Assembly (NCBI RefSeq): GCF_012910955.1
Contig: NZ_WTVQ01000033.1
Coordinates: 1-55,709, forward strand
Length of the DNA: 55,709 nt
Origin: Aromatoleum diolicum
GTDB taxonomy: Bacteria; Pseudomonadota; Gammaproteobacteria; Burkholderiales; Rhodocyclaceae
Direction of reading: 5' to 3'
Below, in pieces: positions 1 through 55,709 of the stretch (the first letter of the stretch is position 1; the number at the start of each line of letters is the position of its first letter). The notes beneath the pieces were generated by a model. The model had not been told where the DNA came from, did no database searches, and saw only the letters and a program-made list of their open reading frames with translations. The position numbers and the translations under genes were made by a program.

Positions 1-37
1 GGGTTGGGGAGAGGGCCGCCTCGTGCCGTGACGCGGC

Positions 38-1102
38 TCAAGCCACGAGCGAAGAATAGTCCGTGTAGCCGTGTTCGCCCGGTGTGTACAGCGTGTTCTG
101 GTCGAACTCGGCGAGCGGGGCGCCGTGGCGGAATCGATGGACGAGGTCGGGATTGCCGATGAAGTAGCGACCGAAAGAGATGGCATCGCAGGTGCCGTCC
201 CCGACCACGCGTTGGGCGCTGGCGAGCTTGAAGCTGTCGTTGCCGATGATCGGACCACGGAAGTGACGCCTTGCGAGGGCGAGTGCGTCGAGCTCGCGGA
301 TCGGCGAGCGCATCACGTGCAGGTAGCCGAGGCCCATCGGGTCGATGGCGCGCAGCAGGCCGCTGTAGGTCGTGACCGGGTCGTCGTCGACGACGTCGTT
401 GAAGGGGTTGCCCGGGCAGATGCGCAGGCCGACGCGGCCCGGCCCGGCCGCCGCGGCCATCGCTTCCAGCGTCTCGACGACGAAGCGCATGCGCTTTCCC
501 GGAGATCCGCCGTAGGCGTCGTCGCGCAGGTTGGTGTTGTTGGCGAGGAACTGCATCGGCAGATAACCGCTCGTGCAGTGCAGTTCGACGCCGTCGAAGC
601 CTGCATCCAAGGCGTACTCGGTGGCGCGGCGGTATTCGGCGATGACGCCGGGGATTTCGTCGGTGCGCAGCGCGCGCGGCAGGTCGTATTCGACCATGCC
701 GGCCGCGTCGGTGAAGATGCGTCCCGCCGCACGGAGCGCCGACGGCGCGACCGTTTCGCTGCCCGGGTCCTTGTTGAGGTGACTCGCGACGCGCCCGACG
801 TGCATGATCTGGAGCGCGATGCAGCCGCCTGCGCGATGCACGGCGTCGGTGACCTTGCGCCAGCCGGCGACCTGTTCGGCCGTGTGGATGCCGGGGGTAC
901 GGCAGTAGCCCTTGCCGTTGGCGCTCGGTTGCGTGCCTTCGGCGACGATCAGGCCGGCGCTGGCGCGCTGGCGGTAGTACTCCACCATCAGGTCGGTTGG
1001 CACGTCGCCGGTGCCGGCGCGGCTGCGTGTCATCGGCGCCATGACGATGCGGTTGGCGAGGCGGAGATCACCGAGGGTGACCGGGGAGAACAGGTCTGTC
1101 AT
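38..1102 (-). CDS. Old Yellow Enzyme family NADH:flavin oxidoreductase (alkene reductase)
   Basis: 354 aa FMN-dependent TIM-barrel ene-reductase, expected to reduce activated C=C bonds with NAD(P)H in the cytoplasm. The N-terminus (FSPVTLGDLRLANRIVMAPM) is the family signature, the barrel is full length, and a conserved segment GFDGVEL precedes the active site. Classical members have His-x-x-His or His-x-x-Asn here (about residue 175); this protein reads H175-C-T-S178, so the second substrate-anchoring residue is Ser. It is the last gene of a minus-strand operon after a SnoaL-fold protein and two SDRs, 13 bp downstream of the former. That company suggests redox editing of a cyclic enone or enoyl intermediate. 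The family is certain; the substrate is unknown. Confidence 0.9.
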   Translation of the reverse strand: MTDLFSPVTLGDLRLANRIVMAPMTRSRAGTGDVPTDLMVEYYRQRASAGLIVAEGTQPSANGKGYCRTPGIHTAEQVAGWRKVTDAVHRAGGCIALQIMHVGRVASHLNKDPGSETVAPSALRAAGRIFTDAAGMVEYDLPRALRTDEIPGVIAEYRRATEYALDAGFDGVELHCTSGYLPMQFLANNTNLRDDAYGGSPGKRMRFVVETLEAMAAAAGPGRVGLRICPGNPFNDVVDDDPVTTYSGLLRAIDPMGLGYLHVMRSPIRELDALALARRHFRGPIIGNDSFKLASAQRVVGDGTCDAISFGRYFIGNPDLVHRFRHGAPLAEFDQNTLYTPGEHGYTDYSSLVA

Positions 1103-1115
1103 CGTCTGGCCTCGT

Positions 1116-1745
1116 TCAGCGGACGCGGATCTTCGGCGCGGGGGTGCCGCGCCGCATGGTTTCGAGAAACTTATCGAGCGGGGCCGGGGGTGCCACTTCC
1201 GGCAGCGATTCCTTGTCCGGCCGGTCGGCCCAGAACTCCTTCCACGAGGGAAAGAGCTCGTGGAAGGTGCCCGAGTAAGGCTGCCGGCCGGGCCAGCGCA
1301 TCTTCAGGTCGCCGATGGGGGGCTTGTTGAGGTCGGTGGCGTACCAGTAGCAGGGCAGGCGCCGGCGGAAGCACCAGCGACCGTCGATGCGCTCGTAGTC
1401 GTCCCAGTACAGCATCTGCATGATGACCCACTCGCCGCCGCACTCATGCTCGTTCTTCGAATAGACGACGCCGGTGGCGTGGTCGCGGTCGATGAACTCG
1501 ATGATGTGCTGGCCGAGGTGGTGCGAGGTGCCGGTGAACTGGTCGCGCAGGGTCTCGTCCTGCCAGGCCTTGAAATGCGCGCGGCCCACGCGGTCGCGGC
1601 CGATGCGGATGTCGGGCGCGAAGAGATTCACGTGTGCATCCATGTCGCGCATGTCGAGCGACAGCGAGTACCTGGCCGCGAGTTGGCGGATCTCGTCGAT
1701 CGACTCGAGGCGCTCGATACGTTCTTCGAGGGAGGGCGTGCTCAT
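1116..1745 (-). CDS. SnoaL-like / nuclear transport factor 2-fold protein
   Basis: 209 aa cytoplasmic cone-fold protein of the SnoaL_4 type. The N-terminus (LEERIERLESIDEIRQLAARY) and the YSLSLDMRDMDAHVNLFAPD segment are typical of polyketide cyclase/dehydratase relatives such as scytalone dehydratase and bile-acid 7-alpha-dehydratase BaiE. Tyr26, Asp31 and His75/His76 have nearly the spacing of the BaiE triad (Y30, D35, H83 as I recall it), so a dehydratase or isomerase activity is plausible. It is longer at the C-terminus than BaiE (about 166 aa), with a Pro-rich tail. It sits between the OYE and an SDR in one operon, 10 bp from the SDR stop. The substrate cannot be assigned. Confidence 0.8.
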   Translation of the reverse strand: MSTPSLEERIERLESIDEIRQLAARYSLSLDMRDMDAHVNLFAPDIRIGRDRVGRAHFKAWQDETLRDQFTGTSHHLGQHIIEFIDRDHATGVVYSKNEHECGGEWVIMQMLYWDDYERIDGRWCFRRRLPCYWYATDLNKPPIGDLKMRWPGRQPYSGTFHELFPSWKEFWADRPDKESLPEVAPPAPLDKFLETMRRGTPAPKIRVR

Positions 1746-1755
1746 CGGGCGGATC

Positions 1756-2526
1756 TCATTCGAGGGCGGTGACGAGCACCGCGGAGCGGCCGCCGTCGAC
1801 CGGCAGGGCGACGCCGGTGATGTAGGACGCGTCGGGGCCGGCGAGGAAGGCGACCGCGGCGGCGAGCTCGTCGGGCTGGCCGACGCGCCCCATCGGGATC
1901 AGTTTTTCGGTCGTGCGGCGCGATTTCTCGTCGGCAAGCATGCCGGCGGTGGCGGGCGTTTCGACGACCGCGGGGATCACGACGTTGACGCGGATACCTT
2001 CGGCTGCGCCTTCCGCCGCCGCCGCGCGCGAGAAGTTGATGATGGCGGCCTTGGCGGCCGAGTAGCCGGCCATCCAGGGCGTACCGAGCGTGCCGCAGAT
2101 CGACGAGAGGTTCACGATCGCGCCGCCGCGGCCCTTCATCAGCTTCATGGCGGTGCGCGTGCCCCAGAAGGTGCCATCGACCGAGGTGGTGAAGTTGGCA
2201 TGCCAATCCGCGGTCGAGGTCGATTCGATCGCCCCCCAGGTGAAGGCCATCGCGTTGTTCACGAGGATATCGAGGCGGCCGTGGCGCTTCGCCGTGTCTT
2301 CCAGTGCCGTGACGAACTGCGTCTCGTTGCCGACGTCCACGACCACGGCTTCGGCCTTGCCGTCCCTGGCGACGATGCCGGCGACGACCTCGTCGAGCGG
2401 TTCCTTGCGGCGCCCGCAGATCACCACCGTTGCGCCGTCGGCGGCCAGCCGCCGCGCGGTCGCCGCGCCGATTCCCGATCCGCCGCCGGTGACGAAGGCG
2501 ACCTGTCCATGCAGTTTTCCGGACAT
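1756..2526 (-). CDS. SDR-family oxidoreductase
   Basis: 256 aa classical short-chain dehydrogenase/reductase. The cofactor loop TGGGSGIG spans residues 13-20, NNA is at 90-92, and the catalytic Ser142, Tyr155 and Lys159 are in place (S-x12-Y-x3-K). The second beta strand ends VVICGRRK, with Arg where NADP-preferring members have it, so NADP(H) is likely. The start at 2526 is preceded by AGGGGAAA. It follows another SDR by 10 bp. Hydroxy/keto interconversion on a cyclic or beta-hydroxyacyl substrate is the family expectation; the exact substrate is not visible. Confidence 0.9.
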   Translation of the reverse strand: MSGKLHGQVAFVTGGGSGIGAATARRLAADGATVVICGRRKEPLDEVVAGIVARDGKAEAVVVDVGNETQFVTALEDTAKRHGRLDILVNNAMAFTWGAIESTSTADWHANFTTSVDGTFWGTRTAMKLMKGRGGAIVNLSSICGTLGTPWMAGYSAAKAAIINFSRAAAAEGAAEGIRVNVVIPAVVETPATAGMLADEKSRRTTEKLIPMGRVGQPDELAAAVAFLAGPDASYITGVALPVDGGRSAVLVTALE

Positions 2527-2536
2527 GTTTTTCCCC

Positions 2537-3361
2537 TTACTTGAAGTAGGAGCCGCCGTTGGCGACGAGATCGGAACCGGTGACCATTGCCGCGTCGTCC
2601 GACGCGAGGAAGGCGACGACCGCGGCGATGTCGGACGGTTCGGCCATGCGGCCGAGCGGGATGCCCGCGATCATCGAGTCGATCCAGGCCTGCGAGACAT
2701 TGGCCATGATCGGCGTATTGACCGGGCCGGGCATGACATTGTTGACGCGGATGCCGCGCGGTGCGACTTCGCGGGCGAGGCTGCGCGTCATGCCGGTGAG
2801 CGCCGCCTTCGAGGCGGCGTAGTGCAGTGCGCCTTCGCCCGAGATCGCGGCGGTGCTGGAGATGTTGACGATCGAGCCCTTCACTCCGTGCTTGATCATC
2901 AGGCGCACCGCTTCGCGCGTGCAGAAGAAGGTACCGTCGAGGTTCACCTGCATGACGCCGCGCCAGCCCTCGTCGGCCATGTCGCAGATGAGGTCGGGAT
3001 AGACGGTCGGCGTCTCGCCGCGGGCCATCTGGGCGCCCCGTTCGTTCATGCGCCCGAGCAGCTTGTCGAAGCCGTCGTTCTTCGCGCTGCCGATGCCGGC
3101 GTTGTTCACCAGCACGTCGAGGCGGCGGTAGCGGCCGTCGACTTCCTCGAACAAGGCCTTCACGGCGGCGCTGTCGGCGATGTTGCAGGCGCGGGCGATG
3201 CCGTCCGGCTGGCCGGCGAGTTCGAGCGTTTCGCGCGCACTGGCTTCGTTGATGTCTGCCGCGACGACCTGTGCACCTTCCTGCGCGAGACGCAGTGCGA
3301 TGGCACGTCCCATGCCTTGGCCTGCACCGGTGACGACCGCCACTTTTCCAGCGAATCTCAT
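2537..3361 (-). CDS. SDR-family oxidoreductase (NAD-type)
   Basis: 274 aa classical SDR, first gene of the SDR-SDR-SnoaL-OYE operon. TGAGQGMG spans residues 11-18, NNAG 86-89, and Ser169/Tyr181/Lys185 form the catalytic set. Asp36 after the second strand (VVAADINE) favours NAD(H), in contrast to the NADP-type SDR next to it. An insertion of about 25 residues (around 95-125, KNDGFDKLLGRMNERG onward) is longer than usual and may shape the substrate pocket. An upstream in-frame ATG exists at 3427, but the ATG at 3361 has a perfect ribosome site (AAAGGAGA) and begins with a normal SDR N-terminus, so I chose it. A dyad lies 67 nt before the start. Confidence 0.9.
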   Translation of the reverse strand: MRFAGKVAVVTGAGQGMGRAIALRLAQEGAQVVAADINEASARETLELAGQPDGIARACNIADSAAVKALFEEVDGRYRRLDVLVNNAGIGSAKNDGFDKLLGRMNERGAQMARGETPTVYPDLICDMADEGWRGVMQVNLDGTFFCTREAVRLMIKHGVKGSIVNISSTAAISGEGALHYAASKAALTGMTRSLAREVAPRGIRVNNVMPGPVNTPIMANVSQAWIDSMIAGIPLGRMAEPSDIAAVVAFLASDDAAMVTGSDLVANGGSYFK

Positions 3362-3428
3362 GCCTTGTCTCCTTTGAATGAATCGTTTGTGTTCGTGGAC
3401 GGTAGGCATGTCCGCAAGGCATGCCATC

Positions 3429-3440
3429 GTCCGATGGGAC
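3429..3440. promoter_or_regulatory. 12-bp dyad upstream of the SDR operon (candidate operator)
   Basis: GTCCGATGGGAC is an imperfect inverted repeat with GTCC/GGAC arms and a 4-nt centre, 67 nt upstream of the SDR start at 3361. Near-identical sites occur at 28358 and 28413, and a weaker one at 12181, so it may be a shared operator. No regulator has been tied to it. Confidence 0.45.
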
Positions 3441-3453
3441 TACCGGGTTGGCG

Positions 3454-3473
3454 GGCTCACGCGTGCGTGAGCC
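3454..3473 (-). terminator. Hairpin across the AraC stop codon
   Basis: A perfect 8-bp stem (GGCTCACG / CGTGAGCC) with a CGTG loop overlaps the stop codon of the AraC-family gene. It has no clear U-tract. It probably ends AraC transcription before the SDR promoter region. Confidence 0.4.
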
Positions 3474-4458
3474 GCACGTCGGAAAGGGTCTGGTTGGTCC
3501 ACGCCTTGAAGGCGCGGCGGAAGTTGCTGACGCTGCTGTAGCCGAGCATGTAGCCGATTTCCTTCGGCGTCAGGCGCGTGTGCTGGAGGTACTGGATCGC
3601 CAGCTCCTTGCGCGTGTCGTCGAGGATGCGCTGGTAGCTCTGGTCTTCCTCGACGAGGCGACGGCGCAGCGTGCGCGCCCCGATGTGCAGGTGCTCGGCC
3701 ATTTCCTCGAGCGTCGGGAAAGTCCCGGGATGGCTGACGAGGTGATTGCGGATCTGCTCCGAAAGCCGGGAGGTGTCGCGCCGGCTGGCGGCGAGCATTT
3801 CGCACTGGCGCGAGCACAGCTTGAAGACCTCGGGATTGGAGAGACTGATCGGGTCCTGCAGGCGATTGATGTCGAAGACGACGATGTTGCGCGCCTGGTT
3901 GAAGTAGACCGGACAGTTGAAGCGCCGGATGTAGGGCGTGACGTCGGCCGGCTGCGGGTAGGTCAGGTGCAGTTCGAGGATGGGGAACGGACGGTTCGTG
4001 AGCGTGGACGCCAGCTGCATCGTCTGGCTGACGAACTCCTCGACCGCGAAGCGCATTACTTCACCCAGCCGGTAGACGTCCTGGATCTCGGAGAACCAGC
4101 GACCGTGCTTGATGTAGTTGGTGGTCGAGAAGATGTGCTCGTTGAGCGCGCGGTAGCGGTCGTAGAGTTCCCGCGAGTCCTTCAGCGTGGATGCGCTCAG
4201 CACCGCGTAGCCGAGGATGCCGAGGTGGCTGATCTTGAATTCCTCGCCCAGCGCAATACCCAGCCAGGGGTTGCGGGTGAGTTCCAGCATGTTGAGGATG
4301 ATGCGGCGGTATTGCGGGGGATGCGGCTGGAGACCGCCCTCGGTGCGCTGATCCGCCTGGAGGCCCGTGCCGGCGAGAATCCGCGCGGGACCGATGCCCC
4401 GGCTTGCCATGCGTTCGAGATAGAAGTCGAGTTTGCCTGTCGGCTTCAGGTCGGTCAT
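3457..4458 (-). CDS. AraC-family transcriptional regulator
   Basis: 333 aa regulator with an N-terminal arabinose-binding-like domain of the OruR/ArgR-of-Pseudomonas type (roughly residues 20-200) and a C-terminal double helix-turn-helix (about 235-330). The HTH includes HIGARTLRRRLVEEDQSYQ and the conserved AraC signature IGYMLGYSSVSNFRRAFKAW. The ATG at 4458 is preceded by GGAGGGGGCG; upstream in-frame extensions lack coding character. It lies upstream of the SDR/SnoaL/OYE operon on the same strand, and divergent from xdhC. It is a plausible local activator of the adjacent catabolic operon; the effector is unknown. Confidence 0.9.
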   Translation of the reverse strand: MTDLKPTGKLDFYLERMASRGIGPARILAGTGLQADQRTEGGLQPHPPQYRRIILNMLELTRNPWLGIALGEEFKISHLGILGYAVLSASTLKDSRELYDRYRALNEHIFSTTNYIKHGRWFSEIQDVYRLGEVMRFAVEEFVSQTMQLASTLTNRPFPILELHLTYPQPADVTPYIRRFNCPVYFNQARNIVVFDINRLQDPISLSNPEVFKLCSRQCEMLAASRRDTSRLSEQIRNHLVSHPGTFPTLEEMAEHLHIGARTLRRRLVEEDQSYQRILDDTRKELAIQYLQHTRLTPKEIGYMLGYSSVSNFRRAFKAWTNQTLSDVRLTHA

Positions 4459-4536
4459 TGACGCCCCCTCCATATCTGCAGCCGCGCGGCGCGGTTCTCG
4501 CTGAGGACCTGCGCCGGAGTGCGCGGGGTGAGGCAA

Positions 4537-4547
4537 TCGTCGGACGA
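4537..4547. promoter_or_regulatory. TCGTC-G-GACGA dyad in the araC/xdhC intergenic region
   Basis: A perfect 5-bp inverted repeat around one base, about 80 bp upstream of the AraC start. It could be an autoregulatory site. It is short enough to occur by chance in high-GC DNA. Confidence 0.2.
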
Positions 4548-4588
4548 AACCGGAATCGGGGCATCGTCTGATCGCATTAAAGGCCTGT

Positions 4589-4601
4589 CCGGTGTCACCG
4601 G
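4589..4601. promoter_or_regulatory. CCGGTG-T-CACCGG palindrome in the araC/xdhC intergenic region
   Basis: A perfect 13-base dyad about 100 bp before the xdhC start and 130 bp before the AraC start. It is a candidate operator in a 242-bp divergent intergenic region. Nothing else links it to a regulator. Confidence 0.3.
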
Positions 4602-4700
4602 TTCCACCCGGACCATGCAGTAGTGCAATGGAACGATGCGTCCCGGCCCGGTGCGTGCAAGAGTGGGGCCCGAGTCGTGATACACGTTTGGGGACATGCG

Positions 4701-5894
4701 ATGACTGAAACGCAGCGAATCCTGCAGGCCCACGCCAAGGCACGTGCATGCGGCGAGGAAATGGCCCTCGCGACGGTGGTCGCGGTCGAAGGCTCGACCT
4801 ATCGGCGGCCCGGCGCACGCATGCTCGTCACCGCGGACGGCACGTCGGTCGGGGCGATCAGCGGCGGCTGCCTGGAGCGGGACGTCGTCCGCCTGGCCGC
4901 GCGCGTGTTGCACCGGGGCGAACCGGTCGTGGCGGTGTACGACTCGACTGACGAGGAGGTGGCAGAAGGCTACGCGCTCGGCTGCAACGGCGTCGTCGTC
5001 GTGCTGATCGAGCCGCTTGTCGCCGGCGAAGCGGATGTGCTCGACTTCATCTCGGCTTGCCTCAAGCGCGGTCGCTCGGGCGTCGTCGCAACGGTGTTCG
5101 GCATCGACGGCGCGGCAGGGGCGGAGATTGGTGCGCGCCTGATGTTGGATGAGGAGATCGGCGTGCGCTGCCGGGGAATAGCCGACGAGTATTTGCGCTC
5201 ACGCGTCGAGGACGAGGCACGCGAAGCACTGCGCGGCGGCCGTTCGGCGCGCATCATCGTCGACACGGGCGACGGCCGTGTCGAGGTGTTTCTCGAACAC
5301 GTCGCACCCCCGACCGTGCTGACCGTGTTCGGCGCCGGGCACGACGCAGTGCCGCTGATGCGGTTCGCCAAGGCACTGGGCTGGGAGCTGCGGGTGGTTA
5401 CGCGCACGGGCGGCCATGGCGCCGCGGCGAGGTTCGCGGGCGCCAACCAGTTCATCGTCGGGGACGCGGAAGAGGCCTTGGACCGCCTTGGTGCTTCCGC
5501 GGACATGCTCGCGGTGGTCATGACGCACAACTACTTCGAGGATCTGCGTGTGATGCGTGCGCTCGCGTCGCGCCGCCCGCGCTATGTCGCGATCCTGGGG
5601 CCGAAGCGGCGTACCGAACGCCTGCTCGCGGCGCTCGCAGAGGAAGGTGTCGTGCTGGATGCCGGGATGCGGGCCGCGCTGCATGGGCCGGCTGGACTCG
5701 ATATCGGCGCCGAGACGCCCGAAGAGATCGCCTTGTCGATCCTTGCCGAGATCCAGGCGGTCCTGAGCGGCCGCCGCGGTGGGTTCGCGCGGGATCGAGC
5801 GGCGCCGCTGCACGAGTGCTCCGGGACCGGCAAGCCGCTGGAGACTGCCGGCGCTTCGCGCGGTGAAATCCTCTGCGGGCTGACGCCGGCCTGA
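4701..5894 (+). CDS. XdhC/CoxI-family molybdenum hydroxylase maturation protein
   Basis: 397 aa. The N-terminal XdhC/CoxI domain (about 1-110) contains ATVVAVEGSTYRRPGARMLV and the invariant GAISGGCLERDV; the C-terminal Rossmann domain (about 215-370) contains VFGAGHDAVPLMRFAKALGW and ends GLDIGAETPEEIALSILAEI. XdhC proteins bind molybdenum cofactor and promote its sulfuration and insertion into xanthine-dehydrogenase-type enzymes. The obvious client in this window is the hydroxylase at 51770-55622, about 46 kb away. Nothing next to this gene is a molybdoenzyme, but a CoxG-like protein converges on it. The start at 4701 gives the normal family N-terminus. Confidence 0.88.
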   Translation: MTETQRILQAHAKARACGEEMALATVVAVEGSTYRRPGARMLVTADGTSVGAISGGCLERDVVRLAARVLHRGEPVVAVYDSTDEEVAEGYALGCNGVVVVLIEPLVAGEADVLDFISACLKRGRSGVVATVFGIDGAAGAEIGARLMLDEEIGVRCRGIADEYLRSRVEDEAREALRGGRSARIIVDTGDGRVEVFLEHVAPPTVLTVFGAGHDAVPLMRFAKALGWELRVVTRTGGHGAAARFAGANQFIVGDAEEALDRLGASADMLAVVMTHNYFEDLRVMRALASRRPRYVAILGPKRRTERLLAALAEEGVVLDAGMRAALHGPAGLDIGAETPEEIALSILAEIQAVLSGRRGGFARDRAAPLHECSGTGKPLETAGASRGEILCGLTPA

Positions 5895-5899
5895 CGGCT

Positions 5900-5925
5900 C
5901 CGGCCGGTGTCGGAACGCCGGCCGG
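5900..5925. terminator. Bidirectional hairpin between xdhC and coxG-like genes
   Basis: Two CCGGCCGG blocks separated by 10 nt form a stable GC stem in the 46-bp gap between convergent genes, 6 nt after the xdhC stop. No U-run is visible. Each arm is itself palindromic, so it may instead be a chance high-GC repeat. Confidence 0.4.
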
Positions 5926-5940
5926 TGGGTGCGGAGGGTT

Positions 5941-6585
5941 TCAGGCGCGACCGAAAACGCGCCGGAAGAAGCTGGCAAGCCGATCGAAGAACACCTTGAA
6001 CACGACTGCGACGACGTTGATCGAATCCTCTTTCTGCGGCTGCGGACGGGGAGGAGTCCGGTTGGCGGTCGGGGCGGCGGCGGGCTCCGTCGAGCCGGGA
6101 TTGGCCGATGCGGCCTCGCTCTCGCGGGGCACTTCCAGCAGCGCGCGCACGTTGCCGACGTACTTCTTGATGATCTGAGCCGAAACCCCTTCGATCATGC
6201 CGCGGCCGACCTGCAGGATGCGGCCGGTGAGGTCGATGCTCGATTCGCAGCGTATTTCGGTGCCGCGGCCGTCCGGGGACGGCGCGAGGCGGGTCAGGAT
6301 GGTGCCGCTGACCGTGCCGCCACCGCGCTCGTTGCCCGATGCCAGCATTTTCACGGTGCGGGTGGCAGGGTCCTTCTCCGTGTAGGTGATCGTGCCCTGG
6401 TACTGGGCGCTCACGGCGCCGATCTTGAGCTTCACGGCGCCGACGAAACTGCGCTCGTCGACGATCTCCGTGAGCGAGGCGCCGGGCATGCACGCGATGA
6501 CGTTTTCCGGGTTGAGCAGAAAGTCCCAAACTGCCTCGACCGGGGCGGCGACCTCGAATTTCTCCTCGATTTGCAGGGCCATCAT
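5941..6585 (-). CDS. CoxG-like SRPBCC-domain protein with C-terminal membrane anchor
   Basis: 214 aa of the CoxG (carbon monoxide dehydrogenase subunit G) family. The SRPBCC/START-like domain occupies about residues 1-150 (PVEAVWDFLLNPENVIACMPGA, GRGMIEGVSAQIIKKYVGN). A Pro/Ala-rich linker follows, then a C-terminal amphipathic or hydrophobic segment (NVVAVVFKVFFDRLASFFRR) of the kind that tethers CoxG to the membrane. The family is linked with molybdenum hydroxylases and with delivering a hydrophobic ligand or electrons at the membrane. Here it is the last gene of the F420 operon, 35 bp after cofGH. That is not its usual place and suggests a role near deazaflavin or quinone chemistry (inference). 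Confidence 0.82.
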   Translation of the reverse strand: MMALQIEEKFEVAAPVEAVWDFLLNPENVIACMPGASLTEIVDERSFVGAVKLKIGAVSAQYQGTITYTEKDPATRTVKMLASGNERGGGTVSGTILTRLAPSPDGRGTEIRCESSIDLTGRILQVGRGMIEGVSAQIIKKYVGNVRALLEVPRESEAASANPGSTEPAAAPTANRTPPRPQPQKEDSINVVAVVFKVFFDRLASFFRRVFGRA

Positions 6586-6620
6586 GTATTCCTTGTAGCG
6601 GTGGTTCGATCAGGCCCGGA

Positions 6621-9017
6621 TCAGGCGGCGCACGCGGCTTGCGTGCTGCAGGGTCCGGTCGGCTGGGGGACGGTCTCCGGCGCGCCCTGGTAGAGCGTCG
6701 TGCGGCGCCACAGGGGGCGACCGATGCCGGAGGCGATGACGTTCATGCTTGCGGCGTCCATCAGCTGGCCATTGGCGCCGCCGGCAGCGCGGGTGATGGA
6801 TTCGTACATCAGCGTGCCGCCCAGGTCGTTCGCGCCCGCCTGCAGGCACAAGGCGGCGCCGTCCGCTCCCATCTTGACCCACGAGGTCTGGACGTTCGGG
6901 ATCAAGGGGTGCAGCGCGAGGCGCCCCACGGCATGCATCAGGACGGCCTCGCGCAGGGTCGGGCCGGAGCGGCTGCGGCCCTTGTGCCACAGCGGCGATT
7001 CCATGTGGACGAAGGGCAGCGGGACGAACTCGGTGATGCCCCCGGTCTCCAGCTGCAGGGTGCGCAGTTTCAGGAGATGGCGCGCCCAGTGCTGTGGCGT
7101 GTCGAGGTGGCCGAACATGATCGTGGACGTGGTGCGCAGGCCGACCTCGTGGGCCGCGCGAACGACGGCGAGCCATTGCGCGGTGTCGAGCTTGTCAGGG
7201 CACAACTGCGCGCGCACTTCGTCATCCAGCACTTCGGCCGCGGTACCGGGCAGGCTGCCGAGGCCGGCGGCCTGCAGGCGGCGCAGGTAGTCCTTCACCG
7301 GCAGGCCCAGCGTCGTGGCGCCGTGCAGGACTTCGAGCGGCGAGAACGCATGGATGTGCATGTCCGGCACGGCGCTGCGCACCGCGGCGAGGATCTCCAG
7401 GTAGGACTCGCCGGTGTAGTGCGGATGGATGCCACCCTGCAGGCACACCTCGGTCGCCCCGCGGTCGCGCGCCTCTAGCGTGCGGCGGGCAACGTCCTCC
7501 GCCGTGAGGCGGTAGGCGGGACCTCGCAGGGCCTCCGTGTTGCGCCCCTTCGCGAACGCGCAGAAACCGCAGCGGTGCTGGCAGATGTTCGTGTAGTTGA
7601 TGTTGCAGTTGGTGACATAGGACACCGCTTCGCCGCAGGTCTCGCGGCGCAGGCGGTCGGCCGCGCCGATCACCGCATCGAAGTCGGCAGCGCGCGCCGC
7701 GAACAGGCGTGCGATGTCGGTTTCGGCGAGCGTGTCGCCCGCCGCCGCCTGGTCGAGAATGCGCAGGACTTCGGGCGAAGGCTGATCCGCCGCACTGGCG
7801 CCGCGGATCACGGAATGAGGCGGCAGTGGCGCGCCCGAGCCCGCGTGCCAGTCGTCGCTGCGGGCGAAGCCTTCCGCGTCGGTGAGGTGCAGGATCGAAT
7901 GGCGAATGCCCGGATCGGTCCAGCGCGCGGCATCGCGGGCGTGGCGCGGCACCAGAGCCAGCCGTTCGACCAGATGGCGGCCTGCCGCCTCGGTGTCGCG
8001 GCGTAGCGCCGCGATGTGCGGCCACGCCGCTTCCGGATTCACGTGGTCCGGCGTCACCGGCGAGATGCCGCCCCAGTCGTTGATGCCGGCTGCTACCAGC
8101 GGCGCGAGCTCACCGGGGCGCAGGTTCGGCGGGGCCTGGATGGACATCCCGGGGCCGAAGATCAGCCGCGCCATCGCAATCGTCCACAACTGCTCGCCGA
8201 GTTCGGGCTCGGGCGCGCGGGCCATCGCGGTGCGTGGCTTGGCGCGGAAGTTCTGGATGATGATTTCCTGCAGATGACCGTGGATGTCGTGCAGTTCGCG
8301 CAGCGCGAGCAGCGCCTCGATGCGCTCCAGGCGCGTCTCCCCGATGCCGATGAGAATCCCGCTCGTCAGGGCCACCGACTGCTCGCCGGCGTGGCGGATC
8401 GTTGCGAGGCGTGCTTCCGGATGCTTGTCGGGGCTGTTCCAGTGCGGGCCGCCGCGTTCGCACAGGCGGGCCGCGGTGGATTCCAGCATGATCCCTATCG
8501 ACGCGGACACGGGGCGCAGCTTTGCGAGATCGGCGGGCGACAGCGTGCCGGCGTTGATGTGCGGAAGCAGGCCGGTTTCGGCATGGATGCGCAGCGCGAT
8601 GTCGGCGACGTAGTCGATCGTCGTGGCGTGGCCCAGGGCAGCCAGACCTTCGCGTGCCGCGGCGTAGCGCAGTTCGGGCTTTTCGCCCAGGGTGAGCAAG
8701 GCTTCGCGGCACCCCGTGCGTGCGCCCGCACCGGCGATGTCGAGCGCTTCTTCGGGACTCAGATAGGCCTGCTGCGCGTGGCGGGGGGACTGCGCAAACG
8801 TGCAGTAGCCGCATGCGTTACGGCACAGCTGGGTGAGCGGGATGAAGACCTTCCGCGACCAGCCCATGGCGCGCCCGTGACCGGCGAGGGTCAGCGCTTC
8901 GGCCGTCTCCAGCAGGGGGCTGAGTTCGTGCTCGGCGGCCAGTTGCGCGGCCTGCGTTGCGGTGAGTCTCAGTCCCGCACGCGCATCGGCGAGGATTCGG
9001 GTGACGCTGTCAGCCAT
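6621..9017 (-). CDS. cofGH: FO synthase, CofG-CofH fusion (FbiC type)
   Basis: 798 aa bifunctional radical-SAM enzyme that makes 7,8-didemethyl-8-hydroxy-5-deazariboflavin (FO), the chromophore of F420, from tyrosine and the ribityl-diaminouracil intermediate of riboflavin synthesis. The N-terminal CofG half carries CRNACGYC (Cys65, Cys69, Cys72). The C-terminal CofH half, from about residue 430, carries CQHRCGFC (about residue 480) in NYTNICQHRCGFCAF. Each half thus has a complete CX3CX2C [4Fe-4S] motif. Length and domain order match actinobacterial FbiC rather than the separate archaeal CofG and CofH. The start at 9017 has an ACGGAG site and overlaps the end of cofC by 49 bp, indicating translational coupling. 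Confidence 0.96.
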   Translation of the reverse strand: MADSVTRILADARAGLRLTATQAAQLAAEHELSPLLETAEALTLAGHGRAMGWSRKVFIPLTQLCRNACGYCTFAQSPRHAQQAYLSPEEALDIAGAGARTGCREALLTLGEKPELRYAAAREGLAALGHATTIDYVADIALRIHAETGLLPHINAGTLSPADLAKLRPVSASIGIMLESTAARLCERGGPHWNSPDKHPEARLATIRHAGEQSVALTSGILIGIGETRLERIEALLALRELHDIHGHLQEIIIQNFRAKPRTAMARAPEPELGEQLWTIAMARLIFGPGMSIQAPPNLRPGELAPLVAAGINDWGGISPVTPDHVNPEAAWPHIAALRRDTEAAGRHLVERLALVPRHARDAARWTDPGIRHSILHLTDAEGFARSDDWHAGSGAPLPPHSVIRGASAADQPSPEVLRILDQAAAGDTLAETDIARLFAARAADFDAVIGAADRLRRETCGEAVSYVTNCNINYTNICQHRCGFCAFAKGRNTEALRGPAYRLTAEDVARRTLEARDRGATEVCLQGGIHPHYTGESYLEILAAVRSAVPDMHIHAFSPLEVLHGATTLGLPVKDYLRRLQAAGLGSLPGTAAEVLDDEVRAQLCPDKLDTAQWLAVVRAAHEVGLRTTSTIMFGHLDTPQHWARHLLKLRTLQLETGGITEFVPLPFVHMESPLWHKGRSRSGPTLREAVLMHAVGRLALHPLIPNVQTSWVKMGADGAALCLQAGANDLGGTLMYESITRAAGGANGQLMDAASMNVIASGIGRPLWRRTTLYQGAPETVPQPTGPCSTQAACAA

Positions 9018-9652
9018 GTCGGGTGGCTCCGTTCGAAGGGGGTGAGGGCCGGCGCACGGCGAGTGCTCCGGGGCAGGTCGTACCAGCTCAATTGCTTGAG
9101 GTCGTGGGGTTCGTCGATGTCCATCGCCAGCCCCGGCCGGTCCACGACGGACGGCACCAGGCCGCAACGCACGGCCTCCGCAAGGTGTGCCGGAAAGCTC
9201 CCGACGCCGAAGTGAAAGCTGAAATCGCTGCCGGTCTTGAGGAAAATGGCATTGGTGCCGCGGCGGTAACGGTCGGGAGCAATGCCGAGCCCCGTGCAGC
9301 GGCCGAGCGCGATCAGGGCTTCCACGTCCGTGCAGGCGAGCAGCGGCAGGTCGGCGTGCAGCACCAGCAGTTCGCTTGCGCCGCGCTTCGCGAGTGTCCG
9401 GGTGCCGGTTGCCAACGAGGCGTTCAGGCCTTCGCCGGGATCGGGCAGGATCAAGATGTCGCGTGCGGTGATTCCGCTCGCGGGCGTGACGAGCGCGATG
9501 CCGTCGATCTGCGGAATGTTTTCCAGCGTGCGTAGCACGCGGTCGAGCATCGCGCCGATCAACCGTCTGCGTTCCGCCGGCGAAAGCACGCCGGCGAGCC
9601 GGCCCTTGCCGTGGGCCGGATCCTTCAGCGGGATGAGTGCCCAGCAGGTCAT
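8969..9652 (-). CDS. cofC: CofC, phospholactate/phosphoenolpyruvate/3-phosphoglycerate guanylyltransferase
   Basis: 227 aa nucleotidyltransferase of the MobA-like fold. It couples GTP to a three-carbon phosphoacid to form the activated side-chain precursor used by CofD. Visible motifs are the N-terminal WALIPLKDPAHGKGRLAGVLSPAERR, with its Lys/Arg-rich GTP-binding loop, the LLVLHADLPLL metal-binding Asp, and DIDEPHDL near the C-terminus. The ATG at 9652 overlaps the cofD stop in an ATGA junction, and the last 49 bp overlap cofGH. Which phosphoacid is used (2-phospholactate, PEP or 3-phosphoglycerate) cannot be read off by eye; it decides which F420 variant is made. Confidence 0.94.
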   Translation of the reverse strand: MTCWALIPLKDPAHGKGRLAGVLSPAERRRLIGAMLDRVLRTLENIPQIDGIALVTPASGITARDILILPDPGEGLNASLATGTRTLAKRGASELLVLHADLPLLACTDVEALIALGRCTGLGIAPDRYRRGTNAIFLKTGSDFSFHFGVGSFPAHLAEAVRCGLVPSVVDRPGLAMDIDEPHDLKQLSWYDLPRSTRRAPALTPFERSHPTWLTASPESSPMRVRD

Positions 9653-10599
9653 GCGATCATCTCCGCGCGCAGGCGCTCGGCGAAGGCGAGGCTCGCGCGT
9701 GCGACGCGCTCGCGGTCGTCGATGTCCTTCATCAGGGTATCGGCCAGGCACACCGGGATGTCGATCTGGTCCGCGAGGGCGGCGTCGCGTTCATCGAGGA
9801 CGAAGCCGTCGATGAGGTCGCCGTAGTGGCGGGCGATCTCGGGGGCGCAGACCGGCAACCCGAGTTCCGCCATGATCTTCGCCGTCGGCCCTTTCACGGC
9901 CGCGCCGTTGATGAGCGGTGATACGGCGATCACCGGCGCTTCCGCGTCACGCAGCGCTTGCCGCAGCCCCGGTACCGCGAGCATGGGCGCGATGCTGAGG
10001 TAGGGGTTCGACGGGCAGATGAGGATGGCCGCCGCGCTGCGGATCGCCGCAACCGCGGAGTGGACCGGTTCGGCCCGTGCGGCACCGTCATAGCGCAGCC
10101 CGGAGACGACCGGCGCGCATTGCCGCCGGACGAAGTAGTCCTGGAAGTCGAGCCGGCCCTCCGTGGTGTCCACGCGCGTGCGCACTGGGGCGTCGGTCAT
10201 GGGCAGAACCTCGGCGCGGATGCCGAGCCGGTGCGCGCAGTCGGCGACGATGGAGCTCAGTTTTTGTCCGCTGTCGAGCCGTCGCGTGCGCTCGATGTGC
10301 ATCGCGAGGTCGGCGTCGCCGAGGCGGAACCATGTCTCGCCGCCCAGGCTCGCCAGCGCCTGCATGAACTGCCACGTTTCGTTGCGACGGCCCCATCCCG
10401 TCTCGGGATTGGCGAGTCCGCACAGGGTGTATAGCACGGTGTCGATGTCGGGCGAGATGTGCAGGCCCAGGTGGCGGAAGTCGTCGCCGGTGTTCACGAC
10501 GACGGTCAGCGTGTCCTGCGGCAAGACGCGCATCAGGCCGTCGGCGAGCTTGGCGCCCCCGACGCCGCCGGAAAGGGCGACGATCCGTCTCGCGCTCAT
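9649..10599 (-). CDS. cofD: CofD, 2-phospho-L-lactate transferase family
   Basis: 316 aa. CofD transfers the phospho-acyl moiety from the GDP-activated precursor made by CofC to FO, giving F420-0 or its dehydro or 3-phosphoglyceryl analogue. The N-terminal phosphate-binding loop LSGGVGGAK (residues 9-17) and VVVNTGDDFRHLGLHISPDIDTVLYTL are the defining signatures; CPSNPYLSI and SPLINGAAVKGP occur later in family order. The start at 10599 overlaps the cofE stop in an ATGA junction, and the stop overlaps cofC in the same way. CofE, CofD and CofC are therefore translationally coupled. Confidence 0.96.
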   Translation of the reverse strand: MSARRIVALSGGVGGAKLADGLMRVLPQDTLTVVVNTGDDFRHLGLHISPDIDTVLYTLCGLANPETGWGRRNETWQFMQALASLGGETWFRLGDADLAMHIERTRRLDSGQKLSSIVADCAHRLGIRAEVLPMTDAPVRTRVDTTEGRLDFQDYFVRRQCAPVVSGLRYDGAARAEPVHSAVAAIRSAAAILICPSNPYLSIAPMLAVPGLRQALRDAEAPVIAVSPLINGAAVKGPTAKIMAELGLPVCAPEIARHYGDLIDGFVLDERDAALADQIDIPVCLADTLMKDIDDRERVARASLAFAERLRAEMIA

Positions 10600-11363
10600 C
10601 GGAACAGGTCCTCCGCAATCGGGCGCACCAGCGCCTGGGCATTCACTTCCGGCGCGTCGTGGCGAGCGCCGCGCACCAGCGCCACCGGCGTGCCTTCCGC
10701 GCCTTCGCCCATCACCAGCGCCGCACCGGCCGCGAGTCCATCTGCCCAGGCGACCTGTGTCACTTCGAGGCGGCGCCCGTACAGGTCGGTCTCGCCGCGG
10801 CGATCGATCAGGGCCGGCAGGCCGGCCGCCCCCAGCGCGATATTGATGACACCGTTGCGCCACGGACGACCGAAGCTGTCGCTCACGATCACTCCGGGCG
10901 CGACGCCAGTCAGCGTGCGCAGGCCGGCGCGCAGCCGGGCCGCGGAGGTGTCGGGGTCGACGGGCAGCAGAAGCGCGCGTTCGGCGCCGTCGCGGCTGTC
11001 GACATTCGAGCGGTCGATGCCCGCATTCGCCATCACGTAACCCAGACGGTGGCGCACGATCAGCACGTGCGGCACCGCGCGGAGCACCTCGTTCGACTCG
11101 GAAAGTACCAGCTCCACGAGCCGCGCGTCCTTGCGGGTGATGGCCGCGAGTTCGAGCGCGCGGGCGGACGGCGTCACCGTGCGCAAGTCGATGAAGCGCC
11201 CCTCGCTTTTCGACACGATCTTCTGCGCGACCACCAGCGCGTCGCCTTCAGTCAGCGTGCTGCCGGACTGCGCGAGCGCCGCAGCGATGAGCGCAGGCAG
11301 GTCGTCGCCGGGGGCGACGGCGGGGATTCCCGCAACGGCCGTGAAGGAGAGCGCCTGGGCCAT
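10596..11363 (-). CDS. cofE: CofE, coenzyme F420-0:L-glutamate ligase
   Basis: 255 aa GTP-dependent ligase that adds gamma-linked glutamates to F420-0. Signatures are EGDALVVAQKIVSKSEGR (residues about 40-57), NAGIDRSNVD, LLPVDPDTSAARLRAGL, VIVSDSFGRPWRNGVINIALGAAGLPAL and DLYGRRLEVTQVAWAD. It is a single-domain, archaeal-length CofE. It lacks the C-terminal nitroreductase-like domain that mycobacterial FbiB uses to reduce dehydro-F420-0. The start at 11363 lies 8 bp after npdG; the stop overlaps cofD (ATGA). Confidence 0.96.
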   Translation of the reverse strand: MAQALSFTAVAGIPAVAPGDDLPALIAAALAQSGSTLTEGDALVVAQKIVSKSEGRFIDLRTVTPSARALELAAITRKDARLVELVLSESNEVLRAVPHVLIVRHRLGYVMANAGIDRSNVDSRDGAERALLLPVDPDTSAARLRAGLRTLTGVAPGVIVSDSFGRPWRNGVINIALGAAGLPALIDRRGETDLYGRRLEVTQVAWADGLAAGAALVMGEGAEGTPVALVRGARHDAPEVNAQALVRPIAEDLFR

Positions 11364-11371
11364 GATGAAAC

Positions 11372-12049
11372 CTAGTCGGCGCAGGCGGCGAGCGTGCCGG
11401 TGATGCGGACCCCGGCGCCGTCGACCGCGTAGGTCTTGTTCATGAAGATCAGGATCGAGGTCAGCGCCTCGGCGGCCGCCGAATTCGCCAGCGCGCCCGC
11501 GTGCAGGCCGCGCAGGCCGGCAGCTTCGGCCAGCCCAACGACCTCGGCGCGCGCGGCCTTGTCGTCGCCGAACACCAGCACGTCGCACTCGACCTCCTCA
11601 TCGGTCGCCAGCTTGTGCGCGGCGACGTTATGGAAGGCCGAGACGAGGCGCACGTCGCCGCCGAGCAATGCCTGGGCACGCAACGCCGCGCAGCCCTCGG
11701 GCGGCAGTTGCACGCGCATGACCTTGGGCGGAACCAGCGGCACAGTGGTGTCGACGACGATCTTGCCGGCGACGACCGGGCGTATTTCCTCGAGCATCGC
11801 CGCCTGCGACGCGAAGGGCACGGTGACGACGACGATATCGGCCAGCTCCGCGGCTTCGCGGTTCGTGCCGGCGGCGACCTCACGTCCGGTCTCGGCGGCC
11901 ATGGCTGCGGCCGCTTCCCGTGCCTTGCCGGCGTCGCGCGAGCCGATTACGACGCGCAGCCCGGCCTTCACCCAGCGCCGCGCCAGCGCCGCGCCGAGGT
12001 GGCCCGTGCCACCGATCACCCCAATGGTCCTGCGTGTTCCGTCCGTCAT
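11372..12049 (-). CDS. npdG: F420H2:NADP+ oxidoreductase (NADPH-dependent F420 reductase)
   Basis: 225 aa Rossmann protein of the Fno/NpdG family, which moves hydride between NADPH and F420. Motifs are IGVIGGTGHLGAALARRWVKAG (residues 8-29), IGSRD with the Arg that selects NADP, ADIVVVTVPF, VDTTVPLVPP and the C-terminal NSAAAEALTSILIFMNKTY. It is the first gene of the npdG-cofE-cofD-cofC-cofGH-coxG operon, so the cell makes F420 and its reductant system from one transcript. The divergent operon begins 213 bp away with acyl-CoA dehydrogenases and an LLM-class enzyme that could consume the reduced cofactor. Confidence 0.94.
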   Translation of the reverse strand: MTDGTRRTIGVIGGTGHLGAALARRWVKAGLRVVIGSRDAGKAREAAAAMAAETGREVAAGTNREAAELADIVVVTVPFASQAAMLEEIRPVVAGKIVVDTTVPLVPPKVMRVQLPPEGCAALRAQALLGGDVRLVSAFHNVAAHKLATDEEVECDVLVFGDDKAARAEVVGLAEAAGLRGLHAGALANSAAAEALTSILIFMNKTYAVDGAGVRITGTLAACAD

Positions 12050-12180
12050 GTTCGATGCCCCTGGTTAGCTTGGGGTCAAAGCTATCAGCGGCACCACGGC
12101 GGGGTCATCGTTCTTTTGCACTACCCGGCCGGGGGGCGTAGGTTCATTTCCGGCCATCGCCTCGATCCGTGGGTCGGGTA

Positions 12181-12192
12181 GTCCCATTGGAT
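12181..12192. promoter_or_regulatory. Degenerate GTCC-N4-GGA site before the acyl-CoA dehydrogenase operon
   Basis: GTCCCATTGGAT lies 70 nt before the start at 12263, in the 213-bp region divergent to npdG. It matches the dyad at 3429 (read on the other strand, GTCCCATCGGAC) at 10 of 12 positions and keeps the same distance to its gene. It could serve both the F420 and the dehydrogenase operons. Confidence 0.3.
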
Positions 12193-12262
12193 GATGTGCC
12201 GGCGACGGGCGGTCGCGAGAATGCCCCTACCAAAATCCACGGGGCAACTCACTGGACTGCCA

Positions 12263-13378
12263 ATGCAAAACGTATTGCTGCTTTCCGACGAGCAATCGGC
12301 GCTGCAGGAAACTGCCGCGGCATTCCTCGCGGAATTCGCCAATGCCCGCAAGCCGCGGGACGAAGATGCCGCACTGTGGCAGCGGATCGCCGAACTGGGC
12401 TGGCCTGCCGTGCAGGTGCCGGAAGCGCTCGGCGGACTGGGCATGGGGCCGGTCGAACTGGCCCTGCTGATGGAAGAGATGGGGGGGCGGCTGACCCGAA
12501 GCCCCTTCTTCGCATCCGTCGTGCTGGCCCAGACGGCGCTGATCGAGACTGCGGACGCCGCCGCGCAGGAACGCCATCTGCCCGCGCTGGCGGCAGGCGA
12601 GGCGAGCGCGACGCTCATTCTCGCACCAGGCTGCGAGTGGTCGCGGGACGCACTCTCCGTTGGCTGTCGTCGCGACGAGGATGGCTGGGTCTTGAGCGGC
12701 GAGGCGTTCCAGGTGATCGACGACGGCAGCTGCGACGTGGCCTTCGTCGCCGCCCGCCACGCCGACGGGGTCGCGCTGTTCCATGTGCCGGCGGATGCGC
12801 CGGGCGTGGAGCGCGTGGCGCTCGACGTGTGGGATCTCACCCGGCCGCAGATGACGTGGCGCTTCCGCGACCTGCGCTTGCCGCCCGACGCCCGCGTCGA
12901 TGACCCGCAGCGGCTGGATGCCGGCCTCGCGCGTACCGTCGCGCACGCCGCGCTGCAACTGGCGGCGGAGCAGGTGGGCGGCGCCGCGGCCTGCCTCGAA
13001 ATGACAGTCGCCTACACCCGCGAGCGGATGCAGTTCGGTAAACCGGTGGCGAGTTTCCAGGCCGTGAAGCACCGCTGCGCCGAGATGATGTTGCGGCTCG
13101 AAACCGCACGCTCGGCGGTGCGGGGCGTGGCCGCAATCGCGGCGGGGCTCGTGGATGCCGATGAACTCGCCCGCGAAGTCGCGGTGGCGCGGGTGCTCGC
13201 GAACGACGCCTACCGCTACTGCGCCCAGGAAGCGGTGCAGCTCCATGGCGGCGTCGGCTTCACCTGGGAGTACGACCCCCAGCTGCATTTCAAGCGCGCG
13301 CAGTGGGGCAGCCAATGGTTCGGCACGGCTGCGCGCTGGCGCGAGCGCGTCGCCACCCATCTTCTGGACTTTGCTTGA
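12263..13378 (+). CDS. Acyl-CoA dehydrogenase, subunit A of a likely heteromer
   Basis: 371 aa FAD enzyme for alpha,beta-dehydrogenation of an acyl-CoA, passing electrons to ETF. The N-terminal helical domain begins LLSDEQSALQETAAAFL; the C-terminal domain has AYTRERMQFGKPVASFQAVKHRCAEM and EAVQLHGGVGFTWEYDPQLHFKRAQ, which is typical of the short FadE proteins that work in pairs. The next gene is a second acyl-CoA dehydrogenase after a 1-bp gap. In steroid-degrading actinobacteria such adjacent pairs form alpha2-beta2 enzymes for substrates with bulky rings. An upstream ATG at 12191 adds non-homologous residues, so I start at 12263 although its ribosome site is weak. Confidence 0.9.
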   Translation: MQNVLLLSDEQSALQETAAAFLAEFANARKPRDEDAALWQRIAELGWPAVQVPEALGGLGMGPVELALLMEEMGGRLTRSPFFASVVLAQTALIETADAAAQERHLPALAAGEASATLILAPGCEWSRDALSVGCRRDEDGWVLSGEAFQVIDDGSCDVAFVAARHADGVALFHVPADAPGVERVALDVWDLTRPQMTWRFRDLRLPPDARVDDPQRLDAGLARTVAHAALQLAAEQVGGAAACLEMTVAYTRERMQFGKPVASFQAVKHRCAEMMLRLETARSAVRGVAAIAAGLVDADELAREVAVARVLANDAYRYCAQEAVQLHGGVGFTWEYDPQLHFKRAQWGSQWFGTAARWRERVATHLLDFA

Positions 13379-13379
13379 T

Positions 13380-14534
13380 ATGGATCCGATGACCGAAACC
13401 TGTTTTCGCGCCGACGTGGCCGGGTGGCTCGCGCGCGAGCTCAAGGGCGAATTCGCCTGCCTGCGCCATCGCGGCGGTCCCGGCGACGAAGAGGCTTTCC
13501 CGGCGCTGCGCAAGGCGTGGGAGCGCAAGCTCGCCGAGGGCGGCTGGGTCGGCCTGTGGTGGCCGCAGGCGCACGGCGGTCGCGCTTTGCCGCTCGACCT
13601 GCAATTGGCGTTCCACGAGGAATACGTGCGCGCCGGCGGCCCCGGCCGCATGGGGCACATCGGCGAGACGCTGTTGGCGCCGACGCTTATCGAACTCGGC
13701 ACACCGGAACAGCAGCAGCGCTTCCTGCCCGGCATCCGCGAGGGGCGGGAGTTCTGGTGCCAGGGCTATTCCGAGCCCGGCGCGGGCTCCGACCTCGCCG
13801 CGATCACGACCCGCTGCTGGCAGGACGGCGAGGTGTGGCGGGTGCAGGGCCAGAAGGTGTGGACCTCGCTCGCGCACGAATCCGACTGGATCTTCGTGCT
13901 CGCCCGCAGCACGCCGGGTTCAGTCGGCCGGGAGGGGCTCACCTTCCTGCTGATGCCGTTGGCGCAGCCGGGTATCGAGATCCAGCCCATCCGCCAGATG
14001 ACGGGCGAGGCCGAGTTCAATGCGGTGTTCTTCGACGGCGCCGCAACCGATGCCGGTTGCATCGTCGGCAAGCCGGGCGAGGGCTGGCGCGTGGCGATGG
14101 CGCTGCTCGGCTTCGAGCGCGGCGCGTCCACGCTCGGCCAGCAGATGCACTTCGTGCACGAAATGCAGTTGATCGTCGATGCCGCGCTGGTCACCGGCGC
14201 GGCGCGCGATCCCGCCCTCCGCGAGCGCATCGCCGACGCGTGGATCGGCCTGCGCGCCCTGCGGCACAACGCGCTGCGCATGCTGGCCGGCAAGCCCGGC
14301 GGCGTGGGCCCCGAATCGCTGATGTACAAGTACGTGTGGTCCAACTGGCACCGCAGCCTCGGTCAGCTCGCGATGGACGTCCTCGGCCCGGCCGGCGACA
14401 TCCGTTCCGACGACCCGACGATCCGGCGCCTGCAGCAGGTGTTCTTCTTCTCGCGCGCCGACACGATCTACGCGGGCACCAATGAAATCCAGCTCAACAT
14501 CATCGCCGAGCGCGCGCTCGGGATGCCGCGCTGA
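13380..14534 (+). CDS. Acyl-CoA dehydrogenase, subunit B of a likely heteromer
   Basis: 384 aa. Family signatures include GYSEPGAGSDLA, KVWTSLAHESDWIFVLARS, and the C-terminal SRADTIYAGTNEIQLNIIAERALG. In medium-chain dehydrogenases the last motif reads IYEGT and its Glu is the catalytic base; here it is IYAGT, so this subunit lacks a base at that position. The base may come from elsewhere in the subunit or from the partner encoded 1 bp upstream, as in FadE26-FadE27-type heterotetramers. Start at 13380, with Met at 13389 as an alternative. Confidence 0.9.
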   Translation: MDPMTETCFRADVAGWLARELKGEFACLRHRGGPGDEEAFPALRKAWERKLAEGGWVGLWWPQAHGGRALPLDLQLAFHEEYVRAGGPGRMGHIGETLLAPTLIELGTPEQQQRFLPGIREGREFWCQGYSEPGAGSDLAAITTRCWQDGEVWRVQGQKVWTSLAHESDWIFVLARSTPGSVGREGLTFLLMPLAQPGIEIQPIRQMTGEAEFNAVFFDGAATDAGCIVGKPGEGWRVAMALLGFERGASTLGQQMHFVHEMQLIVDAALVTGAARDPALRERIADAWIGLRALRHNALRMLAGKPGGVGPESLMYKYVWSNWHRSLGQLAMDVLGPAGDIRSDDPTIRRLQQVFFFSRADTIYAGTNEIQLNIIAERALGMPR

Positions 14535-14558
14535 CGCGCACGAAAAAGGAAATCTCCC

Positions 14559-15428
14559 ATGCGCTTTGTCCTGCAACTCGGCTTCAGCAACTACCGCAAC
14601 TACACGGCGATCGCGCGCGCGGCGGAGGAAAGCGGCTGGACCTGGCTGTCGATGCCCGACAGCCTGTTCTTTCCGCAGCGCACCGAATCCGAATATCCGT
14701 ACGCCGAAACCGACGCGATCCGCCAATACCTGGAGCATTCGGACTTCATCGAGCCCTTCGTTGCGATGTCCACGATGGCCGCCGTGACGACCCGCCTGCG
14801 CTTCTATCCGGGCGTACTCAAGGTGCCGGTGCGCCAGCCGCTGATCCTCGCGAAGATGCTGAGCTCGCTCGCGGTCATGACGAACGGCCGCATCGCCCTC
14901 GGCGCCGGTCTCAGTCCGTGGAAGGAGGATTTCCAGTACAACGGCGCGAACTTCGAAAAGCGCGGCGAGCTGATGGACGAGTGTATCGAGGTCCTGCGCG
15001 GCGCGATGGCGGGCGAGTTCTTCGAATTCCATGGCCGGCACTACGACTTCGGCCCCCTGCGCATGCGTCCGGTGCCGCCGCAGCCGGTTCCCATCCTCGT
15101 CGGCGGGCACAGCAAGCCCGCGCTGCGGCGTGCCGCACGGGTCGGGGACGGCTGGGTGTCGGCCAACACCGATCTGCCGACGCTGAAGGACATGATCGGC
15201 ACGATCAACGGCTTCCGCGAGGAGTTCGGCACTACCGCGCACGAGTTCCAGTTCCACGGCATCGATTTCAGCGCGCGCACGGTCGACGATTTCCGCCACC
15301 TGGCCGAGATCGGCGTCACCGATGCCGGCGTGCTGCCCTGGGATACCCGCAGCGACCCGATGGACGTGCAGGGCCAGATCGACGCGATCCGCCGGTTCGG
15401 CGACGAGGTCATCGCGAAGATGGGCTGA
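14559..15428 (+). CDS. LLM-class flavin/F420-dependent oxidoreductase
   Basis: 289 aa luciferase-like TIM barrel. The sequence begins MRFVLQLGFSNYRNYTAIARAAEESGWTWLSMPDS and contains GRIALGAGLSPWKEDFQYNGANFEKRGELMDE and PVPILVGGHSKPALRRAARVGDGW, the hallmarks of the family that includes F420-dependent reductases and dehydrogenases. FMN-dependent monooxygenases share the fold, and sequence alone does not separate them safely. Its operon is divergent from the F420 biosynthesis operon, which favours F420. A good AAGGAAA site precedes the start. A likely role is redox of a cyclic ketone, alcohol or enoyl-CoA in the same pathway as the two upstream dehydrogenases. Confidence 0.85.
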   Translation: MRFVLQLGFSNYRNYTAIARAAEESGWTWLSMPDSLFFPQRTESEYPYAETDAIRQYLEHSDFIEPFVAMSTMAAVTTRLRFYPGVLKVPVRQPLILAKMLSSLAVMTNGRIALGAGLSPWKEDFQYNGANFEKRGELMDECIEVLRGAMAGEFFEFHGRHYDFGPLRMRPVPPQPVPILVGGHSKPALRRAARVGDGWVSANTDLPTLKDMIGTINGFREEFGTTAHEFQFHGIDFSARTVDDFRHLAEIGVTDAGVLPWDTRSDPMDVQGQIDAIRRFGDEVIAKMG

Positions 15429-15431
15429 GCG

Positions 15432-16454
15432 ATGGCCGACGGCGTCCCATCGATGCTCGATCTCGCTGGCCTGCGCGAACTGCGCTTTGCTTCGGCCGCG
15501 GGAGCGGGTGGTTGGCCGTTCGCGTCCGACCCGTTTCTAGTGGTCGCGCCCGTCGGCGTGGAACTCGGGGACGAGGATGCAATCGCCGCTTGGCTCGCGG
15601 TCCAGCCCTGCCCGGTGATCGGGATTGCGGCGAAGACCGGGGCCGTCACCGCGGCGCGCGCAGTGCTCGCCGCCTGCGATGTCGTAGTGGACGACATTGG
15701 CGATGTCGCGCCGATTGTCGCCAACATCCGCAAGGCCCCGCTTGCCGCGATGACGCTCGTGCAGGTGCTGCGCGTGACTGCCGGCATGCCGCCCGAACAG
15801 GCGCTCGTCGTCGAGTCGCTGGCCTACGCGACCCTGCAGGCTGGCCCCGAATTTGCGGCGTGGTCGCGCGCGAATCCGTCGGCGCCGCACCGGATCGTCG
15901 CGGAGGAGGGGCCGGCGGTACGCATCGAGCGCGATGGCCCGCGGCTCGATCTGGTGCTGAACCGTCCGCGCAACCGCAATCCGATGTCCGTCGAGATGCG
16001 CGATGCCCTGTGCGAAGCGCTGCAGTTCGTCGTCACCGACGACTCGATCGCTTCGGTCCGCCTCTCTGGCGCCGGCGCCTGCTTCAGCACCGGCGGCGAG
16101 GTGCGCGAATTCGGCACCGCTCCCGATCCGGCCACAGCCCATGCCGTGCGCAGCCAGCGACTGCCCGCGGCGGTGCTTCTCGCCTGCGCAGAACGCGTGA
16201 GCGCCCATCTGCAGGGTGCCTGCATCGGTTCCGGGATCGAGCTTCCGGCCTTCGCCCGTCGCGTCACGGCCGCGCGCGACACCTTCATCCAGCTGCCGGA
16301 ACTCCGCTTCGGCCTCATCCCCGGCGCGGGCGGCTGCGTCAGCCTGCCGCGCCGCATTGGCCGACAGCGCACGGCCTGGCTTGCGCTGTCGATGCGTCGG
16401 ATCAATGCGGCGACCGCACGCGAGTGGGGCTTGGTCGACGAGATTGTCGATTAG
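15432..16454 (+). CDS. Enoyl-CoA hydratase/isomerase-family protein with extended N-terminus
   Basis: 340 aa. The C-terminal part (about 150-340) is a recognisable crotonase: LDLVLNRPRNRNPMSVEMRDALCEAL, oxyanion-hole segment GACFSTGGEVREFG, and both Glu residues of hydratases in GSGIELPAFA and QLPELRFGLIPGAGG. The first about 145 residues are unusual; APLAAMTLVQVLRVTAGMPPEQALVVESLAYATLQAGPEF looks like the C-terminal helices of a crotonase, suggesting a degenerate tandem domain. It begins 3 bp after the LLM gene and ends 7 bp before a convergent gene. It likely hydrates the enoyl-CoA made by the upstream dehydrogenase pair. Confidence 0.82.
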   Translation: MADGVPSMLDLAGLRELRFASAAGAGGWPFASDPFLVVAPVGVELGDEDAIAAWLAVQPCPVIGIAAKTGAVTAARAVLAACDVVVDDIGDVAPIVANIRKAPLAAMTLVQVLRVTAGMPPEQALVVESLAYATLQAGPEFAAWSRANPSAPHRIVAEEGPAVRIERDGPRLDLVLNRPRNRNPMSVEMRDALCEALQFVVTDDSIASVRLSGAGACFSTGGEVREFGTAPDPATAHAVRSQRLPAAVLLACAERVSAHLQGACIGSGIELPAFARRVTAARDTFIQLPELRFGLIPGAGGCVSLPRRIGRQRTAWLALSMRRINAATAREWGLVDEIVD

Positions 16455-16464
16455 TTACGAACTA
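16452..16464. repeat. Palindrome spanning two convergent stop codons
   Basis: TAGTT-ACG-AACTA contains the TAG stop of the plus-strand crotonase and the TAG stop of the minus-strand amidohydrolase. The stem is too weak for a terminator; it shows how little space separates the two operons. Confidence 0.5.
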
Positions 16465-17868
16465 GCGCTGCCAGATCGGCCGGCCGTCCTTGAGCGTCAG
16501 CTCGACGCGCACCGCCGCGAGGTCCGCGAAGGCCGCTTCCCAGCCACGGTCGAGTAGGCAGAGATCCGCGGGCGCGCCCGCTTCGATGCGTCGCGGCGCG
16601 CCGCCGGGCGAGTCCGCTGCGGTCGTGAACAGCGCCAGGGCACGGGCGGGCGAGAGATTTTCGTCTGGTCCGAGCGGCTTGCCGCTGCATGTGCGGCGCC
16701 GAACGGCGGCAGCCATCGCCGCCCACGGGTTGGCGTCGCCATAGGGGGCGTCGGTGCCGGCACCGAGGGGGATGCCGGCTTCGTCGAAGGCCTTGCCGCG
16801 GTACAGCCAGGGCAGGTCGATCGCGTCGACGTCGCAGAGGTAGGCATCCCCGCGCTCGAAGACGAAGTTCGGCTGCGTCACAACGGCAAGTTCGAGGCCG
16901 AGGAGCAATTGCAGCGTGTCGGGCGGGGCCACGGAGGCGTGCTCGATGCGATCGCCCCCCGCCACGCCGCAATGCCGCAGCGCCGTGGTCGCGAACACCA
17001 GTTCGGCGACGGTGACGCAGTGGATCGCAACGGCCCGCGCCGCCCTGTGGCTCTTCGCGATGGCCGTGCAGAAGTCGTCGAAATCGGGCAGCTCGGCGTC
17101 GCGCAGGTAGAGCTTCGTCGGCCCGCGCCGTACGCCCTCCCTGTCGGCGCAACCGTCGAGTTCGGCGTTCCCCATCAGCAACACCTCCTGCCCGAGCCGC
17201 CCGCTCAGCCGCTCGCCGACGAAGTGCTCGAACTCCTTGCAGCCGTTGCGCGGGCCGGCATCGGTTACGCCCGTCACGCCCATTCGCGCGAGCGCCTCGC
17301 TTGCGCGCCCGAGCGCGGGCAGGGTGGGCGCGAGGCGCGAGCGCAGCCAGTCGTCGCCGTCGTAGAGCCGTCCGGTCAGTCGCCCGCAGACGCGCTCCAG
17401 GGGAGACGTGCGTTCATTCTCCGCGATGCCCAGCGTACGCAGCGCGCGCGTGTTGAGGATCCACAGCCGGCCGCTGCGGTGCTGGATGCGGACGGGCACG
17501 TGCGGGACGATGGCGTCCAGCCAGTCCCGGTCGATGTCGCCGGCGACGGACTCATGGTAGCCGATGCCGCGGATCCAGCCCGGCGCAGCGGGGTTCTCCT
17601 GGCGCGCCCGGATGCGCAGGATTTCCGCCAGGCCGGTCACGCAACCGAGCGCGGGCGTGCCGCAGGGAAAGGATTCCAGTGCCGCGGCATAGGCCAGCAG
17701 GTGCATGTGGTGATCGTGCAGTCCGACCGACAGTGCGCGACCGGCCGCGTCGATGACGGGTTCGTCATCCAGCGGCAACAGGCGCCGGGCGAGCGCCGCG
17801 ATGCGGCCGCCCGCGAGTCGCACGTCCGCATGCATTCCGTCGTGCAGTTCGGCGTCGCGGATCAGCAT
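16462..17868 (-). CDS. Amidohydrolase-3 family (YtcJ-like) metal-dependent hydrolase
   Basis: 468 aa. The metal-binding motif GLHDHHMHLL (about residue 50), a composite beta-sandwich N-terminus (MLIRDAELHDGMHADVRLAGGRIAAL) and late motifs AIHCVT, RIEHAS, and GAGTDAPYGDANPWAAMAAAV are typical of urease-superfamily hydrolases. Substrates in this subfamily range over amides, cyclic amides and esters; none can be chosen here. The ATG at 17868 overlaps the stop of the upstream CaiB-type gene, so the two are coupled. The stop is convergent with the crotonase stop, the two lying in the 13-base palindrome at 16452-16464. Confidence 0.88.
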   Translation of the reverse strand: MLIRDAELHDGMHADVRLAGGRIAALARRLLPLDDEPVIDAAGRALSVGLHDHHMHLLAYAAALESFPCGTPALGCVTGLAEILRIRARQENPAAPGWIRGIGYHESVAGDIDRDWLDAIVPHVPVRIQHRSGRLWILNTRALRTLGIAENERTSPLERVCGRLTGRLYDGDDWLRSRLAPTLPALGRASEALARMGVTGVTDAGPRNGCKEFEHFVGERLSGRLGQEVLLMGNAELDGCADREGVRRGPTKLYLRDAELPDFDDFCTAIAKSHRAARAVAIHCVTVAELVFATTALRHCGVAGGDRIEHASVAPPDTLQLLLGLELAVVTQPNFVFERGDAYLCDVDAIDLPWLYRGKAFDEAGIPLGAGTDAPYGDANPWAAMAAAVRRRTCSGKPLGPDENLSPARALALFTTAADSPGGAPRRIEAGAPADLCLLDRGWEAAFADLAAVRVELTLKDGRPIWQR

Positions 17869-19256
17869 CGGATGTCCAGTTCCGCGAGCACGGCTTGGGT
17901 GTCGGCGCCGATAGGGCGTGCCCGTGCAGCGGGGGCGGGATACGTCGATCTGCACGCGCCGGCGCACCCGGCGACTCGGGTCCATTCGTCATTGCGCTCG
18001 CGCAGCGCCTCCGCCGACGCGGGAAGATCGAAGGCGACGCAATGTCCGAGCACCCCCGCGAGCGACAGCGCGACCAGATGCCCGCCCCCCGCAAGGTAGC
18101 TGGCCCACGCCGCCAGTGCCGCATGCGTGCCGGTGAGCGGGTCGCCGATCGCGTCGGCGCAGATCAGGCGCTCCCCGGTCGTATCGTGCAGGATGCGCGA
18201 CAGCCCGGCCGCCACGCCCGCATCGTCGCCGAACGCGATCCAGCCGGCCTGCGGTTCCTCGCGGCCGTGGCCGGTGATGCTCAGCCAGGTGACCCCGGGG
18301 CGGGCTGCGACGACTTCCTCCGCGCAGATGCCGAGCTGGCGCATCGCGCGCGGACGCGAGGCCTCGATGACGATGTCGGCGCGTGCGACCAGCTGCCGCA
18401 ACTGGCTCCGTCCCGCCAGCGTCGCGAGATCGAGCCGCACGCTCGCCTTGCCGGCGTTCAACAGGTCAAAAAAAGCCGGCGGCCCGTTGCGCGCGCCGTC
18501 CTCGCGCTGATGCGATTCCACTTTCACGACGCGCGCGCCGAGCCGGTGCAGCAAGTGACCGCAAAGGGGGCCAGCCCACAGCGACGACAGGTCCACCACC
18601 AGCGGAGCCGGGTCGCGGCCACCGGCTGGGAGGCGTGTGCCGACGGCCGAGAGGCGCACCCAGGGCGGCGCTTCGACTGTGGGGACGTCCGAGACCGCAG
18701 CGGCGAGTCCGAGCAGACGGGCACGCTCGAGGAGCTTTGTACCGGAGGCGCGGGCGATGGCCGTGGCAATCTGTTCCCAGTCCGTCGTCGCGTCGCATTC
18801 GAGCCACGCCGGCACGAGCGCCCAGTCGTCGGGCCGCGCGAGGTTGATCGCGAGTTCGCCGTCCGCCGTCCGCAGCAGGCGGCAACTGCCGCCGGGGGAT
18901 GCCGCGCCGTTTCGCCGTAGTCCGGCATGACGGGCGCGAACCCCGAGCAGGGCCGCGCCGGACGGGATGCCGATATCGAATCCTTCCGCGAGCGCCGCAA
19001 GCGTCGCGATTACGCCGTCGGCGCAGGCAGCGAGCGGCACCGGGCACATGCGTGGCGGTCCTTCGGCACGGCCGGTCAGGTCCATCAGGCCGCTGCGCTT
19101 CCACGCGAGCGCCGGATGCTCGTGGTCGAAGATGCCGGCGGGCGACACCTGCGCGCCGAGCGAGGCGAGCAGCAGGCGCGCGTAGTCCCCGGCCGTACCC
19201 TGTCCGCCGGCAGCGACGCGAAACCCGTCGAGGGGTGCGATGCCTGCGTTCGCCAT
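17862..19256 (-). CDS. CaiB/BaiF-family CoA-transferase
   Basis: 464 aa class III CoA-transferase. The canonical region runs from LVVDLSSLWAGPLCGHLLHRLGARVVKVES (about residue 215) through FFDLLNAGKASVRLDL, LVARADIVIEASRPRAMRQLG and SITGHGREE. The catalytic Asp is preserved in ADAIGDPLTGTHAALAAW. About 210 residues precede the canonical start and look like a second, degenerate domain of the same family (LDGFRVAAGGQGTAGDYARLLLASLGAQV). The family moves CoA between organic acids without ATP, or racemises acyl-CoAs. It lies 31 bp after an acyl-CoA synthetase gene, so primary activation and CoA exchange are encoded together. Confidence 0.88.
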   Translation of the reverse strand: MANAGIAPLDGFRVAAGGQGTAGDYARLLLASLGAQVSPAGIFDHEHPALAWKRSGLMDLTGRAEGPPRMCPVPLAACADGVIATLAALAEGFDIGIPSGAALLGVRARHAGLRRNGAASPGGSCRLLRTADGELAINLARPDDWALVPAWLECDATTDWEQIATAIARASGTKLLERARLLGLAAAVSDVPTVEAPPWVRLSAVGTRLPAGGRDPAPLVVDLSSLWAGPLCGHLLHRLGARVVKVESHQREDGARNGPPAFFDLLNAGKASVRLDLATLAGRSQLRQLVARADIVIEASRPRAMRQLGICAEEVVAARPGVTWLSITGHGREEPQAGWIAFGDDAGVAAGLSRILHDTTGERLICADAIGDPLTGTHAALAAWASYLAGGGHLVALSLAGVLGHCVAFDLPASAEALRERNDEWTRVAGCAGACRSTYPAPAARARPIGADTQAVLAELDIRC

Positions 19257-19287
19257 CCTCGGCCCCTGTCCGTCCGACTCCGCGGTC

Positions 19288-20802
19288 TCAGGCCGCCTGC
19301 GGTGTGCTGCGGAAGTCTTCCTTCAGCAGCCGGCGCAGGACCTTGCCCATCTCGTTGTACGGCAACTCCTCGCGGAAGCGGATCGCGGTGGGTACGCGCG
19401 ACGAGCGCAGATGCTGCTTCACCCAGTCCTGCAGATCCGCCGGTTCGACGCGTTGTCCGTTGCGCGGCACAACTACCGCAGCGACCGCCTCGCCCCATTG
19501 CTCGTCCGGCATCGCCACGACGGCGACGTCGGACACCGCGGGGTGGCTGCGCAGCACGTCCTCGATCTCGCCCGGGGAGATGTTCTCGCCGCCGCGCACG
19601 ATCACGTCGTCGGCCCGCCCGTCGAGATACAGGAAGCCGTGGCTGTCGAGGTAGCCACGGTCGCGCGTCGGGAACCAGCCCTCGGCATCCAGCAGGCTGC
19701 CGACGCCGAGATATTCGCCGGACACCTGCCCGCCGCGCACATACACGTCACCCACGTCCTCGGCACCCATCGCGCGGCCGTCCTCGCCGCGGATGGAGAT
19801 CTCCACCGTGGCCAGCGGCTTGCCGACCGAGTTGAGACGCCGTCGGATCGCCGGATCGTCGCTGCCGAACGCGATGCGGTGGTCGTCGGGGTCGAGCAGG
19901 CAGATCGTCGAACTGGTTTCGGTGAGCCCGTACGCATTCGTGAAGTCGACCGCGGGCCACAGGCCCATCACCTTCTCGATCACCTGCGGCGGCATCTTGC
20001 CGCCTCCGTAGGCGATCGCCTTCATCGCGGGCAGATCACCGGACTCCCCGCTCTCCTCGAGATGCTCCATCACGCGGGAGAGCATCGTCGGCACCACGAA
20101 GGCGTTCGTGATCGCTTCGTCGCGGCACAGCCTGAGCCAGGTCGCGCCGTCGAAATTGGGCAGCTGCACCATGCGCCGGCACGCGTAGGTCGAGCTCAGC
20201 ACCGCCGAAATGCCCGCGATGTGATACGGCGGCACCGCCACCAGTGTCGCGTCGGCCTCGTCGGCGCCGGCGAAATCGACCGTGCCGAGGATGTAGCTCA
20301 TCAGGTTCTCGTGGCGCAGCACCGCGGCCTTGGGCGCGCCGGTCGTGCCGCTGGTGAAGAGCTGCACCGCGACGCTGGACGGCTCGCCCGGCGCCGCGTC
20401 GGCCTGCGCGCCGCCGCCCAGCGCGAGGGCCAGGAAATCCTCGCGCGACATCACGCGCACGCCCTCCGGCACCTTCAACGGGGCGACGTAGGCGGGGTCC
20501 GCGATCAGGAAGGCCGGTTCGATGCGCGCCAGCAGGTCGCCCAGCTCCGGCACCGTCAGGCGGTAGTTCATCGGCACGTACGGCACGCCCGCATACGCCG
20601 CGGCATACACGGCAATCGGCGCCGCGGGGCTGTTGATATCCAGCAGGCCCACGTAGCGGCAGCCGCTGTCGCGTATCGCCGCAGCGGCGGTGCGGGCCGC
20701 CCGCAGGAGCTGCGTATAGCTCAGGTTCGTCGCGCCCGAGGTCACGGCGAAGCGGTCCGGATGGCAGTCGGCCGCCATCTCCAGGGCCATCACGATATTC
20801 AT
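19288..20802 (-). CDS. AMP-dependent acyl-CoA synthetase/ligase
   Basis: 504 aa ANL-superfamily ligase that activates a carboxylic acid with ATP and CoA. The phosphate loop LFTSGTTGAPKAA is at residues 149-160; further motifs are VPPYHIAGISAVL, NAYGLTETSSTI, GWFPTRDRGYLD, GRADDVIVRGGENISPGEIE and the C-terminal catalytic Lys in ELPYNEMGKVLRR. Length and motif order are those of the short bacterial acyl-CoA synthetases next to catabolic clusters. It starts 4 bp after a small unknown gene. The acid is unknown; aromatic, alicyclic and terpenoid acids are all possible. Confidence 0.92.
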   Translation of the reverse strand: MNIVMALEMAADCHPDRFAVTSGATNLSYTQLLRAARTAAAAIRDSGCRYVGLLDINSPAAPIAVYAAAYAGVPYVPMNYRLTVPELGDLLARIEPAFLIADPAYVAPLKVPEGVRVMSREDFLALALGGGAQADAAPGEPSSVAVQLFTSGTTGAPKAAVLRHENLMSYILGTVDFAGADEADATLVAVPPYHIAGISAVLSSTYACRRMVQLPNFDGATWLRLCRDEAITNAFVVPTMLSRVMEHLEESGESGDLPAMKAIAYGGGKMPPQVIEKVMGLWPAVDFTNAYGLTETSSTICLLDPDDHRIAFGSDDPAIRRRLNSVGKPLATVEISIRGEDGRAMGAEDVGDVYVRGGQVSGEYLGVGSLLDAEGWFPTRDRGYLDSHGFLYLDGRADDVIVRGGENISPGEIEDVLRSHPAVSDVAVVAMPDEQWGEAVAAVVVPRNGQRVEPADLQDWVKQHLRSSRVPTAIRFREELPYNEMGKVLRRLLKEDFRSTPQAA

Positions 20803-20806
20803 GGCA

Positions 20807-21115
20807 TCAGTCCGAGGAGGGCAGGGCCTTGGCCTGCTTTACCGCGAGCGCCTGGCCGTCGATCGACAGGCTGCCCTTGCCACCCTTGGTGCACAGCAGT
20901 TCGGTCGCGTCCTGCTCGTCCACGTAGCGCTTGCCCACCAGTGTGCCCTGCGCGAAGGCCTCGTCCGGCACCGTGCCGAGCTTCTCACCGTCCATCGCAA
21001 TCATCTCCGTGCCCCCGCAGCACAACAACATTGCCGCGGGGCGGGTGCGGATGACCATGACTTCGGTATCGCAGACTGCGCTCTTCAGGCGCGTTCCGGC
21101 TTTGAGGGTTTTCAT
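20807..21115 (-). CDS. Small conserved-looking protein of unknown function
   Basis: 102 aa, not assigned to a family. It begins MKTLKAGTRLKSAVCDTEVMVIR and has four Cys residues (C15, C32, C33, C75), including an adjacent pair in LLCCGG, which could bind metal or form disulfides. There is no signal peptide or membrane segment. It is the first gene of the minus-strand operon that continues, 4 bp later, with the acyl-CoA synthetase, CaiB protein and amidohydrolase, so it may assist acyl activation. The start at 21115 has an AAGGAGC site. Coding is supported by this site, tight operon spacing and composition. Confidence 0.75.
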   Translation of the reverse strand: MKTLKAGTRLKSAVCDTEVMVIRTRPAAMLLCCGGTEMIAMDGEKLGTVPDEAFAQGTLVGKRYVDEQDATELLCTKGGKGSLSIDGQALAVKQAKALPSSD

Positions 21116-21470
21116 CGATGCTCCTTTTCATGGGCCAGCGCGTCATCCGGCCTGCGATGCAATTCGGCGGATGCGCATATGGGGGAAACCGGTTCGGATC
21201 CGATCCGCGTGCACCGGCCCTCATCCGCGGATGCAGGCCCGACACGTTGATTTGAATCGGATTCTGGTCGACGGAAATGCCCCCGAACGCCGGCTGGCCC
21301 GAATTGCGCCCGCATTGGCCCGATCAGAAACGCAGTGCTCCCGGCCCGTAACCGTAATTTCCCTATCGTGCTTGCGTAGGCCGGATCTGCCCGCGATCAA
21401 TGCGCGGGGCGATCCGGCACCCGCCCCGATCCGCTGGATCTCCGCATCCGCCCATGGAGTGAAGCCCGCC
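21116..21470. promoter_or_regulatory. 355-bp divergent intergenic region
   Basis: Separates the small-protein/ligase operon (minus) from the CaiB/NMO/etfB operon (plus), so at least two promoters should lie here. I see short palindromes AACCGGTT (21187-21194) and ATCCGCGGAT (21223-21232) and a GGATCC-GATCC block between them. None matches the dyads elsewhere in the window. No gene is evident. Confidence 0.4.
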
Positions 21471-22703
21471 ATGAAAAACACCGTTCCGCCGCTCGCCAGC
21501 CTGCGCGTCATCGAAAGCTCGATCCTCGGGCCCGCAGCCATCACCACCGCGCTCGCCGATCTCGGCGCCGAAGTCATCAAGGTCGAAACGCCGGCCGGCG
21601 ACTACATCCGCGAGATGACCTGGCCGATCATCGAGGGGGTGTCGCTGATGCACTACCACCTCAACCGCGGCAAGAAGAGCATCGCGCTCGACCTCAAGAC
21701 CGAGGCCGCACGGCGCATCTACCGCGACCTCGTGCGCGACGCCGATGTCGTCATCGAAGCGTCCAAGCCGGGCGCGCTCGCCAGGTATGGGCTCGGCTAC
21801 GAAGATCTGCGCGCGATCAACCCGAAGATCGTCTTCTGCACCGTCTCCGGCTACGGCATGACCGGCCCCTACAGGGACATGCCCTCGCACGGCATCGCCT
21901 ACGACACCTGGTGCGGCGCCGTGAAGCCCGCCTATGACGAAGAAGGCTTCTGCTACATCCCCGAGCACGTCGGCATCGGCATCAACGCCGCGCCGCTGTT
22001 CGGCGGCCTCGGCGTGCTCGCCGCGGTGATCCGCGCACGCGAAACCGGCGAAGGCTGCTTCATGGAACTCGCCCAGAGCGACGCTGCCGCCGCCTTCGAC
22101 TGGTACCGCAGCGAAAGCCACATGGCCTATGCGCGCCCGGAAGCGGTGGTCACCGGCAACAAATCCGACAACTGGGTGCGCCGCCCGGTCGCCACCGCCG
22201 GCATGAAGGAAGGCGTGCGCTACCAGATGTATGAATCGGCCGACGGCCATGTCCTTTTCATGGCCTCCGAGCAATCGCTGTGGAAGAACTTCTGTGCCGG
22301 CGTCGGGCGCATGGACCTCTTCGACAAGTGGCCCGGCTCGAAGTACGCCGACCACGCGCGCGGCAACCGCGAGCTGCAGGCCATCCTGCGCGACATCTTC
22401 AAGGCCCGCACGACCAAGGAATGGCTCGCCTTCGGCGTCGAGGCCAACACGCCCATCGCGCCGGTCAACACCCCGCAGAACATCGTCGACGACCCGCAGT
22501 TCCGCGCCCGCTTCAGGATCCTCCCGCACGAACGCCACGGCGCCGACATGCTCGGCTTTCCCGTGCAGTTCGTCGGCGAGGAGCTGCCCGAACCGTCGAA
22601 GGCGCCGACCGTCGGCGAGCACCGCGAGGAAGTCCTGCGCGACGTGCTCGGCTACGACGCCGGGACCATCGACGCGCTGACGCAGGAAAAGGCGTTCGGC
22701 TGA
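21471..22703 (+). CDS. CaiB/BaiF-family protein (possible loss of catalytic Asp)
   Basis: 410 aa. The Rossmann-like N-terminus (LASLRVIESSILGPAAITTALADLGAEVIKVETPAGDYIREM), YHLNRGKKSIALDLKTEAARRIYRDLV and VSGYGMTGPYRD define the class III CoA-transferase family. In canonical members a GD-x-x-G motif supplies the Asp that forms the aspartyl-CoA intermediate. By eye the equivalent stretch here is GIGINAAPLFGGLGVLAAV, without an Asp. It may be a racemase-like or non-catalytic member, or use another residue. The start at 21471 gives the standard N-terminus; a longer upstream reading frame is not homologous. Confidence 0.88.
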   Translation: MKNTVPPLASLRVIESSILGPAAITTALADLGAEVIKVETPAGDYIREMTWPIIEGVSLMHYHLNRGKKSIALDLKTEAARRIYRDLVRDADVVIEASKPGALARYGLGYEDLRAINPKIVFCTVSGYGMTGPYRDMPSHGIAYDTWCGAVKPAYDEEGFCYIPEHVGIGINAAPLFGGLGVLAAVIRARETGEGCFMELAQSDAAAAFDWYRSESHMAYARPEAVVTGNKSDNWVRRPVATAGMKEGVRYQMYESADGHVLFMASEQSLWKNFCAGVGRMDLFDKWPGSKYADHARGNRELQAILRDIFKARTTKEWLAFGVEANTPIAPVNTPQNIVDDPQFRARFRILPHERHGADMLGFPVQFVGEELPEPSKAPTVGEHREEVLRDVLGYDAGTIDALTQEKAFG

Positions 22704-22716
22704 ATCCGGTCTGTCA

Positions 22717-22749
22717 GTTACGGATACCGCGCGGGCCGTTTCGGATACC
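22717..22749. promoter_or_regulatory. Paired direct repeats upstream of the NMO-like gene
   Basis: GTTACGGATACC (22717-22728) and GTTTCGGATACC (22738-22749) are direct repeats whose starts are 21 bp apart, two helical turns, in the 150-bp gap before the gene at 22854. This is the layout of a tandem activator site. Confidence 0.35.
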
Positions 22750-22853
22750 AATCCCGGCGGAAGCCCTCAGGGCCGCTCAATAGAATCGAATCGAGACCTG
22801 CGTCGATCGCCGGTCAATGCCCGCCGGTCACTCCCAATTCCCAAGGAGCCAAG

Positions 22854-23951
22854 ATGAGCAACCCGTTGCACACCCAACTATGTGACAAGCTCGGTATCGA
22901 ATATCCGGTGGTCGCCTTCACGCACTGCAAGGACGTTGCCGTCGCCGTCATCAACGCCGGCGGCTTCGCCGTGCTGGGCGAGGCCCTGCATACGCCCGAC
23001 CAGATCGCCGCGGACATCAAGTGGATCCGCGAGCGCATCGGCGGCAAGCCCTTCGGCATCGATCTCGTGCTGCCGTCCTCGGTGCCCGAGGAAAAGACCG
23101 TCGACGAACTCCTCGCGATGATCCCGCCTGAACAGCGCGCGTTCGAGCAGTCCATCAAGCGCAAATACGACGTGCCCGATCCCAAGATCGCGCCGGACAT
23201 CCACCACTGGGGCGGCCTCGACCAGAAGCGCGCGCTCGATCAGCTCGACGTCGTGTTCGACGAACGCGTCCCGGTCTTCGCCTCCGGGCTCGGCTCCCCG
23301 GCCTTCCTGCTCAAGCGCGCACACGAACTGGGCATGCAGGTGTGGGGCCTCGTCGGCAAGCCCAGGCAGGCGAAGAAGCAGATTGCCGCCGGCACCGACG
23401 TCATCATCGCGCAGGGCTACGACGCCGCCGGCCACACCGGCAACATCGGCACCTTCTCCATCGTGCCGCAGGTCGTCGATGCGGCGCGCGGCACCGGGGT
23501 TCCGGTCATCGCCGCGGGCGGCGTCACCACCGGCCGCCACCTTGCCGCCGCCCTCGCGCTCGGCGCCGACGGCGTGTGGACCGGCTCACTGTGGCTCGCC
23601 TCGCGCGAATCGGACGTCAACCTGCCGCTCAAGGAACGCCTCATCGAGGCCGAGACCGAAGACACCGTCTACTCGAACTGCATCTCCGGCTACACCATGC
23701 GCACCACGCGCTGCCCGTGGCACGACGAATGGGGCAGCGACGCCGCCCCGGCCGTCCTCAAGCCGCCGCTGCAGATGATCCTCTCGTCCAACTACATCCA
23801 GGGTTCGCTCGACTACCAGCGCAAGGACCTGATGACCGAGGCGGCCGGGCAGGGCATCCACTACGTCACCGAGATGAAGCCCGCCCGCCAGATCCTGTCC
23901 GACATCGTCGAGGAGGCCCTTGATGTCTTCGACCGCTTTGCAAGCGAGTGA
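22854..23951 (+). CDS. Nitronate monooxygenase / 2-nitropropane dioxygenase-like flavoprotein
   Basis: 365 aa FMN-binding TIM barrel of the NMO/NPD family. Family markers are AVINAGGFAVLGEALHTPDQI, IIAQGYDAAGHTGNIGTFSIVPQVVDA with the conserved His, and VPVIAAGGVTTGRHLAAALALGADGVWTGSLWLAS. Many members in CoA-thioester clusters are not nitronate oxidases but NAD(P)H-dependent enoyl reductases or quinone reductases. A strong AAGGAGCC site precedes the ATG. The next gene overlaps its end by 29 bp. Together with EtfB downstream it may handle electrons from acyl-CoA dehydrogenation. Confidence 0.88.
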   Translation: MSNPLHTQLCDKLGIEYPVVAFTHCKDVAVAVINAGGFAVLGEALHTPDQIAADIKWIRERIGGKPFGIDLVLPSSVPEEKTVDELLAMIPPEQRAFEQSIKRKYDVPDPKIAPDIHHWGGLDQKRALDQLDVVFDERVPVFASGLGSPAFLLKRAHELGMQVWGLVGKPRQAKKQIAAGTDVIIAQGYDAAGHTGNIGTFSIVPQVVDAARGTGVPVIAAGGVTTGRHLAAALALGADGVWTGSLWLASRESDVNLPLKERLIEAETEDTVYSNCISGYTMRTTRCPWHDEWGSDAAPAVLKPPLQMILSSNYIQGSLDYQRKDLMTEAAGQGIHYVTEMKPARQILSDIVEEALDVFDRFASE

Positions 23952-24252
23952 CGCCAGCGAGGCCGCGGCCGGCTACCGCTCCGGCTTCGAAGCGCACTTG
24001 CGCGGCCGCATCGCCGAGTGCGACGGCGGCCGTCACGTCGCCGGCACCAAGTTCGCCGGCCGGCAGGAATTCACCGGCACCCTCACCGGCGCCTACCGCG
24101 ACTTCGGCCCCTATCCGTGGCGCTGGTACCTGCTCGCCAAGCTCACGCGCAAGCCCGAAGGCTTCGCGCACGAGGCCGTCTGGTGCGACGCCGACAGCCT
24201 CACGCTGATCGGCCAGGAAATCCCCGATCCCCGCAATCCCGTTCAGGAGTAA
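23923..24252 (+). CDS. Small protein of unknown function between NMO-like protein and EtfB
   Basis: 109 aa, not recognised. The C-terminal part (GTKFAGRQEFTGTLTGAYRDFGPYPWRWYLLAKLTRKPEGFAHEAVWCDADSL, given as two stretches: GTKFAGRQEFTGTLTG and AYRDFGPYPWRWYLLAKL) is rich in aromatic residues. There is no signal peptide. The ATG at 23923 follows GAGGAGG within the end of the NMO-like gene, so it is translated by coupling; a TTG one codon earlier is less likely. It ends 5 bp before etfB. The position suggests a partner of the flavoprotein or the ETF. Confidence 0.7.
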   Translation: MSSTALQASDASEAAAGYRSGFEAHLRGRIAECDGGRHVAGTKFAGRQEFTGTLTGAYRDFGPYPWRWYLLAKLTRKPEGFAHEAVWCDADSLTLIGQEIPDPRNPVQE

Positions 24253-24257
24253 TCGCC

Positions 24258-25046
24258 ATGCGTATCGTGGTGTGTGTAAAGGAAGTGCTGGACCCCGCGG
24301 CGGTCAACAACTACGCGCTCGCGGGCAAGCTCAGGATCGCCGCCGACGGCCGTACGCCCGAGGTCGCCGCCATCCCGCGCCTGATCAACGGCTACGACGA
24401 ACAGGCCATGGAAGCCGCGCTGCGCATCCGCGACCAAGGCATCGATTGCAAGATCGTCGCAGTCTCGATCGGACCCGACCAGAAGAACCTCCTCAAGCAC
24501 TGCGCCGCCCTCGGCGCCGACGAGATCGTCGAGATCCATCCCGGCGACATCGCGCTCGACGGGCAGGTCGTCGCCAACATCCTCGCCGCCTGGATCACCC
24601 AAACCGGCGGCGCCGACCTCGTCCTGTGCGGCCGCCAAGCCTCCGACGACGACCAGGGCGTCGTTCCGCTACTGCTCGCCGAAAAGCTCGACTTCGCCGC
24701 CGCGACGCTCGCCCGCGCGGTGGAGATCGACGGCACGAACGTGAAGGTCGTGCGTGCCACCGCCGATGGCGACGAAGTCGTGCAGGGCAAGCTGCCTGCG
24801 GTCGTCACCGTCAGCAACGAAATCGGCACGCCACGCTTCCCGACGGCCAAGAGCAAGATGGCGGCGCGGAAGATGAGTCCTGTGGAGTTCGATACCCCGG
24901 CTCTCGGTCTGACGGCGCAGCAGCTTCAGCCGGCGGTGGTGCTGCTCAAGCAGTATGTGCCGAAGGTGCAGGGGAATTGCCAGTTCCTGACGGGGGGGCC
25001 GGCGGATGTGGCACGGCAGTTGATAGAGAAGATTCGGGCGGCGTAG
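24258..25046 (+). CDS. etfB: Electron transfer flavoprotein, beta subunit
   Basis: 262 aa. EtfB with EtfA takes electrons from acyl-CoA dehydrogenases and passes them to ETF:quinone oxidoreductase. Motifs are MRIVVCVKEVLDP, INGYDEQAMEAALRIRDQG, LCGRQASDDDQGVVPLLLAEKL and the C-terminal LLKQYVPKVQGNCQFLTGG. It is full length. No etfA follows; the operon ends at a hairpin and 548 bp without a clear gene. The alpha partner must be elsewhere, or was lost here. Confidence 0.93.
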   Translation: MRIVVCVKEVLDPAAVNNYALAGKLRIAADGRTPEVAAIPRLINGYDEQAMEAALRIRDQGIDCKIVAVSIGPDQKNLLKHCAALGADEIVEIHPGDIALDGQVVANILAAWITQTGGADLVLCGRQASDDDQGVVPLLLAEKLDFAAATLARAVEIDGTNVKVVRATADGDEVVQGKLPAVVTVSNEIGTPRFPTAKSKMAARKMSPVEFDTPALGLTAQQLQPAVVLLKQYVPKVQGNCQFLTGGPADVARQLIEKIRAA

Positions 25047-25064
25047 TGCAGACGCGGCGGGGTT

Positions 25065-25082
25065 ACGGGGAAACATCCCCGT
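25065..25082 (+). terminator. Hairpin after etfB
   Basis: ACGGGGA-AACA-TCCCCGT is a perfect 7-bp stem with a 4-nt loop, 18 nt after the etfB stop. No U-tract follows (GACTTAAC). It is the best terminator candidate for the CaiB-NMO-etfB operon. Confidence 0.55.
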
Positions 25083-25268
25083 GACTTAACGTGGAAGATC
25101 CCGCGAATTCCGTTGCCGGGCTTCATGCGGTCTGCAAGAGCCGGGGCACTTCAGAGCCGCCTGGTTGCTGGACCATCGGTTGGAAGGTGAAAAATGGAGG
25201 TCACTCACTTTCTTTGCGATGTGCAAATGTGATAATTGGGCGGAACGATTCCCGGAATCAGGCCTGAT

Positions 25269-25484
25269 ATGACCGAAAAAGACGCAACCCTCGGTGAGCT
25301 CGTGGAGGGTTGCCGTGCGCAGATGGAAAACGATCTGTGCGAGTTGTTCGAGGAACTGGGGCCCTTGCTGATTCAGGTGGCGACCGCGCGGCACTACCAG
25401 CCGCGACCCCGCCGAGAGCAGAGCCCGCCGCCTCGCTCAAGCTGGCCCTTCCGACGCATTCGGAAAGGGTGCCCTCTTCTCTGA
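25269..25484 (+). CDS. Short reading frame of uncertain status
   Basis: 71 codons starting MTEKDATLGELVEGCRAQ and continuing through LCELFEELGPLLIQVATARH before turning into a Pro/Arg-rich tail. The first about 45 residues look like an acidic helical protein; the tail looks like out-of-frame high-GC translation. It may be a small protein, or the start of a frameshifted gene whose end lies in another frame near 25500-25590. No family is recognised and no good ribosome site is visible. Confidence 0.25.
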   Translation: MTEKDATLGELVEGCRAQMENDLCELFEELGPLLIQVATARHYQPRPRREQSPPPRSSWPFRRIRKGCPLL

Positions 25485-25555
25485 GGGCCAATCTCGCGGC
25501 GCGCGCCGTGCATGCTCCGAAGTCGGGCTACGGCTTGACCGATGAGGAGAACCTG

Positions 25556-25574
25556 CGGCTGCTGAGCGCAGCCG
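25556..25574 (-). terminator. Hairpin downstream of the LuxR gene
   Basis: CGGCTG and CAGCCG arms with a 7-nt loop lie 20 bp past the LuxR stop on its strand. The stem is modest and lacks a U-run. Confidence 0.3.
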
Positions 25575-25594
25575 AGGAATCCGTCCAGTTTGCT

Positions 25595-26758
25595 TCACCC
25601 CAACGGAATCACCCCACTCAACAACTGCCTCAACAGCTCAGTCTGCCGCGTCACCCCCGTCTTCGCAAAGATCGCGCGCAACTGGCAGCGCGCCGTGTTG
25701 CGGCTGATGGAAAGCTCTTCGGCGGCTTCGTCGACGGTGAGGCCGTCGAGCAGTTTCAGTGTCAGCGTCGATTCCGCCGGCGTCAGGCCGTAGAGGCGCT
25801 TCATCATCGTCTGCGAGGCCTGGACGCGGGATTCCGAGTCGCGGATGACGACGACGGCGGCGGGGCGGTTGGCGGATTCGGACCATTCGGCGAGGGGGGC
25901 CGAGCGGACGAGAACGCCGAGGTTGCCGTGGCCGGCGGTGCGGGTGATGGACATGGCTGCGACGACGCCGGGGCCGCTGTCGGTGGTGCCGGCGATTGCG
26001 TGGTTGATCAGGCGCTGCAGTTCGCGGTGTTCGCTGCCGTAGGCGGCGTGCAGGCTGCCATTGACGATGCTGAGGCCGTTCTTCGCGGCGAGGATTTCGT
26101 CCGCCGCGTGGTTGGTCTTCAGCACGCGGCCCTTCTTGTCGAGGATCACGGCGCCGATCGACAGGCGCTCCAGTGTTCCCGCGTACACGCTGCGTTCGGC
26201 TTCGGTGACGTCCTGCAGCGAGCGCAGGCGCACGGCGCACTTGAGGTGGGCGAGGAGCAGGGTGCAGATGGCGCGCTCGCGCTCGCCGAAGGGGGTGGAG
26301 CCGATCGGGCGGCTGACGCGGAGGCGGCAGATCGCGTCGTCGCCGCCGCCGAGGTCGGCGCCCATGTAGTAGCGGATGTTCAGTGGCTTGAGGAATTCCT
26401 GGTAGATCGCGCTCTTGAGCCAGTCCGCTTCGTTGATCACCTCGTCGACCATCACCATGCGGTCGGCGGGCAGGTTCACGAAGGGGTCCATCGCATAGAA
26501 GAAGCTTTCGTACGTGGCGGCGATGACCGGTTGCGCTTCGCCCGCGAACACCACGCGCCAGGGCAGGTCCGGCGCCGGCGGGCGCAGGATCAGCGAGACG
26601 TAGTTGGCGCCGAGCGGGCGCAGCAGGAATTCGAGCAGCCGGGTCCAGGGGACCGGCTCGCCGATGCCTTCATAGACGAGCCGGACCAGACGGTCGAATT
26701 CCGAGACACCCAGTCCGGAGGCGTTGAAAGCGGGTGTGACGTCGATGTCGTGCGCCAT
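25595..26758 (-). CDS. LuxR-family transcriptional regulator
   Basis: 387 aa. The C-terminal HTH (about 320-380) reads LTPAESTLTLKLLDGLTVDEAAEELSISRNTARCQLRAIFAKTGVTRQTELLRQL, shown here as motif LTPAEST...ISRNTARCQLRAIFAKTGV, the LuxR/GerE pattern. A central PAS-like part (LSIGAVILDKKGRVLKTNHAA) and an N-terminal sensor replace the autoinducer or receiver domains of other LuxR groups. Size and layout resemble catabolic activators such as TeiR of Comamonas. The ATG at 26758 has AAAGGAGCCGAGG in front. It is 41 bp downstream of the aldehyde dehydrogenase and probably co-transcribed, hence a candidate to read the dyads at 28358 and 28413. Confidence 0.88.
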   Translation of the reverse strand: MAHDIDVTPAFNASGLGVSEFDRLVRLVYEGIGEPVPWTRLLEFLLRPLGANYVSLILRPPAPDLPWRVVFAGEAQPVIAATYESFFYAMDPFVNLPADRMVMVDEVINEADWLKSAIYQEFLKPLNIRYYMGADLGGGDDAICRLRVSRPIGSTPFGERERAICTLLLAHLKCAVRLRSLQDVTEAERSVYAGTLERLSIGAVILDKKGRVLKTNHAADEILAAKNGLSIVNGSLHAAYGSEHRELQRLINHAIAGTTDSGPGVVAAMSITRTAGHGNLGVLVRSAPLAEWSESANRPAAVVVIRDSESRVQASQTMMKRLYGLTPAESTLTLKLLDGLTVDEAAEELSISRNTARCQLRAIFAKTGVTRQTELLRQLLSGVIPLG

Positions 26759-26799
26759 CCTCGGCTCCTTTCGTTTATGACCGGCGGGCGTCGGCCGCC

Positions 26800-28233
26800 T
26801 CAGGGGGTGATCTGGGATTGCATCGCGGCGAGGAAGTGGGCGGGGTAGGGCGGCAGCGTTCCCCACTCGCGGCGCGGGTCGTAGGCGGGCGCCTTGAACA
26901 CGGTGCGGACGTGGCTGAATTCGACGAAGCCTTCGCGGCCGTGGTAGTGCCCCATGCCCGAGGCGCCGACGCCGCCGAAGGGGGCGTCCTGCATCGCGGC
27001 GTGGTACATGGCCTCGTTGATCGTGACGCCACCCGAGAGCGTGTGGTCGAGCACGCGTTGCTGCTCGGCGGCGTCCTCGCCGAAGTAGTACAGGGCCAGC
27101 GGGCGCGGACGGCTGTTGATGTCGGCGATCGCGCCGTCGATGTCGTCGTAGGGGAGCACGACCACGGCGGGTCCGAAGATCTCCTCCTGCATGATGCGGG
27201 TGTCGCGGCGCGGGTCGATGACGATGCGCAGGGGGCGGCGGCGATTGTCCGGGTTGGCCGGCACGGTGGCGGGGGCGACTTCGATGCGCGCGCCGGTTGC
27301 GGCGGCTTCCTCGACGTAGCCCTCGACACGGGCGAGGTGGCGTGCATTAACGACGGCGACGACGTCGGGGTTGTCGCTGACCGTGGGGAAGAGCCCGCTG
27401 AAGGCGGCCTTGAGTTCGCCGATGAAGGCTTCCATGCGATCCCGCGGGACGTAGATCAGGTCGGGATTGACGCACAGCTGGCCGCCATTGGACGCCTTGG
27501 CCGCGGCGATGCGGAAGGCGGCAGTGGCGAGGTCGGCGCTGGCGGCGATGATGGTCGGCGACTTGCCGCCCAGTTCCAGCGTGACCGGCACGAGGTTTTC
27601 CGCGGCGTTGCGCATCACCTGTTTGCCGATCGCCGTGCTGCCGGTGAAGACCAGATGGTCGAAGGGTTGGGCGCTGAACGCCGCGCCGAGGTCCGGCCCG
27701 CCGGTGACGATGCCGACCACTTCGGGGTCGATCATTTCGGCGAAGGCGCCCGCGAGCACGTCGGCGGTGCGCGATGTGATCTCGGACGGCTTCAGGATGG
27801 CACGGTTGCCGGCGGCCAGCACGTAGGCGAGCGGGCTCAGCAGCGTGAATAGCGGCGCGTTCCAGGTGCCGATGATGCCGACCGAGCCCTTCGGCTGGTA
27901 CATCACCCAGGCTTCGCCGCCGAGCTGGTCGTACGGGGGGAAGGGCTGCCGGGCCTCGGAGGCCATCCAGGCTTCGAGGTGCTCACGCGCATGCTTGAGC
28001 GAGCTTAGCGAGCCGAGCACGTCGTTCATCATCGAAAAGCCCTTCGGACGGCCGCCGAAGTCGGCGTCCATCGCTGCGGCGAGAGCGTCGTGGTATTTGA
28101 CGAGCAGGTCGATGACGCTCTGGACGCGTGAGAGGCGCTCGGCTGCGCTGACGGGGCCCGCGGCGGTGAAGGCGGCTTTCTGGCGCGCGAGCAGTTCGGC
28201 GAGGTTGGCGACGGTGCATTCGGGGGTGTTCAT
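26800..28233 (-). CDS. Coniferyl-aldehyde-dehydrogenase-like aldehyde dehydrogenase
   Basis: 477 aa NAD(P)-dependent aldehyde dehydrogenase that oxidises an aldehyde to a carboxylate. The catalytic set is complete: Asn125 (GTWNAPLFT), Glu220 (TLELGGKSPTII) and the nucleophile Cys254 (SNGGQLCVNPD). The length and the C-terminal segment DAPFGGVGASGMGHYHGREGFVEFSHVR fit the CalB/ALDH3-like group. It is divergent from the flavin reductase operon across a 254-bp region with two dyads. It probably makes the acid from an alcohol- or aldehyde-level substrate before CoA activation. Confidence 0.92.
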   Translation of the reverse strand: MNTPECTVANLAELLARQKAAFTAAGPVSAAERLSRVQSVIDLLVKYHDALAAAMDADFGGRPKGFSMMNDVLGSLSSLKHAREHLEAWMASEARQPFPPYDQLGGEAWVMYQPKGSVGIIGTWNAPLFTLLSPLAYVLAAGNRAILKPSEITSRTADVLAGAFAEMIDPEVVGIVTGGPDLGAAFSAQPFDHLVFTGSTAIGKQVMRNAAENLVPVTLELGGKSPTIIAASADLATAAFRIAAAKASNGGQLCVNPDLIYVPRDRMEAFIGELKAAFSGLFPTVSDNPDVVAVVNARHLARVEGYVEEAAATGARIEVAPATVPANPDNRRRPLRIVIDPRRDTRIMQEEIFGPAVVVLPYDDIDGAIADINSRPRPLALYYFGEDAAEQQRVLDHTLSGGVTINEAMYHAAMQDAPFGGVGASGMGHYHGREGFVEFSHVRTVFKAPAYDPRREWGTLPPYPAHFLAAMQSQITP

Positions 28234-28357
28234 GGCGTTCGGGCTTCCCTTCCGATGATTGCGGAACGTGCCGCCGTTGCCCGGCGACAACGAGTGTGAG
28301 CGTGCGCCTCGGCGCGGTGTGGGTGCAACACTAGCACTCGGGACGGAAGCGGGCCTC

Positions 28358-28369
28358 GTCCGATCGGAC
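28358..28369. promoter_or_regulatory. Perfect 12-bp palindrome in the ALDH/flavin reductase promoter region
   Basis: GTCCGATCGGAC, a perfect palindrome, lies 124 nt before the aldehyde dehydrogenase start (minus). With the copy at 28413 it forms a pair spaced 55 bp, and it matches the site at 3429 at 11 of 12 positions. It is a candidate operator for the co-located LuxR protein or the MarR-fused reductase. Confidence 0.5.
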
Positions 28370-28412
28370 CATGCCCGACGCCGGACGGTTTCCACGGCGG
28401 ACTTTCGCGTTA

Positions 28413-28424
28413 GTCCGTTGGGAC
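28413..28424. promoter_or_regulatory. Second GTCC-N4-GGAC dyad upstream of the flavin reductase operon
   Basis: GTCCGTTGGGAC lies 63 nt upstream of the start at 28488, nearly the same distance as the site before the SDR operon (67 nt). Confidence 0.5.
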
Positions 28425-28487
28425 GATGTTGCGTGCCGCGGCGGCTCGGATACTCGTGCCACGATCCACCGCCCGGCGAGGCCCCCG

Positions 28488-29465
28488 ATGACCACCCGAA
28501 CCAGCTTTGACCCCCAGGCTTTCCGCGCTGCGCTCGGAACCTTCACGACAGGGGTCACGATCATCACGACCCGCGATGCCGACGGGGCGCCGGTCGGCGT
28601 CACGGCGAACAGTTTCAACTCGGTGTCGCTCAACCCGCCGCTGGTGCTGTGGAGCCTCGCGAAGAGTGCGCGCAGCCTGCCGGCGTTCTCGTCGAATCCG
28701 TTCTTCAATGTGCATGTGCTGGCGGCCGCCCAGGAGGGGCTGTCGGGCCGCTTCGCTTCGCAGGGCACGGACAAGTTCGACGGCATCGAGCTCGACGAGG
28801 GCATCAGCAACGCGCCCCTGCTGCCGCAGTGCACGGCGCGCTTCCAGTGTCACACGGCATTCAGCTACGACGGCGGCGATCACGTGATCTACGTCGGCGA
28901 GGTGCGTGCTTTCGATCGCAGCGAACAGCCGCCGCTGGTGTATCAGGGCGGCCAGTACGCGCTGGCCGCGCGCAGACCGCGCGAGGAGCTGCGGCTCGCG
29001 TCGCCGCCGCCGCCCGAGTGCAGCTATACGGAGGACCTCCTCGGTTACCTGCTCGGCCGTTCGCATTACCAGATGCTGCATTTGCTGCGGCGCATGCTGT
29101 CGGGGCACTCGCTGGACGAAGGGAGCTTCTTCGTGCTGTCGGTGCTGTGCATCCGCGACAAGCTGACGCTCGAGGAGATCAATGCCTTCGTCGGCTATAC
29201 CGGCATCGATGCAACTGAACAGGCAATGGAGGCGCTGGAGGCGCGGCGCTTCGTCGCCCGCGAGCGGGTGCGGCGCGAGATCCGCTACGTGCTGACCGCG
29301 GATGGCCGCGAGGTGGTGCTGCGCCAGATCGCGCTGGCCAAGGCGCAGGAAGAGGATCTGGCGGACAAGCTCGGGGCGGGCGACGTGATGGCGCTGAAGC
29401 TGCTGTTGAAACGGCTGGTCGCGAGCACTGATCCCGGCCTGCCCGACCTGTGGGCGCCGCGCTGA
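28488..29465 (+). CDS. Flavin reductase domain fused to a MarR-like winged-helix domain
   Basis: 325 aa. Residues about 8-165 are a flavin reductase like HpaC (FRAALGTFTTGVTIITTRDADGAPVGVTANSF and SLNPPLVLWSLAKSARSLPAF). Residues about 190-320 are a MarR-type winged helix (LGRSHYQMLHLLRRML, LSVLCIRDKLTLEEINAFVGYTG, RREIRYVLTADGREVV). This architecture is known from the reductase C1 of Acinetobacter 4-hydroxyphenylacetate hydroxylase, where the MarR part senses substrate and controls flavin release. C1 serves a two-component monooxygenase, but no such oxygenase gene is in this window. It is the first gene of the meta-pathway operon, with a GGCGAGG site before the ATG. Confidence 0.88.
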   Translation: MTTRTSFDPQAFRAALGTFTTGVTIITTRDADGAPVGVTANSFNSVSLNPPLVLWSLAKSARSLPAFSSNPFFNVHVLAAAQEGLSGRFASQGTDKFDGIELDEGISNAPLLPQCTARFQCHTAFSYDGGDHVIYVGEVRAFDRSEQPPLVYQGGQYALAARRPREELRLASPPPPECSYTEDLLGYLLGRSHYQMLHLLRRMLSGHSLDEGSFFVLSVLCIRDKLTLEEINAFVGYTGIDATEQAMEALEARRFVARERVRREIRYVLTADGREVVLRQIALAKAQEEDLADKLGAGDVMALKLLLKRLVASTDPGLPDLWAPR

Positions 29466-29514
29466 ATCCTTCGATGGCAAATCCGGATCACGAATTCGAC
29501 TTCAAGAGGCAGGC

Positions 29515-30288
29515 ATGAGCATTCTGGAACGTTTCAATCTGGCCGGCAGCACCGCGATCGTCACCGGCGCGGGGCGCGGCATCGGACGCGGCATCGCGCT
29601 GGCGTTCGCGGAGGCGGGCGCCGACGTGGTGTGCGCGGCGCGCACGCTGGCGGACGTGGAGGCGGTGGCCGAGGAAGTGCGGGCAATGGGCCGCCGGGCG
29701 CTGGCCATCTCGTGCGACGTGAATGACGCGGAGCAGCGTGCGGCCGTCGTCGCTGCCGCGCGCGAAGCCTTCGGGCGCGTGACGCATCTCGTGAATAACG
29801 CGGGCGGCGCGGGGCCGAACGATCCGCTGAAGATGACGGCGCAGCAGTTCGAGGACATCTTCCGCTTCAACGTCGGTTCCGCCTATGCGCTCAGCCAGCT
29901 GTGCGTGCCGCTGATGCGCGAGGCGGGCGGCGGCAACATCATCAACATCACGTCCGGTGCCGCGCGCTATGCGCAGCCGCAGTTCAGCGCCTACGGCACG
30001 GCGAAGGCCGCGCTGACGCAGCTGACGCGCCTGCTGGCGCAGGACTTCGCGCCGGCCGTGCGCGTCAACGCGATCGCGCCGGGGCCGATCCTCACCGACG
30101 CACTGAACCGCGTGCTGCCGGCCCACATGCGCGACGGCATGGTCGCGGCCACGCCGCTGAAGAGCCTGGGCGAGACCGAGGACATCGCCGCGGCGGCGCT
30201 GTACCTCGCCTCGCCGGCTTCGCGCTGGGTCACGGGCAAGATCATCGAAGTCGATGGTGGCGCCGAGTCCAGTGTGTGGCCGGGCTGA
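29515..30288 (+). CDS. SDR-family oxidoreductase
   Basis: 257 aa classical SDR with TGAGRGIG (17-24), NNAG (94-97) and Ser147/Tyr160/Lys164. Arg43 in VVCAARTLAD suggests NADP(H). It resembles the 7-alpha-hydroxysteroid dehydrogenase/FabG group in length and the PGPILTDALNRVLP segment. AAGAGGCAGGC precedes the ATG. It lies between the flavin reductase and the meta-cleavage lower-pathway genes, so it may prepare a ring alcohol or a side-chain alcohol for oxidation. Confidence 0.9.
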   Translation: MSILERFNLAGSTAIVTGAGRGIGRGIALAFAEAGADVVCAARTLADVEAVAEEVRAMGRRALAISCDVNDAEQRAAVVAAAREAFGRVTHLVNNAGGAGPNDPLKMTAQQFEDIFRFNVGSAYALSQLCVPLMREAGGGNIINITSGAARYAQPQFSAYGTAKAALTQLTRLLAQDFAPAVRVNAIAPGPILTDALNRVLPAHMRDGMVAATPLKSLGETEDIAAAALYLASPASRWVTGKIIEVDGGAESSVWPG

Positions 30289-30333
30289 TGGCGAGCCGAG
30301 CTTCTATCGACAGACAGTGACCGACACCAAAAA

Positions 30334-31122
30334 ATGAACGACACCCTCACGACCGGACTCGGCGACGAACTCTACGAGGCCTTGCGCAAGGGCCGCACCG
30401 TGCCGCCGCTGACGACGCGCCATCCCGACATCACCATCGACGACGCGTATCGCATCTCCCTGCGGCTGCTGCAGCGGCGCGAGGCGGACGGCGAGCGTGT
30501 GATCGGCAAGAAGATCGGCGTCACCAGCAAGGCCGTGCAGGACATGCTGGACGTGCATCAGCCGGACTTCGGCTTCCTGACCGACGCGATGCTGTTCGAC
30601 GACGGCGCGACGATCAGCCTGAAGGACTATCCGCTGATCCAGCCGCGGGCCGAGGGCGAGATCGCCTTCATGCTCAAGGCCGATCTGTGCGGGCCGGGTG
30701 TTACCCGCGACGACGTGCTCGCCGCCACGGAGTGGGTCGCGCCGTGTTTCGAGATCGTCGATTCGCGCATCGACGACTGGAAGATCCGCATCCAGGACAC
30801 CGTCGCGGACAACGCGTCGTGCGGCGTGTTTGTCGTCGGTCGCGAGCGTGTCGATCCGCGCAAGCTGGATCTCGCGGCCGTGCGCATGGAGATGTTCCGC
30901 AACGGCGAGCGGGCCGGCAGCGGCGTGGGCGCGGCGGTGCAGGGGCACCCGGCCGAGGCGGTCGCATGGCTCGCGAACACGCTGGGCGAATTCGGGATTC
31001 CGTTTCGCAAGGGCGAGCTGATCCTGTCCGGTTCGCTCGCGCCGCTCGTCCCGGCCACGGCGGGCGACCGATTCACGATGCAAATCGACGGCCTGGGGAG
31101 CTGCTCGATCGCTTTTGCATAG
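30334..31122 (+). CDS. 2-oxopent-4-enoate (2-hydroxydienoate) hydratase
   Basis: 262 aa of the FAH-like hydratase group (MhpD/DmpE/TesE). It adds water to a 2-hydroxydienoate from ring meta-cleavage to give a 4-hydroxy-2-oxo acid. Signatures are [43 protein letters not shown] with the metal-binding Glu pair, and [27 protein letters not shown]. The next two genes encode the following two steps. Whether the substrate is C5 (phenol-type) or C6 (steroid-type, as for TesE) is not decided by the sequence. Confidence 0.92.
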
Positions 31123-31220
31123 CTTTTCCGGTTGCAGGCACGCGGTGGGTATTCGTCGCTCTCCTCCTCCCCGCCGCGTGTGCTGCGCCACCCCAACAGA
31201 GAACCCATAAGGAATACACA

Positions 31221-32153
31221 ATGAGAAAGATCCGATGCGCGCTGATCGGGCCGGGCAACATCGGCACCGATCTGCTGTACAAGCTCAAGCGCAGCCCCGT
31301 GCTCGAGCCGGTGTGGATGGTCGGGATCGATCCGGCCTCCGAGGGGCTCGTGCGTGCCCGCGAGATGGGCCTGAAGACCACCGCCGAGGGCGTGGACGGG
31401 CTACTGCCGCATGTCGCCGCGGACGGCATCCAGATCGCCTTCGATGCGACCTCGGCCTACACCCACGCCGAGAACAGCCGCAAGCTCAACGCCCTGGGCG
31501 TGCTGGTGATCGACCTGACGCCGGCTGCGATCGGACCCTACTGCGTGCCGCCGGTGAACCTCGCCGGCCACGTTGGCAAGCGCGAAATGAACGTCAATAT
31601 GGTGACGTGCGGCGGACAGGCGACGATTCCGATGGTGGCCGCCGTGTCGCGCGTGCAGCCCGTTGCGTACGGCGAGATCGTCGCGACGGTGGCGTCGCGC
31701 TCGATCGGACCGGGCACGCGCAAGAACATCGACGAATTCACGCGCACCACCGCGCGGGCCGTCGAGCAGGTGGGCGGCGCGCAGCGCGGCAAGGCGATCG
31801 TCGTGATCAACCCGGCCGAGCCGCCGCTGATGATGCGCGACACCGTGCATTGCCTCACCGAGAGCGAACCCGACCAGGCGGCGATCACGGCGTCGATCCA
31901 TTCGATGATCGCCGAAGTGCAGAAGTACGTGCCGGGCTACCGGCTGGCGAACGGGCCGGTGTTCGACGGCAAGCGCGTATCGGTATTCCTCGAGGTGGAA
32001 GGGCTGGGCGACTACCTGCCGAAGTACGCCGGCAACCTGGACATCATGACCGCGGCCGCGGCGCGCACCGCCGAGATGTTCGCGGGCGAGATCCTCAAGG
32101 GGGAACTCGTGCTTGCGCCGACCGCCCCGCAACCCCAAGCCCTGACCGCCTGA
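31221..32153 (+). CDS. Acetaldehyde dehydrogenase (acylating)
   Basis: 310 aa DmpF/MhpF/TesF-type enzyme that converts the aldehyde released by the aldolase to an acyl-CoA using NAD+ and CoA. The Rossmann motif is [17 protein letters not shown] (residues 6-22) and the catalytic Cys is C130 in [14 protein letters not shown]. It is expected to form a channelling complex with the aldolase encoded 11 bp downstream. The start at 31221 has AAGGAA upstream. Confidence 0.95.
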
Positions 32154-32164
32154 GGAGAGCCGAC

Positions 32165-33193
32165 ATGGATTTGCGCGGCAAGAAGATCACCGTCCACGAC
32201 ATGACCCTGCGGGACGGCATGCACCCCAAGCGTCACCTGATGACGCTGGAACAGATGAAGAGCATCGCCTGCGGCCTCGACGCTGCGGGCATTCCGCTGA
32301 TCGAGGTCACGCACGGCGACGGCCTCGGCGGCAGCTCGGTGAACTACGGCTTCCCGGCGCACACCGACGAGGAATACCTCGGCGCCGTGGTGCCACTGAT
32401 GAAGCACGCGAAGGTGTCGGCGCTGCTGCTGCCGGGCATCGGCACCGTCGACCACCTGAAGATGGCGCACGGGCTCGGCGTGAGCACGATCCGCGTCGCC
32501 ACGCACTGCACCGAGGCGGACGTTTCCGAGCAGCACATCGGCATGGCGCGCAGCCTCGGCATGGACACTGTGGGCTTCCTGATGATGGCGCACATGAACA
32601 GCGCCGAAGGGCTCGTCGCGCAGGCGAAACTGATGGAGAGCTACGGCGCGAACTGCATCTACATCACCGATTCGGCCGGCTACATGCTGCCCGACGACGT
32701 GCGCGAGCGCATCGGCGCCGTGCGCGCGGCGCTGCAGCCCGAGACGGAGCTGGGATTCCACGGCCACCACAACCTCGCGATGGGCGTGGCCAACTCGATC
32801 GCAGCGATCGAGGCCGGCGCCAACCGCATCGACGCGGCGGCGGCAGGGCTTGGCGCGGGCGCCGGCAACACGCCGATGGAAGTGCTCGTCGCGGTGTGCG
32901 CGCGCATGGGCATCGAGACGGGTGTCGATGTGTTCGGGATCCAGGACGTGGCCGAGGATCTCGTCGTGCCGATCATGGACTTCCCGATCCGCATCGACCG
33001 CGATGCGCTGACGCTCGGCTATGCGGGCGTCTATGGCTCCTTCCTGCTCTTCGCCAAGCGTGCGGAGAAGAAGTACGGCGTGCCCGCGCGCGAGATCCTG
33101 GTCGAGATGGGCCGGCGCGGCATGGTCGGCGGGCAGGAAGACATGATCGAGGACACCGCGATGACGCTTGCCAAGGCGCGGGCCGCCGCGTGA
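32165..33193 (+). CDS. 4-hydroxy-2-oxovalerate aldolase
   Basis: 342 aa HMGL-like TIM-barrel aldolase (DmpG/MhpE/TesG). It splits 4-hydroxy-2-oxo acids to pyruvate and an aldehyde. Visible are the metal and substrate motif [12 protein letters not shown] (13-24), [18 protein letters not shown], and [15 protein letters not shown] with the two metal-binding His residues at about 200. TGAGGAGA lies before the start and overlaps the upstream stop. It completes the hydratase-dehydrogenase-aldolase set of the lower meta pathway. Confidence 0.96.
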
Positions 33194-33251
33194 TTCATAC
33201 CGGAATGGGAGCGGCCCGCCCCCATTCCGCGCCACCTTACAAGGAGCCATG

Positions 33252-34613
33252 ATGGCCGCACCCATTCCCTCGACGACCGGATGGCGCAGCCACGGGCTCC
33301 TGCTCCTGCTGGCCCTGCTGTACGCCGACAATTTCATCGGCCGGCAGATCATGGCGGTGATGATCGAGCCGATCCGGCTGGAGTTCGGCGCCACCGACAC
33401 CGCCATGGGGCTCATCTCCGGCCTCGCGTTCGCGGGCGTCTATGCCTTGCTCGGCCTGCCCGCCGGGCGCATCGCTGACCGTTACTCGCGCGTGCGCGTG
33501 CTGGCCGTCTCCTCCCTGCTGTGGGGCGTGGCGACGATCCTGTGCGGGTTTGCCGGCAGCTTCGTGCTGCTGGTGGTCGCCCGCATGGCGGTGGCGGCGG
33601 CCGAGGCGCCGGCGACTCCGACTTCGCTGTCGATCATCTCGGACCTTTATCCGCCGCATCGCCGTTCGTTCGCGATCAGCTGTTTCACGGCCGCACCGAC
33701 CTTCGCTGCGATCCTCGCGCTCAGCGGGGGCGCGTGGCTGGTGGGCTCGCATGGCTGGCGCACGGCCTTCGTGGTCGTCGCGCTGCCGATCTTCGTGGCG
33801 GTGCTGCTGCTGGCCTTCGTCGTGCGCGAGCCCGCGCGTGGCGTGTGGGATGGCGGCAGCCCGGCCGGCAGGGGCGTTCCGACGCCGCGCGGCGGCATGT
33901 TCGCGACCGTCGTCGAACTGTGGGCCTTCAAGCCGTATCGCTACCTGGTCCTTGCCTGCGCCGTGACGACGCTCGGCGCCAACGCGTACGGCATGTGGAA
34001 TGCGAGCTTCCTCGTGCGTTCGCACGGCCTGCCGCTGCAACACGCGGGGATGCTGGCCGGCCTCATCGGCGGAACCTCGGCCGGATTCGGTGTGCTCTTC
34101 AGCGGATGGCTGGGTGACCATGTGACGCGCCTTCGTCCCGCGTGGCACCTTCGCATTCCGCTCGCCGGTCACGCCGTTTCCGTCCTCGCGCTGGCAGCCT
34201 ACCTGCTGTGGCCGCAATCCACGCTGGTCCAGGTCGGCCCGATCGCCGTCCCGACGGCGATGCTGTGGTGCGCGCTGAACGGCTTCTTTTCGGTGTGGTG
34301 GGTGGGGCCGTCCTACAGCCTCATCACGCATCTGGTCGCGCCGGACCGTCGCGGCGTCGCCCTCGCGCTGCTCACGATCCTGAGCACGCTGTTCGGGGTC
34401 GGCGTAGGGCCGCTATTCGTCGGTGCGCTGAGCGACCTGCTGAAGGGATTTCTCGGCATCGAGTCGCTGCGCTACGCGCTGCTGTTCGGCTGCGTGACGA
34501 TCGTCGCCGCGATGCTGGCCTTGTTGCGCGTCAACGCGTTGCTGCGCGATCCCCGGCCGCGCCCGGTCGACGACAGCGGCGAATTGACCCGTCCTTCGCC
34601 GGTACGCGGGTGA
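33252..34613 (+). CDS. MFS transporter
   Basis: 453 aa with 12 predicted hydrophobic segments. The first, HGLLLLLALLYADNFIGRQIMAVMI, leads to the family loop GRIADRYSRVRVL between helices 2 and 3, and a central hydrophilic loop follows about residue 195. It is probably a proton-coupled importer of an organic acid or an intermediate exporter in the inner membrane. Two ATGs are adjacent (33249 and 33252); AAGGAG is only 2 nt from the first, so I favour the second. It is the last gene of the meta-pathway operon and is followed by a hairpin. Confidence 0.92.
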   Translation: MAAPIPSTTGWRSHGLLLLLALLYADNFIGRQIMAVMIEPIRLEFGATDTAMGLISGLAFAGVYALLGLPAGRIADRYSRVRVLAVSSLLWGVATILCGFAGSFVLLVVARMAVAAAEAPATPTSLSIISDLYPPHRRSFAISCFTAAPTFAAILALSGGAWLVGSHGWRTAFVVVALPIFVAVLLLAFVVREPARGVWDGGSPAGRGVPTPRGGMFATVVELWAFKPYRYLVLACAVTTLGANAYGMWNASFLVRSHGLPLQHAGMLAGLIGGTSAGFGVLFSGWLGDHVTRLRPAWHLRIPLAGHAVSVLALAAYLLWPQSTLVQVGPIAVPTAMLWCALNGFFSVWWVGPSYSLITHLVAPDRRGVALALLTILSTLFGVGVGPLFVGALSDLLKGFLGIESLRYALLFGCVTIVAAMLALLRVNALLRDPRPRPVDDSGELTRPSPVRG

Positions 34614-34618
34614 GGGAT

Positions 34619-34639
34619 GGGCGTGCCGACGACACGCCC
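34619..34639 (+). terminator. Hairpin after the MFS gene
   Basis: GGGCGTG and CACGCCC form a perfect 7-bp stem with a 7-nt loop, starting 6 nt after the stop. GCAGTCTTGCC follows rather than a U-run. It probably separates the meta operon from the CaiB operon. Confidence 0.55.
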
Positions 34640-34741
34640 GCAGTCTTGCCGGAAAGCCTTGTGCGGTGCGGCTTTCAGGGCGTCCGCATTTGATCTTCGA
34701 TCGGCCGCAAATGACTCGCCGCCAGCCCTGATCGCGATGTC

Positions 34742-34792
34742 CGGATCATTAAACTGGGTTCGGCAGGTGCGGGAGTTCGCACCCCTGATCCG
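34742..34792. promoter_or_regulatory. Nested inverted repeats before the CaiB-crotonase operon
   Basis: Outer arms CGGATCA (34742-34748) and TGATCCG (34786-34792) enclose an inner dyad GGTGCG-GGAGTT-CGCACC (34766-34783). The set ends 20 nt before the ATG at 34813. It could be an operator pair or a leader RNA hairpin that controls the first gene. Confidence 0.35.
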
Positions 34793-34812
34793 AAACCGTT
34801 TGAGGACGTCCG

Positions 34813-35994
34813 ATGAGCCGCGCTCTCGATGATGTTGTCGTACTCGACCTGACCCGCCAGTTCGCTGCCGCGTTGTCGGCAGCCTTCCTCGCCGACTTCG
34901 GCGCGCGGGTGATCCGGCTCGACGTGCCGCCCGTGCGCGTGGCGACCGACGGGCGCTGGAACCACGAGGCCGACCTGATCCACCGCAACAAGGAAAGCAT
35001 CGCCCTCGATCCCACGCATGCGAGCGGGCTCGCATTGCTGAAGGCGCTCGTCGGCGAGGCCGACGTGATCGTCACCGACTGGCAGCGCGAGGAGCTTGCG
35101 GCGGTCGGTATCGACTATGCGGGCGCGTGCGCGCTGCGGCCCGACATCGTGTTCGGGCGCATTTCCGGTTTCGGCCCGGTGGGCCCGGATGCCGACCTGC
35201 CCGCGATCGACGAACTGGCGGCGGCGCGCACCGGCATGATGCCGATCCTGCCGCAGCCCGGGCAGCCGCCGATCTACACCGGCGCCGGCGCGATGCACGC
35301 GACGGTGATGCTGGCCTTCGGCGTGGTGACCGCGCTGATGCACCGGCAGGCATCGGGCGAGGGGCAGGAGGTGGATGTGTCGCTCTTCGGCGCCAACATG
35401 TACGGCGCCGCGCTCGACATCCAGGCCTTCCTCGCGATCGGGGAGGGCGAGCGCTTCCTGAATCCGATTTCGCGCCTCGACGTGTCGAACCCGATGTCCG
35501 GCTCGCTCTATCCAAGTGCCGACGGGCGCTGGGTGACGCTGACGATGCCGGATACCGACCGCTGGTGGCCGGAGTTCTCGGCCGCCGTCGGCATCGCTGC
35601 GGACGACTCGCGCTTCGATACGCACGACAAGCGTACCGAGACGAACCGGCTGGAGCTGATCCGCGAACTCGAGGCGGCCTTCCTGCGGCAATCCGGCAGC
35701 CACTGGCGCGCCGTGTTCCAGGAAAAGCAGATGTCGGCGGACGTGATCGAACAGTTCGACTATCCGGCCAACGATCCGCAGGTACTCGCGAACCGCTACA
35801 TCCTCGAACTGGATCACCCCAGCTTCGGGCGCGTGAAGAGCCTCGGCTTTCCGATCTTCCTCAGCGACAGCCCGGCGCGCCTCGAACGGCTCGCTCCCTG
35901 CGTCGGCCAGCACGGCGATCAGATCCTGCACGAGCTGCTCGGCTATCCGGCAGAAACCATCCAGAAGCTCCGCGCCGACGGCGCGGTGGCCTGA
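34813..35994 (+). CDS. CaiB/BaiF-family protein (possible loss of catalytic Asp)
   Basis: 393 aa class III CoA-transferase homologue: LDDVVVLDLTRQFAAALSAAFLADFGARVIRLD at the N-terminus, IHRNKESIALDPTHASG, FGRISGFGPVGPDADLP and RQASGEGQEVDVSLFGANM. Where the next gene has GSGDAYGG, this protein has GAGAMHATVM, so the aspartyl-CoA nucleophile seems absent. Two CaiB genes in a row could encode a heteromer in which one subunit is catalytic (inference). GAGG precedes the ATG by 6-8 nt; the 199-bp upstream region contains nested dyads. Confidence 0.88.
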   Translation: MSRALDDVVVLDLTRQFAAALSAAFLADFGARVIRLDVPPVRVATDGRWNHEADLIHRNKESIALDPTHASGLALLKALVGEADVIVTDWQREELAAVGIDYAGACALRPDIVFGRISGFGPVGPDADLPAIDELAAARTGMMPILPQPGQPPIYTGAGAMHATVMLAFGVVTALMHRQASGEGQEVDVSLFGANMYGAALDIQAFLAIGEGERFLNPISRLDVSNPMSGSLYPSADGRWVTLTMPDTDRWWPEFSAAVGIAADDSRFDTHDKRTETNRLELIRELEAAFLRQSGSHWRAVFQEKQMSADVIEQFDYPANDPQVLANRYILELDHPSFGRVKSLGFPIFLSDSPARLERLAPCVGQHGDQILHELLGYPAETIQKLRADGAVA

Positions 35995-36024
35995 CGAACC
36001 CAGCAGCGCGAACGGAGAACGCTC

Positions 36025-37233
36025 GTGGCGAAAGCACTCGAAGGCATACGGGTCATCGACCTCACCGTGTGGTTCCAGGGGCCGGTGTCGGCGCAGTTCC
36101 TCGCCGACTTCGGCGCGGAGGTCATCAAGGTGGAGCGGCCGCAGGGCGGCGACCAGGGGCGCGGCGTGCGCTCGATCAAGTCGCTGCCGGTCGGCGACTG
36201 GAACCAGTACTTCCTCGTCATCAACCGCAACAAGAAGAGCATCGCGATCGACCTCAAGACGGAGGCCGGGCGCGCGATCCTGTATCGCATGGTGGCGAAG
36301 TCCGACGTGTTCCTGTCGAACCTCGCGCCCGAGATGCTGGAGGGCTGGGGGCTGTCGTACGAGAAGCTGACGTCGATCAACCCGCAGATCGTCTATGCGA
36401 CGAATACCGGCTACGGGCGCTTCGGCGGGGCGTCGAAGCCCTCGTTCGACATGACGGTGCAGGCGCTCACCGGGGCGATGGCGCGGCTCGGCGAGCCGGG
36501 CGAGCCGCCGGTGTACCTCGGCATGGGCTCGGGCGACGCCTACGGCGGCATCATGTCCGCGCTCGGCATCGTGCTCGCGCTGTACCAGCGGCGCCGCACC
36601 GGTCGCGGGCAGTACCTGGACGCCTCGCTCTACGGCGCGCAGCTCTTCCTTGCCGCGCCGTACCTGCAGTCCTTCCTCGCCGGCAATCGCGACGCGGCCC
36701 TGCAGCATTCGCGCAAGCAGGTCGAGAACCCGCTGTGGAACCTGTACCCGACCGCCGGGAAATGGATCTACCTGTGCGAGGCGAACGACGACGCGCGCTT
36801 CGCCGCACTGTGCCGCGCACTCGACGTGCCTTCGCTGCATGCCGATGCGCGCTTCGCGACCAGCGCCCTGCGCGCGCAGCACAACGAGGCGCTGATCGCG
36901 GCCATCGAATCGCTGACGCTGCGGTACGACCACCAGGCGCTGATGACGGCCTTCGTCGCCGAAGCGGTCGTCGCCAGCCCGGTGAACAACCTCGCCGACG
37001 TCGTGCGCGACGAGCAGGCCTGGCGCAACAACTACTTCATGAAGGCGTACTGCGAGGAGGTGCAGCGCGAGGTCGATGTGCGCGGCCTGCCCGTGACGCT
37101 GTCGAAGACGCCCGGCGAGATCAACTGCCTGGGCCCGCAACTGGGCCAGGACACCGAACTGCTGCTGATGGACCTGCTCGGCTACGAGTGGGACGAGATC
37201 GAGGCGCTCAAGGCGCAGCGCGCCATTCCGTGA
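36025..37233 (+). CDS. CaiB/BaiF-family CoA-transferase
   Basis: 402 aa. It starts at a GTG (36025) with GGAGAACGCTC before it. The Rossmann-like start GIRVIDLTVWFQGPVSAQFLADFGAEVIKVERPQGGD, INRNKKSIAIDLKTEAGRAIL, and GMGSGDAYGGIMSALGIVLAL with the catalytic Asp identify an apparently active class III CoA-transferase. It would swap CoA between a pathway acid and a donor such as succinyl-CoA, or epimerise an acyl-CoA. It lies 30 bp after its paralogue and 29 bp before a BadI-like crotonase. Confidence 0.92.
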   Translation: MAKALEGIRVIDLTVWFQGPVSAQFLADFGAEVIKVERPQGGDQGRGVRSIKSLPVGDWNQYFLVINRNKKSIAIDLKTEAGRAILYRMVAKSDVFLSNLAPEMLEGWGLSYEKLTSINPQIVYATNTGYGRFGGASKPSFDMTVQALTGAMARLGEPGEPPVYLGMGSGDAYGGIMSALGIVLALYQRRRTGRGQYLDASLYGAQLFLAAPYLQSFLAGNRDAALQHSRKQVENPLWNLYPTAGKWIYLCEANDDARFAALCRALDVPSLHADARFATSALRAQHNEALIAAIESLTLRYDHQALMTAFVAEAVVASPVNNLADVVRDEQAWRNNYFMKAYCEEVQREVDVRGLPVTLSKTPGEINCLGPQLGQDTELLLMDLLGYEWDEIEALKAQRAIP

Positions 37234-37262
37234 CGCCCGGTCCGCATGTGGAGACGAAACCG

Positions 37263-38183
37263 ATGAAGAACGAACCGATGGCCGCTTCGGCCTGGAGCGA
37301 CTGGGTGCCTGTGGAGGGTGACGGCCTCGACGATTTCGCCGAGATTCTCTACGAGAAGAAATTCCACCGCGACCACGGCGGCGGCGTCGCGCGCATCTCG
37401 CTGAACAAGCCCGAGAAGATGAACACGCTGACGCTCGCGACCGTCGACGAGATGTTCCGCGCCTTCTACGACGCCAACCACGACCCCGCCATCGGCGTGA
37501 TCGTCGTCGCCGGCAAGGGCAAGCACTTCGGCGCCGGTGGCGATGTCGAGTGGGAGCGCTGGGGCCTGCGCGAGGCCTTCTACAACCGTTACCCGCACAA
37601 CCGCCTGATGCGCCTGTCGCGCAAGCCGATCATCGCGCAGGTGCAGGGCTACTGCATCGCCGGCCACAACCACATGGCCTATTGCTGCGACTTCACGATC
37701 GCCGCCGACAACGCCATCTTCGGCCAGGCGGGGCCGCGCGTGTCCTCGCCCGCCGACGGCTTCTTCGTGCCTTACCTGACCAAGGTCGTCGGTGCCAAGA
37801 AGGCGCGCGAGATGTGGATGCTGTGCCGCAAGTACAAGGCCCCCGAGGCGCTGCAGATGGGTCTCGTCAACACGGTCGTGCCGCTCGCCGAGTTGGAGGC
37901 GGAGGTGGACCGCTGGTGCGAGGAGCTGCTGGCCGTCAGCCCGGGCTGCCTGGAGGTGCTGAAGGCGGCCTTCGACCAGGAGATGGACGGCTACAAGGAA
38001 TCCTGCGTGACCTCCGCCGCGATGTACCCGGACTGGTTCGACATGCCCGAGGGGAAGGAGGGCGGCGCGGCCTTCCTCGCCAAGCGCAAGTCGCAGTTCT
38101 GGAGCATCCGCCGCCGCGACGCCGAGGCGCGGCGCGAGCTGCTCGCCGAGTACGAGGCACAGCAGCCGGCCGTGCCGGACTGA
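37263..38183 (+). CDS. BadI/MenB-like crotonase (candidate ring-opening hydrolase)
   Basis: 306 aa crotonase. The oxyanion-hole motif HFGAGGDVEW (88-97) and VQGYCIAGHNHMAYCCD (127-143) are followed by FGQAGPRVSSPADGFFVPYLTKVVGAKKAREMWMLCRKY (153 onward), very close to the MenB/BadI pattern FGQ.GP.V.S.....Y....VG.KKARE.W.LCR. MenB forms, and BadI (2-ketocyclohexanecarboxyl-CoA hydrolase) cleaves, a C-C bond by Claisen-type chemistry. A BadI-like opening of a beta-keto-cycloalkyl-CoA fits the surrounding genes better than menaquinone synthesis. The C-terminal extension (about 40 aa, acidic/basic) is longer than in MenB. Confidence 0.85.
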   Translation: MKNEPMAASAWSDWVPVEGDGLDDFAEILYEKKFHRDHGGGVARISLNKPEKMNTLTLATVDEMFRAFYDANHDPAIGVIVVAGKGKHFGAGGDVEWERWGLREAFYNRYPHNRLMRLSRKPIIAQVQGYCIAGHNHMAYCCDFTIAADNAIFGQAGPRVSSPADGFFVPYLTKVVGAKKAREMWMLCRKYKAPEALQMGLVNTVVPLAELEAEVDRWCEELLAVSPGCLEVLKAAFDQEMDGYKESCVTSAAMYPDWFDMPEGKEGGAAFLAKRKSQFWSIRRRDAEARRELLAEYEAQQPAVPD

Positions 38184-38196
38184 GCGGGGCCGACGC

Positions 38197-39360
38197 ATGT
38201 TCAAGGACAAGGCCTGCATCGTCGGCATCGGCGAAACCCCGTTCTGCCGCAAGCCCGGCTCGGGGCTCAGCGAGATGGGCATCCAGCTCAAGGCCGCCGT
38301 CGCGGCGCTCGAGGATGCGGGGCTGAAGGCCGCCCAGATCGACGGCATCCTGCCCTTCCCGAACGTCGGCAAGGCCGAGGCCTTCGCCGCGAGCCTGGGT
38401 TGCGAGAACCTGCGCTTCGCGGCGACGCTGCACGTGGGCGGGGCCGCACCGGTCGCGTCGCTGCGCATGGCGGCGATGGCGGTGAGCAGCGACGCGGCCG
38501 ACTACGTGCTGGTGCCCGGCGGCTGGAACGGTTTCTCCGGTGCGCGCGTGCGCGAGACCGCCGCGAACGACGTCGACTCCATTCCGGGCGGCGCGATCGC
38601 GCGCGACTTCTACATCCCCTTCGGCCTGACCGCGCCGCCGCAATGGTATGCGCTGATGGCCCGACGCCACATGCACGAGTACGGCACCACCGCCGAGCAG
38701 TTCGGGGCGGTCGCGCTCGCGATGCGCAAACACGCGCAACTGAATCCCGCGGCGCTGATGCACGGTAAGCCGCTGACGATGGCCGACTACCTCGCCTCGC
38801 CGATGATCGCCTCGCCCTACCGGCTGCTCGACTGCTGCGTCGAGACCGACGGCGCGGCGGCCTTTATCGTTACCAGCGTCGAGCGTGCGCGCGACCTGAG
38901 GCAGAAGCCCGTCTACGTCATGGGCGCGGCAGCGGGCCAGCCGTATCCGGCCGACGAGATCACCAACCGCGCCGACTTCCATCGCACCGGCCTTACGACC
39001 GCCGCGCCCGAAGCCTTCCGCATGGCCGGCGTCGCGCCGGCGGACGCCGATTTCGCGCAGATCTACGACTGCTTCACCTTCGAGGTCATCCAGCAGCTCG
39101 AGGAGGCCGGCTTCTGCAAGCGCGGCGAGGGTGGGGCCTTTGTCGAGAACGGCGGCATCGAACTCGGCGGCCGGCTGCCGGTGAATACGCATGGCGGCTT
39201 GCTTTCGCAGGCGCACGTGCTGGGCATTTCGCACGTCGTCGAGGCCGTGCGCCAGCTGCGCGGCGAGGCCGGTGCCCGGCAGGTCGCGGATGCCGAGATC
39301 GGCGTCGTGACCGGCTGGGGCGATTTCGGCGACGGCAGCATCGCCATCCTGCGGCGCTAG
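38197..39360 (+). CDS. SCP-x/Ltp-type thiolase-fold protein lacking the catalytic cysteines
   Basis: 387 aa thiolase superfamily protein (KACIVGIGETPFCRKPGSGLSEM). The nucleophilic Cys of true thiolases is replaced in LHVGGAAPVASL (78-89), and the C-terminal Cys motif is replaced by VVTGWGDFGDGS (370-381). His332 (NTHGG) and His340 remain, as does Tyr290 in QIYDCFTFE. The same losses mark Ltp2-type proteins, which with a DUF35 partner perform retro-aldol cleavage rather than thiolysis in steroid side-chain degradation. A DUF35 gene follows after 23 bp. I therefore favour a C-C lyase over acetyltransferase activity, pending test. Confidence 0.85.
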   Translation: MFKDKACIVGIGETPFCRKPGSGLSEMGIQLKAAVAALEDAGLKAAQIDGILPFPNVGKAEAFAASLGCENLRFAATLHVGGAAPVASLRMAAMAVSSDAADYVLVPGGWNGFSGARVRETAANDVDSIPGGAIARDFYIPFGLTAPPQWYALMARRHMHEYGTTAEQFGAVALAMRKHAQLNPAALMHGKPLTMADYLASPMIASPYRLLDCCVETDGAAAFIVTSVERARDLRQKPVYVMGAAAGQPYPADEITNRADFHRTGLTTAAPEAFRMAGVAPADADFAQIYDCFTFEVIQQLEEAGFCKRGEGGAFVENGGIELGGRLPVNTHGGLLSQAHVLGISHVVEAVRQLRGEAGARQVADAEIGVVTGWGDFGDGSIAILRR

Positions 39361-39383
39361 CGAACAAAAGTCGGAGTCATGCA

Positions 39384-39815
39384 ATGAGCGAACAGACCAA
39401 ACCGTACGACAAACCGCTTCCCACCCTCACGGGCCTGCATGGCGAGTTCTACGCCTGGTGTCGCGACCGCGAGCTGCGCTTCCAGCGCTGCACCGGTTGC
39501 GGCCGTTACCGCCACGTCCCGCGCGACATCTGCGCGCACTGCAGTTCGATGGAATGGGAATGGGCGCGCTCCGGCGGGCGCGGCACGGTGTTTACCTGGA
39601 CCGAAGTGGTCCGCGCGCTGCATCCCGCCTTTGCCGACGCCACGCCGTACGCGCCGGTCGTCGTCGAGATGGAGGAGGGCGTGCGCCTGCTGTCGAAGGT
39701 CGTTGATTGCGCGCCGGAAGAACTGCATATCGGCATGGCCGTGGAAGTCGAGTTCCAGCAGATCGGCGACGCGCTGACCCTGCCCGTATTTCGCCGCGCC
39801 CGGCGCGTGCAATAA
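39384..39815 (+). CDS. DUF35 Zn-ribbon/OB-fold protein, partner of the thiolase-fold protein
   Basis: 143 aa. A rubredoxin-like Zn ribbon with Cys36, Cys39, Cys50 and Cys53 (RCTGCGRYRHVPRDICAHCSS) is followed by an OB fold (SGGRGTVFTWTEVVRALHPAF; EDGVRL-like acyl-binding strand MEEGVRLLSKVVD). DUF35 proteins pair with thiolase-fold enzymes (BbsA-BbsB, ChsH2-Ltp2) and help bind acyl-CoA. Its place right after the cysteine-less thiolase-fold gene strongly suggests one complex. Confidence 0.9.
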   Translation: MSEQTKPYDKPLPTLTGLHGEFYAWCRDRELRFQRCTGCGRYRHVPRDICAHCSSMEWEWARSGGRGTVFTWTEVVRALHPAFADATPYAPVVVEMEEGVRLLSKVVDCAPEELHIGMAVEVEFQQIGDALTLPVFRRARRVQ

Positions 39816-39837
39816 CCATCACAAAGGGGACACAGAC

Positions 39838-40617
39838 ATGGGCCTGAACCTGCCCGCAAGCCTGAGCTACGAAAAGCGCGGCCGCATCGCGATCATCACG
39901 ATGAACCGCCCAGAGGCGATGAACTCGCTGACGAAGGAGATGCTGATCGGCCTGGAGGCCGCCTTCGACGATTTCAACAAGGACCCGGAACTGCGCTGCG
40001 CGATCTTTACCGGCGCTGGCGAGCGCGCCTTCTGCACCGGTCTCGACCTCAAGGTCGCGCTGCCGGCGCTCAACGAAGGTGACGCGCTCGGCTACGAAGA
40101 CCCGGCCAAGCGCCCGTTCCAGACTGTCTACAAGCCGATCATCTGCGCAATCAATGGCGTGTGCGTCGCGGGCGGACTCGAATTCCTGCTCGGCACCGAC
40201 ATCCGCATCGCGGCTGAGCACGCGAAATTCGGGCTGGCCGAAGTGCGCTGGGCGGTCGTGCCGGCCGGGGGGTCGCACGTGCGCCTGCCGCAGCAGATTC
40301 CCTGGGCGATCGCGATGGAGCTGCTGCTCACCGGCAACACCATCGACGCGCAGCGCGCCTACGAGGTCGGGCTGATCAACAAGGTCGTGCCTGCGGACCG
40401 TCTCCTCGACGAGGCGCTCGCCTACGCCGAACGCATCTGCGAGAACGGCCCGCTGGCCGTGCGCACCGCGAAGGAAATCGCCCTGCGGGCGCTCAGCAAC
40501 GAACCGGCCTTCGTGCTCGAAAAGACGATGTCGGCGCGCGTGTTCGCCTCGGAGGATGCGCGCGAGGGGCCGCGTGCCTTCGCCGCCAAGACCAAACCCG
40601 AATACCACGGCCGCTGA
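39838..40617 (+). CDS. Enoyl-CoA hydratase/isomerase family protein
   Basis: 259 aa crotonase. RIAIITMNRPEAMNSLTKEML, the oxyanion-hole segment ERAFCTGLDLKVAL, and both Glu residues of classical hydratases are present (VAGGLEFLLGTD and FGLAEVRWAVVPAGG). It should hydrate an enoyl-CoA to a 3-hydroxyacyl-CoA. This is the substrate type that the adjacent thiolase-fold/DUF35 pair would cleave if it is a retro-aldolase. Confidence 0.92.
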   Translation: MGLNLPASLSYEKRGRIAIITMNRPEAMNSLTKEMLIGLEAAFDDFNKDPELRCAIFTGAGERAFCTGLDLKVALPALNEGDALGYEDPAKRPFQTVYKPIICAINGVCVAGGLEFLLGTDIRIAAEHAKFGLAEVRWAVVPAGGSHVRLPQQIPWAIAMELLLTGNTIDAQRAYEVGLINKVVPADRLLDEALAYAERICENGPLAVRTAKEIALRALSNEPAFVLEKTMSARVFASEDAREGPRAFAAKTKPEYHGR

Positions 40618-40649
40618 GCCGTACCGCATCCATACCAGGAGGAAGACAG

Positions 40650-41624
40650 ATGGCCAGGGATTACTTCGTCGCACTGACCGAGTTCCACTTCATGAATCTG
40701 CAGACCATGAGCGAGATCGGTTACTACCCGGGGATGCAGCAGTTCCACGACAGCGTCAATGGCGTGCTGCGCGCCTGGGCCGGTCGCGACCTCGACAGCG
40801 AGTGGCCGCAGCCCATCGCCAGCGAGCTCATCAAGTACATGGACAAGACCAGCGTCGACGTTGCGTTCTGCCTGCGCGAGCCGATGATGGACATCACCGG
40901 CGGCGTCGTGTCGATGTCGACCAACGGCTTCATGCTGCAGCAGATCGAGCCGTATCCGGAGCGCATGTACCTGGAAGCCAACGTCGGTCCGGTCATCAAG
41001 CGCGGCATCAAGCACGCCAACTGGGAACTCGAATACCTCGTCAAGGAGCGCGGCGCCCGTCTGTGCAAGCTCTACACGCCGGAGGACGACGGCCCGCTCA
41101 ACGACAAGCGCCTGTGGCCCTTCTACGAGAAAGCCGTCGAGCTGGGCGTGCCGCTGACGGTGCATACCGGCATGAGCTACGTGTGCCCGCAGCCGAGCAA
41201 CCGTTGCCATCCGTCCCAACTCGACGACGTGATGCTCGACTTCCCCGACCTCAAGATCATCGCCTACCACGCCGGCTGGCCGCATTCCGAGGAGCTGATC
41301 GGCCTGTGCGGCAAGCACAAGAACCTGTACCTGAGCCTGTCGGGCATCATCGGCTGGTTCCAGCGCGCGCCGTACCGCGGCTACCACACCATCGGCACGG
41401 CGCTGCAGTGGATGAGCTCGGAAAAGATCGTGCTGGGCTTCGACCTGCCCTTTGACGACCTTGGCCGCGTGGTCGACTACATCAAGAACCTCGACATGCC
41501 CGCGGAGTTGCAGGAGAAGTGGGGGTATGCGCAGGTCACCGAGCAGGACAAGGCCAACATCCTCGGCCTCAACCTCGCGCGCCTGACCGGCATCGAACCG
41601 ACCAAACGCGCACCGCTGCGCTGA
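40650..41624 (+). CDS. Amidohydrolase-2 (ACMSD-like) family protein
   Basis: 324 aa TIM-barrel protein. LTVHTGMSYVC, LKIIAYHAGWPHSEEL and LGFDLPFDDLG provide the His, His and Asp of the family metal site. The usual N-terminal D-x-H-x-H is altered: residues 10-15 read TEFHFM, so one ligand may be missing or substituted. The family includes decarboxylases and ring-opening or lactone hydrolases of aromatic and alicyclic pathways. AGGAGGAAG precedes the ATG. Its role here could be cleavage or decarboxylation of a ring product; evidence is by family only. Confidence 0.85.
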   Translation: MARDYFVALTEFHFMNLQTMSEIGYYPGMQQFHDSVNGVLRAWAGRDLDSEWPQPIASELIKYMDKTSVDVAFCLREPMMDITGGVVSMSTNGFMLQQIEPYPERMYLEANVGPVIKRGIKHANWELEYLVKERGARLCKLYTPEDDGPLNDKRLWPFYEKAVELGVPLTVHTGMSYVCPQPSNRCHPSQLDDVMLDFPDLKIIAYHAGWPHSEELIGLCGKHKNLYLSLSGIIGWFQRAPYRGYHTIGTALQWMSSEKIVLGFDLPFDDLGRVVDYIKNLDMPAELQEKWGYAQVTEQDKANILGLNLARLTGIEPTKRAPLR

Positions 41625-41638
41625 TCGGATCCCGCATC

Positions 41639-42361
41639 ATGGAGAAGATCATCTACGCGCTGTGGCGCGACCCGCGCAGCGAGCGGGCCGCGTTCATCGG
41701 GCGCCTGCGCAGCGAGCTCGCGCCACGCCTGGTGGAGCTCGGTGCCCGGGGCGTGCAGCTCAATCTTTCCGATGCCGCCGCCGACGGCGCCGCGCCGACG
41801 CTGCGGGCCGTGCAGGCACCGATCGTGGCCTTCGTGTCGATCTGGGTCGATTCGGCCAACGACCCGCTGCGCAAGCCTTTCGACGAGGCGATCGGTGCTT
41901 GCGCGGCGCGTTTCGCGGCCTGGCTCGTCAGCGAATCACAGCCGATGCGCAACACCCGTTTTCCGCCGGCGGCCGGCCAGCGGACCGAAGGGTTTGCGCA
42001 GATGGCATTGTTCCGCCGCCCGCCGCGCATCGACCGCGAATCGTGGCTGGATGTCTGGCTGGGTTCGCACACGCAGATCGCCATCGATACGCAGGACACC
42101 TTCCTGTACGTGCAGAACGTCGTCACACGCGCGCTCACGTTCGATGCGCCGCCCTGCGACGCGATCGTCGAGGAGGGCTTCCCGCCCGCCGCGTTCGGCA
42201 ACCTCCAGGCCTTCTACGGAGCCGTCGGGGACGAGGAGAAATTCCAGCAGAACGTCCTGGCGATGCGCGCGAGTTGCAAGCGCTTCATCGACATGGACAA
42301 GCTCGACGTCGTGCAGACCAGCCAGTACGTCGTCCTGTCGCCGCGCTGGACGGCGGGCTGA
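41639..42361 (+). CDS. EthD-domain-like protein
   Basis: 240 aa with a pattern typical of dimeric ferredoxin-like (EthD/DABB) proteins, apparently two repeats: MEKIIYALWRDPRSERAAFIGRLRSEL at the N-terminus and ALFRRPPRIDRESWLDVWLGSHTQIAIDTQ from about residue 124. EthD-type proteins are small accessory or degrading enzymes of unclear chemistry in ether, terpene and polyketide pathways. It lies 14 bp after the amidohydrolase gene. No catalytic residue can be named. Confidence 0.7.
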   Translation: MEKIIYALWRDPRSERAAFIGRLRSELAPRLVELGARGVQLNLSDAAADGAAPTLRAVQAPIVAFVSIWVDSANDPLRKPFDEAIGACAARFAAWLVSESQPMRNTRFPPAAGQRTEGFAQMALFRRPPRIDRESWLDVWLGSHTQIAIDTQDTFLYVQNVVTRALTFDAPPCDAIVEEGFPPAAFGNLQAFYGAVGDEEKFQQNVLAMRASCKRFIDMDKLDVVQTSQYVVLSPRWTAG

Positions 42362-42383
42362 AGCGGGCCAGGGGGGCGCGGTG

Positions 42384-43562
42384 ATGGAGGGCCGCCTGAT
42401 CGCGGTCCTGCGTGCCGCGCACATGACGCATCTGATCGATTTCATGATCATGATGCCGCTCGGCGCGTACTTCATCCGTTCCCTCGGCGCCGCGCCGTCC
42501 GATCTCGGCCGGCTCGTGTTCGCCTACACGGTGAGTGCGGGCGTTTCGGGCGTGCTCGTCAGTGGCGTCATCGACCGTTTCGATCGCCGCTCGGTGCTGC
42601 TCGCGGGGTATGGCGGCTTCACGACGTCGCTGCTGCTCACGGCGTTTGCGCCGAGCCTCGATGCACTCGTCGGCGCGCGCATCGTCGCCGGGGTGACCGG
42701 TGGCGTGCTGTCCGCCATGATCCAGGCGATGGTCGTCGAAGTCGTGCCTCCATCCTTGCGCGCCAGCGCCATCGGTCGCGTCACGACCGGTCACGCCCTG
42801 GCCGCCGTGATCGGCGTGCCTGCAGGGCTCGCGCTGGCCTCGGCGCTCGACTGGCGCAGCTCTTTCCTCGCCGTGTGGGGTCTCGCGCTGTTCGTGCTCG
42901 TCGGGATCCGGCGCCACGTGCCGTCGCTACCCGGCAAGACTGTGGTCGGGGCGCAGGGGGCGGCACCGCGCCGGCCGGGTGCCTCGCTCGTCGAACTCCG
43001 GTCCCTCGCAGGCTTCCTGCTCACCTTCGCGGTCACGTTCTCCGCCTACGCGGTCATCGCCTACATCGCGCCCTACTGGGTCGGAAACGTCGGGGTGGCC
43101 GAAGCGTGGCTGCCGCTGGTCTACCTGCTGGCCGGCGCAATGAGTTTGCACACCTCGCCCCTGGCCGGACGCCTCGCCGACCGGCATGGGCGCTTCGGCG
43201 TGTTTGCGCTCGCAACGCTGCTGTCCGTTGTCGGCATCGTGCTGGCGACCCACGCCCCGCGTCTGCCGCTCGTTCCCGCCCTCGCGCTCGGTGGCGGCTT
43301 CTTCGTCTTCATCTACGCCCGCTGGGTGCCTTGCGTCGCGATGCTGTCCGACGTGCCGCCCCCGGCCTCGCGCGGCGCCTTCCTGATGCTCAACGGCGTC
43401 ACCACCCAGCTCGGCATGGGGGCGGGTGCAATCTTCAGCGGAAGCGTCATCGAACTGGAGGCGGGCGGCCGCCTGAGCGGTTTCGACACCATCGGCCTCG
43501 TCGCCGCGGCGATCTCGCTCGCAGCCATCGCGCTCGCCCGCTTCATCACCCGCAGCGGCTGA
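42384..43562 (+). CDS. MFS transporter
   Basis: 392 aa with about 12 hydrophobic helices (HMTHLIDFMIMMPLGAYFI first; VIDRFDRRSVLLAGYGG for the conserved loop 2-3; LRSLAGFLLTFAVTFSAYAVIAYIA starting the second half). It resembles the drug/arabinose-efflux subgroup of the superfamily more than the transporter at 33252. AGGGGGGCG precedes the ATG at 42384; a GTG one codon upstream is possible. It probably exports or imports a pathway intermediate across the inner membrane. Confidence 0.88.
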   Translation: MEGRLIAVLRAAHMTHLIDFMIMMPLGAYFIRSLGAAPSDLGRLVFAYTVSAGVSGVLVSGVIDRFDRRSVLLAGYGGFTTSLLLTAFAPSLDALVGARIVAGVTGGVLSAMIQAMVVEVVPPSLRASAIGRVTTGHALAAVIGVPAGLALASALDWRSSFLAVWGLALFVLVGIRRHVPSLPGKTVVGAQGAAPRRPGASLVELRSLAGFLLTFAVTFSAYAVIAYIAPYWVGNVGVAEAWLPLVYLLAGAMSLHTSPLAGRLADRHGRFGVFALATLLSVVGIVLATHAPRLPLVPALALGGGFFVFIYARWVPCVAMLSDVPPPASRGAFLMLNGVTTQLGMGAGAIFSGSVIELEAGGRLSGFDTIGLVAAAISLAAIALARFITRSG

Positions 43563-43688
43563 AGGGATGCCCCTCGCGATGTCCTCAAATGACATGGCAA
43601 AGGCCGGATAGGAAGCGCCGGTGCCGGGTCCGGTCCGCGCGGGTTCCCTACACTCGTCCATGGGTCGTTTCCCCAAGGAATCCGCAAA

Positions 43689-44207
43689 ATGTCGACGCAG
43701 AATCGCGAAAATATGGTCAAGCCGGACTACATGTCCGAAGAGGAATGGCAGGCCATCAAGGATGCCACCGCATCGCTCGAACGCATCCGCGGCGACGCGA
43801 AAGCCGACGTGCAGCGCTACCTCGCCAATCCCGACGGCTGGGCCTCGGGCAAGGGGTCGCCGTCCGGCTTTCCAACGCTGCTGCTGACGGTAGTGGGCCG
43901 CAAGTCGGGCGAACAGCGCACGACGCCGCTCGTCTTCCTGCGGAACGGCGAGGACATGGTCGTCGTCGGCTCGCTTGCCGGCTATGACTCGCACCCCACC
44001 TGGTATCTCAACGTCAGCGCCAATCCCGACTGCTGGGTGCAGTGCGACCGCAACAGGATGGCGGCGGTCGCGCGCGATGCCACCGACGTTGAGCGTGCGG
44101 CGTTGTGGCCGCGCCTGACCGCACTGTTCCCGCCCTGGGGCTTCTTCCAGCAGCAGACCGATCGCCCCTTCGCGATCGTGATCCTTTCGCCGACCGGTCC
44201 CGCCTGA
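43689..44207 (+). CDS. Ddn-like deazaflavin (F420)-dependent oxidoreductase
   Basis: 172 aa split-barrel protein of the F420H2:quinone reductase/nitroreductase (Ddn) family. Motifs are TLLLTVVGRKSGEQRTTPLVFLRNGEDMVVVGSLAGYDSHPTWYLNVSANPDC, quoted in parts: VGRKSGEQRTTPL and DSHPTWYLN. The GRKSG-x-x-RTTPL strand and the HP-x-W-Y-L-N helix are defining for F420-binding members. Together with the complete F420 pathway at 6621-12049 this makes a second F420 client. AAGGAA precedes the ATG. It begins 126 bp after the MFS gene, so it may have its own promoter with the enoate reductase downstream. Confidence 0.88.
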   Translation: MSTQNRENMVKPDYMSEEEWQAIKDATASLERIRGDAKADVQRYLANPDGWASGKGSPSGFPTLLLTVVGRKSGEQRTTPLVFLRNGEDMVVVGSLAGYDSHPTWYLNVSANPDCWVQCDRNRMAAVARDATDVERAALWPRLTALFPPWGFFQQQTDRPFAIVILSPTGPA

Positions 44208-44299
44208 GCGGTTCCGTCACCCGCACCATCTTTAAGCCTCCTGACCGTGCCGGGCGCATCCGCCGGCACCGTCGCCGCAATCAAGTGGGGAAGATCGTC

Positions 44300-46297
44300 A
44301 TGAGCAACGTCAAATTCGAACGCCTTTTCTCGCCGCTCCAGGTCGGGCCGATGCGGGTGCCGAACCGGATCTGCGAGACGACGAACACCATCAATTCGTC
44401 GATGGCGCCGGGCCTGATCGACGAGCACTTCATCGCCCACCATGGCGCCAAGGCGAAGGGCGGCACCGGCTGGATCGGCAGCGAGACCTGGCTCCTCGAT
44501 GTACCGCTTCCGCCGGGTGCGCCCGACGAGATCTCCCTGCGCGGGGGCTTCGGTTGCCACTTCGCGTCCTACCAGAACCCTGCATTCGTGGAGGGCTGGA
44601 CCCGGTTCGTGAATGAAATGCACGGCCATGGCTCGGTCGTGGTCGTGCAGCTCACCCACCTGAATGCGCTGTGGGCACCGTCGCCCGTGCCGGTGGTCGG
44701 GGCGCAGGACTACACGCCTCACGTGCTCGGCGAGACGGAAATCGAGTTCCTGCTCGACAGCTACGCGGATGCCGCCGAGGTTGCAAAGAACAGCGGCGCG
44801 GACGGCATCGAGATCCACTGCGCGCACGAGACCGTCGGCTACAGCTTCCTGTCGCCCGTGACCAACCGGCGCACCGACAAATGGGGCGGCGGCCCGGCCG
44901 GGCGCGTCCGTTTCGTGGTCGAAACGCTGCGGCGCGTGCGTGAACGGGTGGGCGATTCGATCGCGCTGGGCATCCGCATCAACGGACAGGAATCGCGCGC
45001 CGGCGGCTACGACAACATGGAGCTGCGCGAGATGCTCTTCCACATCGGCGAAACCGGCCTGCTCGATTTCGTCGATCTCGACGTCGGCCACTGCTGGGGG
45101 GCGCCGTCCTACGTGCCCTCGTCCTACCATCCGCACGCCGAATACCGCGAATTCGGCAAGGCCGCGCGCGCCGACCTCGCAGACCTCGACGCGAAGATCG
45201 CCGTGCTGTTCACCGGCCGCATCAACGACCCCGTCCTCGCCGAGGAGCTGATCAAGGGCGGCTACTGCGACCTGGTGGGCATGGTGCGCGCCGGCATCGC
45301 GGACCCCGAGTTCGCCAACAAGGCCCGCGAAGGCCGCCTGGGCGAAATCCGCCGCTGCATCGGCTGTACGCGCTGCATCGACGAGGCATCCGAACCGCTG
45401 ACCATTCCGTACACACCCACCTGTTCGATCAACCCGATGATCGGCAACGAATTGCGCTGGGAGACCGAATTCCGCCCGACCGCGAAATCGAAACACGTGT
45501 TGGTCGTGGGCGGCGGTGCCGCGGGCTGCGAGGCGGCGCGTGTCGCCGCGATGCGCGGCCACAAGGTCACCTTGCTGGAGCAAGGCAAGCGCCTCGGCGG
45601 ACAACTCCTCCTCGCCGCCAAGGCCCCGGGGCGCGACTCGTTCGAGGACCAGATCTACTTCGAGGAAAACGCCCTCGCGCGCCTCGGTGTCGACGTGCGC
45701 CTCGAAAGCGCCGCCGACATCGCCGCCATCAAGGCGCTGTCACCCGACGCCGTCGTCGTCGCCACCGGCTCGCTGCCGCGCGTCCCCGACGAAGTCCTTG
45801 GCATCCACCTGCCGCACGTCGTGCAGGGCTGGGACGTGCTGCGCGGCAAGGCCGTCACCGGCGAGCGCGTCGCCATCATCTCGCAGGAGGACTACTACCA
45901 GACCCCCTGCATCGCCGAATACCTCGCCGAACGCGGCAAGCAGGTCGAGATCTTCCACAAGTCGGTGCACCTCGCCACGGAGGTGGCGCGCTACTCGATC
46001 GGGATGGTGCTCAAACGCATGGAAAGTTGCGGCGTGAAGGTCCACCCCAACCTGATTCTCAAGGAAATCCACCCCGACGCGCTCGAATTCATCTCGGCGT
46101 GGGGTGGCAAGACCTATCGCGAGGAAGGCTTCGACAGCGTCGTGCTGGCTTACGGCTCGGTGCAGCAGCCGCAACTCTATGAGCAGCTCAAGGCCGAAGG
46201 TGACATCCCCGAAGTCTTTCTGGCCGGCTCCGCGTGGGTGCCGCGTCGGCTGGCGGAGGCAACTCGGCACGGAGCCAGCATCGGCCTGATTATCTGA
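44300..46297 (+). CDS. BaiCD/FadH-like Fe-S flavoenzyme (OYE barrel plus NAD(P)-binding domain)
   Basis: 665 aa. The OYE-type barrel (1-340) has ERLFSPLQVGPMRVPNRICETT and the active-site stretch EIHCAHETVGYSFLSPVTNRRTDKWGG with His173 and His176. A [4Fe-4S] site follows at about 353-374 (CIGCTRC plus a later PTCSINP), then FAD/NAD(P) Rossmann folds from about 399 (HVLVVGGGAAGCEAARVAA). This is the layout of 2,4-dienoyl-CoA reductase, trimethylamine dehydrogenase and the bile-acid enoate oxidoreductases BaiCD/BaiH. The usual HGYL after the active His is ETVG here, which suggests an altered pocket. It is the last gene of the operon and probably reduces or oxidises a cyclic enone or dienoyl-CoA. 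Confidence 0.9.
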   Translation: MSNVKFERLFSPLQVGPMRVPNRICETTNTINSSMAPGLIDEHFIAHHGAKAKGGTGWIGSETWLLDVPLPPGAPDEISLRGGFGCHFASYQNPAFVEGWTRFVNEMHGHGSVVVVQLTHLNALWAPSPVPVVGAQDYTPHVLGETEIEFLLDSYADAAEVAKNSGADGIEIHCAHETVGYSFLSPVTNRRTDKWGGGPAGRVRFVVETLRRVRERVGDSIALGIRINGQESRAGGYDNMELREMLFHIGETGLLDFVDLDVGHCWGAPSYVPSSYHPHAEYREFGKAARADLADLDAKIAVLFTGRINDPVLAEELIKGGYCDLVGMVRAGIADPEFANKAREGRLGEIRRCIGCTRCIDEASEPLTIPYTPTCSINPMIGNELRWETEFRPTAKSKHVLVVGGGAAGCEAARVAAMRGHKVTLLEQGKRLGGQLLLAAKAPGRDSFEDQIYFEENALARLGVDVRLESAADIAAIKALSPDAVVVATGSLPRVPDEVLGIHLPHVVQGWDVLRGKAVTGERVAIISQEDYYQTPCIAEYLAERGKQVEIFHKSVHLATEVARYSIGMVLKRMESCGVKVHPNLILKEIHPDALEFISAWGGKTYREEGFDSVVLAYGSVQQPQLYEQLKAEGDIPEVFLAGSAWVPRRLAEATRHGASIGLII

Positions 46298-46370
46298 CCC
46301 AGGCCATAGTCATACTGCATCGGCGGTCCGCGCGGTTACATGAGGGGGCGAAAGCGGAGGACCGGATTTG

Positions 46371-47288
46371 CTACGCTACGGCTTCCTGTCGGTCCCAGTA
46401 GGGCTCGGTGCCGAACCGGGCGCTCAGGAATTCAATGAAAGCACGGACCTTCAGGGGCAGATGCCGGTCGGGTAGATGGACTGCGTGGAGAAAACGCTCG
46501 ACCGGCCCGTAACCCGGCAGGACCTCGACCAGCCCTCCGGCCTGAAGGTCTTTACCGACGATGAAGGTCGGCAGCAGCGCTAGCCCCAGTCCGCCCAGGA
46601 CGGCCTGGGACAGCGCCTCGTCGTCATTGATCCGCAAGGTTCCGGAAACGGGTATCGAGGCATCGCCATCGGGCCCCTTGAGATGCCAGAACCCTTGTGT
46701 ATTCAAGTAGGTGTAATCGAGACAGTTGTGTCGAATCAGGTCGTCCGGAGTTAACGGTATGCCGTGCTTGGCCAGATAGCGCGGACTGGCGCAGATCTTT
46801 CGACGAATTGGCGCCAGGCGGCGCGCCACCAGGTTGAGCGCGGGCTCTGTCGTGATGCGCAGGGCGATGTCGTAACCTTCATCGACCAGATCGACGATGC
46901 GGTCGCTGATCGTCATGTCCACCGAAATATCCGGGTACTGCGCCATGAAATCGGCCAGGGCCGGGGCGATATGCAGCGTGCCAAAGGCAACCGAGGCACT
47001 GATCTTCAACTTGCCGCGCGGCTCCATGTGCAGACGGCTGATCGTGCTGTCGGCCAGTGCCAGCTCGTCGAGAATCCGGTCGCAGTGTTCGAAATACGCC
47101 TCTCCCACCTCGGTCAGGCTCAGCCGGCGGGTGCTTCGTTGCAGTAAGCGCACGCCCAGTTTCGTCTCGAGGCGACTGACTGATTTGCTCACCAGGGATT
47201 TCGAGACACCGAGGCGCTTGGCCGCGTCGGAGAAGCTCTTCGCTTTGACGACCTGGGCGAAGACGAGCATGTCGTTGATGTCGTGCAC
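46371..47288 (-). CDS. LysR-family transcriptional regulator
   Basis: 305 aa with an N-terminal winged HTH (FAQVVKAKSFSDAAKRLGVSKSLVSKSVSRLETKLGVRLLQRSTRRLSLTE, in part: SFSDAAKRLGVSKSLVSKSV) and the periplasmic-binding-like effector domain from about residue 90. It starts at a GTG (47288) preceded at ideal spacing by AAAGGAG. A 21-base perfect dyad touches this ribosome site, so autoregulation is likely. It lies between the catabolic operon and rnk, transcribed towards the former; its target is not certain. Confidence 0.92.
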   Translation of the reverse strand: MHDINDMLVFAQVVKAKSFSDAAKRLGVSKSLVSKSVSRLETKLGVRLLQRSTRRLSLTEVGEAYFEHCDRILDELALADSTISRLHMEPRGKLKISASVAFGTLHIAPALADFMAQYPDISVDMTISDRIVDLVDEGYDIALRITTEPALNLVARRLAPIRRKICASPRYLAKHGIPLTPDDLIRHNCLDYTYLNTQGFWHLKGPDGDASIPVSGTLRINDDEALSQAVLGGLGLALLPTFIVGKDLQAGGLVEVLPGYGPVERFLHAVHLPDRHLPLKVRAFIEFLSARFGTEPYWDRQEAVA

Positions 47289-47300
47289 GTTTCTCCTTTA

Positions 47301-47321
47301 CTGTTTCCAGTATGGAAACAG
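47301..47321. promoter_or_regulatory. Perfect 9-bp inverted repeat before the LysR gene
   Basis: Arms CTGTTTCCA and TGGAAACAG are separated by GTA. It contains a T-N11-A LysR box and abuts the ribosome site of the LysR gene. It is the strongest dyad in the window and a likely autoregulatory operator that could also control rnk divergently. Confidence 0.6.
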
Positions 47322-47423
47322 TTTTGTGCCCGCCGAAGGGCTTATCAATCGTCATTCTCGAACCTATCATGGTGTCACCATCGGCATAAGGCGCCGCTCT
47401 GACCCCGGAGTTGAGGAGAAGAT

Positions 47424-47816
47424 ATGCAAGATACTAACATTGTCGTCAGCGACATCGATTTTGTGCGCCTGATGGCGATACAGCCCTCACCGGCGCTGCG
47501 CGCAGAACTGGAGCGGGCGATTGTGATTCCAACGGAATCAATCCGGACGGATGTCGTCACGATGAACTCGCGCGTTCATTATCGCGACGAGAAAACCGGC
47601 GTCGACCGTGACGTGAAAATCGTGTTTCCGGAAGACGCCGACATCGCGCAGGGGAAGGTTTCCGTTCTGGCGCCGGTCGGCGCAGCCCTGATTGGTCTCA
47701 GTGTGGGGCAATCGATCGATTGGGACTTTCCCGATGGCACGGTGCGCTGCCTGACCGTTATCGCAGTCGATCAGTCCGGTAGCGGTAATGCACCCGGCGG
47801 CACCCGGCAGCACTGA
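47424..47816 (+). CDS. rnk: GreA/GreB-like protein, Rnk family (regulator of nucleoside diphosphate kinase)
   Basis: 130 aa. A short N-terminal helix pair is followed by a GreA/GreB C-terminal domain (TMNSRVHYRDEKTGVDRDVKIVFPEDADIAQGKVSVLAPVGAALIGLSVGQSIDW, in part: ISVLAPVGAALIGLSVGQ-like core). Rnk binds RNA polymerase without the long Gre coiled coil and modulates nucleotide metabolism. GAGGAGAAG precedes the ATG. It is a housekeeping-type gene unrelated to the catabolic genes, perhaps marking the edge of the catabolic block. Confidence 0.88.
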   Translation: MQDTNIVVSDIDFVRLMAIQPSPALRAELERAIVIPTESIRTDVVTMNSRVHYRDEKTGVDRDVKIVFPEDADIAQGKVSVLAPVGAALIGLSVGQSIDWDFPDGTVRCLTVIAVDQSGSGNAPGGTRQH

Positions 47817-47869
47817 CCGATTTGGCGGCAAAAAAACGGAGCGTGTACCCCCGGCCTCTGTGGTGACGA

Positions 47870-47893
47870 GGCACCCCGGTCGCCCGGGGCGCC
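47870..47893. terminator. Hairpin between rnk and ycaC
   Basis: GGC-A-CCCCGG and CCGGGG-C-GCC form a 9-bp stem with a single A/C mismatch and a TCGC loop, in the 84-bp gap between convergent genes. On the minus strand a run of seven T lies about 33 nt further on. A bidirectional terminator is likely. Confidence 0.6.
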
Positions 47894-47900
47894 TGAACAC

Positions 47901-48527
47901 TTACTTGCTGCGCTGCACCGTGGTGTAGCTGTTGATCAGGTTGCGATAGTCGGGGATGTGGTTCGCGAACAGCGTCCCCAGGCCCTCGATGTCGTTGCGC
48001 CAGTCGCGGTGCAGCTCGCAGGCGATGCCGAACCACGTCATCAGTTGCGCGCCCGCGGCAGACATGCGGTCCCAGGCGGAATGGCGGGTGAGCTCGTCGA
48101 AGGTGCCGGAGGCGTCGGTGACGACGAAGACCTCGTAACCTTCTTCCAGGGCCGAGAGGGCCGGGAAGGCGACGCAGACTTCGGTGACGATGCCGGCGAT
48201 GATCAGTTGCTTCTTGCCGGTCGCCTTGACGGCCTTGACGAAGTCCTCGTTGTCCCACGCGTTGATCTGGCCGGGGCGGGCGATGTAGGGGGCTTCCGGG
48301 AAGGTCTCCTTGAGCTCGGTCATCAGCGGGCCGTTGGGACCGTTCTCGAAGCTGGTCGTCAGGATGGTCGGCAGCTTGAAGTACTTGGCCAGGTCGGCCA
48401 GCGCGAGGACGTTGTTGCGGAACTTGTCCGGTTCGATGTCGCGCACCAGCGAGGACAGCCCGGCTTGGTGGTCGACCAGCAGGACGGCGGCGTTGTTCTT
48501 GTCGAGGCGAACGTAGGGCTTGCTCAT
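47901..48527 (-). CDS. ycaC: YcaC-type isochorismatase-superfamily hydrolase
   Basis: 208 aa cysteine hydrolase. It is very close to E. coli YcaC over its length (MSKPYVRLDKNNAAVLLVDHQAG, PYIARPGQINAWDNEDFVKAV, TEVCVAFPALSALEEG), with catalytic Asp19 and Cys118. The physiological substrate of YcaC is unknown; hydrolysis of an amide or similar bond is the family chemistry. It follows the pirin gene by 31 bp in a two-gene operon whose LysR regulator is divergent. Confidence 0.95.
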   Translation of the reverse strand: MSKPYVRLDKNNAAVLLVDHQAGLSSLVRDIEPDKFRNNVLALADLAKYFKLPTILTTSFENGPNGPLMTELKETFPEAPYIARPGQINAWDNEDFVKAVKATGKKQLIIAGIVTEVCVAFPALSALEEGYEVFVVTDASGTFDELTRHSAWDRMSAAGAQLMTWFGIACELHRDWRNDIEGLGTLFANHIPDYRNLINSYTTVQRSK

Positions 48528-48558
48528 CGTGTTTCTCCTTGTTGGGGGACTGCGGGGC

Positions 48559-49425
48559 TTAGTGGCCGATTTGTCCGAAACGGCCGTTGTTGAAATCGTT
48601 GATAGCCTGCGCTATTTCCTGCTGCGAATTCATGACGAAGGGCCCGTAGCCGACGACGGGCTCGTTCAGCGGTTCGCCGTTGAGCAGCAGCAGCGTCGTG
48701 TCCTCGTCGACATCGAACTCCAGGCGGCTGCCGTCGCGCTCCATGACGGCCAGTTCGGCGGCGCCGACCGCATGCCCGCCACCGAGGCGGATCGCGCCAC
48801 GCAGCACGAAGAGCGCCGTGGTATGTCCGGCCGGCAGATCGAATGCCGCGCGGTGGCCGGCGTTCAGGCGCAGATCCCAGACGTTCATCGGCGTGAAGGT
48901 GCGCGCCGGGCCGGTGACGTCACCGTAGCGACCGGCGATGATGCGTGCCGTGCCGGCCTCGCCGGGCAGGGGAGCTTCGGGGATGTCTCCGGCGGTGATG
49001 CCCTGGTAGCCGGGGGACGCCATCTTGTCCCGGGCCGGCAAGTTGACCCACAACTGCACCATTTCGAAGGCGCCGCCTGCGCTGGCGAATTCCGGGCTGT
49101 GGTATTCCTCATGAAGCAGGCCGGCAGCCGCCGTCATCCACTGCACGTCACCCGGGCCGATGGTGCCCCCGCCGCCCGACGAGTCGCGGTGCGAGACGCC
49201 GCCCTCGTACACGATGGTCACCGTTTCGAAGCCGCGATGCGGATGCTGGCCGACGCCGAGCTTGCGCGTCGTCGGCGGGAAACTGGCCGGGCCGGCGTAG
49301 TCCAGCATCAGGAAGGGGGAAATTTCCTCGGCGATGTCGTTGTAGGAAAAGATGCTCCTGACCGGGAAGCCGTCGCCGACCCAGTGGTTGCCGCTGCTGC
49401 GCTTGATGAATGCCAGTTTCTTCAT
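48559..49425 (-). CDS. Pirin family protein
   Basis: 288 aa bicupin. The metal-binding residues are in place: His61 and His63 in QHPHRGFETVT, and His105 and Glu107 in LLHEEYH. Some bacterial pirins have quercetin dioxygenase activity, others regulate pyruvate metabolism. Here the gene precedes ycaC and is divergent from a LysR gene across 95 bp of AT-richer DNA. This block is a common accessory unit in proteobacteria and is probably independent of the catabolic genes. Confidence 0.93.
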   Translation of the reverse strand: MKKLAFIKRSSGNHWVGDGFPVRSIFSYNDIAEEISPFLMLDYAGPASFPPTTRKLGVGQHPHRGFETVTIVYEGGVSHRDSSGGGGTIGPGDVQWMTAAAGLLHEEYHSPEFASAGGAFEMVQLWVNLPARDKMASPGYQGITAGDIPEAPLPGEAGTARIIAGRYGDVTGPARTFTPMNVWDLRLNAGHRAAFDLPAGHTTALFVLRGAIRLGGGHAVGAAELAVMERDGSRLEFDVDEDTTLLLLNGEPLNEPVVGYGPFVMNSQQEIAQAINDFNNGRFGQIGH

Positions 49426-49520
49426 GTCCGCTCTCCGTTGCTCGATGGCTGAACTTTAGGCGGCAGACATTCAGGGCACTAGATGGTTAAATGTGTAAAT
49501 ACTTTTCGATGAGATGAACA
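49426..49520. promoter_or_regulatory. Divergent promoter region of pirin-ycaC and lysR
   Basis: 95 bp, distinctly AT-richer than its surroundings (for example GGTTAAATGTGTAAATAC). It must carry the pirin promoter and, as is normal for this regulator type, the LysR binding site. No exact dyad is evident. Confidence 0.5.
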
Positions 49521-50414
49521 ATGGATCTCAACGAAGCCGCAGTGTTCGTCAAGGTCGTGCAGGCCGGGAGCTTCAGCGCGGCGGCCCGCCTGCTGGGTTT
49601 GCCGACCTCCACGGTGAGCACCCGTGTTGCGCGGTTGGAGAAACGGCTGGGCGTGATGCTGCTGCAGCGAACGACGCGCCGCCTGCACCTGACCGATGCC
49701 GGTGCGCTGTATTACGAGCACGCCGCAACCGGACTCGGTCACTTGCTCGACGCGGAGGCAGCGGTGACGGAGTCGGCCGGCGAACCCAAGGGATTGCTGC
49801 GGGTGACGGCGCCGGCGGACATTGGCGGCTACATCCTGGCCGAGATCGTCAGGCAGCTGCGCCACCATTGCCCCAAGGTCAGCGTGGACCTGGTGCTGAT
49901 GAACCAGTACGTTGATCTCGTCGCCGAAGGTATCGATGTCGCCATTCGCACCGGCCATCTCAAGGACTCGACGCTGATCGCCAGGAACGCCGGCATCGCG
50001 CGTTGGGCTACCTTTGCGAGTCCCGGTTACCTGAAATCGGCCCCGCCGCTGGACGCCCCGCAGGGCCTGCGCCATCACTGCTGCCTGCAGTTCACGCCGC
50101 TCGGCAAGGAGGCGTGGACGCTTGCGAACGACAGCGGCAGCGTCACGGTCCCGATGTGCGGGCAGGTGCTGGTCAACGACGTGCGGGTGATTCGCACGAT
50201 GGCGATCGCGGGCGAAGGGGTCGCGCTGTTGCCGCGCTATCTGTGCCGTCTGGAGTGTGACGAAGGCCGGCTGGTGCGCGTGCTTCCCGAATGGCACGGA
50301 AAGACCGACCCGATCCACATCGTCTATCCGCGTCAGCGCTTCGTCCCGCCCAAGTTGCGGGTGTTTGTCGATCTGGCCGCCGAGGAATTGCGGAAATGGC
50401 TGGAGACGCCGTAA
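49521..50414 (+). CDS. LysR-family transcriptional regulator
   Basis: 297 aa. The winged HTH (AVFVKVVQAGSFSAAARLLGLPTSTVSTRVARLEKRLGVMLLQRTTRRLHLTDAG, in part: SFSAAARLLGLPTSTVSTRV) and effector domain (EPKGLLRVTAPADIGGYILAEIV onward) are complete. It is divergent from the pirin-ycaC operon, which it most likely controls. A hairpin follows 4 nt after the stop. Confidence 0.94.
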   Translation: MDLNEAAVFVKVVQAGSFSAAARLLGLPTSTVSTRVARLEKRLGVMLLQRTTRRLHLTDAGALYYEHAATGLGHLLDAEAAVTESAGEPKGLLRVTAPADIGGYILAEIVRQLRHHCPKVSVDLVLMNQYVDLVAEGIDVAIRTGHLKDSTLIARNAGIARWATFASPGYLKSAPPLDAPQGLRHHCCLQFTPLGKEAWTLANDSGSVTVPMCGQVLVNDVRVIRTMAIAGEGVALLPRYLCRLECDEGRLVRVLPEWHGKTDPIHIVYPRQRFVPPKLRVFVDLAAEELRKWLETP

Positions 50415-50417
50415 CGG

Positions 50418-50438
50418 GCATGGTTTCCCGGGCCATGC
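50418..50438 (+). terminator. Hairpin after the LysR gene
   Basis: GCATGG and CCATGC arms with a 9-nt loop lie directly after the lysR stop, between it and the convergent CaiB gene. The stem is modest and has no U-run. Confidence 0.4.
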
Positions 50439-50484
50439 GGGAGCGTCGAACTCGTACCCCGCAGTGCGACCTTATGCCGGCGGC

Positions 50485-51741
50485 TCAGCCGGAAGCTCGC
50501 GCTCGTCGTTCCTCGCGCCGCCGCAGCATCTCGGCCTTGTCGGCGGCGAGGCCTTCGCGGATGAGGGCGTCGACGTCGCCCTTGGCATAGCCCAGTTCAC
50601 CGAGAATCTCGTGCGTGTGCTCGCCCTGCATGGGCGGATGGCGCCTGACCTCGCACGGGGTGCCATAAAAGCGGATGGGGACGCCGGTGACGTCGAGCCG
50701 GCCCAGTTCGGGGTGCTCGACGGGGACGATCATTCGGTTGTGCAGGATCTGCGGATCTTTCACGACGTCCTCGACTTCATTGATCGGGGCGGTGAGCACG
50801 TCGGCGGCGACGAGTTTGTCGACGAGTTCGTCGCGGTCGTACCGGCGGGTGCGTTCGGCCATCACGCGGTCGAGTTCGTCCTCGTTGGCGAGGCGCGCGT
50901 GGATGTCGTGGAAGCGCGGGTCGGTGTCCCAGTCGGCGTCGAGGGCGCGGCAGACCTTGGCGAAGAATTTTTCGCCCGGCGTGGTGATGACGACGTGCTT
51001 GCCGTCGCGGGTCGGGTAGACGCCCGAGGGGGCGAAATACAGGCTGCGGTTGCCGGTGCGCTTTGGGCGGTCGCCGGTGGTGAGCCAGGTGCCGATGGAA
51101 CTGGCCTGGGCGTGCATCAGCGTGTCGAGCAGCGAGACTTCGATGCGCTGGCCTTTGCCGGTGAGATCGCGTGCGCGCAGAGCGGCGAGAGCGGCGTTGC
51201 TGACGAGGAGCGAGGTCATGACATCGACGGCGGGGAAGCCGGTGCGTACCGGCTCGCCGTCCGGGGCGCCGTTGAGCGTGAGCACGCCGGTATAGCCCTG
51301 GGCGAGGAAGTCGATGCCGGGCCGGCCGGCATAGGGGCCGTCGGGCCCGAAGGCGGTGACGCGAATCCAGATGATGTCGGGCCGGTGCTTCAGGACCTGT
51401 TCGTAGTCGAGCCCGAGCTTCGACAGGGCGGGCTCGCGGATGTTGGTGACGAGGATGTCGGCGGTGGCGGCGAGGCGGGCGAAGATGGCCTGCGCTTCCT
51501 CGCGCTGCAGGTCGAGCACGATGTCGCGCTTGCTGCGGTTGAGGCTCAGATACGGTCCGCGCTCGTCGCCGCGCTTGGGGCCGAGGTGGCGGCTTTCATC
51601 GCCGTAGTGCGATTCGATCTTGATGACGTCGGCGCCGAGGTCGCCGAGCAGCGTGGCGGCGTAGGGACCGGCGAGCATGGTCGAGAGATCGAGGACGCGG
51701 AGGCCGGCGAGCGGGCCGGCGGTGAGGTCGGTGGTGGTCAT
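50485..51741 (-). CDS. CaiB/BaiF-family CoA-transferase
   Basis: 418 aa class III CoA-transferase: LAGLRVLDLSTMLAGPYAATLLGDLGADVIKIESHYGDESR, LNRSKRDIVLDLQREEAQAIF and VTAFGPDGPYAGRPGID. The catalytic Asp appears conserved in GFPAVDVMTSLLVSNAALAAL. The C-terminus (RREERRARASG) is basic. It follows the molybdenum hydroxylase large-subunit gene by 28 bp as the last gene of that operon. That suggests the hydroxylase acts on, or yields, an acid that is converted to a CoA thioester. Confidence 0.92.
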   Translation of the reverse strand: MTTTDLTAGPLAGLRVLDLSTMLAGPYAATLLGDLGADVIKIESHYGDESRHLGPKRGDERGPYLSLNRSKRDIVLDLQREEAQAIFARLAATADILVTNIREPALSKLGLDYEQVLKHRPDIIWIRVTAFGPDGPYAGRPGIDFLAQGYTGVLTLNGAPDGEPVRTGFPAVDVMTSLLVSNAALAALRARDLTGKGQRIEVSLLDTLMHAQASSIGTWLTTGDRPKRTGNRSLYFAPSGVYPTRDGKHVVITTPGEKFFAKVCRALDADWDTDPRFHDIHARLANEDELDRVMAERTRRYDRDELVDKLVAADVLTAPINEVEDVVKDPQILHNRMIVPVEHPELGRLDVTGVPIRFYGTPCEVRRHPPMQGEHTHEILGELGYAKGDVDALIREGLAADKAEMLRRREERRARASG

Positions 51742-51769
51742 GGGCGAGAGTTGAAGTCAGGTGAGGATG

Positions 51770-54193
51770 TCAGGCGCACGGGCCGTGCAGGACTTTCCAC
51801 AGCCGGTGCGGTGACGCGGGGGTTTCGAGGATTTCGCGGCCGAGCGGTGAGAGCGCGTCGTTGATCGCGCACAGCAGCGCGGCCGGGGTGGTGTGGATGG
51901 CGCCTTCGCCGCAGCCCTTGGCGCCGAGCGGTGCGACTGGCGAGGGCGTGACGAGGTGGTCCTTGGTCGTCATCGGCACTTCGTGGATCGTCGGCACGAG
52001 GTAGTCGACGAAGGTCGATACGAGCGGCTGGCACTGCGCGTCGTAGACGTATTCCTCGTACAGCGCCGCGCCAACGCCCTGTGCGACGCCGCCCTGGAGC
52101 TGGCCTTCCACGGACGCCGGATTGAGGCGCGTGCCGCAGTCGTCGACGATGAAGTACGCGGGGATCGTGACCTGGCCGGTGTCGCGGTCGATCTCGACCT
52201 GCACGACGTGGGTCGCGTTGGCCGCGGTGAGGTAGCTGCGGCAGCGGCCCTGGTCGTCGGGCAGGTTGCGGTTCGGTGCGGTCCACACGTAGGTGGCTTC
52301 GGGACAGGGTTCGACGCCCGGCGGCAGCAGGTCGCTGCGGGCGAGCATGACGCCGGCGACCTCCGCGACCGACATGCCGTGCTCCGGCGCGTGCTTCAGT
52401 TGCAGGCGTCCGTCGATGAGTTCGACCTGTTCCGGTTCGGCGTGCATCAGGTGCGCGACGACACGCGAGAAGGTCTGTCTGAGCTTGTCGCAGGCGCCGA
52501 GGATGGCGCCGCTCACCGCGACGCCGAGCCGGCTGCCACCCTGGCCGAAGTGCGGCATCGCGACGTCCGTCGAGGCGGTCGCGACCCTGACGCTGTTCAT
52601 GTCGACGCCGAGGTAGTCGGCGACGACCTGCGCGGCGACGGTGAACTGGCCCTGGCCCTGCAGGTTGAAGCCGACCGCAACGGTGACGTTGCCGAGAATG
52701 TCCACGGCGACCTTGACGCCTTCGGGTACCCCGACGCCGGGCACGCCGACCGTGGCGTAGGCGTTCCAGTCGAAGACGCCGGGCTCGACGGTGCTGACGA
52801 CGCCGATGCCGACCAGCCGGCCCTCGGCGCGGGCCTTCGCCTGTGCTTTGCGCAGGGCCTGGTAGTCGGCCATTTCCAGCACGCGGTCGTGCACGGCCGC
52901 GTAGTTGCCGCTGTCGTATTCGTTGCCGCTGGGCACGGTGTAGGGGAACTGCTCGGGCCGGATGTAGTTGCGGCGGCGCAGCTCGGCCGGATCGACGGCG
53001 AGTTCGCGCGCGGCGATGTCCATCAGCGATTCGAGCACGAGGTTGTGCGGCGGGGGCCCGTAGCCGCGGTAGGGGTAGGTCGGCGCGCGGTTGGTCGCGA
53101 CCAGCGTCATGTCGTAGAACGCGGCCTCGATGCGGTAGTTGCCGGTGAAGGCGGCGAGCGGCTTGGCGGCCGAGATCGTGCCGTAGCCTTCGGCGCCGGC
53201 GCCCTGATCGTCGACGAGGCGCACGCGGAAGCCGGTGACCGTGCCGTCGGCCTTCACGGCGAGCGCGGCCTCGTAGTAGCGGTCCCACGACTGCCCGCCG
53301 CCGGCGAGCAGGTATTCGATGCGGTCTTCGATGTACTTCACCGGACGGCCGTTGGTCTTGCGCGACAGCAGCGCGGCGATGTCGGTGCCGCGCGGGCCGC
53401 CCTTGCCGCCGAAACCGCCACCCTGCGCGTGGCTGATGACCTTGACCTTGTTGGCCGGCAGCTTCAGCGAGGCGGCGCGGCCGAGCGCCATGAAGCGCGG
53501 CGTCTGGTAGGCGCCGCGGCAGGTGAGGCTGTTGTCGGCGAGGTCCCACTGGCAGATGCAGCCGAAGGTCTCGGTGGGGTTGGCGCCGACGCGGTTCCAG
53601 CGGAATTTGCGGCTCACGACGCGATCGGCCTCGGCGAACACGCGGTCGATGTCGCCCCAGGTGTAGCTGCGGCTCTGGATGACGTTGGTGCCGCGGTCCT
53701 CGAAGACGAGCGGCGCGCCGGGCGCCATGGCTTCGTCGGGATTGGCGACGGGGGGGAGCAGCTCGTATTCGACCTGCACGAGTTCGAGCGCGTCTTCGGC
53801 GATGTAGCGGCTTGCCGCGGCCACGGCGACGACGGGCTCGCCGACGAAGCGCACCTTGCCGACTGCCATGCAATAGTTGCCCCAGCCTTCTGGCGCGGTG
53901 ATGCCGGGCGCGCACCAGCGGGCGACGTCGTCGCCGGTGAGCACGGCCTCGACGCCTTCGAGCGACAGTGCAGCGGTGGTGTCGATCGAGACGATGCGGG
54001 CGTGCGGGTGCGGGCTGCGCAGGATGGCACAGTGGAGCATGCCGGGCAGCGACAGGTTGTCGATGAATTCGACGGTGCCGGACACCAGCGCCGGGTCTTC
54101 GATGCGCTTGACCGCCTTGCCGACGAAACGCGGCGCGGTGGTCGGCAGTTGGTCGGGACGGGTGGGGATTTCGATCGCCATGAGGGGTCGCAT
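51770..54193 (-). CDS. Molybdenum hydroxylase large (molybdopterin-binding) subunit
   Basis: 807 aa of the xanthine dehydrogenase superfamily. It hydroxylates a C-H bond with water-derived oxygen at a Mo centre. Signatures are VGKAVKRIEDPALVSGTVEFIDNL at the N-terminus, AQGGGFGGKGG, NRAPTYPYRGYGPPPHNLVLE, and GAKGCGEGAIHTTPAALLCAINDAL with the catalytic Glu. The active-site loop reads YRGYG; CO dehydrogenases have a Cys-containing AYRCSFR loop, so this is a hydroxylase for an organic substrate. It lies between the 2Fe-2S subunit and a CaiB gene in one operon. AAGGCG precedes the ATG at 54193. XdhC at 4701 is the likely maturase. Confidence 0.94.
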   Translation of the reverse strand: MRPLMAIEIPTRPDQLPTTAPRFVGKAVKRIEDPALVSGTVEFIDNLSLPGMLHCAILRSPHPHARIVSIDTTAALSLEGVEAVLTGDDVARWCAPGITAPEGWGNYCMAVGKVRFVGEPVVAVAAASRYIAEDALELVQVEYELLPPVANPDEAMAPGAPLVFEDRGTNVIQSRSYTWGDIDRVFAEADRVVSRKFRWNRVGANPTETFGCICQWDLADNSLTCRGAYQTPRFMALGRAASLKLPANKVKVISHAQGGGFGGKGGPRGTDIAALLSRKTNGRPVKYIEDRIEYLLAGGGQSWDRYYEAALAVKADGTVTGFRVRLVDDQGAGAEGYGTISAAKPLAAFTGNYRIEAAFYDMTLVATNRAPTYPYRGYGPPPHNLVLESLMDIAARELAVDPAELRRRNYIRPEQFPYTVPSGNEYDSGNYAAVHDRVLEMADYQALRKAQAKARAEGRLVGIGVVSTVEPGVFDWNAYATVGVPGVGVPEGVKVAVDILGNVTVAVGFNLQGQGQFTVAAQVVADYLGVDMNSVRVATASTDVAMPHFGQGGSRLGVAVSGAILGACDKLRQTFSRVVAHLMHAEPEQVELIDGRLQLKHAPEHGMSVAEVAGVMLARSDLLPPGVEPCPEATYVWTAPNRNLPDDQGRCRSYLTAANATHVVQVEIDRDTGQVTIPAYFIVDDCGTRLNPASVEGQLQGGVAQGVGAALYEEYVYDAQCQPLVSTFVDYLVPTIHEVPMTTKDHLVTPSPVAPLGAKGCGEGAIHTTPAALLCAINDALSPLGREILETPASPHRLWKVLHGPCA

Positions 54194-54217
54194 TGGGTCG
54201 CCTTGGTTGTCCGTGGG

Positions 54218-54712
54218 TCAGGCGTCCTGCGCGGTGCGCAGCCGGCTCGCGGCGAGGCGCACCGAGTCGAGGATGCCTTGGTAGCCGGTGCAGCGGCACA
54301 GGTTGCCGCCGAGGGCTTCCTTGATTTCGTCGTCGCTCGGCGAGGGGTTTTCGTTGAGCAGTTCCAGCGTCGTCATCATGAAGCCGGGCGTGCAGAAGCC
54401 GCATTGCAGGCCGTGGGCGTCGACGAATGATTGCTGGATCGGGTGCAGATGGCCCGTTTCGCGGTTGCGCAGGCCTTCGACAGTGGTGATGCTGGCGCCG
54501 TCGGCCTGCACCGCGAGGGTGAGGCAGGAGCGCGCGGAGCGGCCGTCGATGAGGATCGTGCAGGCGCCGCAGATGCCGTGCTCGCAGCCGACGTGCGTGC
54601 CGCCGAGATGCAGTTCGTGGCGCAGGAAGTCGGCCAGCGTGAGGCGCGCTTCGACCTCGCGCACGTAGGGCGTGCCATTGACGGTCACGCGGATCTGTTG
54701 CTTCGTCGTCAT
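54218..54712 (-). CDS. Molybdenum hydroxylase small subunit (two [2Fe-2S] clusters)
   Basis: 164 aa. The plant-type ferredoxin cluster is bound by Cys43, Cys48, Cys51 and Cys63 (GCEHGICGACTI). The second cluster is bound by Cys104, Cys107, Cys139 and Cys141 (LQCGFCTPGF, NLCRCTGYQGI). It carries electrons from the Mo centre to FAD. It is 34 bp downstream of the FAD subunit gene and 24 bp upstream of the large subunit gene, in the usual medium-small-large order. Confidence 0.97.
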   Translation of the reverse strand: MTTKQQIRVTVNGTPYVREVEARLTLADFLRHELHLGGTHVGCEHGICGACTILIDGRSARSCLTLAVQADGASITTVEGLRNRETGHLHPIQQSFVDAHGLQCGFCTPGFMMTTLELLNENPSPSDDEIKEALGGNLCRCTGYQGILDSVRLAASRLRTAQDA

Positions 54713-54746
54713 CGGGGGCCTCGCGGTTCGGGTTGGGTGGGCGGTG

Positions 54747-55622
54747 TCAGCGGGCGCGCGCGGCGGCGTCGACCAGCGTGCGTTCGACGAGGACGCCGAC
54801 GAGGTGGCGGCGGTAGTCGGCCGAGGCGTGGATGCAGCTCATCGGCTCGGCGAGCGAGGCGGCGGCGATTGCGCCGACGCGGGCGAAGGTCGCCGCGTCG
54901 GGGCGCTGGTCGATCACCGCGTCTTCAGCGGCGCCAAGGCGAACGGCCGTCGCGTCCACGCCGAAGGCGGCGATGCGGGCGTCCGCGCACACGCCGCCCG
55001 ACAGGCGCAGCGTCACCGCGACGCCCGCTAGGGCGAGGTCGCCGTTGCGCCGCGACAGCTCGCGGATCGCCCAGCCCGTGCCGGCAGGCAGCACCGGCAT
55101 GCGCACTTCGGTCAGGATTTCGCCCGCTTCGAGGGCGGTGGTCATGTAGGTGACGAAGAACTCGTCGGCGGGGATGAGGCGTTCGCCGTCGGGGCCCACC
55201 GCGCGCATCTGCATGTCCAGCACGAGCGCGACCGCGGGGTATTCCGAGGCGGGATCGGCATGCGCGAAGGAGCCGCCGACCGAGCCGCGGTTGCGGATCT
55301 GGCGGTGGCCGACGAGCTGCGTGGCGGCGTGGAACAGCGGCTGGCGTTCGCGGACGAGCGCCGATTCCTCGGCCGCGCGCTTGGTCGCCATCGCGCCGAT
55401 GGCGATCGTGCCGTCTGCTTCGGTGATGTGGTCGAGGCCCGCGACGCGGCGCAGGTCGACCAGCGCATCGGGGCGCGCGACGCGCATCGCCAGCATCGGC
55501 ATCAGGCTCTGTCCGCCGGCCAGGATCTTGGCGTCGCAGCCTTCGCCGTCGAGCTTCGCCAGGAGGGCCACGGCCTCGGGCAGCGTCTGCGGCGCGTAAT
55601 AGTCGAACGATGCCGGTTTCAT
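54747..55622 (-). CDS. Molybdenum hydroxylase medium (FAD-binding) subunit
   Basis: 291 aa of the CoxM/XdhB type. The FAD pyrophosphate-binding stretch KILAGGQSLMPMLAMRVARPDALVDL (34-59) and IRNRGSVGGSFAHADPASEYPA (about 110-131) are present, followed by the CO-dehydrogenase-flavoprotein C-terminal domain. It is the first gene of the four-gene operon. Upstream, to the window end, 87 bp contain a weak inverted repeat but no gene. Confidence 0.95.
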   Translation of the reverse strand: MKPASFDYYAPQTLPEAVALLAKLDGEGCDAKILAGGQSLMPMLAMRVARPDALVDLRRVAGLDHITEADGTIAIGAMATKRAAEESALVRERQPLFHAATQLVGHRQIRNRGSVGGSFAHADPASEYPAVALVLDMQMRAVGPDGERLIPADEFFVTYMTTALEAGEILTEVRMPVLPAGTGWAIRELSRRNGDLALAGVAVTLRLSGGVCADARIAAFGVDATAVRLGAAEDAVIDQRPDAATFARVGAIAAASLAEPMSCIHASADYRRHLVGVLVERTLVDAAARAR

Positions 55623-55682
55623 TGCAGGTTCCTGTTCGTCGGGGGTGTCCGTATGCGACCGAATCTATGCCTGGCGCGCGAT

Positions 55683-55707
55683 ACCCGCATCACCAATACG
55701 GGTTATC
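55683..55707. promoter_or_regulatory. Possible dyad upstream of the molybdenum hydroxylase operon
   Basis: ACCCG and CGGGT with flanking A/T symmetry lie 62-85 nt before the operon start, where a regulator might bind. The window ends here, so the context is incomplete. Confidence 0.25.
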
Positions 55708-55709
55708 GG

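Follow-up and report, generated by a model that had tools for sequence, protein, structure and literature searches.

The window, the whole stretch of 55,709 nucleotides analysed here (Aromatoleum diolicum, contig NZ_WTVQ01000033.1), hosts five contiguous genes, npdG, cofE, cofD, cofC and fbiC, which occupy positions 12049-6621 of the minus strand (Table 1). Each of the five families scores above its NCBIfam curated cut-off, in agreement with the gene assignments of an initial annotation made from the sequence alone. The overlaps described in that annotation are also correct: the cofE/cofD and cofD/cofC junctions are ATGA overlaps and cofC overlaps fbiC by 49 bp, while npdG and cofE are separated by an 8-bp gap. 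From this spacing, it is plausible that the operon is read as a single transcript. The same gene order is found in 41 of 80 relatives among the matches listed. A CoxG-like gene is the last in the row and probably belongs to the operon transcript; such a gene is also found 3′ of fbiC in the loci L004, L005, L006 and L186, and its role is perhaps in molybdoenzyme maturation. Neither the CoxG-like gene nor the atcABC ortholog discussed below was mentioned in the initial annotation.

Table 1. Features of the window. Operon coordinates use the gene starts judged likely in the analysis; scores are in bits, given against the model cut-off.
Feature	Coordinates	Strand	Models and remarks
CoxG-like/SRPBCC gene	5941..6585	-	PF06240; 35 bp after fbiC
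fbiC	6621..9017	-	CofG-CofH fusion (FO synthase), 798 aa; NF006687 1067.4 vs 1018
cofC	8969..9652	-	guanylyltransferase, 2-phospholactate/PEP type by residues; TIGR03552 137.3 vs 105
cofD	9649..10599	-	2-phospholactate (or analogue) transferase; TIGR01819 313.2 vs 257.45
cofE	10596..11363	-	F420-0:L-glutamate ligase, stand-alone; TIGR01916 271.3 vs 180.65
npdG	11372..12049	-	NADPH-dependent F420 reductase, operon gene 1; TIGR01915 181.7 vs 149.8
Acyl-CoA dehydrogenase 1 (ACAD1)	12191..13378	+	PF00441/PF02771
Acyl-CoA dehydrogenase 2 (ACAD2)	13155..14534	+	PF00441/PF02770/PF02771; true start probably later
LLM	14559..15428	+	predicted F420-dependent oxidoreductase; TIGR03619 187.9 vs 166.9
ECH1, crotonase-family protein	15432..16454	+	PF00378
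AMP-forming acyl-CoA ligase	19288..20802	-	PF00501
Type III CoA-transferase	20931..22703	+	PF02515; true start probably later
NMO-family flavoprotein	22854..23951	+	PF03060; FabK/IpdC-like in name only
ETF beta-like protein	24018..25046	+	PF01012; true start probably later
Two type III CoA-transferases, thiolase-like protein, ChsH2-type OB protein, crotonase	34813..40617	+	
Ddn-like FDOR-A protein	43689..44207	+	PF04075 106.2 vs 22; TIGR00026 96.7 vs 46.35
OYE/2,4-dienoyl-CoA reductase-like flavoenzyme	44105..46297	+	PF00724; overlaps Ddn-like gene
atcA ortholog, molybdenum-binding large subunit	51770..54193	-	PF20256/PF02738
AtcABC-type iron-sulfur subunit	54218..54712	-	PF01799/PF00111
AtcABC-type FAD subunit	54747..55622	-	PF00941/PF03450

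FbiC carries two radical-SAM CX3CX2C motifs, at positions 65 and 479 of its 798 residues. The separate CofG and CofH domain models likewise score above their own cut-offs, and no other protein in the genome matches above the TIGR03550 cut-off. The fusion is shared with the mycobacterial pathway (FbiD, FbiA, FbiB and FbiC). In contrast to that pathway, CofE here stands alone: it is 255 amino acids long from the chosen start, PF01996 is the sole domain found in it, and a domain search of the operon did not find the C-terminal nitroreductase domain that FbiB carries fused to CofE. The same reductase domain is absent from the 3PG-F420 system of Mycetohabitans, also a Gram-negative, whose CofC (7p97) is the top PDB match of the CofC here. 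However, the two enzymes differ at the diagnostic positions for 3-phosphoglycerate. The roles of S162, M91 and C95 in this type of CofC are described in PMC8764529; the Mycetohabitans enzyme has these residues, whereas ours has Gly, Leu and Leu. Aligned with 7p97 and 6bwg, our CofC has the Gly at the S162 position, where a Ser or Thr is expected for the 3PG type; this Gly is shared with PEP/2-phospholactate enzymes such as the mycobacterial one. We therefore reject a 3PG-F420 pathway.

All five families are those of the F420 genes known from other Proteobacteria (cofC, cofD, cofE, fbiC and npdG). The locus differs from other proteobacterial F420 operons in its steroid-type catabolic setting and in the CoxG-like gene after fbiC. 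F420 had been described as sporadic in Gram-negatives in the initial annotation, yet its genes are less rare in Proteobacteria than that wording suggests: 76 of 80 loci among the matches listed carry proteobacterial titles, and fbiC is found in 39 of 120 genomes of the second family sampled below.

As the annotation had noted, the operon faces two acyl-CoA dehydrogenases and an LLM-class enzyme on the opposite strand, and a Ddn-like protein lies further on. We regard the LLM as the main candidate user of F420H2. In relatives it is accompanied by ECH1 and CoxG, and in several of them the acyl-CoA ligase adjoins it. The Ddn-like protein is a second candidate: its top PDB match is Ddn, a ‘deazaflavin-dependent nitroreductase’ (E 1.9e-27), and no other protein of the genome matches PF04075. 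Either protein might instead be an FMN enzyme or have a side activity, with F420 used elsewhere in the cell and the genes merely co-travelling. This would fit the fold comparison of the LLM, which ties between F420-dependent Mer (best Z 29.3) and bacterial luciferase (28.8), and its PDB sequence matches, in which FMN and F420 enzymes are intermixed. It would also fit the aerobic degradation of the steroid progesterone by Caenibius tardaugens, which uses an FMN-type Baeyer-Villiger monooxygenase of the LLM fold (PMC12239570); a flavin reductase is thought to be needed there, and the main text of that paper does not mention F420. Nevertheless, the LLM here is above the ‘F420-dependent’ cut-off of TIGR03619, and an O2-using monooxygenase would be a misfit in an oxygen-independent pathway. 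In view of these points, and of the distribution of fbiC given below, we consider the FMN explanation improbable.

Near the end of the contig, which lies just past the FAD subunit, three clustered subunits of the xanthine-oxidase family carry molybdenum, FAD and iron-sulfur domains (51770-55622). AtcABC is the 1-testosterone hydratase/dehydrogenase, a family defined in PMC5554518, and published work treats its genes as the marker of the 2,3-seco route for anaerobic steroid degradation. These genes are stated to be present in Thauera terpenica (PMC9980454), and strain 58Eu of that species has a single match to our large subunit, with 82% identity over residues 4-804 of 807, on the same contig as its fbiC. 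By orthology, and by elimination through T. terpenica, we identify the large subunit on our contig as an AtcA ortholog.

The initial annotation proposed an F420-dependent step in the breakdown of an alicyclic or terpenoid acid. The link to catabolism is supported, in that fbiC, the LLM, Ddn-like genes and atcA co-occur and are often linked, but the class of substrate has to be revised. Three lines of evidence indicate steroids instead of a generic alicyclic or terpenoid acid: the atcABC ortholog, a KshA encoded elsewhere in the same genome, and the fact that genes of the region are common to Azoarcus sp. Aa7 and T. terpenica, published as degraders of bile acids (Aa7) and androgens. A path for alicyclic or monoterpenoid acids would be compatible with the CoA ligase, CoA-transferases, acyl-CoA dehydrogenases and crotonases, and the title of Foss and Harder 1998, as cited in PMC5554518, associates T. 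terpenica with oxygen-containing monoterpenes. With the steroid evidence set against these points, we think it very improbable that the region degrades such an acid.

The distribution of these genes was followed in two samples, 150 genomes of the host’s family (sample 1) and 120 genomes of a second family (sample 2). In sample 1, 25 of the 150 genomes have an AtcA match at E 1e-100, and the nine with at least 70% identity were counted as carriers (the next best match has 39%). The LLM ortholog is found in 8/9 of these carriers and 1/141 other genomes, fbiC in 8/9 and 9/141, and Ddn-like (PF04075) genes in 9/9 and 3/141. In sample 2, fbiC and the LLM are both found in all six atcA carriers, and the LLM in 10/120 genomes overall. 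The genes thus co-occur with each other as well as with atcA, and linkage is frequent. For example, the LLM and atcA lie end to end, about 150 bp or less apart, in four of the six sample 2 carriers; a second TIGR03619-type LLM sits within the atc gene row in 4/4 relatives examined. Many genomes lacking the region do have fbiC, as the FMN explanation would allow; against that explanation, fbiC is present in 19/19 LLM carriers and in only 37/251 LLM-less genomes of both samples together (Fisher values on the co-occurrence counts are descriptive and treat kin genomes as independent).

Five LLM carriers lack an atcA match at the cut-offs applied (E 1e-100 in sample 1, E 1e-200 in sample 2). The F420 step might therefore serve general steroid or bile-acid breakdown and not the 2,3-seco branch, and AtcABC would be close by since several steroid modules are housed in these genomes. 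Examples would be a hydroxysteroid or C/D-ring step beside the acyl-CoA dehydrogenases and a double-bond reduction after a SnoaL-type dehydratase. In keeping with this, genome G032 has the LLM ortholog and five KshA matches with atcA absent at E 1e-100. Furthermore, in G228 and G250, where atcA was not found at E 1e-200, the surroundings of the LLM include acyl-CoA dehydrogenases, a flavin reductase and relatives of SnoaL, OYE and DmpG/FAAH. A review also assigns the Sterolibacterium cluster with cofCDE to HIP breakdown (PMC6678751). The sample 1 counts for the LLM argue the other way, as do its position abutting atcA in sample 2 and the distribution of KshA. In sample 1, nine of 150 genomes match KshA at E 0.001, with best matches of at least 170 bits in four and below 26 bits in five; the four strong ones (G000, G054, G032 and G149) were counted as carriers, and 7/9 atcA carriers have no KshA match. 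A general steroid role is therefore possible but doubtful in our judgement. The KshA counts also do not favour a link solely with aerobic steroid genes. In a quick tree of FbiC (96 rows), the 12 steroid-labelled rows are clustered but do not form one clade (3 changes); L013 received its label from its gene neighbourhood alone, L012 and L154 represent one gene, and the atcA carriers G093, G139, G037 and G141 were left unlabelled, which makes the tree a weak test.

The gene region suggests that F420 is made for a reductive step in steroid breakdown. In the scheme that we propose, FbiC would make FO, CofC and CofD would link it to a C3 unit, taken here to be 2-phospholactate or PEP and not 3-phosphoglycerate, CofE would add glutamates and NpdG would reduce F420 with NADPH. 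The LLM and Ddn-like enzymes would then use hydride from F420H2 to reduce the steroid nucleus or a ring-opened derivative of it. We lean slightly towards this reading, of a complete operon for making and reducing F420, placed in an AtcABC-type steroid region, that supplies both enzymes. Our best single guess at the step is reduction of a conjugated 3-oxo-ene, e.g. the delta-4 bond of androsta-1,4-diene-3,17-dione, before AtcABC. Taken as a whole, this narrower version, in which F420 is made for steroids and the LLM or the Ddn-like enzyme uses F420H2 to reduce delta-4 of the 3-oxo-1,4-diene before ring A is hydrated by AtcABC, is speculative and rather unlikely. The OYE-like flavoenzyme is a rival candidate for an enone reductase; it scores 313.7 with the BaiCD model, below the cut-off of 825.

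Why Proteobacteria make F420 was posed as an unanswered question in a 2021 review (PMC8498797), and according to a 2021 review of bile acids (PMC8399759), no enzyme is known for the delta-4 reduction that opens the 2,3-seco pathway. The region connects these two questions and names candidate enzymes that are testable in cultured strains. If true, the delta-4 reading would fill a step that lacks an enzyme and give proteobacterial F420 a defined catabolic role.

The closest published parallel concerns Sterolibacterium denitrificans. In the literature covered, which lacks most subscription journals, PMC6678751 is the one paper found to name F420 genes within a steroid cluster of this kind: a figure legend lists cofC, cofD and cofE, and the main text mentions F420 once. 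By this published gene listing, the cof genes lie beside an acyl-CoA synthetase, a likeness to our region, although they are listed there without comment. The acd3-acd5 region of S. denitrificans is also similar, with atcABC and, in one run, an IpdC-like protein, CoA-transferases, a thiolase and an enoyl-CoA hydratase, and the gene set at 34813..40617 resembles the published steroid cluster in make-up. Compared by description only, Rv3520c, a predicted F420-dependent oxidoreductase in the cholesterol gene list of M. tuberculosis (PMC6429209), is a further likeness. The NMO-family flavoprotein of our region scores 162.7 with TIGR03151, below the cut-off of 453.1; it is 88-96% conserved in relatives and adjoins atcABC in seven genomes.

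The five F420 genes were placed correctly by the initial annotation, and each exceeds its curated NCBIfam cut-off. With the likely starts, which are our pick among the start codons, npdG and cofE are separated by 8 bp, cofE/cofD and cofD/cofC each overlap at ATGA, and cofC and fbiC overlap by 49 bp. FbiC carries the CX3CX2C motif twice and is the only match in the whole genome to exceed the TIGR03550 cut-off. Opposite this row, on the plus strand, are two acyl-CoA dehydrogenases, a TIGR03619 oxidoreductase (LLM) and a crotonase (ECH1). Across the window, Pfam annotation gives acyl-CoA dehydrogenases, five type III CoA-transferases, an NMO-family flavoprotein with an ETF beta-like protein after it, and a thiolase-like protein accompanied by a ChsH2-type OB protein.

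Features of the window and of four relatives (L-numbers are fetched loci)
Feature	Coordinates	Strand	Remark
SnoaL row	38-3427		OYE, SnoaL, SDR, SDR
CoxG/SRPBCC gene	5941-6585		35 bp past fbiC
fbiC	9017-6621	minus	NCBIfam cut-off passed
cofC	9652-8969	minus	NCBIfam cut-off passed
cofD	10599-9649	minus	NCBIfam cut-off passed
cofE	11363-10596	minus	NCBIfam cut-off passed
npdG	12049-11372	minus	NCBIfam cut-off passed
LLM	14559-15428	plus	TIGR03619
ECH1	15432-16454	plus	crotonase family
NMO protein	22854-23951	plus	
Ddn-like gene	43689-44207		genome's only PF04075 match
Ddn-like gene with OYE2	43689-46297		overlapping
Xanthine-oxidase-family enzyme	51770-55622		three subunits; Pfam annotation
Second TIGR03619-like LLM	L188:15904-16827		relative
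Second TIGR03619-like LLM	L134:5759-6682		relative
Second TIGR03619-like LLM	L138:5884-6807		relative
Second TIGR03619-like LLM	L142:5900-6883		relative

The key to the nature of this region is the xanthine-oxidase-family enzyme. PMC5554518 assigns AtcABC, which acts as 1-testosterone hydratase/dehydrogenase in the anaerobic 2,3-seco steroid pathway, to the same family. PMC9980454 lists T. terpenica 58Eu among the strains with atcABC, not among the kshAB strains. When 11 genomes were searched, T. terpenica had a single match to the window's large subunit (82% identity, same contig as its fbiC), nine genomes, the window's own included, had matches of at least 72%, and Thauera sp. 28 and Thauera sp. 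2A1 had matches of 40% or less only. The large subunit is assigned as AtcA by elimination and by orthology through the T. terpenica genome, rather than through a published AtcA sequence. Much of the region is common to Azoarcus sp. Aa7. The window's genome also encodes KshA (202 bits), and the same contig encodes an extradiol dioxygenase whose score against the HsaC model, 268 bits, is below the cut-off of 450. The two suggest an aerobic 9,10-seco route too. Both (loci L133 and L190) lie on contig C92, apart from the window contig.

Co-occurrence was analysed in 150 genomes of the window genome's family (atcA orthologs at 70% or above, LLM orthologs at 56% or above, strong KshA matches) and in 120 genomes of the family of a MAG titled Steroidobacteraceae (G006). 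In the first sample fbiC was found in 17 genomes, atcA in nine, LLM in nine, PF04075 in 12 and strong KshA in four. Carriers of atcA were compared with the other 141 genomes for fbiC (8/9 vs 9/141), LLM (8/9 vs 1/141) and PF04075 (9/9 vs 3/141); the one carrier lacking both fbiC and LLM, G142, is 81% complete and has its atcA in two pieces. By genus, fbiC occurs in 4/5 with atcA vs 5/63 others, and LLM in 4/5 vs 0/63. In the second sample (fbiC 39/120, LLM 10/120) all six atcA carriers, with best matches of 58 to 75%, have both fbiC and LLM. Pooled, fbiC is present in 19/19 LLM carriers vs 37/251 genomes without an LLM ortholog. Fisher values are descriptive only, since the sampled genomes share ancestry.

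The genes are also physically linked. Taking the fbiC copy most like the window's, atcA and fbiC share a contig, 8 to 57 kb apart, in seven of a set of nine genomes with atcA. In G054, a complete genome of the same genus, the distance is 43 kb. This linkage is common, not universal, because the two lie far apart in G093 and G139. The ends of LLM and atcA fall within about 150 bp in four of the six carriers of the second sample (G006, G173, G225, G229); they are far apart in G187 and on separate contigs in G205. In all four relatives examined (G054, T. terpenica, Aa7 and A. anaerobium) the atc gene row contains a second LLM, which precedes the FAD subunit by 1.7-1.8 kb; that of G054 passes TIGR03619 (203.2 vs 166.9). 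The contig of the window stops just short of the corresponding position.

In the proposed mechanism FO would be supplied by FbiC, a C3 unit added by CofC and CofD, glutamates added by CofE and F420 reduced by NpdG, each being the established role of its family. PEP as the C3 source calls for a separate reductase, and no FbiB-type reductase domain was found within the operon. Either 2-phospholactate or PEP probably provides the C3 unit, because at the 3-PG diagnostic sites, whose roles are treated in PMC8764529, CofC has Gly (Ser/Thr in 3-PG enzymes) and Leu at both Mycetohabitans M91 and C95.

The LLM and the Ddn-like protein are the likely users of F420. As the step for F420H2 acting through them we picked delta-4 reduction, since section 13 of PMC6678751 gives it as the C=C reduction that comes ahead of AtcABC, and the review PMC8399759 calls its enzyme unknown. 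We give this candidate a modest probability; it is weakened because five LLM carriers (G032, G200, G213, G228, G250) have no atcA match at the thresholds used. Another enzyme might instead take the delta-4 step: the NMO protein adjoins atcABC in seven genomes, and OYE2, an OYE/2,4-dienoyl-CoA reductase-like flavoenzyme, resembles BaiCD but scores 313.7 against that model, below its cut-off of 825. OYE2 adjoins the Ddn-like gene, one candidate F420 user, in eight genomes (the window's, G001, G002, G008, G054, G093, G124, G139). The NMO protein, 88-96% conserved in relatives, is among the region's most conserved proteins.

F420 genes are already known in Proteobacteria (PMC8498797), and a figure legend of PMC6678751 names cofC, cofD and cofE as part of a Sterolibacterium steroid cluster. 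The literature searched, largely without subscription journals and mostly not as full texts, showed no assignment of an F420 role in anaerobic steroid degradation. What is new is the proposed link between F420 and steroid degradation, with candidate enzymes.

The order npdG-cofE-cofD-cofC-fbiC recurs in 41 of 80 relatives, among the matches listed. Not every steroid-region copy has all five genes: Aa7, A. evansii, T. terpenica, L018 and G054 have the shorter row npdG-cofC-fbiC there (rows without cofD and cofE: L005, L006, L017, L018, L186), and Aa7 has cofD and cofE elsewhere in its genome (L010). A further F420 operon, separate from this gene set, is present in each of Aromatoleum anaerobium (L004 with L007) and Azoarcus sp. 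Aa7 (L005 with L010). Among the matches listed, 23 of the 80 fbiC neighbourhoods L004-L083, many of which are short, contain at least one LLM-like reading frame.

The CoxG-like gene may have a role in AtcABC maturation. It also follows fbiC in L004, L005, L006 and L186; in T. terpenica and L016 its neighbourhood includes LLM and ECH1. The SnoaL protein has 94% identity to its Aa7 counterpart; as a guess, it may be Hsh2, the 7-alpha-hydroxysteroid dehydratase published for Aa7.
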